From contig JAHHDT010000005.1 of the NCBI GenBank assembly GCA_019739225.1, positions 1,240,001 through 1,304,000 on the forward strand: a DNA stretch of 64,000 bases, read 5' to 3'. Both the position numbers and the translations under genes were made by a program. Positions 1-64,000 of this stretch are shown piece after piece. How positions within the stretch are numbered: the stretch's first letter is position 1; every line of letters starts with the position of its first letter. Source of the stretch: Aquamicrobium sp. Lineage in GTDB: Bacteria; Pseudomonadota; Alphaproteobacteria; Rhizobiales; Rhizobiaceae. Below the pieces are notes generated by a model. It was not told the origin of the DNA and made no database searches. It saw only the letters and a program-made list of their open reading frames with translations.

Positions 1-80
1 CTGCTGTCCACCTGCTGCTGGATGCGGTGCTGCTGCTCGACGGCGTCGGCAGCGGTTTCATCGTGCTTCTGGTCAGCCAT
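1..80 (-). CDS. Small protein of unknown function, N-terminal part only
   Basis: The reading frame begins with ATG at 80 on the minus strand and runs off the left edge, so only about 26 residues are visible. A GAGGAG Shine-Dalgarno sequence lies just before the ATG, which supports a real start. The visible peptide is hydrophilic and rich in Gln, Asp, Glu and Ala, with no signal peptide or membrane segment. I do not recognise it. It is divergent from ku, with 140 bases between the two starts, and no clear motif was seen in that gap. Confidence 0.45.
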   Translation of the reverse strand, partial: MADQKHDETAADAVEQQHRIQQQVDS

Positions 81-220
81 CGTCTGCTCCTCGATTTGAG
101 CGCAGAACGGCGGGCTGATCGGTATGGTTCCGGAGTGCATCGAATTCGTATGCCGCCTGCGATCGCCACTGCGGAACCTTAGACAGCGCCCCGTGTTGTG
201 GATCAGACGGAGAAGCACCG

Positions 221-1060
221 ATGGCGACGAGAGCCCTCTGGAAAGGCCATCTCAGTATCGGAGAATTGAGCTGCGCGGTTGCCCTCTATGCAGCCGCAAC
301 GACTTCTGACCGCGTCTCTTTCCATATCGTCAATCGAAAGACCGGCAATCGTGTCCGGCGCGAATACGTTGACGAGGAAACCGGCAAGCCGGTCGATCGC
401 GACGATCAGGTCAAAGGCTACGAGACGTCCAAGGGCAGCTACGTGCTGCTCGAACCGGATGAGATCGCGGCGGCGGTGCCGGAGAGCGACAAGACGCTGG
501 CAGTCGAGAGTTTCGTCCCGTGCGACGAAGTCGACACGGTCTATTTCGACAAGCCCTATTTCGTGGCGCCGGCAGACGAAGCGGCCGAAGAGGCATTCGC
601 CGTGATGCGCGAGGGCATGCGCAAGAAGAAGGTGGTTGCGTTGGCCCGCGCCGTACTGTTCCGGCGGGTGCGCACCCTGCTGATCCGGCCGCGCGGCTGT
701 GGCTTCCTCGCCAACACGCTGAACTTCGACTACGAGGTGCGCGCCGCCGACGATGCGTTCGACGCCGTGCCCGAAATGAAGATCAAGGGCGAGATGCTCG
801 ACCTCGCCAAGCACATCATCGACACCAAATCCGGCACGTTCGACCCGTCCGCCTTCGACGACCGCTATGACGCCGCGCTCGCCGAACTGGTCAAGGCCAA
901 GGCGGAGGGCCGCGAAATCGAAAAGCCGAAGCGCAAGCGCGAGGGCAAGGTCATCGACCTGATGGAAGCGCTGCGCGAGAGTGCCGCCGCAGGCAAGGGA
1001 AAGCGGAGCGCGAAGAAGAAGGCTTCGACGACGTCTACTCCCAAACGCAAGACCGGTTGA
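221..1060 (+). CDS. ku: Ku-family DNA end-binding protein (first paralogue)
   Basis: Bacterial Ku forms a homodimeric ring on double-strand break ends and recruits LigD for non-homologous end joining. The 279-residue protein starts with the typical Ku strand ([14 protein letters not shown]), followed by the family signature [12 protein letters not shown] and [10 protein letters not shown] near residues 35-60. The C-terminal tail (about 225-279) is rich in Lys and Arg, as in Ku tails that contact DNA or ligase. The ATG at 221 follows a GGAG sequence with normal spacing. The stop lies 3 bases before ligD, so the two are almost certainly one transcript. Length is normal for bacterial Ku. Confidence 0.95.
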
Positions 1061-1063
1061 GCA

Positions 1064-3544
1064 ATGGCGCTCGACACATATCGCCGCAAGCGCGACTTCG
1101 GAAAGACGCCTGAACCGAAGGGCGCGGATGGCAAGGCCGCGGCCGGAAACAGTTTCGTCGTGCAGAAGCATGACGCGCGGCGTCTGCACTATGATTTTCG
1201 ACTGGAGATGGACGGCGTCCTCAAGAGCTGGGCGGTCACCCGTGGCCCGAGCCTTGTGCCGTCGGAGAAACGGCTTGCCGTCCATGTCGAGGACCATCCG
1301 CTCGACTATGGCGACTTCGAGGGAACGATCCCGAAAGGCGAATATGGCGGCGGCACGGTCATTGTCTGGGATCGCGGGACGTGGATTCCGGAAGGTGACG
1401 CGGAGAAGGGGCTCAAGAAGGGCCATCTCGAATTCACGCTCGAGGGCGAGAAGCTTTCCGGCCGCTGGCATCTTGTGCGGATGGCGAAGCGGCCGCGCGA
1501 GAAGCGCGACAACTGGCTGCTGATAAAGGGCGACGACGACCAGGCCCGCTCGGAAGACGATCCCGACATTCTGGAGGAACGGCCGGAATCCGTCAAAACC
1601 GGCAGGGAGGTCGCGGATGTGGCCGGCGAGGAGCCCGGCTGGTCGTCCCGGACCGGCAAGATCGACAAGGCGCCGCAGAAGGCTGCACCCGCGGTTCGTG
1701 GGACGAAGAAGGCGCGCATGCCGGAATTCGTCGCGCCTCAGCTCGCCACGCTGAAGCCGCACGCACCTGCCGGCAAGGGCTGGATCCACGAGATCAAGTT
1801 CGACGGATACCGTCTCCAGGCCCGCATCGAAAAGGGCAAGGTGACATTGCTGACCCGAAGCGGCCTCGACTGGACCGCGAAATTCGGCAAAGACGTGCCG
1901 AAGGCGCTTGGCGCGTTGCGGGTCGAGCAGGCTATCCTCGATGGCGAACTGGTCGTCGAAGCTTCAGGCGGCGCTTCGGACTTTTCCGCGCTGCAGGCGG
2001 ATCTGAGCGCCGGTCGCGCGGACCGTTTTGTCTACTATGCCTTTGATCTTCTCTATCTGGACGGTCGCGAGCTGCGCGGTGCCGCGCTCGTGGATCGCAA
2101 GGCGGCGCTGGCCAAGCTTATTGAGGGCGCGCCGGATACGCTACGCTACTCCGACCACTTCGAAGAAGACGGCGAGATGGTGCTGCGCCACGCCTGCCGC
2201 CTCAGTCTGGAGGGCGTCGTTTCCAAGCGTGCCTCCGGCAAATACGCCTCCGGCCGCGGGCGCGAGTGGGTCAAGTCGAAATGCAGCGATCGGCAGGAGA
2301 TGGTCGTTGGTGGCTTCATGCCGTCGACAACGTCGAAACAGGCCATCGGTTCGCTCGTGCTCGGCGTCTACGAAGACGGCAAGTTGCGTCACGTGGGGCG
2401 TGTCGGCACCGGGTTCAGCCGCGATGTCGCGCACGATCTCTACACCCGTCTCAGCGCCCTTGAACGCAAGACGTCTCCGTTTGCCGACAAGCTCGACGCG
2501 GTGGCCCGGCGCGGCGTCCGTTTCGTCAAACCGCAATTGGTCGCCGAGGTCGAATTTCGCGACTGGACTGCGGATGGCAGGCTGCGCCATGCTGCGTTTC
2601 GTGGCCTGCGGGAGGACAAGCCTGCCGGCGAAGTGGTGCGCGAGGATGAAGGCGTGGCAACCAGAAAGGCGTCTACCTCAAAGGTGAAGCTTACGCACCC
2701 CGACCGCGTTTACTGGAAGGATGCCGGCATCACGAAAGAGGGGCTTGCGAGCTATTATGCGCAGGTCTGGCGGTTGATGGCCCCGCATGTCGTTTCGCGC
2801 CCGCTGGCGCTTGTGCGCTGCCCGCAAGGCACAGCCCAGCAGTGCTTTTTCCAGAAACACGGTTGGAAGGGGATGAGCGGCGAAATTCTCACACGTCGCG
2901 ATCCGCAGGGAGACGGCGAGGATGACACCTTGATAGCCGTGGATTCTCTGGACGGGCTGATCGGCCTCGTGCAGGGCGCAACGCTGGAAATCCACACCTG
3001 GCAGGCAAGCCTCGACGAACTCGAAAAGCCGGACCAGCTCGTGATCGATCTCGATCCGGGCGATGGCGTCGCCTGGAGCACGGTGATCGACGCGGCGCTT
3101 GAGGTGCGGGAGCGGCTGGAAGCCGCCAAGCTCACAGGTTTCGTCAAGACCACTGGCGGCAAGGGCCTCCATGTCGTCGCGCCCCTGAAACCCGAGATGG
3201 GCTGGGACGGGGTCAAGGACTTCGCACGGCAACTTGCCGATTCCATGGAAGGGGATGCTCCGGACAGCTTCATCGCCAAGGCGACCAAGGCGGAGCGCAA
3301 GGGCAAGATATTTGTCGACTATCTGCGCAACGGCCGTGGCGCGACCGCCATTGCGCCGTACTCGACGCGTGCTCGGCAAGGTGCAACGGTGGCGATGCCT
3401 TTGGGCTGGGACGATCTCGGACCTGAAATAGGCCCCGGCTACTTCACCGTCGACAATGCGATGGCGCGGCTCGACAATCTCGATGCCGATCCATGGGCCG
3501 ATTTCAGAAAGGCCGCTGCTCCGCTCGCCACGAAAAAATCGTAG
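1064..3544 (+). CDS. ligD: Multifunctional ATP-dependent DNA ligase LigD
   Basis: LigD processes and seals broken DNA ends held by Ku. The 826-residue protein has three modules in the order phosphoesterase-ligase-polymerase, the arrangement known from Pseudomonas LigD. The 3'-phosphoesterase module (about 30-165) keeps the metal and catalytic positions His36, His42, Asp44 and His78. The ligase module (about 225-525) has the adenylation motif KFDG with Lys245 as nucleotidyl lysine. The primase-polymerase module (about 541-815) has the DxD metal motif at 662-664 and a TGGKGLHV motif. It directly follows ku and converges on the second ku, ending only 3 bases from it. The protein looks intact. 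Confidence 0.96.
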   Translation: MALDTYRRKRDFGKTPEPKGADGKAAAGNSFVVQKHDARRLHYDFRLEMDGVLKSWAVTRGPSLVPSEKRLAVHVEDHPLDYGDFEGTIPKGEYGGGTVIVWDRGTWIPEGDAEKGLKKGHLEFTLEGEKLSGRWHLVRMAKRPREKRDNWLLIKGDDDQARSEDDPDILEERPESVKTGREVADVAGEEPGWSSRTGKIDKAPQKAAPAVRGTKKARMPEFVAPQLATLKPHAPAGKGWIHEIKFDGYRLQARIEKGKVTLLTRSGLDWTAKFGKDVPKALGALRVEQAILDGELVVEASGGASDFSALQADLSAGRADRFVYYAFDLLYLDGRELRGAALVDRKAALAKLIEGAPDTLRYSDHFEEDGEMVLRHACRLSLEGVVSKRASGKYASGRGREWVKSKCSDRQEMVVGGFMPSTTSKQAIGSLVLGVYEDGKLRHVGRVGTGFSRDVAHDLYTRLSALERKTSPFADKLDAVARRGVRFVKPQLVAEVEFRDWTADGRLRHAAFRGLREDKPAGEVVREDEGVATRKASTSKVKLTHPDRVYWKDAGITKEGLASYYAQVWRLMAPHVVSRPLALVRCPQGTAQQCFFQKHGWKGMSGEILTRRDPQGDGEDDTLIAVDSLDGLIGLVQGATLEIHTWQASLDELEKPDQLVIDLDPGDGVAWSTVIDAALEVRERLEAAKLTGFVKTTGGKGLHVVAPLKPEMGWDGVKDFARQLADSMEGDAPDSFIAKATKAERKGKIFVDYLRNGRGATAIAPYSTRARQGATVAMPLGWDDLGPEIGPGYFTVDNAMARLDNLDADPWADFRKAAAPLATKKS

Positions 3545-3547
3545 CCG

Positions 3548-4369
3548 TCAGCGCGATTTGCCGCCCTTCTTCTCGGCCTCGACGCTCCTGCGCAGCGCGT
3601 CCATGATCGAAACCACGTTGTCGGGCGCCTCGGCTGGCGCTTCCTTCTTTCCACCCTTTCGCGGTGCCGGCGGCCTCTGCTTTTTCTTCTTCGACGAGAT
3701 GATGCGTTTCAGGCGCTTCTGCACCGGGTCCTGCACCATGGAAGGGTCCCATTCGGCGGTGCGTTCGTCGATCAACTTGCCGATCATGCGCAGCGCTTTT
3801 GTATCCGGTTTGCCTTCATCAATGCCGGAGAAATAGTCCTCCGCCTCGCGCACTTCGTCACCGTATCGCAACGTCCAGACGAGGATGCCCTTGCCGCGTG
3901 GCTCCAGCATCAATGCACGCTCGCGCCTGTAAAGCACCACGCGCGAAATTCCCACCATGCCCGTGGCGGCCATCGCATCGCGGATCACCGAGAAGGCTTC
4001 TTCGGCGATCTTGTCGTCGGGGGTGAGATAGTGGGCCTTGTCGAGCCATATCCAGGGAATTTCGTCACGGGCAACGAAGGTGTCGATGTCTATCGTTCGT
4101 GCGCTTTCGAGCGCGACCGCCTCCAGTTCGTCATCCTCGAGCAGGATGAACCTATCCTCGGAAACAGGGTAGCCCTTGACCTCGTCGCTCTCGCGAACCG
4201 GCTTGCCGGTTTCCTCGTCGACATAGCGGCTTTCGACGCGATTACCGGTGGCTCGGTTGATTGTGTGAAAACGCACTTTTTCTCTGGGCGAGGTTGCGGG
4301 AACCATCGCCACCCGGCATGTCACAAGCGAAAGTCGCAGATAACCTTTCCAGAAACTGCGGGGTGCCAT
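3548..4369 (-). CDS. ku: Ku-family DNA end-binding protein (second paralogue)
   Basis: A second Ku of 273 residues, clearly homologous to the one at 221-1060 (MAPRSFWKGYLRLS start; FHTINRATGNRV and [10 protein letters not shown] signatures) but well diverged. The C-terminal tail is again Lys/Arg rich. I chose the ATG at 4369, 8 bases after a GGAG sequence and matching the start of the other Ku; an in-frame GTG at 4381 would add four residues. It lies tail to tail with ligD. Multiple Ku paralogues are common in rhizobia and may form alternative homo- or heterodimers; which partner it uses cannot be read from sequence. Confidence 0.94.
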   Translation of the reverse strand: MAPRSFWKGYLRLSLVTCRVAMVPATSPREKVRFHTINRATGNRVESRYVDEETGKPVRESDEVKGYPVSEDRFILLEDDELEAVALESARTIDIDTFVARDEIPWIWLDKAHYLTPDDKIAEEAFSVIRDAMAATGMVGISRVVLYRRERALMLEPRGKGILVWTLRYGDEVREAEDYFSGIDEGKPDTKALRMIGKLIDERTAEWDPSMVQDPVQKRLKRIISSKKKKQRPPAPRKGGKKEAPAEAPDNVVSIMDALRRSVEAEKKGGKSR

Positions 4370-4474
4370 CGCTGTCTCCACGTCCTAGAACAGCAAACGT
4401 GGGAGGCGGGCCTTCGTTCCGGCGCAGGGCGCGCCAGTGATTGCGCCGCCAACGCTTGTGCAGACCGTGCTGAA

Positions 4475-5533
4475 CTAGCTGGCGAAGGTGAGCTGCATCT
4501 TGATGGCGCGGCTGCGGTCACCCGCCATCTCGAATGCAGCAGGCGCCTCCGCGAGATCGACCGCCCCGGTAATGATCGGCCTGACGTCGATGCGGCGCTG
4601 GTCGATCAGCCTGACAGCCTGCGCGTATTCGCCAACGAAGCGGTGTGTGCCGACGAACGCGATCTCCTTGCCGACGATCAGGTTCAGCGGAACCGCGACA
4701 TCTCCGGCCACGCCCACTTCGACCAAAGTGCCCTGCGGCCGGATAGCCGCGATAGCGGTGCGTACCGCTGGCGCCGCAGCCGAGCATTCGAAGGCGAGGT
4801 CGAACGTGCCCTTGCCCTCGGTGTAGGTGTCGAGCCGTTCCGGGTTCGCGCCGACATTGATGATTTCGTCGGCGCCCATCCGTCGCGCCACGTCCAGCGC
4901 GGCGTCCTGCAGGTCGGTCGCGACGATGTGGCTCGCGCCTGCATGGCGCAGGGCAGCGATTACTAGCGCACCGATCGGACCAGCACCGCTGACGAGCGCC
5001 GTCTTGCCGGCGAGATTCCCGGCCGACGTGCCGGCGCGGTTGAGTGCATGCAGGCAGACCGCCAGCGGCTCCGCGCAGGCGGCCTCGGCAAGCGAAACGT
5101 CGTTGTTTTCGAGCTTCACGCACTGGTAGGCATCAACGACCATGAGGTCGCGAAAGCCGCCTTGTTCGTGTGGGAACCGCAAGGCCGAGCCGAAGAAGCG
5201 CATCGTCATGCAGTGCTGCTGGAGGCCTGCGAGACAATAGCGGCACTGGTTGCACGGGCGGCTGGGGTTGACCGCGACCCGGTCGCCCGGCGCAAGCCCC
5301 TCCACCTGTGGACCGACCGCGCGAACGGTGCCCGCAACCTCGTGGCCGAGGATGATCGGCTCGCGAACGCGGATCGGGCCGAAACCGCCATCCTGATAGT
5401 AGTGAAGGTCCGACCCGCAGATGCCGCCGGCGCCCATGGCAAGCAGTACTTCGCCTGTGCCCGGCTCCGCGACATCGATCTCCTCGATGCGGATATCGCC
5501 CTTTCCGTGCAGGCGGCAGATGCGGGTTTTCAT
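4475..5533 (-). CDS. Zinc-dependent polyol/aldonate dehydrogenase (L-idonate or L-gulonate 5-dehydrogenase type)
   Basis: A 352-residue medium-chain dehydrogenase. The catalytic zinc site is visible as Cys39 (GGICGSDLHYY), His64-Glu65 (GHE) and a later Glu in CAEPLAV. The structural zinc site is Cys94, Cys97, Cys100 and Cys108. A GAGPIG nucleotide-binding loop lies near residue 183. It resembles IdnD, the L-idonate 5-dehydrogenase. However, it is last in a TRAP operon divergent from uxuA-uxuB. L-gulonate oxidation at C5 gives fructuronate, the UxuB substrate, while idonate oxidation would give 5-ketogluconate, for which no reductase is present. I therefore favour L-gulonate as substrate, as inference. 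It lies 18 bases behind the TRAP large permease gene. Confidence 0.85.
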   Translation of the reverse strand: MKTRICRLHGKGDIRIEEIDVAEPGTGEVLLAMGAGGICGSDLHYYQDGGFGPIRVREPIILGHEVAGTVRAVGPQVEGLAPGDRVAVNPSRPCNQCRYCLAGLQQHCMTMRFFGSALRFPHEQGGFRDLMVVDAYQCVKLENNDVSLAEAACAEPLAVCLHALNRAGTSAGNLAGKTALVSGAGPIGALVIAALRHAGASHIVATDLQDAALDVARRMGADEIINVGANPERLDTYTEGKGTFDLAFECSAAAPAVRTAIAAIRPQGTLVEVGVAGDVAVPLNLIVGKEIAFVGTHRFVGEYAQAVRLIDQRRIDVRPIITGAVDLAEAPAAFEMAGDRSRAIKMQLTFAS

Positions 5534-5551
5534 CGCGCGGCTCCGTACCGA

Positions 5552-6832
5552 TTACCTGGCCATCAGCGTGGTCGGCAGCCAGGTCGCAAGCGCGGGAATG
5601 TAGGACACAAGCAGCAGCACGATGATGTTTGAAAGCAGGAAAGGCATGATCGCCTTCACCACCGGCAGCAACGGCAGCCGGGCGATGTTGGCGCAGACGA
5701 ACAGGCAAACGCCGACTGGTGGCGTGGTCAGCCCCAGCATCAGGTTGAGCACGGCGAAGGTGGCGAAATGCAGCGGATCGATACCCACGGCCTGAGCCAG
5801 CGTTAGCAGCGGCACAAACAGGATGATGAGCGCGGCGATCGTCTCCATGAACATGCCGACGAAAAGGAGCAGCAGGTTGATCAGCAGGATCACCAGAAAC
5901 TTGTTGTCGGTGATGGAGAGAACCGCACTCACGATCATCTGCGGGATGCGTTCGGCCGAAAGGATCGATCCGAAGACGTTGGCGAAGCCGACCAGCGCGA
6001 GAATACCCGCTGACGAGACGGCGCTGTCGATGACGATCTTCGGCACCCTGGCGATCGGCAGTTCGCGGTAGACGAATGCGCCGACGACGAAGGCATAGAT
6101 GGCAGCGACTATGGCGGTTTCGGTCGGCGTGGCGACGCCGGACATGAGGCCGCCGACGATGAGCGCCGTCATGGCGATCGCCCAGAATGCGCTGAAGAAC
6201 GACGCGACGAGTTCGCGTACGCCCTTCCATTCCTGGCGGGGAAAATTGCGCCGCACGGAGATGATGTAGCAGGCGACCATCATGCCGATGCCCATGAGGA
6301 TGCCCGGTACGGCACCGGCGAGAAACATCTGGCCGACCGAGATTCCCGACAGCGCGCCGACGATGATCATCGGCACGCTGGGCGGTATCATCGGCCCGAC
6401 CGTGGAAGACGCCGCGGTGATGGCCGCCGAGAAGTCGGCCGGATAGCCGGACTTCTTCATGCCCGGTATCAGCACGCTGCCGAGCGAGGCGGCGTCGGCT
6501 ACAGCCGTGCCCGAGATGCCGCCGAAGAGCATCGAGCCGGCGACATTGGTCATCCCGAGCCCGCCGCGCATCCAGCCGACAAGCGCGTTGGCGAAACGGA
6601 TGATGCGCTCGGTGATGCCGCCGCCATTCATCAGGTTGCCTGCGAGGATGAAGCCGGGGATGCACAAAAGCACGAAGACATCGATGCCCGCGAACATGCG
6701 TTGCGGGATGATCACCAGGGGCATTCCCGAGGCGACGATATAGGCAAGCGACGCCAGTCCGAGGCAGATCGCCACCGGGACGCCAAGCGCGAGCGTGATG
6801 AGAAATGTGCCGAAGAGCCAGAAAAGTTCCAC
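5552..6832 (-). CDS. TRAP transporter large permease (DctM type)
   Basis: The 426-residue, very hydrophobic protein is the ion-driven translocation subunit of a tripartite TRAP importer in the inner membrane. It has the DctM hallmark GxPVAxxLGLASL near the N-terminus, a PGFILAGNLMNGGGITERI segment and about twelve predicted membrane spans. It starts with GTG at 6832, immediately after the small-subunit stop and preceded by GAGGA, so translation of the two permease genes is coupled. Substrate specificity comes from the periplasmic subunit, and context points to a sugar acid. Confidence 0.93.
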   Translation of the reverse strand: MELFWLFGTFLITLALGVPVAICLGLASLAYIVASGMPLVIIPQRMFAGIDVFVLLCIPGFILAGNLMNGGGITERIIRFANALVGWMRGGLGMTNVAGSMLFGGISGTAVADAASLGSVLIPGMKKSGYPADFSAAITAASSTVGPMIPPSVPMIIVGALSGISVGQMFLAGAVPGILMGIGMMVACYIISVRRNFPRQEWKGVRELVASFFSAFWAIAMTALIVGGLMSGVATPTETAIVAAIYAFVVGAFVYRELPIARVPKIVIDSAVSSAGILALVGFANVFGSILSAERIPQMIVSAVLSITDNKFLVILLINLLLLFVGMFMETIAALIILFVPLLTLAQAVGIDPLHFATFAVLNLMLGLTTPPVGVCLFVCANIARLPLLPVVKAIMPFLLSNIIVLLLVSYIPALATWLPTTLMAR

Positions 6833-7339
6833 CTATTCCTCCTCGGCAAACTGCGCGCGGCCATCGTCGGTGCCCGTCAGCATTCCGATGGCGCGGAGAA
6901 GCGAAAACACCAGCAGGGTGATCGCGAGAACCAGAACGCTGGCGTGAATCATGTCCATCGACCAGCGCAGACTGGGTGAGGTCTGCATGGCGCCGATGCT
7001 TGTGAAGCGCCAGGCCGGCGCGATCATCAGAGCCGCGAGCCCGGCGGTAAGGATGGTCGACACGAGCCGCATCCACCATGCGAGGCGTTCGGACATGGCA
7101 TCCTGGATAATGTCGACATTGACGAGGTCGCCACTGCGAAGCGAAAGGCCTGCTCCGATGGCCGCCATATAAAGCAACATGAAGCGCGCCAGCTCCTCGG
7201 TCCAGATCGGCGAACTGGCCGTGAAGGTGCGGGCATAGACCTGGATCGCGACCGCGGCGATCAGCACGGCGAAGACGGCGCCGATCGCAATGCGGCAGAG
7301 CATGTCCAGAGCATCGGCTATACGGGTGACGGCCGTCAT
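6833..7339 (-). CDS. TRAP transporter small permease (DctQ type)
   Basis: A 168-residue membrane protein with four predicted helices, the usual DctQ plan. The segment WTEELARFMLLYMAAIG is the typical family signature. It pairs with the large permease directly downstream and lies 63 bases behind the binding-protein gene, with a strong hairpin in the gap. The ATG at 7339 follows a GAGGTGAG ribosome site. Confidence 0.92.
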   Translation of the reverse strand: MTAVTRIADALDMLCRIAIGAVFAVLIAAVAIQVYARTFTASSPIWTEELARFMLLYMAAIGAGLSLRSGDLVNVDIIQDAMSERLAWWMRLVSTILTAGLAALMIAPAWRFTSIGAMQTSPSLRWSMDMIHASVLVLAITLLVFSLLRAIGMLTGTDDGRAQFAEEE

Positions 7340-7364
7340 GATGCGCTCACCTCATTTGCAAATG

Positions 7365-7390
7365 GGGCGCGGCCGTTGGCGGCCGCGCCC
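7365..7390 (-). terminator. Intercistronic hairpin after the TRAP binding-protein gene
   Basis: A perfect 11-bp inverted repeat (GGGCGCGGCCG / CGGCCGCGCCC) with a 4-base loop sits between the binding-protein stop and the small-permease start. There is no T-run, so it is more likely an mRNA-stabilising or partial-termination element than a full terminator. Such a structure would keep binding-protein levels above permease levels. Confidence 0.6.
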
Positions 7391-7402
7391 GCGTTTCAAC
7401 GA

Positions 7403-8383
7403 TTACTGCTGGCTGAACAGGTCTTCAACGATCGGCCGGATGCTTTCGTCGACGCTGTTGATCACGGCGTCGCGCGCGGCGGTTGCGAAAGCCGCTGTAT
7501 CGACCTCGACGAAGGTCATGCCCTTGCTCTCCAGATCGTCGCGGATCGCCTTTTCGTCGCTGAGGAACTGCTCACGCTCGAATTCCTGCGCGCGCCGTCC
7601 CGCTTCCAGCACGTGCTCGCGATCTTCCTCCGACAACTGGCCCCAGATCTGCTCGGAGATCGTGAGGTAGATCCACGAGCGGACGTGCTCGGTGAGGTTC
7701 ACATGGCTTTGCACTTCGTTGAACGAAGCGGACTGGATGAGCGCCAGCGGGTTTTCCTGGCCTTCGATCGTGCCGTTCTGCAGCGAGGTGAACACCTCCG
7801 AGAAGGCCATCGGGGTTGGAGATGCGCCGAGCGCCGACCAGGTGTCGACGAAGAGCGGCACATTCGGAACGCGCATGCGGAAGCCGTTCAGCTCCGACGG
7901 CGATGCGATCGGGCGGTTGGAGGTGAGGTTGCGCGGCCCGCGCGCGAAATAGGTGATCGGCCGCACCTGCGCGCGCTCGATGATCTGGGCTTCGATCTGG
8001 TCGCCGATCTCGCCGCTCGCAACCCCGTCCATCTGCTCGAGAGAAGTGTAGGCATAGGGGACGGCAAGAAGCGCGGCCATCGGCGCCCAGTTCTGCAGGC
8101 TTTCGCCGGTGATCGTCATTTCGACGGTGCCGAGCTGCATGCCGTTGATGAGATCCATTTCGCGGCCGAGCGAGTCGTTAGGAAACACCTCGACGGCGAT
8201 GCGGCCATCGGTGAGCGCGGAAAGCTCTTCGCCGAACTTCACCGATGCCTTGTGCCAGGAGTTCTGCTCGTTGGCGAGGTGGCCGAGCTTGAGCGTGAGC
8301 TCCTGGGCGAGGGCGCCGGTGGCGGTCAGTGCGGCGAGCGCCAGGCCCGCGGCCAACGACTTGATGATGGAACGAGACGTCAT
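7403..8383 (-). CDS. TRAP transporter substrate-binding protein (DctP type)
   Basis: A periplasmic solute receptor of 326 residues that delivers ligand to the TRAP permease. I chose the ATG at 8383, which is preceded by GGGAGG and begins directly with a signal peptide (MTSRSIIKSLAAGLALAALT, cleavage after GALAQ). A longer frame from 8428 would bury the signal. DctP features include RVPNVPLFVDTWSALGASPTPM (the ligand-binding Arg region) and a WSGQENP-like segment (EGQENPLALIQ). The divergent uxuAB genes suggest a hexonate or hexuronate ligand. Confidence 0.92.
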   Translation of the reverse strand: MTSRSIIKSLAAGLALAALTATGALAQELTLKLGHLANEQNSWHKASVKFGEELSALTDGRIAVEVFPNDSLGREMDLINGMQLGTVEMTITGESLQNWAPMAALLAVPYAYTSLEQMDGVASGEIGDQIEAQIIERAQVRPITYFARGPRNLTSNRPIASPSELNGFRMRVPNVPLFVDTWSALGASPTPMAFSEVFTSLQNGTIEGQENPLALIQSASFNEVQSHVNLTEHVRSWIYLTISEQIWGQLSEEDREHVLEAGRRAQEFEREQFLSDEKAIRDDLESKGMTFVEVDTAAFATAARDAVINSVDESIRPIVEDLFSQQ

Positions 8384-8424
8384 GAGGTATCCTCCCTGTG
8401 GATTGATTTTCTCGGTTTTCAGTT

Positions 8425-9117
8425 TCATCGCGCTGCGCCGAAAAGGTCCGGCCTTGCCTTGGCGACCTCGGGCAGGGATTTCAGGATTTCACGCAGATGA
8501 GCGCGCATCGCGGCTTCCGCGCGCGGAGCGTCATTTTCGACGATGCCGGCGACGATCTCCTCGTGCTGGCTGATCAACAGCCGCACATGCAGCTTCTCGA
8601 CGCTGAGGTAGCGAACACGGTCCATCTGCGCCTTGACCTCCTCGATGACCCTCCAGGCGTATGACTTGCCGGCCATCTCGGCGAGCGTGCGGTGGAAGAG
8701 CTCGTCCAGCTTGACGAAGCCGTCTGAATCGTCGTCCGCGACGCGCTTCTGGCGGTCGATCTGCGCGAGCAGTTCCGTCCTGATCGCCGTATCGCACCGC
8801 TCGACGACGAGCTTGACCACATCGGCCTCTATGGCCTCGCGTACGAAGCGGGCATCCATGACGGCGTCGGTCGAAATTCGGGTGATCATGGTGCCGCGCT
8901 GCGGCCTGATCTGCACCAGTCCGGCTTCTGCCAGCTTGATGAAGGCCTCGCGCACTGGCTGGCGCGAAACGTCGTAGCCGCGGGCGATTTCGGTTTCCGA
9001 AATCACCTCGCCGGGAAGGAGCTCGGTGCGCACGATGCGGTCGCGGAGCAGTCGGTAGATCTGCGGCGCGATTGCTGCCGAAGAGTTTATCGCGCTCGCG
9101 ATGACGGCGGTGTCCAT
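8425..9117 (-). CDS. GntR-family (FadR subgroup) regulator of the sugar-acid locus
   Basis: A 230-residue regulator with an N-terminal winged helix (about 15-75; GEVISETEIARGYDVSRQPVREAFIKLAEAGLV) and a C-terminal FCD ligand-binding domain with the metal-binding His/Asp pattern. I chose the ATG at 9117, which follows GGGAGGAGC; an upstream frame start at 9156 is less likely. It is the first gene before the TRAP operon and divergent from uxuA, so it probably controls both directions, as UxuR/ExuR-type GntR proteins do. Effector is likely an intermediate such as fructuronate or mannonate (inference). Confidence 0.88.
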   Translation of the reverse strand: MDTAVIASAINSSAAIAPQIYRLLRDRIVRTELLPGEVISETEIARGYDVSRQPVREAFIKLAEAGLVQIRPQRGTMITRISTDAVMDARFVREAIEADVVKLVVERCDTAIRTELLAQIDRQKRVADDDSDGFVKLDELFHRTLAEMAGKSYAWRVIEEVKAQMDRVRYLSVEKLHVRLLISQHEEIVAGIVENDAPRAEAAMRAHLREILKSLPEVAKARPDLFGAAR

Positions 9118-9153
9118 AGTCAGGTTGCTCCTCCCATGGGCAAAACTATCCAC

Positions 9154-9185
9154 CATACTTCCATACTAGTCAACACTTGTGTATG
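9154..9185. promoter_or_regulatory. Candidate GntR operator between the regulator gene and uxuA
   Basis: Three copies of CATAC/GTATG occur here: CATAC at 9154, CATAC at 9162 and GTATG at 9181-9185. The last two are the ends of an imperfect inverted repeat. The element lies in the 145-bp divergent intergenic region, close to the regulator start, the usual place for a FadR-type operator. Assigned by position and symmetry only. Confidence 0.4.
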
Positions 9186-9262
9186 AATCGGGCCCTGACT
9201 ATGGACACATGGCTGGCTTCGCTGCTGTTGCAGAGCGACCGCCTTGGGAGTGAGATGCACAG

Positions 9263-10480
9263 ATGAGACAGACTTGGCGTTGGTTCGGCCCTCGTGACCT
9301 CACCTCGGTCGACGACATGCGGCAGGCGGGTGTCGAGGGCGTTGTCAGCGCTCTGCATCACGTTCCAACCGGCGCGGTGTGGACGAAGAACGAGATTGCC
9401 AGACGTCAGGCCGAGATAAGCCGCATGAAGGACGGGTCGCCGTCCGGCCTCGCTTGGGAGGTGGTCGAAAGCCTTCCCGTTTCGGAAGACATCAAGAAGC
9501 AGAAAGGTGCCTGGCGCGAGCATATCGCCAACTACAAGGCGAGCCTGGAGAGCCTGGCCGCGCAAGGCCTCGAGACCATCTGTTACAACTTCATGCCCGT
9601 GCTCGACTGGACGCGCACCGATCTTGCTTTCCGTGTCGCGCATGGCGGGACCTGCATGCGCTTCGATCTCATCGACTTCGCTGCATTCGACATCCATATT
9701 CTCAAGCGCAAGGGTGCTGCGGAAGGCTTCGATGCCAAAGTTGTCGAAGCGGCTGCCGAGCGTTTTGCCGGCATGAGCGAGACGCGCAAGATCGAGCTTG
9801 CGGCCAATGTGACCGCAGGCCTGCCCGGCTCCACCGAAAGCATGTCGACTGCGGAAGTGCTGCAGCATCTGGACGAATACGCCGCCATCGATGCCGAGAG
9901 GCTGCGCGCTCATTTCGTCGCCTTCCTTGAGGAAGTGACGCCGGTCGCCGAAAGACTGGGCATGCGGCTGTGCTGCCACCCGGACGATCCGCCGTTCCCG
10001 CTGCTCGGACTGCCGCGCATCATGTCCACGGCCGACGACTACCGTCTGATCCTCGACGCGGTCGATTCGCCGGCCAGCGGCATGACCTTGTGCTCTGGCT
10101 CGCTGGGCGCTCGGCCGGACAACGACATGCCCGCGATCATGCGCGAGTTCGCGCCGCGCGTGCATTTCCTGCATCTGCGCAACGTCACGCGTGAGACGCC
10201 GGGAACGCCGGCTTCCTTCCACGAGGCCGAGCATCTCGGCGGCCACACCGATATGGTGGCGCTGATCGCCGAGGTGTTGAGAGAAGAGGTTCGTCGCAAG
10301 GCGGAAGGCCGTGCCGACCACCAGATCCCGATGCGGCCCGACCATGGCCAGGACATCGTCGACGACCTTGGCCGCAAGGGCCAGCCCGGCTACCCGACCA
10401 TCGGCCGTTTGAAGGGGCTCGCCGAACTGCGTGGCATCATGGTCGCGCTGTCGCACCCGGTGGCCGGGCTCGGGCAATGA
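9263..10480 (+). CDS. uxuA: Mannonate dehydratase
   Basis: Dehydrates D-mannonate to 2-keto-3-deoxy-D-gluconate in the cytoplasm, using a divalent metal in a TIM barrel. The 405-residue protein starts with the family signature MRQTWRWFGPRDLTSVDDMRQAG and GVVSALHHVPTGAVW. It contains the metal- and substrate-site segments CCHPDDPP (about 235), HFLHLRNV and PMRPDHGQD, all typical of UxuA. Length is normal. It overlaps uxuB by the 4-base ATGA arrangement. No KDG kinase or aldolase is in the window, so the pathway must be completed elsewhere. Confidence 0.96.
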   Translation: MRQTWRWFGPRDLTSVDDMRQAGVEGVVSALHHVPTGAVWTKNEIARRQAEISRMKDGSPSGLAWEVVESLPVSEDIKKQKGAWREHIANYKASLESLAAQGLETICYNFMPVLDWTRTDLAFRVAHGGTCMRFDLIDFAAFDIHILKRKGAAEGFDAKVVEAAAERFAGMSETRKIELAANVTAGLPGSTESMSTAEVLQHLDEYAAIDAERLRAHFVAFLEEVTPVAERLGMRLCCHPDDPPFPLLGLPRIMSTADDYRLILDAVDSPASGMTLCSGSLGARPDNDMPAIMREFAPRVHFLHLRNVTRETPGTPASFHEAEHLGGHTDMVALIAEVLREEVRRKAEGRADHQIPMRPDHGQDIVDDLGRKGQPGYPTIGRLKGLAELRGIMVALSHPVAGLGQ

Positions 10481-11970
10481 CGACGCGCCTTAGCGCAACG
10501 TCAATGCCGCTCGCGGGCGTCGCGATGCCTGCCTATGATCCGGAAAGTTGCGGCGCGGGCATCGTGCATATCGGGGTCGGCGCTTTCCACAAGGCGCATC
10601 AGGCTGTGTACACCGATACGGCGATGGGCCTCGCCGGCGGCGACTGGCGGATAACCGGAGTCAGCCTGCGCAGTGCCGACGTGGCGTCCGCCCTTAATCC
10701 GCAGGACGGGCGCTATCTCCTCATGGTCCGCGACGAGGCGGGTGACAGCGCGCGCCTGATCGGCAGCATCGCGAATGTTCTCGTCGCGCCGGCCGAACCG
10801 GACGCGGTGATCCAGGCCGTTGCATCGCCCGAAACGCGGATCGTGACGCTAACGGTCACGGAAAAAGCCTACGGCATCGATCGAGCAACGGGTGGTGTCG
10901 ACCTTGCGAACGATGTGATCGCCCACGACCTGAACAATCCGACAACTCCCAAGGGACTGGTAGGCTTCCTGATCGCCGGTCTCAGCCGAAGGTGTGAAAG
11001 GGATGCGGGGCCGCTGACCATCCTGTGTTGCGACAATCTTCCCGAGAACGGCCGTTTGGTGCGGCGGATCGTGCTCGACTTCGCCGAAAGGGTGGAGCCG
11101 GCTTTGGCGCAATGGATTGCACGGACCGTCACTTTCCCCTCTTCGATGGTCGACCGGATCACACCGGCGACGACGACGCAGACCCTGCAAGACGCCGAGC
11201 GGCTGTCGGGCTTCAGCGACATGGCAGCGGTGGAGACCGAACCATTCAGCCAGTGGATCATCGAGGACGATTTCGCTGCAGGCAGGCCCGAATGGGAGGC
11301 GGCCGGCGCGCTGTTCGTCGAAGACGTCGCGCCCTATGAGAAGATGAAGCTGCGGCTGCTCAACGGCACGCACTCGCTGCTTGCTTATGCGGGTTTCCTC
11401 GCCGGTCACGAGACAGTCGGCGAAGCCGTCCGCAACGAGGCGCTGTGTGCGATCGCCGAAAGGCAGATGCAGGCCAGTGCGGCGACCCTTCCGCCGGTGC
11501 CGGGCATCGATCTCGATGCGTACCGCGCCGAGCTTCTTGCACGTTTTGCAAACCGCGCCATCCGCCACCTGACCTACCAGATCGCCATGGACGGCACCGA
11601 GAAGCTGCCCCAACGCATCTGTGCGCCGCTTGGCGAAACCCTGGCGGCAAACGGTGATGCCGGCGCATTCGCTTTCGCCGTTGCCGCATGGATGCGCTAC
11701 TGCCTCGGCGTGACGGATGACGGCCGCAGCTACGACCTGCGAGACCCCCGGCAGGCGGCTATCGCCGCAAGGCTCGACGGTGTTCCGCGCGAGGCCGGTG
11801 CGATTTTCGACGCCTTGAGTGTCCTGCAGGACGTGTTCCCCACGGAACTGGCCGGCGATCCGCGCATGCGTGGCCCGGTGGTCGAGGCGCTATCCACCAT
11901 GCTTGAGCTGGGCATGGCCGAAGCGATCCGTGTCCATGCGAGGCTGCAGACTGATCGTACGCAGACCTGA
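10477..11970 (+). CDS. uxuB: Mannitol dehydrogenase-family D-mannonate oxidoreductase (fructuronate reductase)
   Basis: A 497-residue long-chain NAD-dependent dehydrogenase. The N-terminal half carries the family signature IGVGAFHKAHQAVYTD. The catalytic region near residue 290 has KMKLRLLNGTHS, with the conserved Lys, Asn and His. Other family members are mannitol and arabitol dehydrogenases. The 4-base overlap with uxuA makes fructuronate-to-mannonate reduction by far the best assignment. It is the last gene of the plus-strand unit; an 85-base gap separates it from the regulator gene of the next pathway. Confidence 0.92.
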   Translation: MTTRLSATSMPLAGVAMPAYDPESCGAGIVHIGVGAFHKAHQAVYTDTAMGLAGGDWRITGVSLRSADVASALNPQDGRYLLMVRDEAGDSARLIGSIANVLVAPAEPDAVIQAVASPETRIVTLTVTEKAYGIDRATGGVDLANDVIAHDLNNPTTPKGLVGFLIAGLSRRCERDAGPLTILCCDNLPENGRLVRRIVLDFAERVEPALAQWIARTVTFPSSMVDRITPATTTQTLQDAERLSGFSDMAAVETEPFSQWIIEDDFAAGRPEWEAAGALFVEDVAPYEKMKLRLLNGTHSLLAYAGFLAGHETVGEAVRNEALCAIAERQMQASAATLPPVPGIDLDAYRAELLARFANRAIRHLTYQIAMDGTEKLPQRICAPLGETLAANGDAGAFAFAVAAWMRYCLGVTDDGRSYDLRDPRQAAIAARLDGVPREAGAIFDALSVLQDVFPTELAGDPRMRGPVVEALSTMLELGMAEAIRVHARLQTDRTQT

Positions 11971-12055
11971 TACTTCCACCGCTCAAGATTGCGCGGGCGG
12001 GTTATATGTTCGATAGAGGTCCTGTCGAAGATCAAGCTGATGTGCCGAGGGTGCC

Positions 12056-12523
12056 ATGGCGTCGTCAAAGTCCGAAAGGTCCGATCGCCGCCGCTCGCTC
12101 GCGATCGGGCTGTTGCGGGCGCGCGAAGCGGTCATGAGCCATTTCAGGCCGATCCTCGCTGCCCACGACGTCACCGAGCAGCAATGGCGGGTAATCCGCA
12201 CCCTGTCCGAAGCCGGCATGCTCGACGCGACGGAAGTGGCCGAAAAGGCCTTCATCCTCGCCCCAAGCCTTACCCGCATGATCCGCTCACTGGAGGAGCG
12301 GGGGCTCATCACGAAACACAAGGACGAAAGCGACGGCAGGCGCGTGCTTCTCAAGCTCTCGCCTGCCGGTCATGCACTGATCGACGCTGTGATGCCGGAT
12401 TCGCGAAGGGTCTATGCGGAAATCGATGCGCGATTCGGCGCGGTGCGCGTCGAGGAACTGCTCGATCTGCTCGACGAACTGGCTGCCCTTAAGCTGGATG
12501 GCGGGGCAGGCAGCGGCCGCTAG
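12056..12523 (+). CDS. hpaR: MarR-family repressor HpaR of homoprotocatechuate catabolism
   Basis: A 155-residue winged-helix regulator. Its sequence HDVTEQQWRVIRTLSEAGMLDATEVAEKA followed by LAPSLTRMIRSLEERGLI closely fits HpaR/HpcR. In enterobacteria HpaR represses the meta-cleavage operon and is released by homoprotocatechuate or 4-hydroxyphenylacetate. Here the gene converges on hpaH with 21 bases between the ends. A matching operator candidate is the palindrome before hpaF at 18688. Confidence 0.9.
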   Translation: MASSKSERSDRRRSLAIGLLRAREAVMSHFRPILAAHDVTEQQWRVIRTLSEAGMLDATEVAEKAFILAPSLTRMIRSLEERGLITKHKDESDGRRVLLKLSPAGHALIDAVMPDSRRVYAEIDARFGAVRVEELLDLLDELAALKLDGGAGSGR

Positions 12524-12544
12524 TTTGCCGGGCGTTTACCGCCA

Positions 12545-13348
12545 TCAGGCGAAAAACAGGCTCACGGTACCGTAAGGGCCGAAATCGCCTACGATGGTGT
12601 CGCCGTGGCGCGCCTCGATGGGACGGATGAAGGAACCGGCGAGCACGATCTGCCCGGCCTCGATACCATCGCCATACTCCGCCAGCCGATTTGCAAGCCA
12701 TGCGACGCCCCGGGCCGGCTGGTTGAGGACACCGGCGCCGAGGCCGGTTTCCTCCACCTCCGCGTTGCGGCTGACGATGGCGCCCATCCATCGCATGTCG
12801 ATCTGGTCAGGGCGCACGGCCCGGCCACCCGTGACGATGCCGGCATTGGCGGCGTTGTCGGCGATCGTATCGAAGATGGTCCGCGCCTTCTTCGTCTCGG
12901 GATCGACACGCAGGATGCGCGTGTCCAGGATTTCCAGGGCAGGGGTCACGTAGTCGGTGGCGTTCAGCACGTCGAAGACGGTGACGCCCGGTCCTTTCAG
13001 CGGTTCTTTCATGATGAAGGCGATCTCGGCCTCGACGCGTGGCTGGATGAACCGGTCCGCCGGCACTGTAGCGCCGTTCTCGAAGACCATGTCATCGAAC
13101 AGCACGCCGGAATCGGGAATGTCGATGTTCAGCGCATATTGCATGGCCTTGGAAGTGAGGCCGATCTTCCAGCCGATCACCTTGCGCCCGCGCTCCAGCT
13201 TCTTCTTCACCCACGCACTCTGGATCGCATAGGCGTCGTCCATGGTGATGCCGGGCTGTTTCAGCGATAGCAGGCCGGTCTGCACCCGCGTTCGCTCGGC
13301 CTCGTCGAGACTGGTCGCAGCCGCTTCGATCTCGTCTGGCGTCATCAT
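12545..13348 (-). CDS. hpaH: 2-oxo-hept-4-ene-1,7-dioate hydratase
   Basis: Adds water to 2-oxo-hept-4-ene-1,7-dioate late in the homoprotocatechuate pathway; a metal-dependent enzyme of the FAH/hydratase fold. It has long near-identical blocks with enterobacterial HpaH: WKIGLTSKAMQ, DYVTPALEILD, TIADNAANAGI and GVLNQPARGVAWLAN. I chose ATG 13348, giving 267 residues as in E. coli HpaH. A TTG at 13357 that overlaps the upstream stop is possible but less likely. It is the last gene of the hpa operon. The next pathway enzyme, the aldolase HpaI, is not in the window. Confidence 0.95.
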   Translation of the reverse strand: MMTPDEIEAAATSLDEAERTRVQTGLLSLKQPGITMDDAYAIQSAWVKKKLERGRKVIGWKIGLTSKAMQYALNIDIPDSGVLFDDMVFENGATVPADRFIQPRVEAEIAFIMKEPLKGPGVTVFDVLNATDYVTPALEILDTRILRVDPETKKARTIFDTIADNAANAGIVTGGRAVRPDQIDMRWMGAIVSRNAEVEETGLGAGVLNQPARGVAWLANRLAEYGDGIEAGQIVLAGSFIRPIEARHGDTIVGDFGPYGTVSLFFA

Positions 13349-13353
13349 GTTCG

Positions 13354-14226
13354 TCAAACCTCGTCGGCGATGGTGTTTCGCAAAAGGCCGATGCCTTCGG
13401 CCTCAACCTCGACCACGTCTCCTGGCTTCAGCCAGACGGGCGGATCGAAGCGCGCGCCTGCGCCGGTCGGGGTGCCGCAGACAATGACGTCGCCCGGCAC
13501 CAGCGTCGTGAAGGTCGAGATGTAGCTGATGATCTTGCGAAACGAGAAGATCATCCGGCTGGTGCGATCGCTCTGCCGGACTTCGCCGTTGACCCGGGTT
13601 TCGAGCTTGATGTCGGCAAGCTGGCTTTCCTCCGCATAGGGTACCAGCCACGGGCCGATCGAGCCGCTGGCATCGAAGTTCTTGCCCTGCGTGACGTTGA
13701 ACTTTGCGTGGCGCACCCAGTCGCGGATGGTGCCTTCGTTGCACAGCGACAGCGCGGCGATGTGGCCGAGCGCGTCGGTCTGCGCGATGCGCCGTCCGCC
13801 TTTGCCGATGATGATGACGATCTCGCCTTCATAGTCGAGCTGGGGGCTCTCCGGCGGGCGGATCAGAGGCCGGTCATGACCGGTGAAGGAACGCGGAAAC
13901 CGGACGAAGAGCGAAGGGTTCGGTGGGGCGTCCTGGCCGTCCTTGTATTCTGCGTTGCGGTCCGGGAAATTCACGCCGACGCAGATGATCTTTTCCGGCG
14001 CGGGGATCGGAATTTCATAGGTGATCTCGGCGAGTGCATAGTCTGCGGGAAGAATCGCGGCCTCATCCGCGAGCTTCGCAAGATAACCTGCCTCGATTAC
14101 TTCACGAAGGCTCGGCCAGCGTTCGCCATGGCGCGCGGAAAGATCGACGATGCCGTCGTCTCTCACGAGCCCATATTTGCGAACACCGCGATGGGAGAAG
14201 CCGGCGAGGCGAGGGCGCTCGGTCAC
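13354..14226 (-). CDS. hpaG: Fumarylacetoacetate hydrolase-family protein, HpaG-like decarboxylase/isomerase
   Basis: A 290-residue FAH-fold protein. The C-terminal catalytic domain (about 75-285) has ICVGVNFPDR, DYEGEIVIIIGKGGRRI with the metal-binding Glu residues, and PGDVIVCGTPTGAG. In E. coli HpaG is a two-domain fusion that decarboxylates 5-oxopent-3-ene-1,2,5-tricarboxylate and isomerises the product; here there is one domain only. It starts with GTG at 14226 after AAGGAG and overlaps the preceding decarboxylase-family gene by four bases. Its place before hpaH supports the OPET decarboxylase role; whether it also isomerises is unknown. Related FAH enzymes of gentisate or hydroxymuconate pathways cannot be excluded on sequence alone. 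Confidence 0.8.
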   Translation of the reverse strand: MTERPRLAGFSHRGVRKYGLVRDDGIVDLSARHGERWPSLREVIEAGYLAKLADEAAILPADYALAEITYEIPIPAPEKIICVGVNFPDRNAEYKDGQDAPPNPSLFVRFPRSFTGHDRPLIRPPESPQLDYEGEIVIIIGKGGRRIAQTDALGHIAALSLCNEGTIRDWVRHAKFNVTQGKNFDASGSIGPWLVPYAEESQLADIKLETRVNGEVRQSDRTSRMIFSFRKIISYISTFTTLVPGDVIVCGTPTGAGARFDPPVWLKPGDVVEVEAEGIGLLRNTIADEV

Positions 14227-15644
14227 GTCGGGCTCCTTGGGGAAAGATTGCGGGCAACCTCGACGATCACCTTGAAGGCGTCATCGGCATCGTCGCGCGT
14301 CATCTCGAACTGGCCGGCCTGGAAACGGATCGCGATGCGGCCGTCGACGCGCGTCTGCGTCAGGTAGATGCGGCCGTCATCGTTGATGGCGTTGACGAGC
14401 GCGAGATTGTGGCCGTCGGCATCATCGCCCGCCTCGTGGCGGAACGAGAACAGCGAAAGCACCGGCTGGGTGACGATCTCGAAATCCGGCTCGGCAGCAA
14501 GCCGTGCGGCCAGTGCCTGCGACCATTTCACATGGTTGCGGATCATGCCGCGCAGGCCCTCGAGCCCGTGATAGCGCAGCAGGAACCAGAGCTTGAGCGC
14601 GCGGAACCGGCGGCCGAGAGGGATCGACCATTCCGAATAGTTGATGATGCCGTCATGGCCGTGCGTCTTGAGGAATTCCGGGTGGATGGCGAGCGTGCGC
14701 ACCTGATCCTCGGGGCTGCGGATGAACTGTACCGAGCAGTCGAAATTCGCGCCAAGCCATTTGTGCGGGTTGAAGACGATTGAATCCGCCCCCTCGATGC
14801 CATCCCACAGGGCGCGAAATTCCGGGCAGATCATTGCTGATCCCGCCCAGGCCGCATCGACATGGAGATAGAGCCCATGTGCCTTGACGACTGCTGCGAC
14901 AGCGCGAATCGGGTCGCAGGCGCCGATCGAGGTACCGCCGGTACAGGCGATCACGCCTGCCGGGATATGGCCGGCGGCAAGGTCTGCCCGAATGGCGGCG
15001 TCCAGCGCGTCCGGGTCCATCCCGTGGAGCGGTCCCCTGGTCGGAATGCGCACGAGGTTCGCCTCGCCGACGCCGGCAATCCAGATGGCGCGGTCGATGG
15101 AGGTGTGAACCTGCTCGGAGGCGTAGACGCGCACCGCCTTGTGCGCCGCAAGGCCCTCGCTGTTGCCTTTCCACCCGAGCGCCTTTTCGCGCATCACCAG
15201 CACTGCGGTGAGCGTGGCGGTGGATGCGGAATCCTGTATGACGCCGGAGAAATCGTCCGGCAGCCCAAGCGCCTGACGCAGCCAGTCGACGACGCGGGTC
15301 TCAAGCTCGGTCGCTGCCGGCGAGGTCTGCCACAGCATGCACTGCGCTGCGATCGACGTGACGAGATAATCGGCAATCACCGACACCGGCGCCGCGTTGG
15401 CCGGGAAATAGGCGAAGAAACGCGGATGCTGCCAATGGGTCAGCCCGTCCGGGATGATGCGCTCGAAGTCGGCGAAAATCGCCTCCATGGTGTCGCCGGT
15501 TTCCGGGGCGGCGTCGGCGATCTGACGGGCGATGTCGCCCGGCTTCGTCTGCGCGCGCACCGGCCGCTCGCGCAGACCCGCGCGATAGTCCGCACCCCAG
15601 TCGGCAACCCGTCGCGACCAGTCGCGGAATTCTTCGCTGTCCAT
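14223..15644 (-). CDS. Aromatic L-amino-acid decarboxylase family; probable arylacetaldehyde synthase
   Basis: A 473-residue group II PLP enzyme related to DOPA decarboxylases. The PLP lysine is Lys295 in FNPHKW, the pyridine-nitrogen aspartate is Asp263 (LHVDAAWAGSA) and the ring-stacking histidine is His180 (EQVHTS). In animal and plant decarboxylases a Tyr lies 29 residues after the PLP lysine (Tyr332 in mammalian AADC). Here that position is Phe324 (HPEFLK; codon TTC read from 14675-14673), with no gap in between. Tyr-to-Phe at this site is known to turn decarboxylation into O2-dependent decarboxylation-deamination, giving the aldehyde. The gene sits inside the hpa operon and overlaps hpaG by four bases, so an arylacetaldehyde made from DOPA or tyrosine would fit. 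Simple DOPA decarboxylase remains possible. Confidence 0.85.
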   Translation of the reverse strand: MDSEEFRDWSRRVADWGADYRAGLRERPVRAQTKPGDIARQIADAAPETGDTMEAIFADFERIIPDGLTHWQHPRFFAYFPANAAPVSVIADYLVTSIAAQCMLWQTSPAATELETRVVDWLRQALGLPDDFSGVIQDSASTATLTAVLVMREKALGWKGNSEGLAAHKAVRVYASEQVHTSIDRAIWIAGVGEANLVRIPTRGPLHGMDPDALDAAIRADLAAGHIPAGVIACTGGTSIGACDPIRAVAAVVKAHGLYLHVDAAWAGSAMICPEFRALWDGIEGADSIVFNPHKWLGANFDCSVQFIRSPEDQVRTLAIHPEFLKTHGHDGIINYSEWSIPLGRRFRALKLWFLLRYHGLEGLRGMIRNHVKWSQALAARLAAEPDFEIVTQPVLSLFSFRHEAGDDADGHNLALVNAINDDGRIYLTQTRVDGRIAIRFQAGQFEMTRDDADDAFKVIVEVARNLSPRSPT

Positions 15645-15705
15645 ATCCTGCTCCCTGTCGGTGTCAGGCTGTTGTCTGCGGTTGTCCGCGGCTATGCAAT
15701 GCCCG

Positions 15706-16686
15706 TCAGGGCGCGATGATCGGCTGTGCCTTCAGTTGCGCATCCACCACATCCGTGCCGGCGAAAAGGCTGCCATGCTCGAACCAGGATTTCGGCGCCG
15801 GCGCGCCCCACAAGGTCTGCCGCTGCGGGTCCTTGAGGTCCCATTTGATCGGCTCGAGATCCGGGTCCACCGTTTGGTAGTCCGAGCAGTAAATCTCGAT
15901 GCGGTGGCCATCGGGGTCGAGGATGTAGAGGAAAAATGCGTTGGAGATGCCATGCCGACCGGGGCCGCGCTCGATGTTGGAAACCCAGCCGGTCGTCGCC
16001 ATCAGGTCGAGCAGGTCGATGATGTTAAGCGGTGTCGGCACCCAGAAGGCGGTGTGGTGCAGGCGCGGGCCGCGGCCGTTGGTGAAGGCGATGTCGTGCA
16101 CGCCGCCCTTGCGGTGCGTCCAGGCTGCCCACAGCCGGCCGGTCTCCTCGTCCTCGGTGTACTCCGTCACCCGGAAGCCGATCTCGTTGTAGAAGGCGAC
16201 GCTTTCGTCGACGTTGGGCGAAAAGCAGTTGAAGTGATCGATGCGCAGCGGCTTCACGCCTCGATAGAGCGCGTATTTCTGGTGAATCGGTGGTAGCCGA
16301 TCCATCTTCGCATAGAATTCCAGCGGCACACCATGCGGGTCGCGCGTGCGGAATGTGCGGCCCTGATAGGGGCGCTCGACCCATTCCACCGGCAGGTCCT
16401 TTTCCCTGAAGAACTGTTCGGCCCTGTCGAGGTGGTCCTCGTCGAACACCTTGAAGCCGAGGTCGCGGGCTTCCGCCTTGCCGGATTTCTTCAGCACGAT
16501 GCAGTGGTGGCCGCGCTCCTCCATGGCACGCAGATAGATCGTGTCCGCCGTCTCGTCCGTGACCTGCAGGCCGAGCGTGTCGACATAGAAGGCGCGGGAC
16601 CTGGCAAGGTCGGTGACGCCGAATTCGACATGGCTGAGTCGCACGATGTTGAACGGCGGGTAGAGGTTCGGCTGGGGTACGGGCAT
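15706..16686 (-). CDS. hpaD: Homoprotocatechuate 2,3-dioxygenase, type I extradiol (VOC fold)
   Basis: Opens the ring of 3,4-dihydroxyphenylacetate next to the diol, giving 5-carboxymethyl-2-hydroxymuconate semialdehyde. The 326-residue protein has two VOC domains. The catalytic one carries the metal triad His151 (LRIDHFN), His211 (LHHTAFW) and Glu264 (RIEIY), with His197 as the likely acid-base residue. GPGRHGISNAFFLYILDPDG is almost the same as in the Brevibacterium/Arthrobacter enzyme, so this is the Gram-positive-like VOC type and not the E. coli LigB-fold HpaD. The ATG at 16686 follows GGAGGAGG. Sixty bases separate it from hpaE. Confidence 0.95.
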   Translation of the reverse strand: MPVPQPNLYPPFNIVRLSHVEFGVTDLARSRAFYVDTLGLQVTDETADTIYLRAMEERGHHCIVLKKSGKAEARDLGFKVFDEDHLDRAEQFFREKDLPVEWVERPYQGRTFRTRDPHGVPLEFYAKMDRLPPIHQKYALYRGVKPLRIDHFNCFSPNVDESVAFYNEIGFRVTEYTEDEETGRLWAAWTHRKGGVHDIAFTNGRGPRLHHTAFWVPTPLNIIDLLDLMATTGWVSNIERGPGRHGISNAFFLYILDPDGHRIEIYCSDYQTVDPDLEPIKWDLKDPQRQTLWGAPAPKSWFEHGSLFAGTDVVDAQLKAQPIIAP

Positions 16687-16746
16687 CGGTTCCTCCTCCG
16701 ATCCGCCCCGACAGGCGAGGGCGGTCTCTATCGTGTGCTTGCGCGG

Positions 16747-18264
16747 TCAGCCGCCGAGTTTCGGGATGGCGTGGGCGCCGGTGGCGAAGGCGACGTTCTT
16801 CGTCTCCATGTAGAAGTCGAACGACCAGTCGCCGCCGTCGCGGCCGATGCCGGAATTCTTCACGCCGCCGAAGGGCGTCGGCAGGTGTCGCACATTCTCC
16901 GAGTTCACCCAGATCATGCCCGCGTCGAGACGATCGGTGAAGCGGAAAGCGCGCGTGACATCGCAAGTCCAGAGATAGCCGGTGAGGCCGTATTGCACGT
17001 CGTTGGCAAGCTCCAGCGCTTCGGCCTCGTCTGCAAAGGGGATAGCGGCCAGGACCGGCCCGAAGATTTCCTCCTGCGCGATGCGCATTGTGTTGTTCGC
17101 ACCGGTAAACAGGGTCGGCGAGACGTAGCATCCGCCGCCGGGGCCATCGAATTTGCCGCCCCCGGCAGCGACCGTGGCGCCCTCCTTCCGGCCAATCTCG
17201 ATATAGTCCAGCACCTTCTTCTCATGCACCGGATGAACTAGCGGCCCGACGACGGTTTCCGGATCGAGCGGATGGCCGACCTTGATGCGCTTCGCCTTCT
17301 CCGCCACCAGTGCGGTAAAACGATCATGGATGCTTTCCTCGACCAGCAGGCGTGAGGAGGAGGTGCAGCGCTCGCCGTTGAGCGAGTAGATCATGAAGAC
17401 GGCGGCATCCGCGGCGCGCTCCAGATCGGCATCGGCGAAGACGATGACCGGGTTTTTGCCGCCGAGCTCGAAATGCACGCGCTTCAGCGTGTCGGCCCCC
17501 TGTTTCATGATCATCGAGCCGGTGCGGCTCTCGCCGACGAAGCCTATGGCCTTGATCAGCGGATGTTCGGTCAGTGCCTTGCCGGCGTCTTCGCCGAACC
17601 CGTTGACGAGGTTCCACACACCTTTGGGCAGGCCGGCCTCTTCCGCGATCTCGACCAGAAGGCGCGCGGTCAGCGGCGAAAGCTCGGCCGGCTTGTGCAC
17701 GACGGTGCAGCCTGCCGCGAGCGCCGGCGCGATCTTCCACGTGGACAGCATGAAGGGTGTGTTCCACGGCGTGATGATGCCGACGGGGCCGATCGGCACG
17801 CGCGTCGTCATGTTGACCTGGCCTTCCGTGCGCAGCGTCTTGCCGTCACGGGCTTCCGGCGCACGGTCGGCGAAGAAGCGGAAGTTCTCAGCCCCGCGCA
17901 GCGCGGCCTTGGCCATGAAGCGCAGCGATTGCCCGGTATCCATGCATTCGACGAAGGCGATCTCCTCCGTGCGCGCAACGATTGCATCCGCTATTCTGTG
18001 CAGCAGCTTCTTGCGCGTCTCGCCTGGCATCGCCGCCCATTCGGCAAAGGCAGCCCTGGCGGCCTTCGCGGCGCGGTCGATGTCAGCCGCCGTGCCCCTT
18101 GCAACGGTGGCAAGCGGCTTCAGATCGACGGGGGAGATGGTCTCGAATGTCACTCCATCGGCGGCTGGCAGATCTTCGCCAGCGATGCGATTCATAACGC
18201 CCTGTTCCCTGAAGCGGGCAAGATAGGCATCTGCCTTCGCGATGTTTTCCTCGAGCTTCGACAT
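16747..18264 (-). CDS. hpaE: 5-carboxymethyl-2-hydroxymuconate semialdehyde dehydrogenase
   Basis: An NAD-dependent aldehyde dehydrogenase of 505 residues that oxidises the ring-cleavage semialdehyde. It has the catalytic Cys in NGERCTSSSRLL, the general-base Glu in FELGGKNP and the fold signature PWNTPFMLSTWKIAPALAAG. I chose ATG 18264, which has an AGGA site; a GTG at 18279 overlapping the hpaF stop would add five residues. It is the only aldehyde dehydrogenase in the hpa operon, so it could also oxidise an arylacetaldehyde produced by the neighbouring PLP enzyme, though this is inference. Confidence 0.94.
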   Translation of the reverse strand: MSKLEENIAKADAYLARFREQGVMNRIAGEDLPAADGVTFETISPVDLKPLATVARGTAADIDRAAKAARAAFAEWAAMPGETRKKLLHRIADAIVARTEEIAFVECMDTGQSLRFMAKAALRGAENFRFFADRAPEARDGKTLRTEGQVNMTTRVPIGPVGIITPWNTPFMLSTWKIAPALAAGCTVVHKPAELSPLTARLLVEIAEEAGLPKGVWNLVNGFGEDAGKALTEHPLIKAIGFVGESRTGSMIMKQGADTLKRVHFELGGKNPVIVFADADLERAADAAVFMIYSLNGERCTSSSRLLVEESIHDRFTALVAEKAKRIKVGHPLDPETVVGPLVHPVHEKKVLDYIEIGRKEGATVAAGGGKFDGPGGGCYVSPTLFTGANNTMRIAQEEIFGPVLAAIPFADEAEALELANDVQYGLTGYLWTCDVTRAFRFTDRLDAGMIWVNSENVRHLPTPFGGVKNSGIGRDGGDWSFDFYMETKNVAFATGAHAIPKLGG

Positions 18265-18275
18265 GCGGTTTCCTG

Positions 18276-18662
18276 TCACTTGCCGCGCAGGCGCGGATGA
18301 ATGGCGTTCTTCTTCCAGCTCAGTTCGGCGTCGATCTCGCGGATTTCGAGCGATAGTGCGAAATGCGGCGTCTTGAGGAGCGGAGCCAGCAGACTGCTCG
18401 CGGTAGCGAAAATAGCCTCTCCGGCGCGCTTCTTCTCGTCAGCGCTGCGACCTTTGCCGATCCGGAAACTGAGGTCGACGAAAGCGTTTTCCGGCAGGCG
18501 GTCGGCGATCGCGTAATGATCGGCGCGCAGCGCCCGGACGCGCACGGCACCAACCTCGAACAGGCCGGTCTCCAGCACGGTCTCCAGCAGCGCCGCGCAG
18601 AGCGCGTCGAGATCGACACGCCCGTCCAGATTGGCCGAATATTCGATGGTCAGATGCGGCAT
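18276..18662 (-). CDS. hpaF: 5-carboxymethyl-2-hydroxymuconate delta-isomerase
   Basis: A 128-residue tautomerase-superfamily enzyme that shifts the double bond of 5-carboxymethyl-2-hydroxymuconate. Pro2 follows the initiator Met (MPHLTIEYS), so the mature protein would start with the catalytic proline. The segments FVDLSFRIGKGRS and LSLEIREID match CHMI enzymes. It is the first gene of the operon, with a GAGGAACG ribosome site, a promoter and a palindromic operator upstream. Confidence 0.93.
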   Translation of the reverse strand: MPHLTIEYSANLDGRVDLDALCAALLETVLETGLFEVGAVRVRALRADHYAIADRLPENAFVDLSFRIGKGRSADEKKRAGEAIFATASSLLAPLLKTPHFALSLEIREIDAELSWKKNAIHPRLRGK

Positions 18663-18687
18663 CGTTCCTCTCTCTGGCGCTTTCTTA

Positions 18688-18718
18688 TTAACATGTTAAA
18701 TAAAGGCATGATTGTCAA
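18688..18718 (-). promoter_or_regulatory. hpaF promoter with palindromic operator (candidate HpaR site)
   Basis: Read on the minus strand, a consensus -35 box TTGACA lies at 18718-18713. The perfect 12-bp palindrome TTAACATGTTAA follows at 18699-18688, covering the expected -10 region. A repressor bound there would block RNA polymerase. The location directly before the hpa operon makes HpaR the likely ligand. Assigned from sequence symmetry and position. Confidence 0.65.
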
Positions 18719-18809
18719 GCAGAGCGGCCACCGGCACGAGAGTGCCGGTGGTAGCAATGATTTTATCCGGGTGTGCCGGTGGCCGGCTGCCGTCGCCGGG
18801 CAAACAGGC

Positions 18810-19595
18810 CTAAGCCCTATTCTCCCGACCGACGACCGAGCTGTGCCAGGGGGTAAGCCAGGCGCGGAGCTGGGAGATCAGCGTGTAGAGCGTAAGGCCG
18901 ATGAGCGTAAGCAGTACGATCACGGCGAAAAGGCCGGGTACCTGGAGTTCCTGCAGCATGGCGACGGCGAGATAGCCGAGCCCCTCATTGCCGCCGATGA
19001 ATTCGCCGACGATCGCGCCGATCATCGACATCACCACCGCGACCTCGACGCCTGCCAGAACGACAGGCAGCGCCGTCGGCAGGTCGAGCATGGTGAAGCG
19101 CTGGATCGGGTTCGCCTGCAGCATGGTGAACACGTCCCGGTCGCCCGGCTCCACCGAACGGAAGGCTACCAGGGCGTTTGAGAAGACCGGGAAGAAGGCG
19201 AGCGCGGCGGCGATTACGATCTTCGATTCCAGCCCGAAGCCGAACCACAGGATGAACAGCGGCGCCAGCGCGATCTTGGGGATGAGCTGGAGGCAGACGA
19301 TGAACGGCTTGAAGGCCCATTCCAGCATCTGGACGCGCGCCATGGCCATGCCCAGCGTGACGCCCAGAAACACGGCAATGAGGAAGCCGGAAACGGCCTC
19401 GATTACGGTGACGAGCGCGTGGCGCCACACGGATGCGTCGCTCACGAGGTCGACAAAGGCCATGATGATCTGCCACGGCGTCGGCAGGATGAACGCCGAC
19501 ACTTCGGCCGTGCGCACATAGAGCGTCCAGATCAGCAGAAAGGCGATGACGGTGCCGGTCGGCAGTGCGACGCGGATGAGACGATCTGTGCGCAT
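18810..19595 (-). CDS. ABC transporter permease, SsuC/TauC/NMT1 type (importer 1)
   Basis: An inner-membrane subunit of 261 residues with about six spans and the BPD_transp_1 EAA-type loop (FRSVEPGDRDVFTMLQANPIQRFTMLDLPTALP). It starts at ATG 19595, which overlaps the ATPase stop (ATGA), so the two are translationally coupled. It is the last gene of a three-gene importer unit (binding protein, ATPase, permease). The family carries thiamine precursors, sulfonates or aromatic compounds; the ligand here is probably the substrate of the neighbouring oxygenase cluster. Confidence 0.9.
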   Translation of the reverse strand: MRTDRLIRVALPTGTVIAFLLIWTLYVRTAEVSAFILPTPWQIIMAFVDLVSDASVWRHALVTVIEAVSGFLIAVFLGVTLGMAMARVQMLEWAFKPFIVCLQLIPKIALAPLFILWFGFGLESKIVIAAALAFFPVFSNALVAFRSVEPGDRDVFTMLQANPIQRFTMLDLPTALPVVLAGVEVAVVMSMIGAIVGEFIGGNEGLGYLAVAMLQELQVPGLFAVIVLLTLIGLTLYTLISQLRAWLTPWHSSVVGRENRA

Positions 19596-20389
19596 CAATG
19601 GCCTCCCGTCAGTGTGGAGCGCAATCGAACGAGCATGTCCTGGAAGGCAGTCGTGCGCTGCAGGTCGAGCGTGCGCGGACGTTCGAACGGCATCTCGATG
19701 ACCTCGGTGATGCGCGCAGGCCGTGCGGCAAGCACCACCACGCGATCCGAAAGGAACGCGGCCTCGGTGATCGAGTGCGTGACGAGGATGGTCGTCACCC
19801 GCGCTTCGGCGCACACAGACATCAGCTCCATGTTGAGCGTGTCGCGCGTCATCGCGTCGAGCGCGCCGAACGGCTCGTCGAGAAGCAGCACCTGCGGCTT
19901 GGTGATAAGTGCGCGGGCAAGCGATGCACGCTGGCGCATGCCACCGGACAGGGCCGACGGGCGCATCGTTTCGAAGCCCTTGAGGCCGACGGTCTCGCAC
20001 AGCGCATGCGCGCGCGCTTCCCGTTCGGCCTTCGCCACGCCCTGCAGGCGCAGCGGCAGTGCCACATTCTCTGCGACCGTGAACCACGGGAAGAGCCGCG
20101 CTTCCTGGAACATCATCGAAACCGGTCTGGTCGCCTCGCTCGACCGCTTCCCCTCCTCCCAGACGGCGCGGCCACGCACCAGGATTTCGCCCTCGGTCGG
20201 CCTCTCGAGACCGGCAATGATGCGCAAAAGCGTGGTCTTGCCGCAACCCGACGGGCCCAGAAGCGAGATGAAATCGCCGCGCTGCATGTCCAGCGTGGCA
20301 TCGCCGATGGCGCGGACGGCGTTCGCGCCACTGCCGAAGGTCTTGCCGACACCCGCGAGACGGATGTCGGCCTCCGTCTCCATCTTCAT
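19595..20389 (-). CDS. ABC transporter ATP-binding protein (importer 1)
   Basis: A 264-residue nucleotide-binding subunit with Walker A GPSGCGKTT, signature SALSGGMRQRA, Walker B VLLLDEPFGALD and the switch His in VTHS. MMFQEARLFPW is the Q-loop of the SsuB/TauB subgroup. The start at 20389 overlaps the binding-protein stop by four bases, and its own stop overlaps the permease start by three bases. Confidence 0.93.
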   Translation of the reverse strand: MKMETEADIRLAGVGKTFGSGANAVRAIGDATLDMQRGDFISLLGPSGCGKTTLLRIIAGLERPTEGEILVRGRAVWEEGKRSSEATRPVSMMFQEARLFPWFTVAENVALPLRLQGVAKAEREARAHALCETVGLKGFETMRPSALSGGMRQRASLARALITKPQVLLLDEPFGALDAMTRDTLNMELMSVCAEARVTTILVTHSITEAAFLSDRVVVLAARPARITEVIEMPFERPRTLDLQRTTAFQDMLVRLRSTLTGGH

Positions 20390-21390
20390 GCCTTGAGAGC
20401 CTGATCGAGCAGGTCGTTGGTGTAGAGTTCGGTCGCCGGAACCGTCTTGTCGATCAGCTTTGCGCCGGCAAGCAGTTCCACGGCACGGTCCCACATTTCG
20501 GGGATGTTGCGCAGCAGGTTTTCCTCGCCTTTCGAGGCCCAGTTCTCGGCGTTGGCGCGCAGGTCCTTCTGGGCGATTTCCGTATTCTTGAGCCCGGAGA
20601 CCTCATGCTTTTCGCCGATCTTGGTCAGGATCGGTGTCAGGTCCTCCGCACCGACGATTTCCTTTGCCGCGCGGTGGGTCGCGCGCAGGAAGGCGACGAA
20701 CTTTTCGGGGTTCTCCGCGACCTGGTCAGGGCGCGCGACATAGACCTGACCCGGCATGCCGTCATCGATCGGCATGGCCGCTACATCGTCGCGTGCCGAG
20801 CTGGCTATCACCATGGAGGACGTGTTGCCAAGGAACGCGCCGGCGCGGCCGGCCTCGATCAGCGCGAAGGAGGCGGCTGAATCGGCCACCTTCACCTTGT
20901 TGACCTTTTCCGGCGACGCGCCTGCGTTCGTCATCATCAGGTCGAGCGTGCCTTCCATCGAGCCGCCGAGCGTCGCCATGCCCACGGTGCGGCCTTCCAG
21001 GTCGGCGATCGTGTTCACCGGGTTGTCGGTGGAGGACAGCACGAAGAAGGGCGACATCTGCGCGATCGTCGCGATCGAGATCAGCGGCGCGTCGTTGTTG
21101 ACGCGGGAGACGATGTAGTTGGTACCGCCGGTGCGGCCGGAATCCATCTGCCCGGCAATGGTCATCTGTGCTGCCAGCGCCGCGCCCTTGCCGGCCTGCA
21201 GGTTCATCTCCAGCCCCTCGTCGCTGTAGTAGCCGGCGGCGTCGGCATACAGCACCGGCGCAAAGGCCAGGGAGAAGGTGAAGGGGGTAATGAAACTGAA
21301 CGCGTTCTGCGCCCGCGCTCCGACCGGAAGCGACAGCAAGGCAGCGCTCCCCATTGCACCCAGCATCAGGCTTCGCCGCGTCAATTCCAT
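20386..21390 (-). CDS. ABC transporter substrate-binding protein, NMT1/THI5-like, Tat-exported (importer 1)
   Basis: A 334-residue periplasmic receptor. The N-terminus has a twin-arginine signal (LTRRSLMLG, then a hydrophobic stretch and ARAQ cleavage site), which implies export in folded form. The body has the NMT1-like pattern FAPVLYADAAGYYSDEGLEMNLQAGKG and DLEGRTVGMATLGG. I chose ATG 21390 because GGAGCG precedes it and the frame upstream has no signal. It is 14 bases downstream of the three-part GTTCA operator. A second importer with the same operator lies at 26238-28846. Confidence 0.9.
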   Translation of the reverse strand: MELTRRSLMLGAMGSAALLSLPVGARAQNAFSFITPFTFSLAFAPVLYADAAGYYSDEGLEMNLQAGKGAALAAQMTIAGQMDSGRTGGTNYIVSRVNNDAPLISIATIAQMSPFFVLSSTDNPVNTIADLEGRTVGMATLGGSMEGTLDLMMTNAGASPEKVNKVKVADSAASFALIEAGRAGAFLGNTSSMVIASSARDDVAAMPIDDGMPGQVYVARPDQVAENPEKFVAFLRATHRAAKEIVGAEDLTPILTKIGEKHEVSGLKNTEIAQKDLRANAENWASKGEENLLRNIPEMWDRAVELLAGAKLIDKTVPATELYTNDLLDQALKA

Positions 21391-21404
21391 CAATTTCGCT
21401 CCGT

Positions 21405-21428
21405 GTTCAAATGTGAACCTATTGTTCA
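21405..21428 (-). promoter_or_regulatory. Three-part GTTCA operator, copy 1 (importer 1)
   Basis: GTTCA at 21405, TGAAC at 21414 and GTTCA at 21424, with spacers of 4 and 5 bases. It ends 14 bases before the binding-protein start. The plan (a palindrome plus a direct repeat) recalls operators of the PcaU/PobR branch of IclR regulators, and an IclR gene is next door. The position so near the start codon fits repression. Two more copies with the same spacing occur at 25727 and 25904. Confidence 0.7.
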
Positions 21429-21561
21429 ATACTAGGCGCAAAATTAGAACTGTTGCAAGTCCAGACCTTGACTGGACATTGCGCAGCCAGGACTTGCGCA
21501 ATGAAATCCGTGTGTTACCGATCGCAATACGTGCGTGTTTCGCCGGGTGAGAGGCACGGCC

Positions 21562-22386
21562 TCACTCGGTTGCGGTACTTTCGGGGAGGCCGCCAAGCAA
21601 CCGGGTGATGGCGGCGGCTGTACGGAGCACTTCCGTTTTGACCCCGGCTTCGATGTCGTCGACGACACTGCCGGAAGCCGCCCGGGTGACGTTTATCGCA
21701 GCGACGATGTTGCCGCTGATGTCGCGGACAGGTGCTGCCACGCTGGCGATCCCCGTTTCGAAACTGCCGATCTGCACCACCGCGTCCGCCTTCCGGTCGC
21801 GCCGCCATTGCGCGACCAGCTCGGTCAGGCTGCGGGGAGTCTGGCCGGGCGCGTTCTGATAGGTCTCGTCGCGATAGAGCCGCAGCAGGCCGTCCTCGTT
21901 CAGGTCGGTGAGAAGGACGCGGCCCATGGTGGTGCCCGCGGCTGGAAGCCGGCTGCCGACATGGACGATGCTGGCGAGGCCAAGGTGGCTGGGCACCCGC
22001 AACATGTAGAGCACGAAGCGCCCGTCGCGCACGCCCAGATGCGCCGACCAGTCGGTCGCATCACGCAGCTTCTCGAGCTCCGGCAGTGCGATCTCCACCA
22101 GTTCGCGCGTTGCGAGGTAGCCATAGCCGAGCCGCAGCACCGCCGGGCCGAGCGTGTAGCGGGCGGTTTGTTGGTCGTGCAGCAGGTAGCCGTGGTGGGC
22201 GAGCGTGTAGACGGCGCGAAAGGCAGCCGAGCGGGTGGTGCCCAGGCAGCGGGCGATATCCGAAAGCGTCATCTCGCGCGTCTCGGGCGTGAAAGCCTGC
22301 AGCACTTCAAGGCCGCGGATCAGGCCGGGCACGAGATATTTGTCGTCGGACTGTGTGCGAGGGGTGTCGACTTGTGTTTTATCCAT
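21562..22386 (-). CDS. IclR-family transcriptional regulator
   Basis: A 274-residue regulator with an N-terminal winged helix (about 18-80; LIRGLEVLQAFTPETREMTLSDIARCLGTTRSAAFRAVYTL) and a C-terminal IclR ligand domain (about 95-265) with the family segment PAAGTTMGRVLLTDL. It lies between importer 1 and the bicupin gene. It is the nearest regulator to the three GTTCA operators and so the best candidate to bind them. A different palindrome overlaps its own start codon and may serve autoregulation. Confidence 0.9.
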   Translation of the reverse strand: MDKTQVDTPRTQSDDKYLVPGLIRGLEVLQAFTPETREMTLSDIARCLGTTRSAAFRAVYTLAHHGYLLHDQQTARYTLGPAVLRLGYGYLATRELVEIALPELEKLRDATDWSAHLGVRDGRFVLYMLRVPSHLGLASIVHVGSRLPAAGTTMGRVLLTDLNEDGLLRLYRDETYQNAPGQTPRSLTELVAQWRRDRKADAVVQIGSFETGIASVAAPVRDISGNIVAAINVTRAASGSVVDDIEAGVKTEVLRTAAAITRLLGGLPESTATE

Positions 22387-22410
22387 AAAACATCGTCTAG
22401 CAGGTAAAAC
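22376..22410. promoter_or_regulatory. Palindrome plus repeat over the IclR start, facing the bicupin gene
   Basis: A 7-bp inverted repeat GTTTTAT / ATAAAAC (22376-22391, 2-base spacer) covers the IclR start codon. A third, related copy GTAAAAC follows at 22404-22410. It lies in the 69-bp divergent region between the regulator and the bicupin gene. Autoregulation, or control of both directions, is plausible. It does not resemble the GTTCA operators. Confidence 0.45.
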
Positions 22411-22455
22411 GTCGCCCCGCTAGCTTTGTTCCAGTTGAGGAGAAAGGACAGCCCC

Positions 22456-23403
22456 ATGACCATGCACACCACGCCTACCTCCGCGCTGGCGCAGGAACTC
22501 GCGGCCCATGTCGGCCGCTTCACCGACAAGTCGTTCGACTGGAACGCATTTCCTTCCAATGCAGGCTTCGACGATCTGGCCCGCGCGCAGATGCGCTATA
22601 TCGGTGCCGGCGGCTCGCCCAAGGTCGGCGATACGACGACGCTCAAGCCTGACCACTTCACCGTGAGCCTGATTTACAAGGAGCCGGGCAAATATGCCGC
22701 CTGTCACAGCCACGAGATCGAGGAGAGCTTCCTCATCATCGACGGCGTGCTGGTCGTCGGCTGGGAGAAGGACGGCGAGGTCGTCGAGGTGAAGCTCGGC
22801 GCCAGGGACATGATCCTCAACGCCCGTGAGATCGGCCATGGCTTCCGCAACGATGGCGTAACGCCGGTGCTGATGTCGATCTCGGTCGATGTCGGCAAGC
22901 CGCTGCCGCCCGTCTATCACTACCATCCGAAGGAGCATCCGGCGGAGCTCGCCCGCAGCTTCGGCGCAGCGCCCGGCAAGACGCTCCCCTTCGACCGCAA
23001 TGGCAGCCACCCGCTGCAGAAGCTGATGGCGAAGTATGTGGTGCGCCACAGCGAACTGCCGACCGTCTGGGAGAAGGCTGGCTTCACCCGCAAGATCTAT
23101 GTCGGCAAGGGCGGCATCGAGGACGACACCTGCCGCAAGGAGATGCTCGGCATCCCGTCGCAGGTCGGCATCAAGCCGATCGTGCGCGACGTGGAAGACG
23201 CCTACCTCGTCCTCGAAGGCTCGCTGACGGTGGGCTGGGAAGAGAATGGCGAGAAGGTCGAGCTCGAACTCGGGCCGCGTGACCTGGTCAAGACCCCCGC
23301 CGGCCGCAAGCACTGGTTCCGCAACAACTCCGCCGCCCACGCGACCGTCTGGTCCGTGATCGGCTCGGCGGAAGAGGACAGCATCGTCTACGAAGCCGCC
23401 TGA
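22456..23403 (+). CDS. Bicupin protein, probable metal enzyme of aromatic catabolism
   Basis: A 315-residue protein with two cupin domains. The first (about 65-140) has a full metal site: His84-x-His86-x3-Glu90 and His128 (IGHGFRN). The second (about 215-305) has lost the HxH pair of motif 1 (VGIKPIVRDVEDAYLVLEG) and keeps only His in RKHWFRN, so probably only the N-terminal cupin binds metal. Gentisate-type dioxygenases, quercetinases and sugar isomerases share this fold, and I cannot assign the substrate. I chose ATG 22456, which follows AAAGGA. It is divergent from the IclR gene and upstream of the metallo-hydrolase gene. Confidence 0.8.
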   Translation: MTMHTTPTSALAQELAAHVGRFTDKSFDWNAFPSNAGFDDLARAQMRYIGAGGSPKVGDTTTLKPDHFTVSLIYKEPGKYAACHSHEIEESFLIIDGVLVVGWEKDGEVVEVKLGARDMILNAREIGHGFRNDGVTPVLMSISVDVGKPLPPVYHYHPKEHPAELARSFGAAPGKTLPFDRNGSHPLQKLMAKYVVRHSELPTVWEKAGFTRKIYVGKGGIEDDTCRKEMLGIPSQVGIKPIVRDVEDAYLVLEGSLTVGWEENGEKVELELGPRDLVKTPAGRKHWFRNNSAAHATVWSVIGSAEEDSIVYEAA

Positions 23404-23430
23404 GACATGCGGTCTTCGATCTGAACCTGC

Positions 23431-23450
23431 GCCCCGGCCTGAGCCGGGGC
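23431..23450. repeat. GC-rich palindromic hairpin (REP-like)
   Basis: An 8-bp inverted repeat GCCCCGGC / GCCGGGGC with loop CTGA, 28 bases after the bicupin stop. Elements of this form are scattered in intergenic regions of many rhizobial genomes. It has no T-run, so it may protect the 3' end or act as a weak terminator. Confidence 0.5.
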
Positions 23451-23517
23451 GACAGACCGGGCTGCGCATGCCCGCCTCTTGCCGCAGCCCACAACGACAA
23501 TGAGGAGGAGAGGAAAT

Positions 23518-24520
23518 ATGCGCATTACACGCAGAACCGGTCTGAAGCTGATGGTCGCCGGCGCTGCCGCTTCAGCTTTTCCGGCCATCTCGGCTGAAGC
23601 AAAGTCGCCCCCCGGCGCAGGCTAAATCGACACGGCTGATCCTGCCGGGAACAGGCGGAGGCCCAACGCCTCTGCCAGGACGCAACCAGCCTGCCAATGT
23701 CCTGCTGGTCAATGACGAGCCCTACATTGTCGATGCGGGGAACGGCGTAGCGCGACAGTTGATGTTTGCCGGAATAGCGGCGCACCGCGTCGGTCGCATC
23801 TTCATCACCCATCACCATGACGACCACAATGCCGATATGGGAACGCTGATGGGGCTCGCGTGGTCGAATGGCCGCGCTTCACCTTCCGAAGCTTACGGGC
23901 CGCCCGGCACGGAGGCCATGGTCGAGGCGTTCGTCGAGTATTTCGAACCGAATGCAGCCGTGCGGCTTGCCTTCAGCGGTGGCAAGAAGCCGCCGCGCGA
24001 GCTATTCCGTGGGCACGACATATCGGCCTCCGGGCTGGTTTACGAGGACGAAAATGTTCGCGTGACCTGTGTCGAGAACACCCACTATCCGGACCAGGGG
24101 CACAAGGACGGCGTGCACCATGTTTCCTACAGCTATCGCTTCGAAACGGCGGATCGTGTCGTGGTCTTCAGCGGTGACACCGCCGCCAGCGAGGAACTGA
24201 CGGAACTGGCGAAAGATGCCGACGTGCTGGTGCACGAGGTTATCAATGCCGAGCGCACGGCCGCATTGTTCCGCGAGAAATTTGCCTCACAGGGACGCTC
24301 GCCCGAAGAAATCGAGCGTGTTCTCGAGGCTGTAATCGCCATTCACACGCCGCTCGGGGATGTCGGCCGCATCGCTGAGGCCGCGAAGGTCAAGACGCTC
24401 GTCCTCAATCATTTCGTGCCGGGTTTCGACCCGGAAGAAGCGCCGGAGGGTTGGACTGCCGGCGTCAGCAAGCATTTTTCCGGCAGGGTCATCGTCGGTG
24501 AAGATCTGATGGAAGTATGA
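23518..24520 (+). pseudogene. Tat-exported metallo-beta-lactamase-fold hydrolase, frameshifted
   Basis: The ATG at 23518, after GGAGAGG, opens a clear twin-arginine signal (ITRRTGLKLM, hydrophobic core, AISAEA). The frame stops after 35 codons at TAA 23623. The rest of the protein continues in the next frame to 24520. Removing one C from the C6 run at 23608-23613 restores a single frame of 333 residues. The domain has the metal motif THHHDDHNAD, then HYPDQG, FSGDTA and a late NHFVPG histidine, as in RNase Z/arylsulfatase-like MBL proteins. As written, only a start-less or internally started cytoplasmic form could be made. It may be a sequencing error or a recent mutation. Confidence 0.85.
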
Positions 24521-24571
24521 AAAAAAGGCGAGGGGCGGCGGGTTACCGTCGCTTCTCTTCTGACCAAGAGG

Positions 24572-24591
24572 GAGCCGGCTCAAGCCGGCTC
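24572..24591. terminator. Hairpin between convergent genes, stop codon in the loop
   Basis: A 9-bp inverted repeat (GAGCCGGCT / AGCCGGCTC) with a 2-base spacer. The stop of the minus-strand monooxygenase (24582-24580) lies at its centre. It separates the converging hydrolase and monooxygenase genes and may terminate or stabilise both transcripts. No T-run follows on either side. Confidence 0.45.
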
Positions 24592-25710
24592 GGTCAGTTC
24601 CGTCGCCCAGGCGTCGTACCCGTAGACCCAATCGGCATTGGTGCCCTGCTTCAGCCAGTCATTGGCCAGCGACCCCTCCTGCACCCGCGCGGTGCGCTGT
24701 ATGCGTGCCGCCTCGTAACGCTTGAGCGCATCCTGCACCGTCGCGCCGGTGGCGCCTTCCAGAGCGCGGCCGAGCACGACGGCATCCTCGACCGCCATGC
24801 AGGCGCCCTGCGCCATGAAGGGCACCATCGGATGGGCGGCGTCGCCAAGCAGCGTGATCGCACCGCGCGACCAGCGAGGCATCGGCTCGCGCACATGCAG
24901 CGCGGAACGGGTGACGGCCTCGCAGGCATCCAGCAGGGCGCGCGCTTCCGGATGGAAATCGGCGTAGGCCGAACGCAGTTCGTCGATGTCGCCCGGCAGC
25001 GTCCAGCCCTCCTCACTCCAGTCCTGCTGCGGCGTCGTCGCGAAGACGAAGATTTCCTCACCGCGATTGAGCGGAAAAGTTACGATCTGCCGGTCGGGCG
25101 TGGGACCCCACCACTTGGTGAAGGAATCGAGATTGGGGATGCCGTCGCCGCGCTGGCGCGGAAACACGGCCCGGTAGGAAACGAGGCCGGTGAAGCGTGG
25201 GTGATCCTCGCCGAACAGGGCATGACGGACCTCGGAATGGATGCCGTCGGCGCCGATCACCACGTCAGCCTGCGCCCGCGTTCCGTCGGCCAGAACAAGC
25301 GCTGCGCCGTCGCCGTCAGGCTCCGCAGTCTCGACCGCGGCTCCGAAGCGGATCGTGCCCGGCTCTAGCGCGCCCTGGAGAGCAGCGAGAAGATCGGCGC
25401 GGTGGATGGTGAGCTGCGGCGCACCGTAACGCTCTTCCGCTGCCGTGCTCATCGGCAGCCGCGAGGTCTCTTCGCCCGTGTCCCAGGTGCGGCTGATGCG
25501 AAATTCCGGCCGGGCCGCCGTCTGACGCAGCACATCGCCCACGCCCAGGCCGTCCAGCGCATGGACGGCATTGGGCGTCAGGTTGACGTCTGCGCCGATG
25601 CGGCCGAACGCGCGCGCCCGCTCGAAGATCGTCACCTCATGGCCCTGCTTCTGCAGGGCGATCGCCGCCGCCATTCCTCCGACGCCACCGCCGGCAATCA
25701 CGATCTTCAT
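24580..25710 (-). CDS. FAD-dependent aromatic monooxygenase, NicC/salicylate-hydroxylase type
   Basis: A 376-residue class A flavoprotein hydroxylase. The FAD fingerprint is GGGVGGMAAAIALQKQGH (about 7-24), the DG motif is DVVIGADGIHSEVR, and the GD motif is LLGDAAHPMVPFMAQGACMAVEDA. Several stretches (KWWGPTPDRQ, FHPEARALLDA, WVYGYDAW) recall NicC, 6-hydroxynicotinate 3-monooxygenase, more than generic salicylate hydroxylase. Hydroxylation, perhaps decarboxylating, of an aromatic or N-heteroaromatic acid is therefore likely. The gene carries its own copy of the GTTCA operator, 16 bases before the start. Confidence 0.88.
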   Translation of the reverse strand: MKIVIAGGGVGGMAAAIALQKQGHEVTIFERARAFGRIGADVNLTPNAVHALDGLGVGDVLRQTAARPEFRISRTWDTGEETSRLPMSTAAEERYGAPQLTIHRADLLAALQGALEPGTIRFGAAVETAEPDGDGAALVLADGTRAQADVVIGADGIHSEVRHALFGEDHPRFTGLVSYRAVFPRQRGDGIPNLDSFTKWWGPTPDRQIVTFPLNRGEEIFVFATTPQQDWSEEGWTLPGDIDELRSAYADFHPEARALLDACEAVTRSALHVREPMPRWSRGAITLLGDAAHPMVPFMAQGACMAVEDAVVLGRALEGATGATVQDALKRYEAARIQRTARVQEGSLANDWLKQGTNADWVYGYDAWATELTEPA

Positions 25711-25726
25711 CAGGCATTACTCCAGT

Positions 25727-25750
25727 GTTCAAAAATGAACAAATTGTTCA
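25727..25750 (-). promoter_or_regulatory. Three-part GTTCA operator, copy 2 (monooxygenase)
   Basis: GTTCA at 25727, TGAAC at 25736 and GTTCA at 25746, with spacers of 4 and 5 bases, ending 16 bases before the monooxygenase start. All three blocks are perfect. Copy 3 lies 153 bases away in the same divergent region, so both promoters of this 235-bp gap share one regulator. Confidence 0.72.
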
Positions 25751-25903
25751 AAGAAACGATACTTGTGTGGAATGCCCCTGTCAACGCGGCGGGAAAGCCG
25801 CCTTGCGTACCGACGTTTCAACTCTCCGAGCCAGCGTCTGTTTCGCCCGATCCGCCCTGCACAAGGCCAGTTGACTCCATCTTCAGCTTGAGGCAATCTG
25901 TTT

Positions 25904-25927
25904 TGAACAAAGTGTTCTTATTTGAAC
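25904..25927 (+). promoter_or_regulatory. Three-part GTTCA operator, copy 3 (Rieske operon)
   Basis: In reverse orientation to copies 1 and 2 and so in the same sense relative to its gene: TGAAC 25904, GTTCT 25914 and TGAAC 25923, spacers 5 and 4. One base differs from the consensus. It ends 18 bases before the first gene of the 14-gene operon. The rest of the gap (25751-25903) shows no other clear signal. Confidence 0.7.
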
Positions 25928-25945
25928 ATAGCTGGGGAGCTAGAG

Positions 25946-26248
25946 ATGGACGCATTCAAAGATCGCCTCTCGCAGCGTGCCTTCGATACGGGCCGGGCGG
26001 ATCTTGCACATCAGTGCCGGGGTCGCGAACTGGACGAGAAAGAGAACGAGCTGGCGGACGCGCTGATGGCGATCTACGCAACCGGCGAGCACGACTTCGC
26101 CGGTGTCGCGCGTCAGCTTGCCGACAAGGGCGTGGTCGCGCCGCGGTCGGGCCGCACGGACTGGAATGAGGCGCTTCTGGCCGAGGAACTGGAGGCCACC
26201 AACCGCGAGCTCGATGCCGCCTACGAGGCCGACGGCTATGGCGCTTGA
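25946..26248 (+). CDS. Small recombinase-like helix-turn-helix protein
   Basis: A 100-residue, charged protein. The segment ELADALMAIYATGEHDFAGVARQLADKGVVAPRSG resembles the helix-turn-helix domain of serine recombinases and of small proteins encoded beside Rieske oxygenases in other proteobacteria. There is no catalytic recombinase domain, so it is not a mobile-element enzyme. The ATG at 25946 follows GGGGAGC. It is first in the operon and overlaps the ATPase gene by 11 bases. A local regulatory or assembly role is possible; the function is unknown. Confidence 0.75.
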   Translation: MDAFKDRLSQRAFDTGRADLAHQCRGRELDEKENELADALMAIYATGEHDFAGVARQLADKGVVAPRSGRTDWNEALLAEELEATNRELDAAYEADGYGA

Positions 26249-27008
26249 GTTTCGCTCGGTCACGAAGGAATTCACGACCGGCTCCGGCCAGAACCTCGTT
26301 GCCGTCGACGACATCAGCTTCCGTGTGAATGGAGGCGAGTTCGTATCCGTTGTCGGGCCTTCCGGCTGCGGCAAGAGCACGATCCTCAGCATGACGGCGG
26401 GCCTCTACCAGCCGACCCAGGGCGAGGTGCTGGTCAGCGACGACCGCGTCGGCGGCCCCAACGGGCATGTCGGCTTCATGCTGCAGAAGGACCTGCTTCT
26501 GCCCTGGCGCAACATCGTCTCGAATGTCGAGTTCGGCCTCGAAGCGCGCGGCGTGGCGAAGTCGGAACGCCGCGATCGCGCGATGGCCGAATTGAAGCGC
26601 TGCCATCTGGCTGGGTTCGAGAACCACTATCCCTATCAGCTTTCCGGTGGCATGCGGCAGCGCGCGGCCCTTGCGCGCACGCTGGCCATCGAGCCGGAGA
26701 TCGTGCTGCTGGACGAGCCGTTTTCAGCGCTCGACGCCCAGACCAAGTTGCTGCTCCAGAACAGCTTTGCCGGCACGATTTCGGAAACCGGCAAGACGAC
26801 GCTGCTGATCACCCACGATCTCGCCGAGGCGGTGCTGATGTCGGACCGCATCCTCGTTCTTTCCGAACGGCCGGGCACCGTGGTGGCCGAGATCAAGGTC
26901 GACCTCCCGCATCGTGACCAGCCGCTTCGCCGCAGGGTGATGCCGGAGGTCAGCGATTATGCGGCGCAATTGTTCAAGCATCTCAAGCTCGAAGAAAAAG
27001 CCGTCTGA
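26238..27008 (+). CDS. ABC transporter ATP-binding protein (importer 2)
   Basis: A 256-residue nucleotide-binding subunit of the SsuB/TauB group: Walker [11 protein letters not shown]-loop MLQKDLLLPW, signature YQLSGGMRQRA, Walker B VLLDEPFSALD and switch THD. I chose the ATG at 26238, inside the end of the small HTH gene; the frame is open further upstream but without family sequence. It is a paralogue of the ATPase at 19595 and is under the same type of operator. Confidence 0.93.
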   Translation: MALEFRSVTKEFTTGSGQNLVAVDDISFRVNGGEFVSVVGPSGCGKSTILSMTAGLYQPTQGEVLVSDDRVGGPNGHVGFMLQKDLLLPWRNIVSNVEFGLEARGVAKSERRDRAMAELKRCHLAGFENHYPYQLSGGMRQRAALARTLAIEPEIVLLDEPFSALDAQTKLLLQNSFAGTISETGKTTLLITHDLAEAVLMSDRILVLSERPGTVVAEIKVDLPHRDQPLRRRVMPEVSDYAAQLFKHLKLEEKAV

Positions 27009-27035
27009 CGGCTCAAGAACGCAAAGGGGAATTTC

Positions 27036-28010
27036 ATGAGACACATGCTTCGTTCGACCATCGCCGCCGCAATGCTGGCGGCTTCCGCGACGGCCGCCTT
27101 CGCTGCCGAAAAGGTAACCTACCTCTTCCCCGCGCCGGACTTCCTGCCGGCCTTCGCCCCCTTCCAGCTTGCCAAGAGCAAGGGCTATTTCGACGAGGCA
27201 GGGCTCGAGGTGACGTTTCAGGTCGGCAAGGGCGGTGCCGATGTGGCTACGCAGGTCGCCGTCGGCAACGCCGATCTGGGCGGCGGCATCGGCGACACGC
27301 CGATCATCGTGCGGGCCAACGGTCTCGACATTCGCGGTGTGGCGCTGCTCGGCGGGCGAGGCCTGACACAGCTTGCATGGCGCAAGGACAGCGGCATCAC
27401 CGGCCCGGCTGACCTGAAGGGCAAGGCGATCGGCGTCCTCGCCTTCCAGGATACGACTTATTACAACCTCCTCGGCGTGCTGGCTTCGGCCGGCCTTTCG
27501 AAGGGCGACGCCGACATCCAGGCCGTCGGGCCGGGCGGCATCATCCAGCTCACCATCGCCGGCAATCTGCAGGCGCTCTCCGGCGTGCCGGAATGGATCG
27601 CGGCCATCGAGGCGGCCGGGGTTGAGATGGAGCAGATGCCGGTCGATGAGGTGTTCCCGGCGATGGCGCAGGCCATCTTCGCCTCCGACAAAACGATCGC
27701 CGAGCGGCCGGAGATCGTTCGCGGGTTCGTCGGTGCGGTCCTCAAGGCGGTTCGCGACATCTCCGCCGATCCGGCGCAGGCTGCGAAGGATTATGTCGCC
27801 GCCATGCCCCAACACGCGGGCAAGGAAGCCGAGATCGAGGGCATCATGCGCTCTTACGCGACCCTCGTGTACCCTGAAGCCGAGAACCAGCCGCTTGGCG
27901 CGTTCGATCCGGAGCGCATAACCAAGGTGCAGGCCTTCTACGTCGACAACGGCATCGTCCAGACCGCCGTGCCCGTCGAGGATCTCTACACGAACGACTT
28001 TGTCCAATGA
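27036..28010 (+). CDS. ABC transporter substrate-binding protein, NMT1-like (importer 2)
   Basis: A 324-residue periplasmic receptor with a Sec signal peptide (MRHMLRSTIAAAMLAASATA, cleavage after AFA). It has the NMT1 pattern FAPFQLAKSKGYFDEAGLEVTFQVGKGGADVATQVAVGNADLGGG. It ends with VPVEDLYTNDFV, and importer 1's receptor ends similarly (VPATELYTNDLL), which suggests the two receptors are paralogues with related ligands. The signal types differ: Sec here, Tat in importer 1. Confidence 0.92.
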   Translation: MRHMLRSTIAAAMLAASATAAFAAEKVTYLFPAPDFLPAFAPFQLAKSKGYFDEAGLEVTFQVGKGGADVATQVAVGNADLGGGIGDTPIIVRANGLDIRGVALLGGRGLTQLAWRKDSGITGPADLKGKAIGVLAFQDTTYYNLLGVLASAGLSKGDADIQAVGPGGIIQLTIAGNLQALSGVPEWIAAIEAAGVEMEQMPVDEVFPAMAQAIFASDKTIAERPEIVRGFVGAVLKAVRDISADPAQAAKDYVAAMPQHAGKEAEIEGIMRSYATLVYPEAENQPLGAFDPERITKVQAFYVDNGIVQTAVPVEDLYTNDFVQ

Positions 28011-28846
28011 CACAGGCAAGCTCGATAGAGACCGGAGCGCGCGCTCCGGTCTCGGCAACCAAACCACGGAAGCCAGCCATGAACGCTCGCTCGGGAACGC
28101 TCGTCGTCAGCCTTGGTCTCCTTGTGCTCGTGCTGCTCGCCTGGCAGTTCCTGCCACCGGCGCTCGACGTGCCGAAGTTCATCATTCCGACGGTTACGGA
28201 TTGCCTGGCCGAGCTGAAGCGCATGTGGATGCAGGAAGGACTTGTCGGCCACACGCTCTCCACCGCGCTCTACACCGTACTCGGCTTTGCCATCGGCAGT
28301 CTGCTCGGCGCGGTGATCGGCTACCTGCTGGGCATGTCCGAATTCTGGGAGAAGGTTCTGTCGCCCTACATTCTGGCACTGCAGATCGCTCCCAAGGTCG
28401 CCTTCGCGCCGCTCTTCATCATGTGGTTCGGCTACAACGCCGTGCCGAAGCTGCTGGTCACCGTGCTGATCGTGTTCTTCCCGGTTCTCGTCAACGTGCT
28501 GCAGGCCATGCGCACCGTCGACCGCGATCTGGTCAATCTGGCGCGCGCCTACAACCTGTCGCGCTGGGGGATCTTCCTGAAGGTCGAGATGCCGTCCACC
28601 GTGCCGAACCTGATGGCCGGGCTGCGCATCGCCTCGACGCTTGCCGTCATCGGCGTGACCGTCGGAGAGCTGGTCGGCGGCAATACCGGCCTCGGCTTCC
28701 TGATTTCCTACGGAGGCGGACAGGCGAATGCGGCGATGGTGTTCAACGCCATCGTGCTCCTGACCGTCATTGGCTACCTGCTCTACACGGTCCTCGTCAT
28801 GATCGAGGAGCGGGTGCTCCACTACCTGCCCAAGGCCCAGCACTAG
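28007..28846 (+). CDS. ABC transporter permease (importer 2)
   Basis: A 279-residue membrane subunit with about six spans after a polar N-terminal tail of some 35 residues. The coupling loop is MRTVDRDLVNLARAYNLSRWGIFLKVEMPSTVPNL. It overlaps the binding-protein gene by four bases (ATGA). An alternative start at ATG 28079 would remove the polar tail, and the overlap favours the first ATG only weakly. The sequence LQIAPKVAFAPLFIMWFG matches the permease of importer 1 (LQLIPKIALAPLFILWFG). Confidence 0.92.
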   Translation: MTQASSIETGARAPVSATKPRKPAMNARSGTLVVSLGLLVLVLLAWQFLPPALDVPKFIIPTVTDCLAELKRMWMQEGLVGHTLSTALYTVLGFAIGSLLGAVIGYLLGMSEFWEKVLSPYILALQIAPKVAFAPLFIMWFGYNAVPKLLVTVLIVFFPVLVNVLQAMRTVDRDLVNLARAYNLSRWGIFLKVEMPSTVPNLMAGLRIASTLAVIGVTVGELVGGNTGLGFLISYGGGQANAAMVFNAIVLLTVIGYLLYTVLVMIEERVLHYLPKAQH

Positions 28847-28865
28847 CAGGCCGGTCGAAACATTG

Positions 28866-28884
28866 CGGAGGCGGGAGGCCTCCG
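28866..28884 (+). terminator. Intercistronic hairpin between importer 2 and the Rieske gene
   Basis: A 7-bp inverted repeat CGGAGGC / GCCTCCG with a 5-base loop in the 60-bp gap. It has no T-run, so it may set the ratio of transporter to enzyme mRNA instead of ending the transcript. Confidence 0.4.
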
Positions 28885-28906
28885 ACCATCGAGGATGGAG
28901 ACGCAC

Positions 28907-29944
28907 ATGACAGCCACCGACAAGAAATCCCTGATCGAGGACCGGGTGAACAGCGGCCTGCTCGGCCAGTGGTATCCGGTTGCGAAGTCGGTCGAGGTGA
29001 AGGCGACGAAGCCCTATGGCACAAGGCTGCTCGGCGACAAGATCGTGCTGTGGCGCGACACCGAAGGCCGCCTGCGCTGCGTCGAGGACTTTTGCCCGCA
29101 TCGCGGCGCGCCGCTCTCTTATGGCGAAATCCACGAGGGTAATATCGGCTGCCGGTATCACGGCGTGGTCGTCAACGGCGACGGCGTGGTGGTGCGTGTT
29201 CCGGCGATGCCGGAATGCGCGCTGGAAGGGCGCAAGGCACTGAAGTCGTTCGAGGTGACCGAGGCCAACGACGCGGTCTTTGTCTACGTGCCCTCGATCG
29301 AACAGCCCGAGGCGCCGGAGCTGGTGCTGCCCAAGGAGCTGACGAGCGACGACTGGACCGGCTTCCTCTGCACCGGGCTATGGGAAACCAACTACCGCTA
29401 CGCGCTCGATAACCTCGCCGACCCGATGCACGGCTGCTACCTGCATGCCGAGAGCTTCACGCTTGCCTTTGGCTCCAAGCAGGACCTGATGAAACTCGAC
29501 AAGACCGATGCGGGATTCCGTGTCAGTCGTGTCGGCCAGGTCGGCGAAAACTTCGACTGGACCGAATTCGAGGTCCATCCCGGCTCGATGTTCTGCTTCC
29601 TGGAGATCCCGTATCCGCCAGCAGCCGGCCCCGGCGGCGTTTTCCGCATTATCGGCTTCGTGACGCCGGTCGATGCGACGACCTGCAAGGTCTTCTTCTG
29701 GCGCATGCGGCAGGTCTCCGGGCTCGCCCGCGAGAGCTGGCGTTTTCTTTATCGCGCCCGGCTGGAGCGCAACCACTGGAACGTTCTGGAGCAGGATCGC
29801 GTCATGCTCGAGGGCATGCCCGACGACGCCCGCAGGCGCGAGATGCTCTACCAGCACGACCTCGGTGTCTCGCGCGTCCGCCAGATTCTGACGCGCGCCG
29901 CCAAGAGTCAGGTCGAAGCCGAGCTGGAGCAGACGGCAGGCTGA
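28907..29944 (+). CDS. Rieske non-heme iron oxygenase, alpha subunit (VanA-like, single component type)
   Basis: A 345-residue oxygenase that would hydroxylate or demethylate an aromatic substrate with O2 and two electrons. The Rieske [2Fe-2S] ligands are Cys63, His65, Cys82 and His85 (CPHRG...CRYHG). The mononuclear iron site is His175 and His180 (DNLADPMHGCYLH, with bridging Asp172), and Asp297 is the likely third ligand. I chose ATG 28907, six bases after GGAG; ATG 28895 would add four residues. There is no small beta subunit and no VanB-type reductase nearby. The flavoprotein and flavodoxin at 37253-38967 are the only electron carriers in the operon. Confidence 0.93.
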   Translation: MTATDKKSLIEDRVNSGLLGQWYPVAKSVEVKATKPYGTRLLGDKIVLWRDTEGRLRCVEDFCPHRGAPLSYGEIHEGNIGCRYHGVVVNGDGVVVRVPAMPECALEGRKALKSFEVTEANDAVFVYVPSIEQPEAPELVLPKELTSDDWTGFLCTGLWETNYRYALDNLADPMHGCYLHAESFTLAFGSKQDLMKLDKTDAGFRVSRVGQVGENFDWTEFEVHPGSMFCFLEIPYPPAAGPGGVFRIIGFVTPVDATTCKVFFWRMRQVSGLARESWRFLYRARLERNHWNVLEQDRVMLEGMPDDARRREMLYQHDLGVSRVRQILTRAAKSQVEAELEQTAG

Positions 29945-30681
29945 TGCTCGACGGACGCACCATACTGGTCACGGGCGCGGCTCGCGGGCTGGGGGCGGAA
30001 ATCGCCCGCAGCCTGGCGGCGAAGGGGGCAGACCTCCTGCTCGCCGACATCGCGGAGGATGAAGGCCGTGCGGTTGCTCAGGACCTCGGCGCGCGCTTCC
30101 TGCCCGTGGATCTCGGCGATCCGGCTTCGATCGAGGCTGTCGGTGCGCATATCGCCGGCGACGGGAAGGGCGACCTGCACGGGCTCGTCAACAATGGCGC
30201 CATCGCTACCGGCATCGGCGGCATCCCGTACGACGAAATCGCGATCGATAGCTGGGACCGGGTGATGACTGTCAATGTGCGTGGCACCTGGCTGATGACG
30301 CGCGCCGTCGCGCCCGCGCTCAAGGCTTCCGGTTCCGGTCGTATCGTCAATGTCGCGTCAGACACCGCGCTGTGGGGCGCGCCGCGCCTGATGTCCTATG
30401 TCGCCAGCAAAGGCGCTGTCATGGCCATGACCCGCTCGTTCGCTCGCGAGTTGGGTCCCGACCGGATCGGCGTCACCGCCGTGGCGCCAGGTATCCTGAC
30501 GACGGAGTCCACCGATTACGTGCCCGAGGCGCGCCACCGGCTTTACGCGGAGGGCAGGGCGGTTCCAGGGCCGCAGGCTCCCGGCGAGATTACCGACGTC
30601 GTCGCCTTCCTGCTTTCCGAGGGCGCACTGTCGCTGACGGGGCAGGTGCTGCCGGTCAACAACGGCTTCGTGTTCAATTGA
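29944..30681 (+). CDS. Short-chain dehydrogenase/reductase
   Basis: A 245-residue classical SDR: TGAARGLG cofactor loop, NNGA motif, catalytic Ser in NVASD and Tyr-x3-Lys in YVASKGAV, all present. It overlaps the Rieske gene by one base (TGATG). In this position a cis-diol dehydrogenase that rearomatises the Rieske product to a catechol would be logical, but the fold acts on many alcohols. Confidence 0.9.
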   Translation: MLDGRTILVTGAARGLGAEIARSLAAKGADLLLADIAEDEGRAVAQDLGARFLPVDLGDPASIEAVGAHIAGDGKGDLHGLVNNGAIATGIGGIPYDEIAIDSWDRVMTVNVRGTWLMTRAVAPALKASGSGRIVNVASDTALWGAPRLMSYVASKGAVMAMTRSFARELGPDRIGVTAVAPGILTTESTDYVPEARHRLYAEGRAVPGPQAPGEITDVVAFLLSEGALSLTGQVLPVNNGFVFN

Positions 30682-30691
30682 GGCGGCAGTG

Positions 30692-31501
30692 ATGTTCGAA
30701 CAGCATATCGACGGCAACATCGAATATCTGGAACGGCCGGGTGCCAACGGTCCGGTCCTCGTGATGCTGCATGGCGTCGGCTCCAACGCCGCGTCCTTTT
30801 CGCCGTTGCTGGATCATCTGCCGCGCGGCTGGCGGCTGATCGCGTGGAATGCGCCGGGCTACGGCGGTTCGGCGCCGCTCGGCGCGGAATGGCCGTTGGC
30901 GCTCGATTATGCCGAGGCGCTGCGCGCGTTTCTCGACCGGCTGGGCCTGAAACGCGTGCTGCTGGTAGGCCACTCGCTTGGCTGCCTGATGGCGGCTTCC
31001 TTTGCCGCCACGCACCGCGAACGCGTCGCCCGGTTGCTGCTGAGTTCGCCGGCGCTCGGCCACGGTGTGCCTCGCGGCGCTGCTTTGAGCGCGGCGGCAC
31101 AGGCGCGTATCGACGACCTCGAAACGCTCGGGCCCGACCAGTTCGCAGCCTTGCGCGCGCCGCGGCTCGTCTACCAGCCGGAGAGCAATCAGGAGATCGT
31201 CCGCCGCGTACGCGACGGCATGGCGCGCGTTACGACGCCCGGCTACCCGCAGGCCGCTCGCATGCTGGCATCGGGTCGCCTCATCGACGATGCCGAGCGG
31301 CTGCAGGTGCCGACGGATGTGATCGTTGGCGCGGAAGACGTCGTCACTCCGCCGGACTCGGCGCGCCGCGCGCACGCGGCACTTCGCGATTCGTGGCGTG
31401 GCGCGCTCACAATCGTTCCGGGTGCGGGGCACGCCCTTTATCAGCAGGCTCCAGCCGCCTTTGCCGGCGCGCTCGCAGCCCTTGCGGAAACCGTCGGCTA
31501 G
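30692..31501 (+). CDS. Alpha/beta hydrolase, candidate meta-cleavage C-C hydrolase
   Basis: A 269-residue hydrolase with the oxyanion segment MLHGVGSNAASF, the nucleophile Ser95 in VGHSLG, an acid in VGAEDVVTPP and the catalytic His in GAGHALYQQ. The overall plan fits MhpC/BphD-like enzymes, which cleave 2-hydroxy-6-oxo dienoates. It lies directly before the extradiol dioxygenase gene, which supports that role. Esterase or enol-lactone hydrolase activity is the main alternative. I chose ATG 30692 over GTG 30689. Confidence 0.85.
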   Translation: MFEQHIDGNIEYLERPGANGPVLVMLHGVGSNAASFSPLLDHLPRGWRLIAWNAPGYGGSAPLGAEWPLALDYAEALRAFLDRLGLKRVLLVGHSLGCLMAASFAATHRERVARLLLSSPALGHGVPRGAALSAAAQARIDDLETLGPDQFAALRAPRLVYQPESNQEIVRRVRDGMARVTTPGYPQAARMLASGRLIDDAERLQVPTDVIVGAEDVVTPPDSARRAHAALRDSWRGALTIVPGAGHALYQQAPAAFAGALAALAETVG

Positions 31502-31520
31502 AGCCGGGAGGAGAAGAGAC

Positions 31521-32447
31521 ATGGCAGAGACCGTTCGCGTCGGCAGTCTTCGAGGCATCATGATGCGTGGACCGGGCATCACGCAGACGCTGGCCTTCTA
31601 CGAGGACATGTGGGGCCTGAGCCTCGCCCACAAGGAAGACGGCATCGCGCTGTTGCGCGGCACCGGCAGCGAGCCCTTCCTTTACGGCCTCAAGGACGGG
31701 CCGGTCTTCGGCATCGAATATGTGCATTTCGCAATGCCGGATCGCGCCTCCATGCACGCGCTCCACGCGCAGATCGTCGAGCGCGGCGGCGTCGTACTCG
31801 GCGAACCGGCTGCGTTCGACGACTATGCGGGCGGCTACGGATTCGAGATGCTCGACCCCGACAATCGGCGTCTGCGCTTCCGCACCGAGGCGATGTCGCT
31901 GGACGAGGAACCGGAATGGGCGAAACCCCGCAAGGTCAGCCATGTGGTGCTCAACACGCCCGACATGGAGGGCGTGCAGGAGTTCTACTCCCGCGTTCTC
32001 GGTTTCCGCGTGTCGGACTATTCCGCCGACCAGATGGTGTTCCTGCGCTGCAACTCGGACCATCACTCGATCGCGCTGGTGCGCGGCAACTATGCCAGCG
32101 TCAATCACGTCGCCTTCGAGATGCCGTCGATCGACGAGTTCATGCGCGGTATCGGCCGCATGAAGCAGAAGGGCCACGTGCCGACCTGGGGCCCGGGCCG
32201 TCACGGACCGGGCAACAATCCCTTCGCTTATTTCGTCTCGCCGTCCGGTTTCGTCATCGAGTTCACCTCCGAACTGCAGCAGATCGACGAGACGACTCAC
32301 GAAGCCAAAGTGTGGCCGCGCGACAATCCGGAGGCGATGGACCGCTGGATGACGGCGGGCCCGCCGACGCCTGCGCAGCGCGCCGTCATGCAGGGGCGGC
32401 CTGATCCGGGCTTCCCTGAACTGGCGCCCGCCAGGGAGGTCGCGTGA
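31521..32447 (+). CDS. Type I extradiol ring-cleavage dioxygenase (VOC fold)
   Basis: A 308-residue two-domain VOC protein. The catalytic C-terminal domain has the metal triad His141 (VSHVVLN), His196 (VNHVAFE) and Glu247 (VIEFTSEL), with His181/His182 near the acid-base position. GPGRHGPGNNPFAYFVSPSG is the family's substrate-side loop. It would open a catechol-like ring formed by the Rieske oxygenase or flavin monooxygenase. It is distinct from HpaD at 15706. The ATG follows GGGAGGAG. Confidence 0.9.
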   Translation: MAETVRVGSLRGIMMRGPGITQTLAFYEDMWGLSLAHKEDGIALLRGTGSEPFLYGLKDGPVFGIEYVHFAMPDRASMHALHAQIVERGGVVLGEPAAFDDYAGGYGFEMLDPDNRRLRFRTEAMSLDEEPEWAKPRKVSHVVLNTPDMEGVQEFYSRVLGFRVSDYSADQMVFLRCNSDHHSIALVRGNYASVNHVAFEMPSIDEFMRGIGRMKQKGHVPTWGPGRHGPGNNPFAYFVSPSGFVIEFTSELQQIDETTHEAKVWPRDNPEAMDRWMTAGPPTPAQRAVMQGRPDPGFPELAPAREVA

Positions 32448-33235
32448 TGGATTATGGTTATGCCGGCAAGGTGGCAGTCGTCACCGGTGGTTCGTCGGGC
32501 ATCGGGCTCGCGACCGTGCAGACGCTGCTGGAGTCGGGGGCAAAAGTTGCGCTGTGCGCCCGCACCGAAAGCCGTCTCAACGACGTGGCATCGGTTCTGA
32601 TCCGGGACTTCGGCAAGGAGAATGTGCTTGCCAGCGCGTTCTCCGTGCTCGACCCCGAAGCCGTCAACGGTTTCGCCGCGCAGGTGAAGGAGCGTTTCGG
32701 TCGCTGCGACCTGCTCGTCAACAATGCAGGGCAAGGGCGGCAGTCGACCTTCGCCACCACCTCCGACGACGACTGGCGCGCCGAATACGAGCTGAAGCTG
32801 TTCAGCCAGATCCATCCCGTGCGGGCCTTCCTGCCAATGCTGCGCGAGGCGAAGGGGTCGATCGTTGTCGTCAATTCGCTGCTTGCCTACCAGCCCGAGC
32901 CGCACATGGTCTGCACTTCCTCGGCCCGCGCCGGGGTGCAGAATCTGGTCAAGTCGCTGTCGATCGAACTGGCGCCCGATATTCGCGTCAACTCGATCCT
33001 GATCGGCATGGTCGGTTCCGGCCAGTGGCTGCGCCGCTTTGCCGAGCGTGAGGACCAGAGCCAGAGCAAGGCCGAATGGTACGGCGCGCTGGCCAAGAAC
33101 AAGGGCATTCCGCTCGGCCGCCTCGGCGACCCGTCGGAAGCCGCTTCGGCCATCGCATTCCTGGGATCGCCGGGAGCAAGCTACATCACAGGCGCTCACC
33201 TCGAGGTTTCGGGCGGCCTGGCGCGTCATATCTGA
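32447..33235 (+). CDS. SDR-family protein with altered catalytic residues
   Basis: A 262-residue SDR with an intact cofactor loop (TGGSSGIG), NNAGQG and the catalytic Ser position (NSLLAY). However, where Tyr-x3-Lys is expected the sequence reads CTSSARAGVQ, so Tyr is replaced by Thr and Lys by Arg. The protein may bind NAD(P) but use another mechanism, or serve a non-redox role. The ATG at 32447 overlaps the dioxygenase stop by one base. The first SDR of the operon (29944) keeps all residues. Confidence 0.88.
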   Translation: MDYGYAGKVAVVTGGSSGIGLATVQTLLESGAKVALCARTESRLNDVASVLIRDFGKENVLASAFSVLDPEAVNGFAAQVKERFGRCDLLVNNAGQGRQSTFATTSDDDWRAEYELKLFSQIHPVRAFLPMLREAKGSIVVVNSLLAYQPEPHMVCTSSARAGVQNLVKSLSIELAPDIRVNSILIGMVGSGQWLRRFAEREDQSQSKAEWYGALAKNKGIPLGRLGDPSEAASAIAFLGSPGASYITGAHLEVSGGLARHI

Positions 33236-33245
33236 AGGATACGAG

Positions 33246-34919
33246 ATGAAACTCGAAACCATTGCAGCTTCGGAGACGGTCGGCGACTTCATCGCCCGCT
33301 ATCTCGCCGAGATCGGCGTCACCACAGTTTTCGGGGTGATCTCGATCCACAACATGCCGATCCTCGACGCCATAGCCCGCCAGGACCGCATCCGTTTCGT
33401 GCCGTCGCGCGGCGAGGCGGGCGCGATGAACATGGCAGATGCCTATGCGCGCGTTTCCGGTGAGCTAGGCGTCTGCCTGACGTCCACCGGCACGGCTGCC
33501 GGCAACGCCGCCGGCGCGCAGGCCGAGGCACTGACCGCCGGTTCACCAGTGCTGCACATCACCACGCAGGTCGATCTCGAATTCGCCGACCGCGACCGCG
33601 CGGCGATCCACGACGTGCCGCGCCAGCCCGAAATGCTACGCGGTGTCTCCAAGGCGGTGTTCCGCATGTGGGATGCCAACGGTGCCATCGGCGCACTGAC
33701 CGCCGCCGTCTCGGCAGCCCTTTCCGCGCCGACGGGGCCGGTAAGCCTGGAGATCCCGGTCGACGTGCAGCGCAAGCCGGCCCGTTCGACAGAACGCATC
33801 CACCGCCCGCAGCCCACTCGCCCGGTAGCACCCGACACCGTCATCGACGAGATCGCGGAGATGGTGAAGGCGTCCAGGCGTCCCTTGCTGTGGCTTGGCG
33901 GCGGCGCGGTCGGCGCGTCGCGCGAGGCGACCGATTTGATGCGGCGCGGCTTCGGCGTGGTCACGTCGACCAACGGCCGCGCGACGGTCTCGGAGGCTGA
34001 GCCCGCGACACTCGGCGCCTTCAATATGACGCCGGAGGCCGTCGAGCTCTACAAGAGCTGCGACCTGATGATCGTCGTCGGCTCGCGCCTGCGTGGCAAC
34101 GAGACCCGCAACAACAAGATGCCGCTGCCGCGACCGCTGGTGCAGATCGATGCCGATGCGGCTCAGGGCGGGCGCAACTATCCCGTCGAGGTGTTCGCGC
34201 ACGGCGATGCCGCCGACACGCTTTCGCGCCTGCTCGAGCGACTGCCCGATACGCTGGATACGGACACGAATCTGTCCTTCGACATCGCCCGCACGCGGGC
34301 TCAGGCCGAAGGCAGGATGCGCGATGTCCTTGGGCCATATCGTGTCGTCGCCGATACGTTGGCTGACCGCATCTTCGCCGGCGGCCACCCATGGGTGCGC
34401 GACGTGACCATCTCGAACTCGACCTTCGGCAATCGCTATGTCCGCATCGCAGGACCCAATCTCGGCGTTCATGCACTGGGCGGCGGCATCGGGCAGGGCG
34501 TGGCCATGGGTGTCGGCGCCGCACTTGGATCGAAGGGGGCCAAGGCGGTCACGCTGCTGGGCGACGGCGGCACGATGCTGGGGCTCGCCGAGATGATCAC
34601 CGCCGTCGAGGAGAACGCCCCGCTGGTTTACCTGCTGATGAACGATAAGGCCTACGGCGTGATCCAGAATATCCAGGATGCGCAATATGGCAGCCGCCGG
34701 CACTATTCGGCGCTGGCGACCCCCGACTTCGCAGCCTTTTGCGGCTCGATCGGCATGCCGCACACGCTGGTGCGCGACGTTGCGGATTTCCCCGCGCTTC
34801 TCGACGAGGCGCTGGCAGCGGAGGGGCCGCGCCTGATCGAGATCGACATGTGCACGATCGGGCCGTTCAACGAAGCCTTTGCCGGCCCTCCCGCCGGCGC
34901 GGCCGGAAACGGTGGGTGA
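33246..34919 (+). CDS. Thiamine diphosphate-dependent enzyme (benzoylformate decarboxylase/acetolactate synthase fold)
   Basis: A 557-residue three-domain ThDP enzyme. The cofactor-activating Glu57 is in SRGEAGAMNMADAYAR, and the metal/diphosphate motif GDGGTML...MNDKAYG begins near residue 439. The length and the lack of acetolactate-synthase FAD signatures suggest a 2-oxoacid decarboxylase or lyase. It lies between the degenerate SDR and the aspartate-dehydrogenase-like gene. A 2-oxoacid formed from ring cleavage, or oxaloacetate, is a possible substrate. The aldehyde formed could go to the aldehyde dehydrogenase at 35763. Confidence 0.87.
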   Translation: MKLETIAASETVGDFIARYLAEIGVTTVFGVISIHNMPILDAIARQDRIRFVPSRGEAGAMNMADAYARVSGELGVCLTSTGTAAGNAAGAQAEALTAGSPVLHITTQVDLEFADRDRAAIHDVPRQPEMLRGVSKAVFRMWDANGAIGALTAAVSAALSAPTGPVSLEIPVDVQRKPARSTERIHRPQPTRPVAPDTVIDEIAEMVKASRRPLLWLGGGAVGASREATDLMRRGFGVVTSTNGRATVSEAEPATLGAFNMTPEAVELYKSCDLMIVVGSRLRGNETRNNKMPLPRPLVQIDADAAQGGRNYPVEVFAHGDAADTLSRLLERLPDTLDTDTNLSFDIARTRAQAEGRMRDVLGPYRVVADTLADRIFAGGHPWVRDVTISNSTFGNRYVRIAGPNLGVHALGGGIGQGVAMGVGAALGSKGAKAVTLLGDGGTMLGLAEMITAVEENAPLVYLLMNDKAYGVIQNIQDAQYGSRRHYSALATPDFAAFCGSIGMPHTLVRDVADFPALLDEALAAEGPRLIEIDMCTIGPFNEAFAGPPAGAAGNGG

Positions 34920-34923
34920 CCCG

Positions 34924-35748
34924 ATGCGGCTGGGATTGATCGGCTTCGGCAACATCGCCATCACGCTGCTCGGCCAGTTGGCCGACATGCCTGACGCGCC
35001 GCTCGAGCGGCTGACGGTGCTGTGCCTGCCCGATTCCGCCGACGAAGCATCAGCGCGGCTGGCTGGCGAGTTTGCCGGCACTGCGCGCGAAACCGCGGTC
35101 GTCACCGATGTTCAGGCGTTGCTCGCAGACCGACCGGACATGGTGGTCGAATGTGCGGGGCACGCCGCAGTCGTCGCGCATGTGCCGCCTGTCCTTCGAG
35201 CGGGAACGGACGTGGTGATCGTTTCGATCGGCGCGCTCGCAGATGCCCCTCTAGAACGGGAACTGCGCACGGCTGCGGCCGAAGGCAAGGCACGACTGAT
35301 CCTGCCGGCGGGCGCGGTCGGCGGCATCGACCTTCTCGCGGCAATAGGACAGGCCGGTGGTATCGAGGTGCGCTATCGCGGCTCGAAGCCGCCACTCGCC
35401 TGGAGCGGAACGCCGGCCGAAGCGCTGATTGATCTCGGCGCGTTGCGGGAACCCAAAACGTTCTTTACCGGCACTGCGCGCGAGGCGGCGCGGGCCTATC
35501 CGAAGAACGCCAACGTCGCCGCAACGCTTGCCCTCGCCGGCGCAGGGTTCGAGGCGACACATGTCGAACTGATTGCCGACCCAGCCGCGCCCGGCAACGT
35601 GCATGAATATTCGGTCGTCTCGCCGCTGGCGAAATACACGATGCGTATCGAGAACCTTCCGTCCGCGGCCAACGCCAAGACGTCCGTGTCCACGGTCTAC
35701 AGCGTGCTGCGGGAAATCCGCAACCGTATCGGCCCCGTGTCGATCTGA
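34924..35748 (+). CDS. L-aspartate dehydrogenase-family protein
   Basis: A 274-residue NAD(P)-dependent protein: Rossmann start MRLGLIGFGNIAITLL and the family C-terminal region HEYSVVSPLAKYTMRIENLPSAANAKTSVSTVYSVLREI. The family oxidises L-aspartate to iminoaspartate or runs in reverse. In NAD synthesis it is encoded with nadA/nadC, which are absent here. In this catabolic operon it more likely handles an aspartate-like intermediate. The ATG at 34924 lies 4 bases after the ThDP gene stop, so coupling is likely. Confidence 0.85.
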   Translation: MRLGLIGFGNIAITLLGQLADMPDAPLERLTVLCLPDSADEASARLAGEFAGTARETAVVTDVQALLADRPDMVVECAGHAAVVAHVPPVLRAGTDVVIVSIGALADAPLERELRTAAAEGKARLILPAGAVGGIDLLAAIGQAGGIEVRYRGSKPPLAWSGTPAEALIDLGALREPKTFFTGTAREAARAYPKNANVAATLALAGAGFEATHVELIADPAAPGNVHEYSVVSPLAKYTMRIENLPSAANAKTSVSTVYSVLREIRNRIGPVSI

Positions 35749-35762
35749 GGGTGGAGCCCGAG

Positions 35763-37256
35763 ATGATAGAACTACCGCAGAACAAGCTTTTCGTCGGCGG
35801 CGAATGGGAAGAAGGCACAGGCGCCGAGATCGTCTCGATCTTCCCCGCTGACGGCAGCGTCAACCGGGTGCTGCGCGGTGCATCGGTTGCAGATGGCGAG
35901 TGCGCCATCGAACGCGCGAAGCGGGCGCAGGCCGATCCGGCATGGCGCAATCTCAAGCCACATGAGCGCGCGCGCTTCCTCTATGCGATTGCCGACGGCA
36001 TCCAAGCCAATGCGCAGCGCATCGCCCACATCCAGAGCCGCGATACCGGCAAGACCTTGCGCGAAACGAGCGCGCTCGCCGCTTCCGCCGCAGGCACCTT
36101 CCGCTATTTCGGCGCCGTGCTCGAAACCTCGGACGAAGCGCTGACGGCGCAGCGCGGCGACGCGCTGACCATGTCCGTGCACGAGCCATTGGGCCTGGTA
36201 GGCGCGATCACGCCGTGGAACTCGCCGATCGCATCCGATGCCCAGAAGGTCGCGCCGGCGCTTGCCGCAGGCAATGCCGTGCTGCTGAAACCCGCCTCGT
36301 GGTCGCCGCTGGTTTCGCTCGAACTGGCCCGCATCGTGGAGGCATCCGGCCTGCCGAAGGGATTGTTCTCCGTACTGCCTGGCTCCGGCCGCGAGATTGG
36401 CAATCTTCTGGTCGAGCACCCGGACATCGCCAAGATCAGCTTCACCGGCGGTACCGAGACGGGGCGGGCGCTTGCCTTGAAGGCCGCGCAGAAGCTGATG
36501 CCGGTGTCACTGGAACTCGGCGGCAAGTCGCCCACCATCGTCTTTGCCGACGCCGACATTGAGCAGGCGCTGGCCGGCGTGCTGTTCGGCATCTTTTCGT
36601 CGACCGGGCAGAGCTGTATCGCCGGTGCCCGGCTGTTCGTCGAACGGCCAATCTACACGCAGTTCGTCGAGCGGCTGGTGGAAGCGACGAAGCGGCTCAA
36701 GGTCGGGCATCCTTTCGAGGCCGAGACGCAGGTCGCGCCGCTGGTCCACTTCGACCATCGCGACAGCGTCGCCGACCATGTGCGGCGCGCGCGGGAAGAA
36801 GGTGCGGAGCTTCTCGCGGGTGGTGGCACGCCGGACGGAGCGGCTTACGAGAAGGGCGCCTACTATCTTCCCACTATCCTTGCCGGTGTCGATAACGGCG
36901 CGCGCATCTGCAGGGAGGAAGTGTTCGGGCCGGTCCTCGTGGTGCTTCCTTTCGATGACGAGACGGACGTGATCGCGCAGTCAAATGACAACGACTACGG
37001 GCTCGCCTGCGGTATCTGGACACGAGACTTCCCGAAGAGCTGGCGGGTCGGCAAGGCCATCCGGTCCGGCACTGTCTGGGTCAATACCTACAAGCAGTTC
37101 TCTATCTCGACTCCCTTCGGCGGCGAGAAGGAAAGCGGCATGGGCCGTGAGAAAGGGCGCGACGGCATCAGGGCCTATATGGCGCAGAAGTCCTTCTACA
37201 CCGACCTGTCCGGTGCGCCGCATCCCTGGGCTGCGGCGACGGTGCGCGCATCATGA
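35763..37256 (+). CDS. NAD(P)-dependent aldehyde dehydrogenase
   Basis: A 497-residue ALDH with catalytic Cys in STGQSCIAGARL, base Glu in SLELGGKSP and the PWNSPIASDAQKVAPALAAGNA cofactor region. It would oxidise an aldehyde from the ThDP enzyme or from ring cleavage. I chose ATG 35763, after GGGTGGAG, over GTG 35751. It overlaps the next gene by four bases. Confidence 0.92.
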   Translation: MIELPQNKLFVGGEWEEGTGAEIVSIFPADGSVNRVLRGASVADGECAIERAKRAQADPAWRNLKPHERARFLYAIADGIQANAQRIAHIQSRDTGKTLRETSALAASAAGTFRYFGAVLETSDEALTAQRGDALTMSVHEPLGLVGAITPWNSPIASDAQKVAPALAAGNAVLLKPASWSPLVSLELARIVEASGLPKGLFSVLPGSGREIGNLLVEHPDIAKISFTGGTETGRALALKAAQKLMPVSLELGGKSPTIVFADADIEQALAGVLFGIFSSTGQSCIAGARLFVERPIYTQFVERLVEATKRLKVGHPFEAETQVAPLVHFDHRDSVADHVRRAREEGAELLAGGGTPDGAAYEKGAYYLPTILAGVDNGARICREEVFGPVLVVLPFDDETDVIAQSNDNDYGLACGIWTRDFPKSWRVGKAIRSGTVWVNTYKQFSISTPFGGEKESGMGREKGRDGIRAYMAQKSFYTDLSGAPHPWAAATVRAS

Positions 37257-38503
37257 GCCGCGCGGTCGCCATCGTCGGTTCCGGACCGTCCGGCTGCTAT
37301 CTGGCGCAGGCGCTGCTGAAGGCTGACCCGCAATTGCGGGTCGACATACTGGACCGGCTGCCGGTGCCCTACGGGCTGGTGCGCTACGGCGTCGCCGCGG
37401 ACCATCAGGGCACGAAGGCCGTCATCCGGCAGTTCGAGCGCCTGTTCGAGCGGCAGGGCGCGGGCTTCATCGGTAATGTGGTTGTCGGCGAGGACGTAAG
37501 CCTCGACGAACTGCGCCAAGCCTACGACGCCGTGGTGCTTGCAGCCGGATTGTCCGGTGACCGGGCGCTCGGCATTCCGGGCGAGCATCTGAAGGGCGTG
37601 CATCGCGCCGGCTACCTGACCCGCGCGCTCTACGAACATCCAGACGCTGAGCCGCTGCCGGAACTCGGACGGCATGTCGTCATCATGGGCAACGGCAACG
37701 TCGCCATCGACCTCCTGCGCCTGCTAGCCAAGACGCCGGGCGAGCTTGCCGGTTCCGACCTCGGCCCCGTGCCGACCGGCTGGCTGGCGGGCTCGGGGGT
37801 CGAAACCATCGACATTGTCGGACGATCGCCGGCCGCTGACGCGAAGTTCGATGCCGTGATGATCAAAGAACTGGCCAAGCTCGAGGGCGTCGCGATCGAG
37901 GTGGTCGGCGCCGCTGTGAGCGACGACGAGGAAGGCGCCAAGAAGATCGCGGCCCTGGACGCGATACACGGCCACAAAACCGGAGGACGGCGCATCACCT
38001 TCCGCTTCGGCCTGACGCCCGTCAGTTTGGAAGGTGATGGCGGGCGTATCAGCGAGGCAGTTTTCCGCAATGTCGATGGCGGCACTGTTTCGTTGCCATG
38101 CAGCGCCCTCATCACGGCCATCGGCTTCGAGGCGGCAGCAGGCCTGCCGCGTGACGAGCTGGTAGGCTCTGCAGCCGAACTTGAGCTGGGCGTGCTTGCC
38201 GACGGGCTTTATGCGACCGGATGGTTCCGGCGCGGCCCGCGCGGCACCATCCCCGATAATCGCGCCGATGCGCAGCTTCTTGCGGCGCGCATACTGGCCG
38301 ACCTTGAAGCATCGGATACCGGGCCTGAAAAGCCCGGTCGTCACGCCTTTCCGCAATGGACGGCGGCAGTCTGCTACGACGACTGGAAACGCATCGATGC
38401 GGCCGAGACGGCATCGCCGCCGCAGGACCGTTGCCGCGTCAAGATTCCCTCGCGCGAAGCGATGCTGGCGCTTGCCCGCCAAACGAAGGAGCCAGACCTA
38501 TGA
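37253..38503 (+). CDS. Adrenodoxin reductase-like FAD/NADPH oxidoreductase
   Basis: A 416-residue flavoprotein of the ferredoxin-NADP reductase (FprA/adrenodoxin reductase) group. The FAD loop is VGSGPSGCYLAQAL, the hallmark VPYGLVRYGVAADH follows, the NADP loop is MGNGNVAIDLLRLL, and the C-terminal GWFRRGPRGTIPDN is typical. It overlaps the aldehyde dehydrogenase and flavodoxin genes by four bases on each side. It probably takes electrons from NADPH to the flavodoxin, which in turn would serve the Rieske oxygenase (inference). Confidence 0.92.
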   Translation: MSRAVAIVGSGPSGCYLAQALLKADPQLRVDILDRLPVPYGLVRYGVAADHQGTKAVIRQFERLFERQGAGFIGNVVVGEDVSLDELRQAYDAVVLAAGLSGDRALGIPGEHLKGVHRAGYLTRALYEHPDAEPLPELGRHVVIMGNGNVAIDLLRLLAKTPGELAGSDLGPVPTGWLAGSGVETIDIVGRSPAADAKFDAVMIKELAKLEGVAIEVVGAAVSDDEEGAKKIAALDAIHGHKTGGRRITFRFGLTPVSLEGDGGRISEAVFRNVDGGTVSLPCSALITAIGFEAAAGLPRDELVGSAAELELGVLADGLYATGWFRRGPRGTIPDNRADAQLLAARILADLEASDTGPEKPGRHAFPQWTAAVCYDDWKRIDAAETASPPQDRCRVKIPSREAMLALARQTKEPDL

Positions 38504-38967
38504 AGATCATGCTGCTTTACGGCACCGAGACCGGCAACGCCGAGATGCTGGCCGAGGACATCATGGGCGAACTGGAAGGCGAGCACGAGGTGGAGTGTCG
38601 CAACCTGTCGGATTTCGGCCCGGCCGAATTCGATGCAGGGCGTCTCCACATGATCGTCTGTTCGACCTATGGCGACGGAGAGCTGCCGGCATCCGCGCAA
38701 CCCTTCGCAGAAGCCTTGAAGGCCGCAGCCCCCAGCCTCTCCGACATTCATTTCGCAATCTTCGGCCTCGGCGACAGCGAATATGAAGAGACGTTCAATT
38801 TCGGCAGCAAGGGATTGGCGGAACTGCTTGTGAGCTACGGTGCGGTGCAGGTCGGCGAGCGCGTCACGCATGACGCCTCCGGCAGCGACATGGCCGAGGA
38901 TCTGGCGTTTCCATGGGCCGCAGGCATCGTCGCGCTGGCGGAGCAGAAGATCGGCGAGGTCGCCTGA
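38500..38967 (+). CDS. MioC-like flavodoxin
   Basis: A 155-residue FMN-binding electron carrier. FMN loops are GTETGNAEMLAED (about 8-20), CSTYGDGELPAS and GLGDSEYEETFNFGSKGL, as in MioC/CysJ-type flavodoxins. The protein is acidic. The start overlaps the reductase stop (ATGA). As no ferredoxin is encoded in the operon, it is the natural electron donor for the Rieske oxygenase. Confidence 0.92.
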   Translation: MKIMLLYGTETGNAEMLAEDIMGELEGEHEVECRNLSDFGPAEFDAGRLHMIVCSTYGDGELPASAQPFAEALKAAAPSLSDIHFAIFGLGDSEYEETFNFGSKGLAELLVSYGAVQVGERVTHDASGSDMAEDLAFPWAAGIVALAEQKIGEVA

Positions 38968-38968
38968 G

Positions 38969-39568
38969 ATGAAACCGGCGGAGATACGCGACCTGATCGC
39001 GATGCCGTGGCGGCACGGAGACTGTGTCGACCTGGCAGGCGTCATCTGCGAAGGCCCGCTCGATCTTGCCGGCCTTGATTTGACGGGCTTCGATATGAGC
39101 GGTGCGTCCTTCCCCGAAGGTATCGACGCAACGGGGGCGCGCTTTTTGGGCGTGAGTTGGTTCAGCGGTGCGCGCTTCGGCGGCAAGGCGACTTTCGAGC
39201 GTGCGGTGTTCGCCAACGATGCGCGTTTCGAACGCGCGCAGTTTAGTGAAACGGTACGGTTTGACGAGGCGGAATTTCGCGGCATCGTGCGGCTCGATGA
39301 CGCCCGCATGGCGGGCGACGCCAGCTTCGAGCTAATTTCCAGCTACGGCAATTTCTCGCTTCAGAATGTCGAGATAGGCGGGCGCGCATCGTTCAGCGGG
39401 GCCGAGTGGCTCGGCGGGCTGTGGTGTCAGGACGCCAGGCTACCGGCGGGCACCAACTTCTCCGACACGCAGGTGCATGGCCGTTTGTGGCTGCGCCGCG
39501 CGGTTGCCGGCAATGCGCCGCTGCCGGACAGCGCCTTCGCCCTGTCCTATGGCTACACCTACATCTGA
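38969..39568 (+). CDS. Pentapeptide-repeat protein
   Basis: A 199-residue protein with repeats of the A(D/N/R)F/LxG type through about residues 25-160 (for example LDLAGLDLTGFDMSGASF, ARFGGKATFERAVFANDARFERAQF). These would form a right-handed quadrilateral helix. It is the last gene of the operon, two bases after the flavodoxin gene, and it overlaps the converging IclR gene by 10 bases. No catalytic residues are evident. A scaffold or protein-protein role is possible; the function is unknown. Confidence 0.8.
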   Translation: MKPAEIRDLIAMPWRHGDCVDLAGVICEGPLDLAGLDLTGFDMSGASFPEGIDATGARFLGVSWFSGARFGGKATFERAVFANDARFERAQFSETVRFDEAEFRGIVRLDDARMAGDASFELISSYGNFSLQNVEIGGRASFSGAEWLGGLWCQDARLPAGTNFSDTQVHGRLWLRRAVAGNAPLPDSAFALSYGYTYI

Positions 39569-40377
39569 TCGGCCGACCAGCCGCGATAGCCCAGCGCTTC
39601 CGACATGCTGCGCGCGGCGGCCTTCAATTCCTGCTCGATCCGTTCGACGTTCGCACCGTCGTCCGCGAAGACGCTGGCATGGCCGGTGACGTTGATCGCG
39701 CCGACGGCGCGGGCCTGATGATCGTGGACGGCGACGGCGGCCGATCCGATCTCGGGTTCGAAGTTTGCGACGCTCCATGCCATGCCGCGCGAACGGTCCG
39801 TGCGAAGCTGCTCTTCGAGATCGGCGAGCGACGTGCGGGTCTTCGCCGTAAACGATTCCATAGCCTGCCCGGCATAGAGCGATTTCAACGCAGCCGGCGA
39901 CAATTCGGCGAGCAGGATGCGCCCGATGGTGGTCGCGTGCGCGGGCAGGCGGGTTCCCTCGCGCACCGTGCTGGCAAGGTGGGAGTTCGGTGTCTCGCGG
40001 GCGAGATAGACGATCTCCCGGCCTTCGAGCACGCCGAGATGGGCCGACAGGTTGAGCGAATCGACGAGCTGTTTCAGGAAAGGCCGCGCGACCTGCAGGA
40101 TGCTGCGCTCGTTCAGCGCTTCAGACGCGAGCGCGATCAGTCCGGTGCCGAGGCGATAGCCGCCATCGTCGGGCAGCGGCTCGAGAATGCCCTCTACCTC
40201 CAGCGTCGAAAGCAGGCGAATGAGCGTGGTGCGGTTGATGTTCAGCGCCTTTGCGGCGCTGCTGGTATTACGGCAGCGATTGCCTGCCGCGATGTAGCGC
40301 AGGAGCGCAATCGCCCTCGTCACCGGCGGGACGACGTAGAGCGACCGCCCCGCTTCCTGCTGTTCCGTTTCTGTCAT
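39559..40377 (-). CDS. IclR-family transcriptional regulator (second)
   Basis: A 272-residue regulator: winged helix (about 18-80; VTRAIALLRYIAAGNRCRNTSSAAKALNINRTTLIRLLSTLEVEGIL) and an IclR ligand domain with LPAHATTIGRILLAELSP and GAINVTGHASVF. I chose ATG 40377 over an in-frame ATG at 40401 because AGGGAT precedes it. It converges on the Rieske operon and overlaps its last gene by 10 bases. It might sense a pathway compound, but its own promoter motif differs from the GTTCA operators. Confidence 0.9.
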   Translation of the reverse strand: MTETEQQEAGRSLYVVPPVTRAIALLRYIAAGNRCRNTSSAAKALNINRTTLIRLLSTLEVEGILEPLPDDGGYRLGTGLIALASEALNERSILQVARPFLKQLVDSLNLSAHLGVLEGREIVYLARETPNSHLASTVREGTRLPAHATTIGRILLAELSPAALKSLYAGQAMESFTAKTRTSLADLEEQLRTDRSRGMAWSVANFEPEIGSAAVAVHDHQARAVGAINVTGHASVFADDGANVERIEQELKAAARSMSEALGYRGWSADQM

Positions 40378-40394
40378 GTCGATCCCTAGACTGC

Positions 40395-40425
40395 TGCACA
40401 TATATGCGCAGTTTAGTCATATATG
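40395..40425. promoter_or_regulatory. Candidate IclR autoregulatory site with CATATATG repeats
   Basis: The near-perfect palindrome TGCACATATATGCGCA is at 40395-40410, and its core CATATATG is repeated at 40418-40425, 19 bases away (about two helical turns). It lies just upstream of the second IclR gene. The motif was not seen at the other promoters of the cluster. Confidence 0.5.
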
Positions 40426-40444
40426 AACAGTCAAGGGATTGATA

Positions 40445-40473
40445 GGCGGGGCCTCTCCTGTCCCCGCCCCGCC
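40445..40473 (-). terminator. GC-rich hairpin after the HAD gene
   Basis: A perfect 8-bp inverted repeat GGCGGGGC / GCCCCGCC with a 13-base loop, 59 bases past the stop of the minus-strand ugp-linked operon. No T-run follows, so termination would need Rho or the element protects the 3' end. The rest of the 154-bp gap holds the IclR promoter. Confidence 0.4.
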
Positions 40474-40531
40474 AACTTAACGCTGCTGGGCGCGTCCGCC
40501 CAGCCCTACCAACGTCGTGCTTGTCGTCCGC

Positions 40532-41263
40532 TTATGATCCACGGCTCGCCAGCAGCGCGTTGGCCGCGTTCAACGCAGCCAGCAATTCGCCGGCACCTTC
40601 GGCAACCGCGTCCGCGCCTGCCGCGCGAAGGACCTTTGCACGCTCCGGCCGCGGGTCGGCGGGATCGACGAAGCCGATCGCGATCATGCCGGCGGCGACC
40701 GCCGCCTCGACGCCATGTGGGCTGTCGTCGATCATCACGCAAAGCGACGGATCGACTTTGAACTCCTGCGCACAGTGCAGCATCAGGTCGGGCGCGGGCT
40801 TCGGTCTTGCCACCGCTTCGGCGCTGAAGATGGCTGGCTTGAAATGATCCCAGAGTTCCAGATGGCCGAGGCTGAGTTCGAGCCGGCGCATGCTGCTGTT
40901 GGATGCCACGCATTTCGGCCGTTGGAGATCGCTCACCACCTGCAGGATGCCAGGCATAGCCGTCAGCCGTTCTCCAAAGGTCCGGAACAGCGTCTCGTGC
41001 CATGACGACATCAGCGGCTCGATGTCGGTGATGCCGTAGTCGTCCGCGATCATGCGCCGGATAGTCGAGACCGAATTGCCGGTGAATTTGACGTGCGATT
41101 CCGAAGCCGAGATCTCGACGCCCGCGTCGCGCAGGCTCTCTGCGAGCGTGCTGCTTGCGATGGGCTCGCTGTCGATCAGCACGCCGTCGCAGTCGAAGAT
41201 GATGAGGGCGATGTTCTGCAGCGGATCGCGTTCCGCCACAATGGCGGCAGTCTGAAGTGGCAT
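40532..41263 (-). CDS. HAD-superfamily phosphatase (subfamily IA)
   Basis: A 243-residue HAD hydrolase with nucleophile motif FDCDGVLIDSEP, motif II Ser in VASNSS, motif III Lys in RPKPAPDLML and motif IV IDDSPHGV. Typical substrates are small sugar or polyol phosphates. I chose ATG 41263, before which no strong ribosome site is visible; the frame is open further upstream into the phosphodiesterase gene. As the last gene of a glycerophosphodiester unit, glycerol-3-phosphate or a polyol phosphate is a reasonable guess. Confidence 0.87.
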   Translation of the reverse strand: MPLQTAAIVAERDPLQNIALIIFDCDGVLIDSEPIASSTLAESLRDAGVEISASESHVKFTGNSVSTIRRMIADDYGITDIEPLMSSWHETLFRTFGERLTAMPGILQVVSDLQRPKCVASNSSMRRLELSLGHLELWDHFKPAIFSAEAVARPKPAPDLMLHCAQEFKVDPSLCVMIDDSPHGVEAAVAAGMIAIGFVDPADPRPERAKVLRAAGADAVAEGAGELLAALNAANALLASRGS

Positions 41264-41276
41264 GTTGTGCAAGTCT

Positions 41277-42005
41277 TTATGCTCCGCGCAGGGCGACGGC
41301 CAGATCGGGGCGGTCGGTGGTGATCTGGCGGATCGGTTTTCCGAGCCAGTAGGCGATGTCGGCTTCGTCGTTCGGCACCCAGGCGCCGAGCCTGTCGCCC
41401 GGCACCAGTTCGGTGATCGTGTCCCAGTTCTGGTCGAGGACGTGCCGCTCGACGGCGATGACATCCGACAGGTCGAGCATCCGGCGAAGCCCATCGGTCA
41501 GGCCGTAGCGCTCGACCGACTTCGCGTCGAACGAGGATAGCGTTCGAATGTGCGGTGCAACCTCGCGGATCGTCGCCAACACTTCGGGCAGGAAGCTCGT
41601 CATGATCGAGCGAGCAGCCATGCCGCGATCATCGAGCAACGCCGCCGCCCTGGCCTCAAGGCCGGGATAGGGCTTTCGCTCGTGGTCGGCCTTCAACTCC
41701 ACATGCAGTTCGATTGCGCTGTCGGCAAAGACATCGAGGACTTCGTCCAGCGTCGGTATCGTGCCACCATTGTCCTTCAGCCTGACCTTGTGATTTTCGC
41801 CAAGGCCGAGCTCGGCGACCGCTCCGCTTCGTTCCGTCGTCCGGTCGAGTGTCGGATCGTGGATAACGAGCATCTCGCCCGCCTTCGTCAGATGGACGTC
41901 GAACTCGACACCTTCGACGGGCAGTTCCAGCAGTTTGCGGAAGCCTTCGATGCTGTTTTCAGGCCAGAGATTGCGGCCACCGCGGTGACCGATGATGGAG
42001 ACCAT
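41277..42005 (-). CDS. ugpQ: Glycerophosphodiester phosphodiesterase
   Basis: A 242-residue TIM-barrel phosphodiesterase that releases glycerol-3-phosphate from glycerophosphodiesters. Catalytic signatures are GHRGGRNLWPENS, VEFDVHLTKAGEMLVIHD and ELHVELKAD. There is no signal peptide, so it is cytoplasmic like UgpQ. It follows the ugpE gene by 27 bases, matching the E. coli association of ugp genes with ugpQ. Confidence 0.9.
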   Translation of the reverse strand: MVSIIGHRGGRNLWPENSIEGFRKLLELPVEGVEFDVHLTKAGEMLVIHDPTLDRTTERSGAVAELGLGENHKVRLKDNGGTIPTLDEVLDVFADSAIELHVELKADHERKPYPGLEARAAALLDDRGMAARSIMTSFLPEVLATIREVAPHIRTLSSFDAKSVERYGLTDGLRRMLDLSDVIAVERHVLDQNWDTITELVPGDRLGAWVPNDEADIAYWLGKPIRQITTDRPDLAVALRGA

Positions 42006-42032
42006 ATGCGTTAATTTCCTTTGTTGGGGATG

Positions 42033-42953
42033 TCACTTGCCTGAATCGACCAGGCCCTTCGTGAACCAGCGCTGCATCAGCAGGATGATGATGGCGGGCG
42101 GCAGCATGACGAAGAAGGCCGCGCTCATGGCGATGTTCCAGGCCGGTTCAGCATCCGAGACTGGAACCAGATGCTTCAGGCCCAGGATCGCCGTCTGCAT
42201 CTCGGCATCGGTGGTGAACAGCAGCGGCCAGAGATACTGGTTCCAGCCGTAGATGAAGAGGATGATCGACAGCGCGGCGATGTTGGCGCGCGACAGAGGC
42301 AGCAGGATATCGAGGAAGAACTTCACTGGCCCAGCGCCATCCAGCCTCGCTGCCTCGCATAGCTCCTCCGGCACCGTCAGGAAGAACTGGCGGAACAGAA
42401 AAGTCGCCGACGCGGATGCGATCAGAGGCAGGATCAGGCCGCTATAGGTGTTGACCATGTTCCATTGCAGCGCCGCCTCGAGCTGGTAGCCGGTGACGCT
42501 GCCGACAAGCCATGAGATGCCGGTGATGTCGGCGAACCAGCGTAGCGGGCCGGCTGCGTCGGCGACCGCCTCGTAGGTCGGTATGATGCGCACCTCGACC
42601 GGCAGCATCAGCGAGACGAAGATCAGCCAGAACGCAGTCATCCGGAACGGAAACCGGAAATAGGTGATGGCGAATGCCGCGATCAGCGAGATCGTCAACT
42701 TCCCGACCACGATGCCGATCGTCACGATCAGGGAGTTGATGTAGAGCCGCGAAAAATTACCCTGGTTCCAGGCCGTGGCGATATTGTCGAGGAAGTGCGT
42801 GCCCGGAACCCAGGGAAACGGTGTCTGCTGCACTTCCTGCAATGTCAGCGAGCCGGCGACGAAGGCGAAGTAAAGTGGCAGACATACGGCCGCCGCGCCG
42901 AGCAGCAGCACGGCGTGGCAGAAGATCGTAAGCCCGAGATTGCGCTCGATCAT
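42033..42953 (-). CDS. ugpE: Glycerol-3-phosphate ABC transporter permease UgpE-like
   Basis: A 306-residue membrane protein with six spans and the CUT1 coupling motif EELCEAARLDGAGPVKFFLDILLPLSRANIAAL. SLTLQEVQQTPFPWVPGTHFLDN in the first periplasmic loop resembles UgpE. It lies two bases after ugpA, in the order B-A-E as in E. coli. Confidence 0.88.
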   Translation of the reverse strand: MIERNLGLTIFCHAVLLLGAAAVCLPLYFAFVAGSLTLQEVQQTPFPWVPGTHFLDNIATAWNQGNFSRLYINSLIVTIGIVVGKLTISLIAAFAITYFRFPFRMTAFWLIFVSLMLPVEVRIIPTYEAVADAAGPLRWFADITGISWLVGSVTGYQLEAALQWNMVNTYSGLILPLIASASATFLFRQFFLTVPEELCEAARLDGAGPVKFFLDILLPLSRANIAALSIILFIYGWNQYLWPLLFTTDAEMQTAILGLKHLVPVSDAEPAWNIAMSAAFFVMLPPAIIILLMQRWFTKGLVDSGK

Positions 42954-42955
42954 GG

Positions 42956-43948
42956 TTACACCTGATAGTTGACCCGGCGCTCGAGCGCGCGGAACTGGAG
43001 GACGGTGAAAAGGATCGCGATGATCATCAGGATCACCGACTGGGCAGCCGAGGACCCGAGATTGAGCTGGACGAAACCATCCTGGTAGACCTTGTAGACG
43101 AGCGTGTTGGTCGCACCCGCCGGACCGCCTCGCGTCACCGCGTCGATGATGCCGAAGGTCTCGAACAGTCCGTAGACCACGTTCATGACCATCAGGAAGA
43201 AGATGGTCGGCGTCACCAGCGGCAGCGAGATGGTGAAGAAGCGCCTAACCGGCCGGGCGCCGTCGAGCTTTGCAGCTTCCAGCAGCGACTGCGGCACGGC
43301 GAGCAAAGCGGCGACCAGGAAGATGTAGTCGTAGCAGATGTGCTTCCACACCGACGCGACGATCACCAGAAGCTGCGCGTCGAACGGGCGGCGGTTCGGA
43401 TCCCACGGAATACCGAGCGACTGGATGAACTGCGCCAGCGGACCGACGGCCGGATTGAACAGGAACGCCCACAGCACGCCGGAGATCACCGGGGCGATCG
43501 CATAAGGCATCAGGATGACGCTCTTGTAGAGGCCGCGGCCGCGGATCACGAAATCGGTGGCGAATGCAAAGAGCAGTGCCAGCGCGATGGTCACAACGGC
43601 CTGGATCACCGTGAACCAGAGCGTGAAGAACACGCTTTGCCTGTAGTCCGGGCTTCCCAGAAGTTGGGCGAAATTGGCGAACCCGACGAAGATTTCCCGT
43701 GCACCGAACGGGTCGACCTGCACGAAGGCGAGCGAAAGCGCCTTGTAGGAAGGAATGAAAAAGAAGAAGAGCAGGATCAGCAGTTGAGGGGCGAGCAGCG
43801 CCGCCGCAAGGCCCGGCTTGCTGAAATGCGCGGTCTTGAGCCCGGCTTCCGAGGTCTTCGGCAGCAGGCGGCTGAGCGCGATGCCGATCGCGAGTGGGGG
43901 GCGCGTATCCGCGCCCCCGATGCCCGCTGTCGCGTTACTGCGAGGCAT
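42956..43948 (-). CDS. ugpA: Glycerol-3-phosphate ABC transporter permease UgpA-like
   Basis: A 330-residue membrane subunit with six spans and the loop SLLEAAKLDGARPVRRFFTISLPLVTPTIFFL. Family sequence starts at about residue 40 (KPGLAAALLAPQLLILLFFFFIPSYKAL). No ATG, GTG or TTG lies close to it, so I take ATG 43948, which has an AGAGGC site and overlaps the end of ugpB by 14 bases. This makes an unusual polar N-terminal extension that runs through a strong hairpin, so the true start is uncertain. Confidence 0.87.
   Translation of the reverse strand: MPRSNATAGIGGADTRPPLAIGIALSRLLPKTSEAGLKTAHFSKPGLAAALLAPQLLILLFFFFIPSYKALSLAFVQVDPFGAREIFVGFANFAQLLGSPDYRQSVFFTLWFTVIQAVVTIALALLFAFATDFVIRGRGLYKSVILMPYAIAPVISGVLWAFLFNPAVGPLAQFIQSLGIPWDPNRRPFDAQLLVIVASVWKHICYDYIFLVAALLAVPQSLLEAAKLDGARPVRRFFTISLPLVTPTIFFLMVMNVVYGLFETFGIIDAVTRGGPAGATNTLVYKVYQDGFVQLNLGSSAAQSVILMIIAILFTVLQFRALERRVNYQV
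43897..43918 (-). terminator. Strong hairpin just after ugpB
   Basis: A perfect 9-bp inverted repeat GGGGGCGCG / CGCGCCCCC with a 4-base loop, 17 bases past the ugpB stop and inside the presumed ugpA 5' end. It has no T-run. It could stabilise ugpB mRNA and lower ugpA translation, giving excess binding protein. Confidence 0.6.
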
Positions 43949-45287
43949 GGAGCCTCTCATACTGGCGCAGGATCTCATTGCCGCGGCGTGCGGCGTTGTC
44001 GAGTGCTTCCTGCGGGGTCTTCTGACCGGTCCACACACCCTGGATCTCCTCGACGAGAAGCTGCATGGACTGGTTGTGGTTGCCGAAACGGAAGCCGCGC
44101 GAATTCTCGGTCGGCTCGCCGCGGCTGAGCTGGAGGATGGCGATCTCCCGGGTCGGGTTTTCCTTGAAGTAACCCTCCGACTTCAGGGCGTCATAGGCTG
44201 TCGTGGTCACGGGAACATAGCCGGTCTGCTTGCTCCACCACACCTGCGTTTCGGGCGAGGCGACGAAGTCGATGAAGGCTGCTGCACCTGCATATTCCTC
44301 GTCGCTCTTGCCCTGCAGCACCCACAGCGCACCGCCGCCGATCGTGCTGTTCTTCGGTTCCACACCCTCCTCATGCGGCAGGAAGGTCGCGCTCCAGTCG
44401 AATTGCGCGCCCGAACCGATGCCCGCATGCGCTGCGGTCGAGGCGACGTAGGTCGCGCAGGTGCCAGAGGTGAAGAGCTGCTCCGGCGACAGACCCTGGC
44501 CGGCGATCTGGAGGACGTCGTCGTCCATCCACTTCGACAGCCGCTCGAGTTGGCCCACGACCAGCGGGCTCTTGTTGAACACGAACTCCGTGCCAAGCCC
44601 GTCGAAGCCGTTGGCGAGCGTGCCGTAGGGCTGGTCGTGCAGGGCGGCGTAGTTCTCGATCAGGCTCCAGAAGAAGTCATTTGCCAGCGCCATCGAGCAT
44701 TGGCTGACGCCCTGCTCCTTGATGGCGTAGAGCTGCTTTTCGACTTCCTGCCAGGTCTCGCCGGGCGCGTCGAAGCCGGCTTCCTTGAACATGTCCCGAT
44801 TGTACCAGAAGATCGGGGTCGAGCTGTTGAAGGGCAGGGCGGCCGGAACGCCGTCGACGAGGAAGAAGCCCGAGACCGGCGCGATGAAGTCGTTCCAGTC
44901 GACGTCGTGGCCTTGCTCTTCCATCAGCGTCGGCACCGGAACGACCGCGCCCGAATTCAGCATCGTCATGAAGCCGCGTTCGGCTGCCTGGATGATCGTC
45001 GGCTGTTGGCCGACGCGATAGGCCGCGACCATCGCGGCCATGTTCTCTTCGTAGTTGCCCTTGTGGACCGCGACCACTTCGTACTGGTCCTGCGAACCGT
45101 TGAAATCCGTGACGAGCTTCTCGACTACTTCTCCGAGCCGGCCGCCGAGCGCGTGCCACCATTCCACTTTGACGCGCTCCTGCGCGGCTGCCGCGCCGGG
45201 CAATGCCAGCATGCCGAGCGCAATACCGGCCGCCAGCGTCTTCGCGAATTTGCGCGGCGCATTCCTGATACCAAAATCGATTGTCAT
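43935..45287 (-). CDS. ugpB: Glycerol-3-phosphate ABC transporter substrate-binding protein UgpB-like
   Basis: A 450-residue periplasmic receptor with a Sec signal (FAKTLAAGIALGMLALPGAAAAQ). It matches UgpB closely: VEWWHALGGRLGEVV, VVAVHKGNYEENMAAMVAAYRVG, PFNSSTPIFWYNRDMFKEAGF and FTSGTCATYVAST. I chose ATG 45287, which follows AGAGGAGAC. It is first in the minus-strand unit and divergent from ugpC. The ligand is probably glycerol-3-phosphate or glycerophosphodiesters, though a related polyol phosphate is possible. Confidence 0.9.
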   Translation of the reverse strand: MTIDFGIRNAPRKFAKTLAAGIALGMLALPGAAAAQERVKVEWWHALGGRLGEVVEKLVTDFNGSQDQYEVVAVHKGNYEENMAAMVAAYRVGQQPTIIQAAERGFMTMLNSGAVVPVPTLMEEQGHDVDWNDFIAPVSGFFLVDGVPAALPFNSSTPIFWYNRDMFKEAGFDAPGETWQEVEKQLYAIKEQGVSQCSMALANDFFWSLIENYAALHDQPYGTLANGFDGLGTEFVFNKSPLVVGQLERLSKWMDDDVLQIAGQGLSPEQLFTSGTCATYVASTAAHAGIGSGAQFDWSATFLPHEEGVEPKNSTIGGGALWVLQGKSDEEYAGAAAFIDFVASPETQVWWSKQTGYVPVTTTAYDALKSEGYFKENPTREIAILQLSRGEPTENSRGFRFGNHNQSMQLLVEEIQGVWTGQKTPQEALDNAARRGNEILRQYERLHASQ

Positions 45288-45388
45288 CTGTGTCTCCTCT
45301 CGCATCGCCGTATTCCTTGCCCGCGTCTTTCCAGCGCGCGGGTGGGCCGCTTCCACGGCGGCGACAAAAAGAAGCTAGCGCCCACGGA

Positions 45389-45418
45389 TTACAAATGTCA
45401 ATATCGTGTTACAAATGT
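45389..45418. promoter_or_regulatory. Candidate SorC operator in the ugpB-ugpC divergent region
   Basis: The decamer TTACAAATGT occurs twice as a direct repeat (45389 and 45409), 20 bases apart, which is about two helical turns. It lies between the divergent ugpB and ugpC starts. A SorC-family regulator is encoded in the ugpC unit, so it is the likely binder. No Pho box was seen. Confidence 0.55.
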
Positions 45419-45442
45419 ATGACGCATTGCTAGGAGGAGCTC

Positions 45443-46474
45443 ATGGCCGCTATCGAACTGGTGGATTTGAAGAAGAATTACGGGAGTGTCCCCGCGGTGA
45501 AGGGCATCGACCTTTCCGTCTCCGATGGCGAGATGATTGTGCTCGTCGGACCGTCTGGCTGTGGAAAATCAACCTTGCTGCGCATGATCGCGGGCCTCGA
45601 ATCGGTCACGTCGGGGCACCTGCGGATCGCGGGCAAGGACGTCGGTTCGGTGGAGCCGGCCGACCGTGACATCGCCATGGTGTTCCAGAACTACGCGCTC
45701 TACCCGCATATGTCGGTTCGGCAGAACCTTGAATACGGGCTGAAGAACCGGGGCTTTCCCCGTCAGGATATCGAACGTCGCGTTGCCGAAGCCGCAGCGA
45801 TCCTCGAGATCGAGCCGTATCTGGAACGCCGGCCCCGACAGCTTTCAGGCGGTCAACGCCAGCGCGTCGCGATGGGGCGGGCGATCGTCCGCAACCCGGC
45901 TGCCTTCCTGTTCGACGAGCCGCTCTCCAACCTTGATGCCAAGCTCCGGGTGCAGATGCGCGTGGAGATCCGCAAACTGCAGAAGCGGCTCGGCACAACC
46001 AGCATCTATGTCACGCACGACCAGCTCGAGGCGATGACGCTGGCCGACCGCCTCGTGGTCATGAATGGTGGCCGCATCGAGCAGATCGGCACGCCGATAG
46101 AGGTTTACGAGCGACCGCAGACGCTCTTTGTCGCCGGCTTCATCGGCTCGCCGCCGATGAACCTGATCGACGTCGGGCAGGCCGATGATGTGGATTGGGG
46201 CGAACTGCCGCCGCAGACCGGCGTGGTCGGCGTGCGTCCGGATGCGGTTTGCACGGCGCCGATGACGGAAGGCATCGGACTCTCTGGCGTGGTGGAACTG
46301 ATCGAACCCATCGGTGGCGAGAGCCACGTGCACTTGTTGCTGAATGGCGGGCAGGCGTTGATCGCATCGGTGCCGGGCAAGGCCGGTGTCGCGGAAGGCG
46401 ACCGCGTGAACTGGCATATCGACCGCGCCGACCTGCATTGTTTCGACAAGTCCACCGGGCGGCGAACCGACTAA
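45443..46474 (+). CDS. ugpC: Glycerol-3-phosphate ABC transporter ATP-binding protein UgpC-like
   Basis: A 343-residue MalK/UgpC-type ATPase: Walker [11 protein letters not shown]-loop [10 protein letters not shown], signature [11 protein letters not shown], Walker [12 protein letters not shown] and a C-terminal TOBE domain (about 235-335). The ATG follows AGGAGGAGC. It is divergent from ugpBAE, and 86 bases before the SorC regulator gene. In E. coli ugpC lies within the ugpBAECQ operon; here it is on the opposite strand. Confidence 0.9.
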
Positions 46475-46560
46475 CCGGAAGAGGGCTTTCGCGGGAGGCT
46501 GGAATTGACAAGCGTCCCGCGTGAAGTCCTATACCGGGAGTCAATCGAGAAAGTGCAGGA

Positions 46561-47550
46561 ATGCTTGCAGACCAGCCCGCGCCGACGCCAGAAGAGCAGA
46601 TGAATGTTCGGGTCGTCTGGATGTATTTCATGGAAGGGCGCACCCAGGGCGAGATCGCCGAAGCGCTGTCGACCAACCGGCTGAGGGTCAACCGGATCAT
46701 CAGCGATGCCCGGCGCACGGGCTTGGTCACCATCAAGCTCAACTCCAGGCTGACCTCCTGCGTGGAACTGGAGCAGCACCTTGCCGAGAGCTTCGGTCTC
46801 CACCGCGCGATTATCGTTCCAACGCCGAACGACCCGGAGCTCGTACCAGTGCTGCTTGGCCAGGCCGCCGCCGACTATGTCACGCAGCTTCTCGCAGCCG
46901 GCAAGATGAGCGGCATCGGCGTGGGGTGGGGCGCCACCTTGCGTGAGCTGGTGCGGCATATGCCGGCGATGCGCCGACCCGAATTGTGCGTGAACTCGGT
47001 CATGGGCGGACTGACGCGTGGCATCGAGATCAACACCTTTGACATCGCCAGCGATTTCGCGCGACAGCTCAGCGCGACCTGCGCATACCTCGCCGCCCCG
47101 ATCTATGCCGGCAGTCCCGAATCGCGCGATGCGATCATGACGCAGGACGTTTTCCGCAGCGCGTTCGAACGCATCGCGGCCAACGACATGATCATCCTGA
47201 GTGCAGGCGACCTTTCCGAGCGCTCCCTTCTGATGCGCTACGGTATGCCGAGCGATGTCGACATCGACGGCCTGCAGGCGGCAGGCGCGCAGGGCGACCT
47301 GCTTGGCCAATTCATCAACAGCGCCGGCAAGCCGGTCGACCACGAGATCAACCGTCGTGCCATCGCCCTGCCGCTCGAAGCCTTGCGCGACGTGCCCAAC
47401 GTCGTCCTCAGCTCCGGCGGTCTGAACAAGGTCGGCGCCATCGCGGCGGCGCTGCGTTCCGGCCTTTGCAATGTTCTTGTCTGTGACGAGGACACGGCGC
47501 GCGCGGCCGCCGACCTGGCCGCTAAGTGGCGGACGCAAGAGGGCGACTGA
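46561..47550 (+). CDS. SorC/DeoR-like sugar-binding transcriptional regulator
   Basis: A 329-residue regulator: N-terminal helix-turn-helix (about 15-60; VVWMYFMEGRTQGEIAEALSTNRLRVNRIISDARRTGLV) and a C-terminal sugar-phosphate-binding domain (about 70-325) with IGVGWGATL, SLLMRYGMP and LCNVLVCDEDTARA. Family members such as EryD or DeoR-like SorC proteins sense sugar phosphates. It probably controls the ugp genes by the TTACAAATGT repeats. The start could also be the Met 13 codons downstream. Confidence 0.88.
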   Translation: MLADQPAPTPEEQMNVRVVWMYFMEGRTQGEIAEALSTNRLRVNRIISDARRTGLVTIKLNSRLTSCVELEQHLAESFGLHRAIIVPTPNDPELVPVLLGQAAADYVTQLLAAGKMSGIGVGWGATLRELVRHMPAMRRPELCVNSVMGGLTRGIEINTFDIASDFARQLSATCAYLAAPIYAGSPESRDAIMTQDVFRSAFERIAANDMIILSAGDLSERSLLMRYGMPSDVDIDGLQAAGAQGDLLGQFINSAGKPVDHEINRRAIALPLEALRDVPNVVLSSGGLNKVGAIAAALRSGLCNVLVCDEDTARAAADLAAKWRTQEGD

Positions 47551-47608
47551 CGCCGTCCTTCCAAACGGAAATTTCCAGCGGGTAGGGACTTGCCCTGCGC
47601 ACTATCGC

Positions 47609-47641
47609 CTGTTAAACGTTTAACAGTAAAACGTTTAACAG
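47609..47641. promoter_or_regulatory. Double palindromic LacI-type operator
   Basis: A perfect 18-bp palindrome CTGTTAAACGTTTAACAG lies at 47609-47626. A second, imperfect copy (GTAAAACGTTTAACAG) follows at 47626-47641, centres 15 bases apart. They end 14 bases before the LacI-family gene. A central CG flanked by symmetric arms is typical for LacI operators. Autoregulation of the whole polyol operon is likely. Confidence 0.75.
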
Positions 47642-47655
47642 GTTGCTCGCGCTCT

Positions 47656-48750
47656 ATGGAACGCAGGAGAGTCACGATCAAAGACGTCGCCGCCCGGGCA
47701 GGGGTTTCCATTGCCACGGTGTCGAATGTCTTCAGCGGCACCAAGCCGGTGACCGACGATCTGCGTCGCCGCGTGGAAAAGGCCGCGAGCGATCTGTCCT
47801 ACCAGATGGACCGGGCCGCCTCGCAGCTCCGCTCCGGCCAGGCCCGCGTCATTGGCGTGCTGGTTCCCGATCTCGATGACACTTTCTTCACCTCCCTCGT
47901 CTCGCGGATCGAGGTGTTGGCCATGGAGGATGGCTACGATGTCATCGTGGCCAGCTCCCGCGATGACGCGGACCTCGAGCAGTCACGTATCCGGGCTTTA
48001 CTTGGCTGGCGCCCGTCGGGCCTTATCGCGGTGCCGTGTTCGGATACCGTGCCGGATCTTCTTAAGTCCGAAGCCGCTCGGCTGCCCATGGTATTCGCCG
48101 ACCGTGTCGGGCCTGAAGGCTCTTTCGTGGATACGGTGGCGATCGACAATTTCGAAGCCGGCGCAATCGCCGCCAGGCATCTTGTCGAACTCGGCCATCA
48201 CAAGGTCGTCGTTGCCGCGTCGGACCTGGGCATATCGCCGATCCGCGAGCGTGTGCGCGGCGTCGCTGAGACGCTTATCGCAGCGATTGGCACTGAGCCC
48301 GTGGTCGTGGAGCTCGGCTCAAACGGCGAGCGCGGCGCTGATAGGTTCTCCTCGTTTCTTGCCGGCAATCCCGCGCCCTTCGCGGTCATCGGGCTTACCA
48401 ACGTCACCACGCTCAGTGCTCTCTCGGCGCTGGCGCGGCACCGTATCGACATCCCGGAGGCCGTGTCGGTGATCGGCTTCGACGACTATCCCTGGATGAG
48501 CGCGCGCAAGACGGCGCTGACGGCAATTCGCCAGCCCATCGAGGAGATGGGCAGGCTGCTATGGGAGCGTCTGACGCTGCGCATGTCCGGGGAAGATGCG
48601 CTGCCGCGCCACGTCTCGCTGTCGACAGCGCTGCAGGTGCGGGACTCGGTCCGGCCCGTGATCGGGCAGCCGCGCCGTAATTCATCGGGCGAACCCGCGG
48701 AGGAGCGGGGCGCGGGGCAACATCATTCAGCAGGCCAAGAGCCGGCTTAG
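47656..48750 (+). CDS. LacI-family transcriptional regulator
   Basis: A 364-residue regulator with the LacI DNA-binding head (VTIKDVAARAGVSIATVSNVFSGTKPVTDDLRRRVEKAASDLSY) and hinge, then a periplasmic-binding-protein-like effector domain (about 65-335; GVLVPDLDDTFF, GFDDYPWMS). The C-terminal 25 residues are polar and unlike the family. It heads the polyol operon and probably senses the polyol or its phosphate. Confidence 0.93.
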   Translation: MERRRVTIKDVAARAGVSIATVSNVFSGTKPVTDDLRRRVEKAASDLSYQMDRAASQLRSGQARVIGVLVPDLDDTFFTSLVSRIEVLAMEDGYDVIVASSRDDADLEQSRIRALLGWRPSGLIAVPCSDTVPDLLKSEAARLPMVFADRVGPEGSFVDTVAIDNFEAGAIAARHLVELGHHKVVVAASDLGISPIRERVRGVAETLIAAIGTEPVVVELGSNGERGADRFSSFLAGNPAPFAVIGLTNVTTLSALSALARHRIDIPEAVSVIGFDDYPWMSARKTALTAIRQPIEEMGRLLWERLTLRMSGEDALPRHVSLSTALQVRDSVRPVIGQPRRNSSGEPAEERGAGQHHSAGQEPA

Positions 48751-48786
48751 GAAAGTACGAGTCCGCGTTGCGGTCGGGAGGGCCTT

Positions 48787-49665
48787 TTGCGTTCAAGAAG
48801 TATCATCGGCATCGCGCCGCTCCTGGCGCCGGTTCACGTTCTCATCTTGAGCGTGATCGTGCTACCGTCGCTTTATGTCGTCTGGCTGAGTCTGAACGAG
48901 TCGAGCTTCGGGCAGGCGCCGACCTTCGTCGGTCTGCAGAACTATATCGACGTCATCACTGATCCCGCTTTCCGGAGCGCGCTCTGGAATACGGTCTTGC
49001 TCGTCGTGGTTGCGGTCCACATCGAACTGGCGCTGGGGCTTGGCATGGCGCTGCTGTTCGCTGGAGGCCTGCCGTTCCGCCGTTTCCTTCTGGTTGCCGT
49101 GCTGGCGCCCTATGCCGTCAGCGAGGTGATCGCCGTTGTCATGTGGCGCTTTCTGTTCGATCCCGATGTCGGGCCTGTGACGCTGATGCTGCAGTCCATG
49201 GGGCTGCCGATCCTGGACTGGTCCTTCGAGCCATCGCACGCCATGATCCTGATCGCGCTGCTGACGATCTGGCTGCATCTGCCTTTCACCTTCATCATCC
49301 TCTATGCAGCGCGGCTGGCGATCCCCAGCGACCTCTATGAGGCGGCCCGAATCGATGGTGCTACCGCATGGCAGGCGTTCAAGCGGGTCACGCTGCCGTT
49401 GCTTGGCCCGGCGATCGTCGTGGCGCTGCTGTTCCGCTACATCTTCGCTTTCCGCCTCTTTTCCGAAGTGTGGCTGCTGACCCAGGGCGGGCCGGCTCGG
49501 TCCACCGAGGTGGTCGCGGTTTATCTCTACCAGGAGGCTTTCAGCTACAACGCATTCGGCACCGCCGCCGCCACGGCTTGGATCATGGTGCTGGCTTCAC
49601 TGCTGCTCGGTGCAGGCTACGTGTTCATCCTCCGCAGACAGGTGTCCGCAAATGCGAACGCGTAA
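48787..49665 (+). CDS. Carbohydrate ABC transporter permease (MalF-like, CUT1)
   Basis: A 292-residue membrane subunit with six spans and the loop SDLYEAARIDGATAWQAFKRVTLPLLGPAIVV. The start is TTG at 48787 after a GGGAGGG site; no ATG fits better. It overlaps the next permease gene by 14 bases. Together with the genes at 49652, 50512 and 55019 it forms a four-part importer, probably for ribitol or a similar polyol. Confidence 0.9.
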   Translation: MRSRSIIGIAPLLAPVHVLILSVIVLPSLYVVWLSLNESSFGQAPTFVGLQNYIDVITDPAFRSALWNTVLLVVVAVHIELALGLGMALLFAGGLPFRRFLLVAVLAPYAVSEVIAVVMWRFLFDPDVGPVTLMLQSMGLPILDWSFEPSHAMILIALLTIWLHLPFTFIILYAARLAIPSDLYEAARIDGATAWQAFKRVTLPLLGPAIVVALLFRYIFAFRLFSEVWLLTQGGPARSTEVVAVYLYQEAFSYNAFGTAAATAWIMVLASLLLGAGYVFILRRQVSANANA

Positions 49666-50485
49666 CCTCCTCGCCGCCATCGGCAAGACGGTCGCCGTCG
49701 CTGCGATGCTGTTCTGGTCGCTGTTCCCGATCGCATTCATCGTGATGTCGTCGCTCAAGCCCGGGCAGGACATCTTCGCCGTGCCGCCGCGCTATGTCTT
49801 CGAGCCCACATTCGAGCATTACGTCTCGCTGTGGCAGCAGTGGGGAGCCTTCTTCGACGGCCTCCTCAACAGCACGATCATCACCGCAGGCGCGACCGTG
49901 ATCGCCATCGCGGGCAGCACCTTTGCGGGCTACGTCTATTCCCGCAACAGCAGCCGAATGCTGGACGCCAGCGTCCTGTTCCTCATCGTGGTGCGGCTGA
50001 TCCCGCCCATCGTGGTCACGTTGCCGCTGTTCCCGATCGTCAATGTGCTGGGGCTCAACGACACGCATGCGATAATGATGGTGCTTTACGCCACCTTCTT
50101 CGTCTCGCTCGGCACGGTCCTGATGCGGACCTTCATCGACCAGATCCCGCGCGAACTTGACGAGGCTGCCGAAATAGACGGCGCCGGGCGCCTGACCGTG
50201 CTGCGCCGGGTGATCGTGCCGCTGGCCGCGCCCGGCATCCTTGCCGTTGCCGTCTTCGTCGTCGTGTTTGCGTGGAACGAATATCTGTTCGCCTTCATCT
50301 TCACGTCGACCCGCGCCAAGACCGCGCCGCTGGTCATCTCGGAGATGATCGGTTCGATCGATGGTGTCGACTGGGGCATCCTGTTCGCCGCCTCGACCGT
50401 GCAGCTCGCGCCGGTCCTGCTCTTCGTCGTCTTCATGAATCGCTATCTCGTCGCCGGTCTCACCGCCGGCGCGACCAAGGGGTAA
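49652..50485 (+). CDS. Carbohydrate ABC transporter permease (MalG-like, CUT1)
   Basis: A 277-residue membrane subunit with six spans and the loop RELDEAAEIDGAGRLTVLRRVIVPLAAPGILAV. I chose ATG 49652, inside the end of the preceding permease gene. WNEYLFAFIFTSTRAKTAPL is typical of the MalG partner. Confidence 0.92.
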   Translation: MRTRNLLAAIGKTVAVAAMLFWSLFPIAFIVMSSLKPGQDIFAVPPRYVFEPTFEHYVSLWQQWGAFFDGLLNSTIITAGATVIAIAGSTFAGYVYSRNSSRMLDASVLFLIVVRLIPPIVVTLPLFPIVNVLGLNDTHAIMMVLYATFFVSLGTVLMRTFIDQIPRELDEAAEIDGAGRLTVLRRVIVPLAAPGILAVAVFVVVFAWNEYLFAFIFTSTRAKTAPLVISEMIGSIDGVDWGILFAASTVQLAPVLLFVVFMNRYLVAGLTAGATKG

Positions 50486-50511
50486 GTCAGCGTAAAAAAG
50501 GGAGGTTTGAA

Positions 50512-51807
50512 ATGAACGATCGCAACATCATCGCCCTGTCCCGCAGGGGATTTCTTGGTACCGCCCTGGGCGGCATCGCAGCACTTGCCACGCAGCCTTC
50601 GTGGGCCGCGTCCAAGACCCTGAACGTACTCAGCCACAAGGTTCACCAGACGGTGCTCGGCGCCGACGGTGGCGACCTGCTCGCCGACTGGAAGGCATCG
50701 AACGATGCCGACGTTTCCTGGACGACCTTCGATTCCAACCCGCTTCAGGATCGCCTCTTCCGTGAGGCAAGCCTCGGCTCGACCGACTACAGCGTCGGCT
50801 ACATGATCGACAACCGGCCCACGTCCGAGATCGCGGCACTGTTTGAGCCGCTGGACGACTATCTCGCCAGCGATCCCATCGAAGACTTCCAGGACATTGC
50901 TCCCGGTCTCGTCGACGGCATGACGGTCGACGGCAAGCTGATCGGCATTCCCGTCCGCCATGCCACGCAGGGCCTGTTCTACAATGAAGAGCTTTTGCAG
51001 GAAGCCGGCATCGACGCGCCGCCCACGACGTTAGAGGAACTGGTCGAGCAGGCTCGCAAGCTTACCTTTACATCGTCGGCGGGCACGCCGGTGGTCGGTC
51101 TGGTGCTTGCGAGCGACCTCGCGGTCTTCCCGGTGATGTTCGCCCGCGCTTTCGGCGGCGACTTCATCACCGGCGACTTTCAGCTCATGCCGGACAAGGA
51201 CGCCATGGTGAAGGGCCTCACGGTTCTCCGGGAAATGTTCGAGGGCGGAGCCTTGCCGCGCAGCTACGCCACCACCCGCAACGACGATCAGGTGACCTGG
51301 CTCCAGCAGGGCCGCGCCGCCTTTACCGTGCTGCCGTTCGCCCGCAATGCCCAGCTCAACAACCCGGAGCAAAGCAAGTATCCCGGCAAGATCAAGGCCG
51401 TCGAGTTCCCGATTTCCGCCGAGCTGAAGGGCAAGATGCCGATGTCGTCCATCGTCGAGGCGTGGGCCATGGTCATTCCCAAGAACGCTGCCGACAAGGA
51501 CCTGGCCTGGAGCTTCATCAAGGACGTGTCCAGCAAGCGGGCGACGCTCGGCATGGCGCTCAACGGCAACGGGCCGGTTCGGGTCTCGACCTATGCGGAA
51601 CCGGATCTCGTCGCCAAGAACCCGCTCGCCGAGGTCGAGGCCGCAGTGCTGGCCAATGCGCGCGGCGCGTTCCCGCCTTTTCCGGAAGCGGCTCGCGCCC
51701 AGGGCATCATGCTTGAAGAAGTGCAGCTTGCCGTTCTCGGCCGCAAGCCGGTCGCCGAGGCGGTGGACGCGATCGTCGAGCGCGTGACGCCACTCATGCC
51801 GGCCTGA
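50512..51807 (+). CDS. Carbohydrate ABC transporter substrate-binding protein, Tat-exported
   Basis: A 431-residue family 1 extracellular solute-binding protein. It starts with a twin-arginine signal (SRRGFLGTALGGIAAL, cleavage after SWAA). FYNEELLQEAGIDAPPTTLEEL and the late WAMVIPKNAADKDLAWSFIK are typical of sugar receptors. The ATG at 50512 follows GGGAGG. A strong UUCG hairpin lies 17 bases after the stop. Confidence 0.92.
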   Translation: MNDRNIIALSRRGFLGTALGGIAALATQPSWAASKTLNVLSHKVHQTVLGADGGDLLADWKASNDADVSWTTFDSNPLQDRLFREASLGSTDYSVGYMIDNRPTSEIAALFEPLDDYLASDPIEDFQDIAPGLVDGMTVDGKLIGIPVRHATQGLFYNEELLQEAGIDAPPTTLEELVEQARKLTFTSSAGTPVVGLVLASDLAVFPVMFARAFGGDFITGDFQLMPDKDAMVKGLTVLREMFEGGALPRSYATTRNDDQVTWLQQGRAAFTVLPFARNAQLNNPEQSKYPGKIKAVEFPISAELKGKMPMSSIVEAWAMVIPKNAADKDLAWSFIKDVSSKRATLGMALNGNGPVRVSTYAEPDLVAKNPLAEVEAAVLANARGAFPPFPEAARAQGIMLEEVQLAVLGRKPVAEAVDAIVERVTPLMPA

Positions 51808-51824
51808 CCGGAACGATAGATGCT

Positions 51825-51842
51825 GCCGGGCTTCGGCCCGGC
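51825..51842 (+). terminator. UUCG tetraloop hairpin after the polyol binding-protein gene
   Basis: A perfect 7-bp stem GCCGGGC / GCCCGGC with the very stable TTCG loop in the 78-bp gap before the FAD oxidoreductase gene. It has no T-run. It probably stabilises the upstream mRNA, as for the hairpins after the TRAP and ugpB receptors. Confidence 0.6.
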
Positions 51843-51885
51843 GGCCACCAACCCTTTCACCCCTGATCACTCCTGAGGATCACCC

Positions 51886-53328
51886 ATGCCTGCTTCCCCC
51901 GTCCGCTCGATAGACGAGCCCGCCCGTTCGATCCCCGTATCAGCCGAATACGATGTGCTTGTCGTCGGCGGTGGCCCCTCCGGCCTCACCGCCGCTCTGG
52001 CGGCTTCCGAGGATGGGCTGCGGGTCGGATTGATCGAAAGCCGCAGCTTCGTCGGCGGCAACATGACAATCGGCTTGCCCGTGCTCGGTTTCCTTGGCCA
52101 GAAGGGCAACCAGATCATCGACGGCCTGCCGCAGAAATTCATCGAGCGGCTGCGCAAGGAGCGTGATGGGGCGAGTGAACACAGGCCCTGTCCGCTGCAT
52201 ATGGGCATAACGCTGGTCGAACCGGAAGCCGTTAAGACGGTTGCCCTCGAAATGCTCACTGAGGCCGGCGTCGACGTGTTGTTCTACACCTTCTTCGCAG
52301 GCGTGGTCATGGACGGCGACACGATCCGCGGCGTCATCACAGAGAGCAAGAGCGGCCGCACGGCAACGCTTGCAAAAGTCGTAATCGATTGCACCGGGGA
52401 TGCGGATGTCGCCTATCGCGCCGGCGTGCCGACGGAGAAGGGCAACGCCGATGGCGGCATGCAGCCGCCGACGCTGATGTTCTGCCTCGGCGGCGTCGAC
52501 ACCGACAAGCTGCGCCTCAGCATTGCCAATGCGCCGCCGCAGGCGCGCACCTACCTGACCGACTTCATTCCGGCCGAGTATTTCGGCCAGAACCATCAGT
52601 TCATCGTCGTCGGCATGCGCGAACTGATGGCCAAGGCCAAGCAGGAGCGCGGTCTGCAGATACCCAACGAGCGGACCATCATCATCACCGGCCTCAAGAA
52701 GGGCGAGGTCTGGATCAACATGACCCGCGTCAAGGATACCGACGGCACCGACGCCCGAAGCCTCACCCGCGGCGAGATCGAGGGCAGGGCGCAGATCGAT
52801 GATATCATCACCTATCTCGTCAACTACGTGCCCGGCTTCGAGCAGGCCTACTTCACCAAGACAGCCCCTTTCCTCGGCATCCGCGAGACCCGGCGCATCG
52901 TCGGCCAGTATGTGATGACGCAGGAAGACGTACTCGCCTGCAGCCATTTCGACGACGCGATCGCGGTCGCCAGCTATCCGATCGACATTCACCGGCCGGC
53001 CGACGACGGTTGCACGCTGATATGGTGTGGCGACTGCTACGACATTCCCTACCGCTCGCTGGTGCCGCAGAAAATCTCGAACCTTCTGGTGGCCGGAAGA
53101 AGTATCTCCGCTACCCATGAGGCGATGGGCGCCATCCGGGTCATGGCGACCTGCATGGCGATGGGTGAGGCGGCCGGCCGCGCGGCCAAGATTTCGGTGC
53201 GCGGCAACCGCACGCCGGCCGAGATCGACGTTCAGGAGCTGCGTCGCCAGCAACTCGAGCGCGGCGTCTACCTTCGCAACCCGGACGGCACGAGGGCACC
53301 GGCTGCCGAGCACGCGCCGGCCGCGTGA
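51886..53328 (+). CDS. FAD-dependent oxidoreductase (FAD_oxidored family) of unknown substrate
   Basis: A 480-residue flavoprotein with an N-terminal FAD loop (VVGGGPSGLTAALAASEDGLRVGLIES, about 26-52), an inner VVIDCTGDADVAYRAG segment and a C-terminal NLLVAGRSISATHEAMGAIRVMATCMAMGEAAG closing the FAD site. It is not a known ribitol pathway enzyme. Located between the importer and kinase genes, it may oxidise a related polyol or sugar acid. Confidence 0.82.
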   Translation: MPASPVRSIDEPARSIPVSAEYDVLVVGGGPSGLTAALAASEDGLRVGLIESRSFVGGNMTIGLPVLGFLGQKGNQIIDGLPQKFIERLRKERDGASEHRPCPLHMGITLVEPEAVKTVALEMLTEAGVDVLFYTFFAGVVMDGDTIRGVITESKSGRTATLAKVVIDCTGDADVAYRAGVPTEKGNADGGMQPPTLMFCLGGVDTDKLRLSIANAPPQARTYLTDFIPAEYFGQNHQFIVVGMRELMAKAKQERGLQIPNERTIIITGLKKGEVWINMTRVKDTDGTDARSLTRGEIEGRAQIDDIITYLVNYVPGFEQAYFTKTAPFLGIRETRRIVGQYVMTQEDVLACSHFDDAIAVASYPIDIHRPADDGCTLIWCGDCYDIPYRSLVPQKISNLLVAGRSISATHEAMGAIRVMATCMAMGEAAGRAAKISVRGNRTPAEIDVQELRRQQLERGVYLRNPDGTRAPAAEHAPAA

Positions 53329-53351
53329 CCGCAGCAATCCGCAAATCGAGA

Positions 53352-53372
53352 GGAGGGAGCCTCGCTCCCTCC
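53352..53372 (+). other. Hairpin in the kinase leader
   Basis: A perfect 9-bp stem GGAGGGAGC / GCTCCCTCC with a 3-base loop, 16 bases before the kinase start. It hides a strong AGGAGGG sequence. A weaker GAGG nearer the ATG seems to be the actual ribosome site. A translational control role is possible but unproven. Confidence 0.4.
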
Positions 53373-53388
53373 GGCAACGAGGCTTTGC

Positions 53389-55017
53389 ATGAGCCAGGCT
53401 CATTTCATCGGCATAGATGTCGGCACCGGCAGCGCCCGCGCCGGTATCTTCGACGCGGCGGGAGCGATGCTCGCTTCGGCCAAGTGCGATATCGCGCTCT
53501 ATCTGGACGCTGGCGACATCGCCGAGCAATCCAGTGAGAACATCTGGCAGGCTGTCTGTACGAGCGTTCGCCAGGCAATGTCGTCTGCCCGCCTTGCGCC
53601 GGGAGATATTGCCGGCATCGGCTTCGATGCAACCTGTTCGCTGGTGGCGCTTGGCAAAGATGGCGCGCCGCTGCCCGTCGGCCGTCATGGCGACGCCAAC
53701 CGCAACATCATCGTCTGGATGGACCACAGGGCCATGGATCAGGCGCGGCGGATCAATGCCGGCGGCCATCCGGTTCTCAACTATGTCGGCGGCACAATCT
53801 CGCCGGAGATGGAAACGCCCAAGCTGCTCTGGCTGAAGGAAAACCTGCCGGAGACCTATCGTGCTGCATGGCAGTTTTTCGACCTCGCCGACTATCTGAC
53901 CTGGCGCGCCACCGGCAGCCTCGACAGGTCGGTCTGCACCGTTACCTGCAAATGGACCTATCTCGCCCACGAACAGCGCTGGGACGAAAATTATTTTCGC
54001 GCAATCGGCCTGGACGATCTTGCCGATGACGGGTTTGCCCGCATCGGCACGGCCATCGTGCCTGCGGGGCATGCCATCGCCGACGGGCTGACCGCCGATG
54101 CCGCTGGCGATCTCGGACTGATACCCGGAACGCCTGTCGCCGCCGGGTTGATCGACGCTCATGCAGGCGGCGTCGGTTCTGTCGGCGCCAGCGGCGGCGA
54201 CGGGTCGGCGACGACGCGCATGGCCTATGTGTTCGGCACCTCCGCATGCACGATGGCAAGCAGTGTCGAGCCGGTTTTCGTTCCCGGTGTCTGGGGGCCG
54301 TATTACTCGGCCATGGTGCCGGGCCTCTGGCTCAGCGAGGGCGGACAGTCGAGCGCCGGTGCCGCGATCGACCAGATTCTCGCTCTTCATCCGGCCGCGG
54401 CAGAGGCTCGCGAAACGGCGAAGGCGCGGCAGATGTCGCTGCCGACCCTGCTTGCGGATATTGCCGTGGATCGGGCCGGCTCGAACGCAAGCGCGGCAAA
54501 ACTTGCGGGACATCTTCTGGTCGTCCCCGATTTCCTCGGCAACCGCTCGCCGCATGCCGATCCCGATGCGCGCGCGGTGATTGCGGGGCTTGGCATGGAG
54601 CGCGACCTCGATAGCCTCGTCGCACTCTATGTCGCCGGCGTTCTGGGCATCGGCTACGGACTGCGCCAGATCATCGAGGCCAGCCGCGCGAACGGCATAA
54701 CAGTCGAGACGGTGGCGCTGAGCGGCGGTGCCGGGCTGCATCCGCTGGTCCGGCAACTGCTCGCCGATTGTGCCGGCCTGCCGGTCACTACCTCGCGGCA
54801 GCCGGAGCCGGTGCTTCTCGGATCGGCCATGCTTGGCGCTACGGCAGCCGGCGCGTTCCCGGACCTGCAAGCCGCCATGCGCGCAATGTCGTCATCCGGT
54901 GACACGTTCGCACCGGAGCCAGACCTGGCCGGCTTTCACAGTCGCCGCTTTGCAGCCTTCGAGGCGCTCCAGTCCGCAGCGAGGACGACGCGCGACATTA
55001 TAAATGGGGAGAAATGA
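53389..55017 (+). CDS. FGGY-family carbohydrate kinase, probable D-ribulokinase
   Basis: A 542-residue sugar kinase with the ATPase-fold start [17 protein letters not shown], the catalytic region [24 protein letters not shown] and the C-terminal [19 protein letters not shown]. It belongs to the ribulokinase-like (YpCarbK) branch. The ribitol dehydrogenase in the same operon yields D-ribulose, which makes D-ribulose the best candidate substrate, giving ribulose-5-phosphate. Confidence 0.88.
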
Positions 55018-55018
55018 G

Positions 55019-56083
<1,065 letters not shown>

Positions 56084-56116
56084 CAGTGGCGGCTAAATGA
56101 TACGAGGAGAGGGTAG

Positions 56117-56848
56117 ATGAGGCGTCTGGAACTGACTGGCAAGGTGGCGGCGATTACCGGTGCCGCCTCCGGCATCGGGCTGGAATGCACGAAGATCATG
56201 CTGGAAGCGGGCGCGCGCGTGGTGCTGGTCGACCGCAACGAGGAGGCGCTGCAGTCGATCTGCGCCGAGCTCGGACCTGAGGCCATGCCGCTCGTGGTCG
56301 ATCTGGTTTCGCCTGAAAGCGTTGCATCGATGATGCCTGCGATACTCGATAAGGCGGGCCGGCTCGACATCTTCCACGCCAATGCGGGCGCCTATATCGG
56401 CGGTGAGCTGGTCGATGGCGATCCCGATGCGTGGGACCGTATGCTGACCCTGAACGTCAACGCTGTGTTCCGAAGCGTCCACGCTGTCCTGCCGCACATG
56501 ATCGAACGGCGAACCGGCGACATTGTGGTAACCAGCTCGATCGCCGGCGTCGTTCCTGTCGTCTGGGAGCCGATATACACAGCCTCCAAACATGCAGTGC
56601 AGGCGTTCGTGCACACCGTGCGTCGACAGGTTGCAAAGCACTCGATCCGAGTCGGCGCGGTGCTACCGGGGCCCGTCGTCACCGCGCTCATCAGCGACTG
56701 GCCGAAGGACAAGCTTGAATCCGAGCTGGCGGCCGGCGGCTTGATGGAGCCTGTCGAGGTGGCCGAGGCGGTTCTGTTCATGCTCACGCGCCCACGAAAC
56801 GTGACAGTGCGCGACCTCGTAATATTGCCACAGGCAAACGACCTCTAG
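56117..56848 (+). CDS. rbtD: Ribitol 2-dehydrogenase (SDR)
   Basis: A 243-residue SDR that oxidises ribitol to D-ribulose. Similarity to the Klebsiella enzyme is striking along the chain: [67 protein letters not shown] and [11 protein letters not shown]. The catalytic Ser (TSSIAG) and Tyr-x3-Lys (YTASK) are present. It closes the polyol operon. D-arabitol or another pentitol could also be used. Confidence 0.9.
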
Positions 56849-56961
56849 GCGCGGGGCATCTGGCGCATCAGCTATTCCGCGGCAGTCTGCTCGGGAAAAC
56901 ACCTTCGATTTGATTTCTCTAGCCAGACGCTTTTTATTGTCGCCGGGCAGATCGAAGGGGG

Positions 56962-58770
56962 ATGCTGTTGCAGGCGGAGCGCTGGCGTGTAGAGCCTTGG
57001 CAAGTCGTCTATCTGTGCGAGATCGGCAGCAGGGCGTGGTTCATCCATATTGCGGTCGTGATCCTGGCATTTCTGGCTCAGGGCGACACCGGCACGCTTG
57101 CGCAGCTATGGCTCGCCGGGATGGTGGTCCTTTCACTCGTCATATGCGGCATGTGCCAATATGCGATCCGCCGGAAAGGTGCAGATGACCGCTGGCTGAT
57201 CCGCGCAGGCTGGGCTCACACCTTCCTGACCACGCTAGTGGCGCTGTTCTGGTTTCTCGGGGCCGTTCTTGCTGCCCGCTCCTCGTTCGAGAACCTGCTT
57301 CTGTACAGTTTTGCGCTCGGTGGCACTGCGCTGGGCGCCGTCTCGTCGCAGCATTCGGTGCTGCGGTCCTGTTTCATCAGCATCTGGATCGGCCTGTTGG
57401 GGCTGGCGGTCGCTCACATTCTGCTCGACCCGGGCGCGGCCGGCGCCATCAATGCAGGCATGATCGTCTTGTATGCCGGAGCGCTCAGCATCCTGGCAGT
57501 GCGGATGAACCGCTTTCTCCTGTCGAACCGTGGCCTTGCACGCAGCCTCGATGTTCAGCTTGCCGAGTTGTCGCGCGAGCATCAGCGCGCCGAGGAGGCC
57601 AACCAGGCAAAGACGCGTTTTCTTGCCAATGCCAGCCACGATCTGAGACAGCCGGTGCATGCCATCGGCATGTTGACGACGATCCTGCGCCAGTCGTCGC
57701 TCAACGACGAGGCGCAGGAACTCGTCGACCGCATCGATGCTTCGCTGGACTCGCTTTCGGGCCTGTTCCAATCCCTGCTCGACGTTTCGGCCGTCGATCT
57801 CGGCCGCGTGGTGCCGCGTTCCGAAGTCTTCAATCTGGGCGCGCTGCTCAAACAGCTCGCGACCCAGAATGCTCCGATGATCGAGAACCAGGGAGGCAGC
57901 CTCCGGCTCGTCCCGACGAAGCATTGGGTCGAAACCGATCCGCGAATCCTGTCCAATATCTTGCAGAACCTGCTCTCCAACGCCGCCAAATATGCACCGG
58001 GCCGCGCTGTTCTGCTTGGCGTGAGACGCCGCGGTGACGCGTTGGCCGTCGTCGTTGCTGATCGAGGGGCGGGCATACCGAAGGCGGAGCAGCAGCTCGT
58101 CTTTCAGGAGTTCTATCGCGTTGGCGGCAAGACCGGCGGCACGGCCCAGGGGCTTGGCCTCGGGCTGCCGCTGGTTGCCCGGTTTGCCGCGCTGCTGGGT
58201 CTGCGCCATAGGCTCGAATCCAAGCCGGGCAAGGGGACGTTGGTCGAGGTCGCGGGGCTTCGGCCTACGCATGCGCGCCCGCGTGGCGCTGCGGCCCGGC
58301 CAGCCGTGGCGCACCGGCTTTCGGGTCTTCATGTGCACGTGACCGACGATGATGCCGACATTCGCCAGGCGATGGTGGAATTGCTCGAAAGCTGGGGATG
58401 CACCGTTTCGGCAAGCAGCGGCATACCGGACGCTGCCACCGGCGCAGACATGATCGTGACCGATTATGATCTCGGGGACGCACACACCGGGACAGAGTGC
58501 ATCGCCGCCATACGGTCCCAGGAAGGCTTTGCCGTACCGGCACTTGTGGTCACAGGCGTCGCCAATTTCGACCAGCAGCGGCTGGAGGGGCTCGAGCCGG
58601 TGCGCCTGCTCGCAAAGCCGGCGCGACCGGCACAGTTGCGTGCCGCGCTCATGTCGTTGGCACTGGAACAGACCGGGGCTGAATCAGGTCAGAAACCGAG
58701 GTCGCGCCCCAACGCCGCGGCAGCCGAGCGCGACGTGACATTGAGCGCGCGAAACAGCGCCGACGCGTGA
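56962..58770 (+). CDS. Hybrid sensor histidine kinase
   Basis: A 602-residue protein. Residues 25-185 hold about six membrane helices with no large periplasmic domain. A short linker leads to HisKA with phospho-acceptor His226 ([14 protein letters not shown]) and the ATPase domain (about 325-435; N-box [13 protein letters not shown]-box DRGAGIP and GLGLGLPL). A receiver domain follows (about 456-568) with Asp501 (TDYDLG) and Lys552. It has the plan of kinases that pair with NarL-type regulators. The last 27 codons overlap the converging regulator gene by 82 bases. Confidence 0.92.
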
Positions 58771-59306
58771 ATCCGCACCGTGTGCGGCGAAATGCCTAGC
58801 GCGCGGCCGATCTCCTTGTTGGTCATGCCCTGCACGATCAGGCGCAGAACCTCCCGCTGCCGGGGCGGTAGGCTGTCCAGTTCGAGATTGCTGTAATCAA
58901 CGAGGTCCTCGTCGCCCGCATCCTGCGGGCCGATCACGACGATCTTTCCGTTCAGCACGTCAAGCACCGCGCCGGCAATCACCTGCGGATGGATGGCCTT
59001 GCTGACGAAGCCGTCGGCCCCCATCGACATGACACGCTCGATCGTGGCGTCGTCGTCCAGCATCGACACGATCACGATCGAGGCAAGCGGCCACCTCTTG
59101 CGTAACCGTGCGATCGAGTCGGGCAACACGAAGTCCGGAAAATTGAGGTCGAGAAGAAACAGGTCCGGTGCGCTGGCGTCCGCCATTTCCAGCACGGTAG
59201 CGAAATCCGCGGCCTCGGATATTCCGGCATCGGCGATGTTGCGCTGTACAAGCCGGCGCATGCCGTCCCGAAACACGGGATGATCGTCGGCTATGATGAT
59301 TTTCAC
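58689..59306 (-). CDS. NarL/LuxR-type response regulator
   Basis: A 205-residue regulator: receiver domain (about 1-118; [13 protein letters not shown], phospho-acceptor Asp in [10 protein letters not shown], Lys in VSKAIHP) and a LuxR-type helix-turn-helix (about 145-203; [35 protein letters not shown]). I chose the GTG at 59306 ([10 protein letters not shown]) with GAGG upstream; ATG 59339 would add eleven residues. It lies tail to tail with the hybrid kinase, its likely partner, and overlaps it by 82 bases. Confidence 0.9.
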
Positions 59307-59584
59307 GGCCCTGTCCTCGCCGTCATCGTCGTGGCGCATCAGTTTACGGCCTTTGTTACGCAAGCGCGACCCGATCGGTTCTGCGCATTCCTCGTCACTT
59401 GCTGCTGCATCGCTTCGCGCGAATTTTTCGTTTCTGGAAAGCGTAATCGACACTGGGCGGCACCGCCATTAGTTCAGGTGCACTAGCGCCCGGTGGCTGG
59501 GGCGTCCTTCGCACCTGTATCTCGAGATGGAAACCGCCTAAGACCACCGCAGATACGATTCCGGATCTGCAAGAGGAGCGTTCG

Positions 59585-59935
59585 ATGTCCGCCACGATCT
59601 ACGGCATCAAGACCTGCGACACGATGAAGAAGGCGTTTCGCTGGCTCGAGAGCGAGGGCATCGCCTATCGCTTTCACGATTATCGCGCCGAAGGCATCGA
59701 CCGTGCTTCGGTGGAACGCTGGTGCGCCGCTGCGGGTTGGGAGAAAGTGCTGAACAAGGGGAGCACCACGTTCCGTGCCCTGCCAGATGCGTCGAAGATC
59801 GACCTCGACGAAAGTTCAGCGATCGATCTGATGCTCGCGGAGCCAACAATGATCAAACGCCCTGTTCTGGAGACCGGCGGCCGGATCGAGGTCGGCTTCA
59901 AGCCGGACCGCTACGCCGTCCTGTTCGCGGGCTGA
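59585..59935 (+). CDS. ArsC/Spx-like thioredoxin-fold protein (YffB family)
   Basis: A 116-residue protein with the thioredoxin-like start TIYGIKTCDTMKKAFRWLE, a single Cys (CDTM) at the active loop, and PTMIKRPVLE near residue 88. This fits the YffB/Spx branch and not true arsenate reductases, which keep an Arg triad. Its role may be glutathione-dependent thiol chemistry. The ATG follows AGAGGAG. It is divergent from the response regulator gene with 278 bases between starts; I saw no clear signal in that gap. Confidence 0.88.
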   Translation: MSATIYGIKTCDTMKKAFRWLESEGIAYRFHDYRAEGIDRASVERWCAAAGWEKVLNKGSTTFRALPDASKIDLDESSAIDLMLAEPTMIKRPVLETGGRIEVGFKPDRYAVLFAG

Positions 59936-59954
59936 TCATCGGGCATCGGTCTAT

Positions 59955-59992
59955 GGCCCGGGAGCTGTTGCCGGGCCGCCCCTTGCATTTTT
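59955..59992 (+). terminator. Rho-independent-like terminator after the YffB gene
   Basis: A 7-bp stem GGCCCGG / CCGGGCC with a 9-base loop, followed after a C-rich gap by TTTTT at 59988-59992. It lies 20 bases past the stop, immediately before the SOS box of the next gene, and so separates the two transcription units. Confidence 0.55.
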
Positions 59993-60007
59993 GTTCATTA
60001 TTTGTTC
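59993..60007 (+). promoter_or_regulatory. LexA (SOS) box of alphaproteobacterial type
   Basis: GTTC at 59993 and GTTC at 60004 are separated by exactly seven bases (GTTC-N7-GTTC), with T-rich flanks as in known rhizobial LexA boxes. It ends 11 bases before the ATG of the 2H phosphoesterase gene, so a bound repressor would block transcription. This was the only GTTC-N7-GTTC noticed at a gene start in the window. Confidence 0.7.
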
Positions 60008-60018
60008 TAATCTGACGA

Positions 60019-60669
60019 ATGCAACTGGCATTCGATCTCGACTTGCCTGTCGAAGCGGCACCGACCGTCAAACGGGCGCGCGGTGCGGCCGGCGCCGTGC
60101 GGCAGGGTCGAGCGGAACAGCTCAGCTTTCCCGGTCTGCCACCAGCGCCAACTGCGCCTTTGTTTCTGGCTGTCTGTCCCGACGCGCATGCGTCCGAGGA
60201 AATCGACCGGCGGATCGTCCCTGCAATTGCGAACGCTATTGCTGGCGATATCGACGTTGTACCTTGGGAATGCAGGCACATCTCGCTGCTTGGATTTGGT
60301 AGGTTTGACCACGTTGCGCCCGCACAGATCGACAAGCTGGACGCTCGGTTGCGGGCATTGAACGTCCCCGCCTTTGCCGTCGGTTTCGACCGGCTGATGA
60401 CTTTCGGCCCGCGTGGTGCGGTCGTCCTGACCGGGCTCGACTGCATTGGGTCGTTACGTGATTTTCAGGGCAGGATCTGCGAGACGTTGCAGCTTCCACC
60501 CCACGTCCGAAACTTCACACCGCATATGACGATCGCCTATGCTCGGCGCATGGTGCCGCAGCGCGAGATCGGGCTTATCTCCTGGCAAGTGCGGGAACTG
60601 CGCCTGATCCACAGCCTGCGCAAGCCTTATCGGCATGTCATCAAGGCGCGCTGGCCGCTCGCAGCTTGA
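60019..60669 (+). CDS. 2H phosphoesterase / 2'-5' RNA ligase-family protein
   Basis: A 216-residue protein of the LigT fold. Two catalytic His motifs are visible: HIS in CRHISLLGFG (about 92) and HMT in FTPHMTIAY (about 175). The N-terminal 45 residues are basic and low in complexity, probably unstructured. Related proteins cut or join 2'-5' linkages or cyclic phosphates in RNA. The SOS box just upstream suggests induction by DNA damage. The ATG has no good Shine-Dalgarno, so the transcript may be nearly leaderless. Confidence 0.85.
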   Translation: MQLAFDLDLPVEAAPTVKRARGAAGAVRQGRAEQLSFPGLPPAPTAPLFLAVCPDAHASEEIDRRIVPAIANAIAGDIDVVPWECRHISLLGFGRFDHVAPAQIDKLDARLRALNVPAFAVGFDRLMTFGPRGAVVLTGLDCIGSLRDFQGRICETLQLPPHVRNFTPHMTIAYARRMVPQREIGLISWQVRELRLIHSLRKPYRHVIKARWPLAA

Positions 60670-60755
60670 TGTGCAGTGCACCATGACCGGCTTTCGAGTG
60701 GACCAGCGCGGCTAAACGGTTGTGCGCCGGCACGCTGGTCGTAAGCTCCGCTCCA

Positions 60756-61913
60756 ATGGATTCTCACGCGCGTTCCCCGGCCACCTATGCGATAGCGGGC
60801 ATGATAGCCATGGCGGTCGCCATGGGTATCGGCCGTTTCGTCTATACCCCGATCCTGCCCGGCATGATGGACGGACTTGGTCTGTCGGCATCCGATGCCG
60901 GACTGATCGCATCCGCCAACTACGTAGGCTACCTCGCCGGTGCTATTCTCGCTGCCGGCAATTGGGGGCAGGGCAGGGAGCGGGCTATCGCCATGATCGG
61001 TCTGGCTGCCAGCGCGATCCTGGCCGCCGCGATGGGTTTGACCGACAGCGTTGCACTCTTTCTGGCCATTCGCTTTCTGGCGGGCCTTGCCAGTGCTTTC
61101 GTCATGATCTTTCTGTCGACCATCATCTTCTCGCGGCTGGCGGCTGGCGGACGCAACGATCTTCAGGCATGGCATTTTGGCGGCGTGGGCGCGGGAATCG
61201 CCGTTTCGTCGGTAATGACCGGTCTTCTGCTCGTGACCGGCGCCGAATGGCAGGCAAGTTGGCTCTGGTCCGGCGTCCTGTCGGCGGCAGGGTTCGCGGT
61301 CGTGTTCTGGCTGGTCGACAAGGGCCCGGCCGCCGCCCAGCGTCCAGTCGCCGAACCGGCGATGCCGATGAGCCCGGCGATGGTGCGCATCATTCTCGCC
61401 TACGGTCTGTTCGGTTTCGGCTATATCGTCACCGCCACCTTCCTCGTCGCCATCGTCCGGCAGGGCGATACCGGGCGGCTGTTCGAATCGGTGGTCTGGT
61501 TCGCCACCGGTCTGGCCGGCTTCTTCTCCGTGTGGTTGTGGGGCAAGGCTGTCCGGCGTTGGGGGCTCGCGACCATCTTTGCCGCCGGCTGTGTGGTCGA
61601 GGCGATTGGCGTTGCTGCGAGCGTCAGCGTCGGCGGCTATGTCGGCCCGCTTGTTGCGGGCGTCCTCCTCGGCGGCACCTTCATCGCCGTCACCGCCTTC
61701 GGCCTTCAACTCGGCCGCCAGCTCGCCGGCGAGGCACCGAGACGCGTGCTGGCGCTCATGACGGCAGCCTTCGGTGTGGGGCAGATCCTAGGACCCGTGG
61801 TCGCAGGCCTTGTTGCGGACCAGACCGGCAGCTTCACCGCACCGTCGCTGTTGGCAGCCGCGACGCTCATGGTGTCGGCCGCGATAGGTTACGGCGTCAA
61901 GCAGCAGAACTGA
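60756..61913 (+). CDS. MFS transporter, YbfB/YjiJ family
   Basis: A 385-residue integral membrane protein with about twelve spans. The start IAGMIAMAVAMGIGRFVYTPILPGMM and GLIASANYVGYLAGAI are hallmarks of the YbfB/YjiJ branch of the major facilitator superfamily. The substrate is unknown. I chose ATG 60756, the first before the membrane region, although no clear ribosome site precedes it. It converges on the deacetylase gene with three bases between them. Confidence 0.88.
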   Translation: MDSHARSPATYAIAGMIAMAVAMGIGRFVYTPILPGMMDGLGLSASDAGLIASANYVGYLAGAILAAGNWGQGRERAIAMIGLAASAILAAAMGLTDSVALFLAIRFLAGLASAFVMIFLSTIIFSRLAAGGRNDLQAWHFGGVGAGIAVSSVMTGLLLVTGAEWQASWLWSGVLSAAGFAVVFWLVDKGPAAAQRPVAEPAMPMSPAMVRIILAYGLFGFGYIVTATFLVAIVRQGDTGRLFESVVWFATGLAGFFSVWLWGKAVRRWGLATIFAAGCVVEAIGVAASVSVGGYVGPLVAGVLLGGTFIAVTAFGLQLGRQLAGEAPRRVLALMTAAFGVGQILGPVVAGLVADQTGSFTAPSLLAAATLMVSAAIGYGVKQQN

Positions 61914-61916
61914 TGG

Positions 61917-62925
61917 CTAGCCGTCAGCCGGTGTGGCAGGCCCGGTCGCGTCGAGATAGCCGCGATAGCTGACGCACCGCACCTCGGGCTGCGCGCAGGC
62001 ATCTTCGGTGAACCGCTCCAAGGCGCGCCAATAGGTGCCGCCGTTCATCAGCGTGAAATGCAGGCCGATCTGCAGCGGCACGCGATCACCTTCAAGCTCT
62101 GCGTCAAGCGCGGCGCGAAGTGCCGAGAGCGTCCGCTCCTCGAAAGCGCCATCGGCATCCTCGGTTTCCACGGCGTTGGAGTGGCGCACGAAAAGGTTGT
62201 AGTCCATCGCGATCACCGCCCGGCCTTTCGGGCCCTCGGGGATCATCGGCAGCGCGAAGCGCCTGACCGGGCCTTCCGTTGCCATCGCCGGTCCGCTCGA
62301 TACTGTGCTTGCATCATAGGCGAATCCGGTTTGCGCCAGCGCATCGAAGAGACCCGGCCCGGTGGAGAGGTAAGGCGCGCGGAACCCGACGACTTCGCTT
62401 TCTACGAAGCCTTTCCAGTCGTCCGGTTCCTGTTCGCCGACACCGTTTCGCTGCCAGGCGTCGGCCAGCAGCGCGGAGAACTGGCCGAATTCGTTTTTTC
62501 CAGTCGGCCGCGCTCCAGTCACCGCCGTCGAAATGGCCGCAGCCGTGGCTGGCGATCTCGTGGCCTTCCGCCCGGGCGGTCCATATCTGATTAAGCCGCT
62601 GGGCCGCATCTTTGCGCGATTCTGCAAAACCGACATTCGAGCGGCCCGCTCCATGGCGCGGCGGCTGGTAGATTGCCCGGTCCTCGCGCGCAACGACATA
62701 CACGCAGGACAGAAAATAGGTGAACCGCGCGCCCGTGCGCTCCGCCAACTCGCGGCTGCGTTCCCACTGGTCGATCGGTCCCGCTCCGTCGAAGGAGATC
62801 ATCACATATTGGGGAGCGCGACCGCTCGTTTCGCCGGCAAAAGCCGGAACGGCACTCAGGCAGGCGATGAAGGCGAGGGCAGGGTAACGGAGAGGCGACA
62901 TCGGAGAACGCAACGCAATACGCAT
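61917..62925 (-). pseudogene. Polysaccharide deacetylase-family protein, frameshifted
   Basis: The ATG at 62925 opens a secretory signal (RYPALAFIACLSAVPAFAGE) and the deacetylase core: ISFDGAGPIDQWE and HEIASHGCGHFDGGDW (metal His pair). The frame is lost in a run of six T (62494-62499, A6 on the coding strand) after residues ADWKK. The rest (GFRAPYLSTG, MDYNLFVRH, LHFTLMNGG) continues in another frame to 61917. Removing one base from the run restores one protein of about 335 residues. It is probably an exported carbohydrate deacetylase. Sequencing error or genuine loss of function are both possible. Confidence 0.82.
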
Positions 62926-63056
62926 ATTGAGGGTTCCCGTTCCTCGCAGGCGAATATGGCACGCGTGGGACGTCGCGCCCCGGTCCTGGTGGCCGGACAC
63001 AATTGCCCTTTTTGCCAAAGCCCCTTCCATGGCCACGAAATTTCGCTAAAACCCAT

Positions 63057-63068
63057 GCCCATATGGGC
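63057..63068. other. 12-bp perfect palindrome in the leader of the YfgM-like gene
   Basis: GCCCATATGGGC lies 48 bases before the YfgM-like start, in a 191-bp divergent gap. It could be a protein-binding site, but no partner is evident, and chance occurrence cannot be excluded. The rest of the gap shows nothing I can name. Confidence 0.25.
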
Positions 63069-63116
63069 GGGATGTGCAAGAATCCATGCCCGACTTCCCC
63101 TAGATGCCGGTGACCG

Positions 63117-63782
63117 ATGTCGGACGACAGTTTCATTCGCGAAGTAAACCAGGAACTCCGCCAGGATCAGGCGAAGGCGCTGTGGGACCGCTTCGGCCCC
63201 ATCACCATCGCCGTTGCGGTGGCTGTGGTGCTGGTTACCGCTGCATGGGTTGCATGGGACTACTGGACGCAGACGCAGGCAAACAGCTCGGGCGACGCCT
63301 ATTCTCAGGCGCTGTCTCTGGCGGGCGAGGGCCGTACCGAGGAAGCGACCGCCGCACTCGAGCAGCTCGAGGCCGACGGCTATGGCGCTTATCCGGTTCT
63401 GGCGCGCATGCGCGGCGCGACCGTGCTGGCCCAGGCGGGTGACTATGAAGGCGCCGTGGCAGCCTTCGACAGCGTCGCGGCCGACGGCTCCGTCCCCGGC
63501 GCGATCCGCGACATGGCGAAGTTGCGCGCCGGACTGCTTCTGGTCGACCACGGTTCCTACGAGGACGTTTCGGCCCGCGTCGAGGCGCTGGCTGTGGAGA
63601 CCAACACGCTGCGCCACTCGGCGCGCGAGGCGCTGGCGCTTTCCGCCTGGAAGCAGGGGCGCACGCAGGATGCAACGACGCTGTTTGACCAGATCATCGA
63701 TGACGAGGGCGCGCCTCAGAATATGCGCCAGCGCGCAGAACTCATGTCCGAACTGATCCGCGGTTCGGACTCGTCGTCGTGA
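63117..63782 (+). CDS. YfgM-like tetratricopeptide membrane protein
   Basis: A 221-residue protein: a short cytoplasmic N-terminus with SFIREVNQELRQDQAKALWDRFG, one membrane helix (about 30-48) and a C-terminal tetratricopeptide-like region. This matches the YfgM/TPR_21 family, which in E. coli associates with the SecYEG translocon and periplasmic chaperones. It is 9 bases before der, an arrangement common in proteobacteria (bamB often lies between them but is not seen here). Confidence 0.9.
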   Translation: MSDDSFIREVNQELRQDQAKALWDRFGPITIAVAVAVVLVTAAWVAWDYWTQTQANSSGDAYSQALSLAGEGRTEEATAALEQLEADGYGAYPVLARMRGATVLAQAGDYEGAVAAFDSVAADGSVPGAIRDMAKLRAGLLLVDHGSYEDVSARVEALAVETNTLRHSAREALALSAWKQGRTQDATTLFDQIIDDEGAPQNMRQRAELMSELIRGSDSSS

Positions 63783-63791
63783 CGAATCCGG

Positions 63792-64000
63792 ATGCGCTTC
63801 AAGGTCTCGATCATCGGCCGTCCAAACGTCGGCAAGTCAACATTGTTCAACCGGCTGGCCGGTCGCAAGCTCGCGCTGGTTGACGATACGCCCGGCGTCA
63901 CCCGCGACCGTCGCGTGCATCCGGCAAAACTATTCGATCTCCGCTTCGACGTGATCGACACGGCCGGTCTCGAGGACGCGGCCGCGTCTTCGCTTGAAGG
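63792..64000 (+). CDS. der: Ribosome-assembly GTPase Der (EngA), N-terminal part
   Basis: The first 69 codons of a GTPase cut by the window edge. G1 is GRPNVGKST, the switch I region has DTPGVTRDR with the G2 Thr, and G3 is DTAG. These are typical of the first G domain of Der, which acts in 50S ribosome maturation. The ATG at 63792 follows the YfgM-like stop by nine bases. Confidence 0.95.

Follow-up and report, generated by a model that had tools for sequence, protein, structure and literature searches.

Repeated Tyr/Phe change at the reaction-switch position of alphaproteobacterial AADCs, and a predicted arylacetaldehyde synthase gene within an hpa operon

Among the alphaproteobacterial members of the AADC family, the residue that is known to set the type of reaction has changed repeatedly between two states. 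In an alignment of 142 homologues, position 324 is occupied by Tyr in 110 rows, by Phe in 32, and by no other residue; on a tree built without this column it requires 16 changes, 15 of them forced (a quick method, with long-branch warnings). In view of these 15-16 changes, position 324 looks like a two-state switch between reaction types. We propose, at a confidence somewhat short of even, that alphaproteobacterial AADCs form a natural switchboard: a single-codon change between Tyr and Phe, made at least 15 times and perhaps in both directions, would turn an amine-forming decarboxylase into an aldehyde synthase and, among near relatives, would go in step with whether the downstream ring-cleavage pathway is kept or not.

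The gene that led us to this position, ddc (14223..15644, minus strand), lies in the window, by which we mean the whole 64-kb stretch of DNA analysed here. Its open reading frame starts with ATG and encodes 473 amino acids; from the reading frame, the alignment and a structure model, the product is an AADC-family PLP enzyme predicted to be an arylacetaldehyde synthase. The PLP Schiff-base lysine, Lys295 (codon AAA, 14760..14762, minus strand), lies in the motif NPHKW and is invariant in all 142 rows, while Phe324 (codon TTC, 14673..14675, minus strand), placed at the reaction-switch position by its aligned column, lies in HPEFLK. Both residues, the TTC codon and a spacing of exactly 29 residues had been reported in the initial annotation, and all are confirmed from the sequence. 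In the alignment, His180 falls on a pig DDC (1js3) histidine that we take to be the stacking His192. Lys295, Asp263 and His180 are invariant among the homologues, and ddc has both the fold and the PLP-binding residues of an AADC, with Phe324 in place of the catalytic-loop Tyr that is expected of that family. A loop Phe together with a retained stacking His is the mark of the plant-type aldehyde synthases. The insect type (DHPAAS) is marked by Asn at the His position and by Phe79-Tyr80, where ddc has His180 and Tyr79-Phe80. The earlier reading of a plant-type rather than an insect-type switch thus holds, since His180, Tyr79 and Phe80 are retained and the loop Tyr alone is altered.

Several further observations place the protein. 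Pfam Pyridoxal_deC is found in homologue L031, which is 74% identical to ddc. The structure model, built from 28 sequences, has a mean pLDDT of 89, which falls to 57-65 in residues 321-350, as expected of a mobile loop. Its nearest PDB folds by Foldseek are 7xin, followed by 6eem and 6eei, that is, AADCs and plant aldehyde synthases; by sequence, the best solved relatives are 7xin (399 bits, Tyr at the switch) and 6eei (349 bits, NPEFLK with Phe). Phe324 is also present in the nearest relative, L003, at 97% identity and with dN/dS of about 0.07 to the window gene, and a paralogue in the strain's own genome (L002, about 30% identical to ddc) carries Tyr at the switch position.

The minus-strand gene order is HpaF-like, HpaE, HpaD, ddc, HpaG-like, HpaH, with hpaR convergent. 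Four genes exceed their NCBIfam cut-offs and together mark the cluster as an hpa operon: the MarR-family operon regulator HpaR (12056..12523, plus strand; 168 bits, cut-off 121), the 2-oxo-hept-4-ene-1,7-dioate hydratase HpaH (12545..13357, minus; 440 bits, cut-off 352), the 3,4-dihydroxyphenylacetate 2,3-dioxygenase HpaD (15706..16686, minus; 416 bits, cut-off 321) and the 5-carboxymethyl-2-hydroxymuconate semialdehyde dehydrogenase HpaE (16747..18279, minus; 782 bits, cut-off 638). Two others score below theirs, a FAH-family HpaG-like decarboxylase/isomerase (13354..14226, minus; 160 bits, HpaG cut-off 276) and an HpaF-like 5-carboxymethyl-2-hydroxymuconate isomerase (18276..18662, minus; 84 bits, cut-off 215). 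Overlaps of 4 bases occur at three joints, and a gap of 61 bases separates hpaD from ddc; the annotated position of ddc, between hpaD and an hpaG-like gene that it overlaps by 4 bases, is borne out. Upstream of the operon lie an ABC importer (18810..21390, minus), whose position suggests a possible role in substrate uptake, and a PcaR/PobR-like regulator of the IclR family (21562..22386, minus; below cut-off). The importer comprises a permease (18810-19520) and an NMT1-like binding protein (20386-21390), both assigned by Pfam, and an ATPase (19595-20389) named by eye from its sequence, all on the minus strand. Elsewhere in the window, a LigD-type DNA ligase D and a Ku gene on the opposite strand (1064-4381) form a bacterial end-joining pair, and a thiamine-diphosphate enzyme, an aspartate-dehydrogenase-like protein and an aldehyde dehydrogenase stand in a row at 33039-37256, possibly as a small catabolic cluster.

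The survey of position 324 was assembled in stages. A scan of genome contigs gave 591 relatives, the best 80 of which, 71-97% identical, were kept; together with the window gene they comprise 60 Tyr and 21 Phe out of 81. An order-wide search of 297 genomes, 43 of them with a match at 1e-100, provided new loci for 29 (27 Tyr and 2 Phe), and searches of the class and the phylum (289 and 299 genomes, with matches in 27 and 22, respectively) provided 37 more. Removal of two duplicates and three broken-gene loci left the 142-row alphaproteobacterial set. Eight plasmid loci, chosen from 45 plasmid hits with the residue unseen and kept outside the tree, all have Tyr. In genome G882 (L144/L148) and in genome G403 (L145) the ddc frame is split into two overlapping pieces; G882 also contains a 38% identical paralogue that bears Phe (L147).

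The changes recur in each of the trees that we examined. A careful tree of 81 rows, with column 324 kept, gives 9 changes (8-10 in bootstraps, 8 forced by starred branches), and a tree of 110 rows without that column gives 10, of which 8 are forced. The window gene and L003 fall within a starred clade of nine rows, seven Tyr and two Phe, and Phe most simply arose from a Tyr ancestor on the branch leading to these two. Since they are nested among Tyr homologues, in a tree of bacterial rows only, their Phe may point to convergence with the plant enzymes. In Mesorhizobium, Tyr rows stand among Phe rows, and parsimony leaves gain versus reversal undecided there.

It is important to ask how unusual such a column is. 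Two-state columns number 47 out of 467 in the 142-row set, and the runner-up to the 16 changes of position 324 has 8; among the 91 columns with 12-20 changes, 324 is the sole two-state one. In the 110-row set, which has 75 two-state columns, it ties with Ser/Ala269 at 10 changes each (column 269 lies six residues past the invariant Asp263). Positions 79, 80, 180, 292, 294, 295 and 344 are invariant across the 142 rows. We also simulated 400,000 columns under LG+G, of which 19,399 were at least 75% Tyr plus Phe; among the 12,000 of these that were examined, 2,198 had 12-20 changes, and none of the 2,198 was exclusively Tyr/Phe.

Because LG+G has no site-specific profile, however, the simulation leaves room for a purely structural constraint, namely that the loop requires only an aromatic ring and can dispense with the hydroxyl, in which case Tyr and Phe would be neutral variants and the window enzyme an ordinary amine-forming decarboxylase. 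A ring-only requirement predicts strict Tyr/Phe alternation equally well, the Tyr and Phe versions in Mesorhizobium occupy identical gene surroundings, and columns 307 and 336 also swap Tyr and Phe, more rarely and not exclusively. We nevertheless consider neutrality, the strongest competitor of our own reading, unlikely. According to the available text of PMC11308512, aldehyde synthases result when this Tyr is replaced with Phe in plant AADCs, mammalian DDC or human HDC, and the reverse change reverts plant aldehyde synthases to decarboxylases; in all three, loss of the hydroxyl switches the reaction. In addition, the link between Phe and the absence of HpaD and HpaB, described below, would be unexpected if the residue were neutral, although it is confined to near relatives and may be confounded.

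Phe genes are under purifying selection like Tyr genes: in hand-picked pairs, dN/dS is 0.05-0.12 in eight Phe-Phe pairs and 0.05-0.15 in five Tyr-Tyr pairs. Low dN/dS, together with Phe clades that span several species, leads us to reject a pseudogene or a sequencing error as the origin of Phe. Among the columns listed as co-varying with 324, some are associated by the Fisher test (lowest P about 4e-5, for Gln310); as partners of Phe they were rejected, with at most about 3 or 4 of 8 independent pairs in agreement.

Given the position of ddc, the initial annotation had read Phe as belonging to the hpa setting, that is, to a dedicated route from an aromatic amino acid to homoprotocatechuate. 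We counted a homologue as hpa-linked if HpaD, or HpaG plus HpaH, occurs within the fetched locus. By this definition 29 homologues are hpa-linked, the window included, and 25 of them carry Tyr and 4 Phe, with the proviso that linkage may be missed in loci fetched by genome search, whose flanks extend for only about 1.5 kb. The Phe cases come from three lineages (the window with L003, L051, and L102). The Tyr cases are L005, L006, L010, L022, L027, L030, L038, L041, L042, L047, L052, L060, L091, L092, L093, L140, L146 and the plasmid loci L152-L159, of which L152 and L153 are apparent near-copies; the nearest Tyr relatives of ddc, at 88-90% identity, include hpa-linked L005, L006 and L152-L154. 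The annotation had itself named a Tyr majority among hpa-linked homologues as grounds for giving up its reading, and for the class as a whole that majority is what we find. Thus Phe is rejected as a mark of hpa linkage, and a dedicated route is left to this strain and a few others at most.

The neighbouring genes bear on the same question. At the Tyr loci L005, L010, L030, L038 and L042 we find HpaB plus HpaC, in some cases with an aminotransferase or a kinase; at L006, L027, L047, L052 and L060, two class-III aminotransferases, an APH-family kinase and a HAD hydrolase; at L022, one such aminotransferase and a HAD gene; and at L041, none of these. The contig scan thus gave twelve Tyr hpa loci, and in ten of them either the transaminase/kinase block or HpaBC adjoins. 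The Phe hpa loci of the window, L003 and L051 (a 12-kb piece) have neither; L102 is a 3-kb piece, too short for its neighbours to be judged. Tyr thus tends to be found together with amine-handling genes, in a small sample with exceptions at L041 and at the Roseobacter locus L158 (Tyr), which has only an HpcH-like aldolase in place of the block. This pattern fits an amine intermediate for the Tyr enzymes and none for the Phe enzymes. Along with the overlap of ddc with the hpaG-like gene, its adjacency to hpaD and the recurrence of Phe in three hpa-linked lineages, it speaks for an hpa-specific role of Phe; set against the 25 hpa-linked Tyr genes, such a role is doubtful.

The block itself consists of a HAD hydrolase, a PRK07481 aminotransferase, a PRK06148/06149-like class-III aminotransferase (below cut-offs) and an APH-family kinase. 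It stands beside Tyr-type ddc/hpa genes in L006, L027, L047, L052 and L060 (first 4.4 kb), in L154-L157, and in L004, L008 and L009, the last of these being from a Shinella strain. Our guess from the gene content is that it may encode a kinase plus phospholyase route from a beta-hydroxy arylethylamine, such as octopamine or noradrenaline, to an arylacetaldehyde.

We then compared residue 324 with the gene content of whole genomes, searching 142 genome entries (50, 59 and 33; L049 was left out and some genomes occur twice) for HpaD. In the 80 nearest rows, here called the near set, HpaD is found in 4 of 21 Phe genomes versus 41 of 59 Tyr genomes (40 over cut-off). The association is negative (phi -0.43 to -0.45), and a value this low turns up in only 0.03-0.1% of Mk simulations along the tree, so that P is about 0.001 after tree correction; two even rules for sub-threshold HpaD matches (L065, L093, L105, L120) lead to the same outcome. 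An independent-pairs test agrees in direction, with about 0.1 same and 3.4 opposite, though on too few pairs (P 0.25). Outside the near set there is no association (HpaD in 4-5 of 11 Phe versus 12-14 of 50 Tyr), and over all 141 rows it is weak (one-sided 0.05, two-sided 0.10). HpaB_N, searched in 50 genomes, occurs in 5 of 21 with Phe and 19 of 29 with Tyr (P 0.003 by simulation); neither copper amine oxidase (2 of 21 versus 7 of 29) nor PaaA (3 of 21 versus 8 of 29) is associated with the residue. Among near relatives, then, Phe tends to occur where the pathway is absent, a pattern to which the window strain is one exception. The premise that Phe belongs with hpa is reversed in this set, where 17 of 21 Phe genes reside in genomes without HpaD, a further argument against an hpa-specific role.

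The same association could instead suggest that the Phe enzymes are not catabolic at all, that they supply arylacetaldehyde for auxin-like acids or alcohols or release nitrogen, and that the hpa operon around the window gene is no more than an inherited setting. The Phe genes L029, L031, L035 and L043 (Ensifer/Rhizobium) are in keeping with this: no more than about 65 bases separate the end of the match from the start of an aldehyde dehydrogenase, in Ensifer an NADP-dependent succinate-semialdehyde dehydrogenase by NCBIfam, and HpaD is absent from both locus and genome. However, a like aldehyde dehydrogenase, a candidate oxidiser of arylacetaldehyde, adjoins the Tyr-type ddc in hpa loci L152, L153, L155 and L092, and we therefore reject Phe as a partner of that neighbour. 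The 17 genomes with Phe and no HpaD also have no PaaA, and the Paa route is not supported as a common fate of the aldehyde. Overall we judge a non-catabolic role improbable.

For the window strain we return to the aldehyde-synthase reading. On the basis of its residues and of the known enzymes with the same substitution, we lean towards the view that the enzyme makes arylacetaldehyde, NH3, CO2 and H2O2. In such a reaction, a decarboxylation-dependent oxidative deamination, the external aldimine would release CO2 to give a quinonoid; with the loop hydroxyl absent, the quinonoid would stay unprotonated and its electrons would go to O2, yielding arylacetaldehyde, NH3 and H2O2. In the strain's genome (G000), HpaD and PaaA are matched once each, whereas copper amine oxidase and HpaB_N, which marks the 4-HPA hydroxylase HpaB, have no match. 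Without HpaB there is no known path by which a 4-hydroxy product could reach HpaD, and L-DOPA is therefore a likelier substrate than tyrosine; the annotation's alternative product, 4-hydroxyphenylacetaldehyde, is correspondingly weakened. The likeliest substrate would be L-DOPA, whose aldehyde, once oxidised to homoprotocatechuate by a putative aldehyde dehydrogenase, would probably be fed towards HpaD. In the window's operon we found no aldehyde dehydrogenase besides HpaE, which counts against this reading, given that the Tyr-type loci L092, L152, L153 and L155 have one next to ddc. Also against it stand the Tyr majority among hpa-linked homologues, the near-set link of Phe to lack of HpaD, and the tie of position 324 with column 269 in the 110-row set. 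A one-enzyme aldehyde step fits the presence of HpaD, the lack of a copper amine oxidase match and the lack of a transaminase/kinase block in the 64-kb window; on the other hand, 12 matches to a class-III aminotransferase query in G000 would be compatible with an amine route.

If the Phe enzymes do make aldehydes, then a single base change has repeatedly switched the reaction type among close relatives; natural pairs such as L024 (Phe) and L027 (Tyr), both from Ensifer, would show a single hydroxyl choosing between protonation and O2; and there would be a bacterial source of arylacetaldehydes, as well as a shorter way into the catabolism of homoprotocatechuate. These would be, to our knowledge, the first natural bacterial aldehyde synthases of the plant type. 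In the available parts of the literature, natural aldehyde synthases of the AADC family are described from plants and insects, and the titles and abstract openings among the matches listed name no natural bacterial one. The available text of a 2020 review (PMC7497351) lists further AADCs from plants, mushrooms and insects and considers a role for such oxidase activity hard to envisage in bacteria or fungi.

Among known systems, the closest solved structure to ddc is also bacterial, the Pseudomonas DOPA decarboxylase 7xin (TM 0.93), presumably the P. putida enzyme, with Tyr at the switch position where ddc has Phe. CcbF, a PLP enzyme of lincosamide biosynthesis, stands outside the AADC family. 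CcbF is likened to ddc by the description of its reaction, in which a bacterial enzyme forms an aldehyde with CO2, NH3 and H2O2 (available text of PMC7497351 and PMC11794154); its substrate, a cysteine S-conjugate, is unlike the one predicted for ddc. P. putida PP_2552 is described, in the accessible portions of two papers, as highly specific for DOPA (PMC6411801) and as having been engineered into an aldehyde synthase by three insect residues (PMC8927377). The insect 3,4-dihydroxyphenylacetaldehyde synthase (6jrl) catalyses the reaction proposed for ddc, and has Asn192 with Phe79-Tyr80 (PMC6494836, available text), unlike the His and Tyr79-Phe80 of ddc. Mutants of mammalian DDC and human HDC (HDC Y334F, 7eiw) bear the same substitution of the loop Tyr as ddc, being laboratory mutants and not natural enzymes. 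The plant enzymes Rhodiola 4HPAAS (6eeq) and AtPAAS (6eei, Arabidopsis phenylacetaldehyde synthase in the Foldseek table) share the fold of ddc, at 33% and 36-37% identity, respectively, in the Foldseek alignments; AtPAAS has a natural Phe, in a loop that reads NPEFLK versus HPEFLK in ddc, and the loop Tyr is the sole difference from a decarboxylase. Unlike these plant synthases, ddc is bacterial, lies inside a ring-cleavage operon and has a predicted reaction; its best reading is that of a plant-type aldehyde synthase that would have arisen independently in bacteria.
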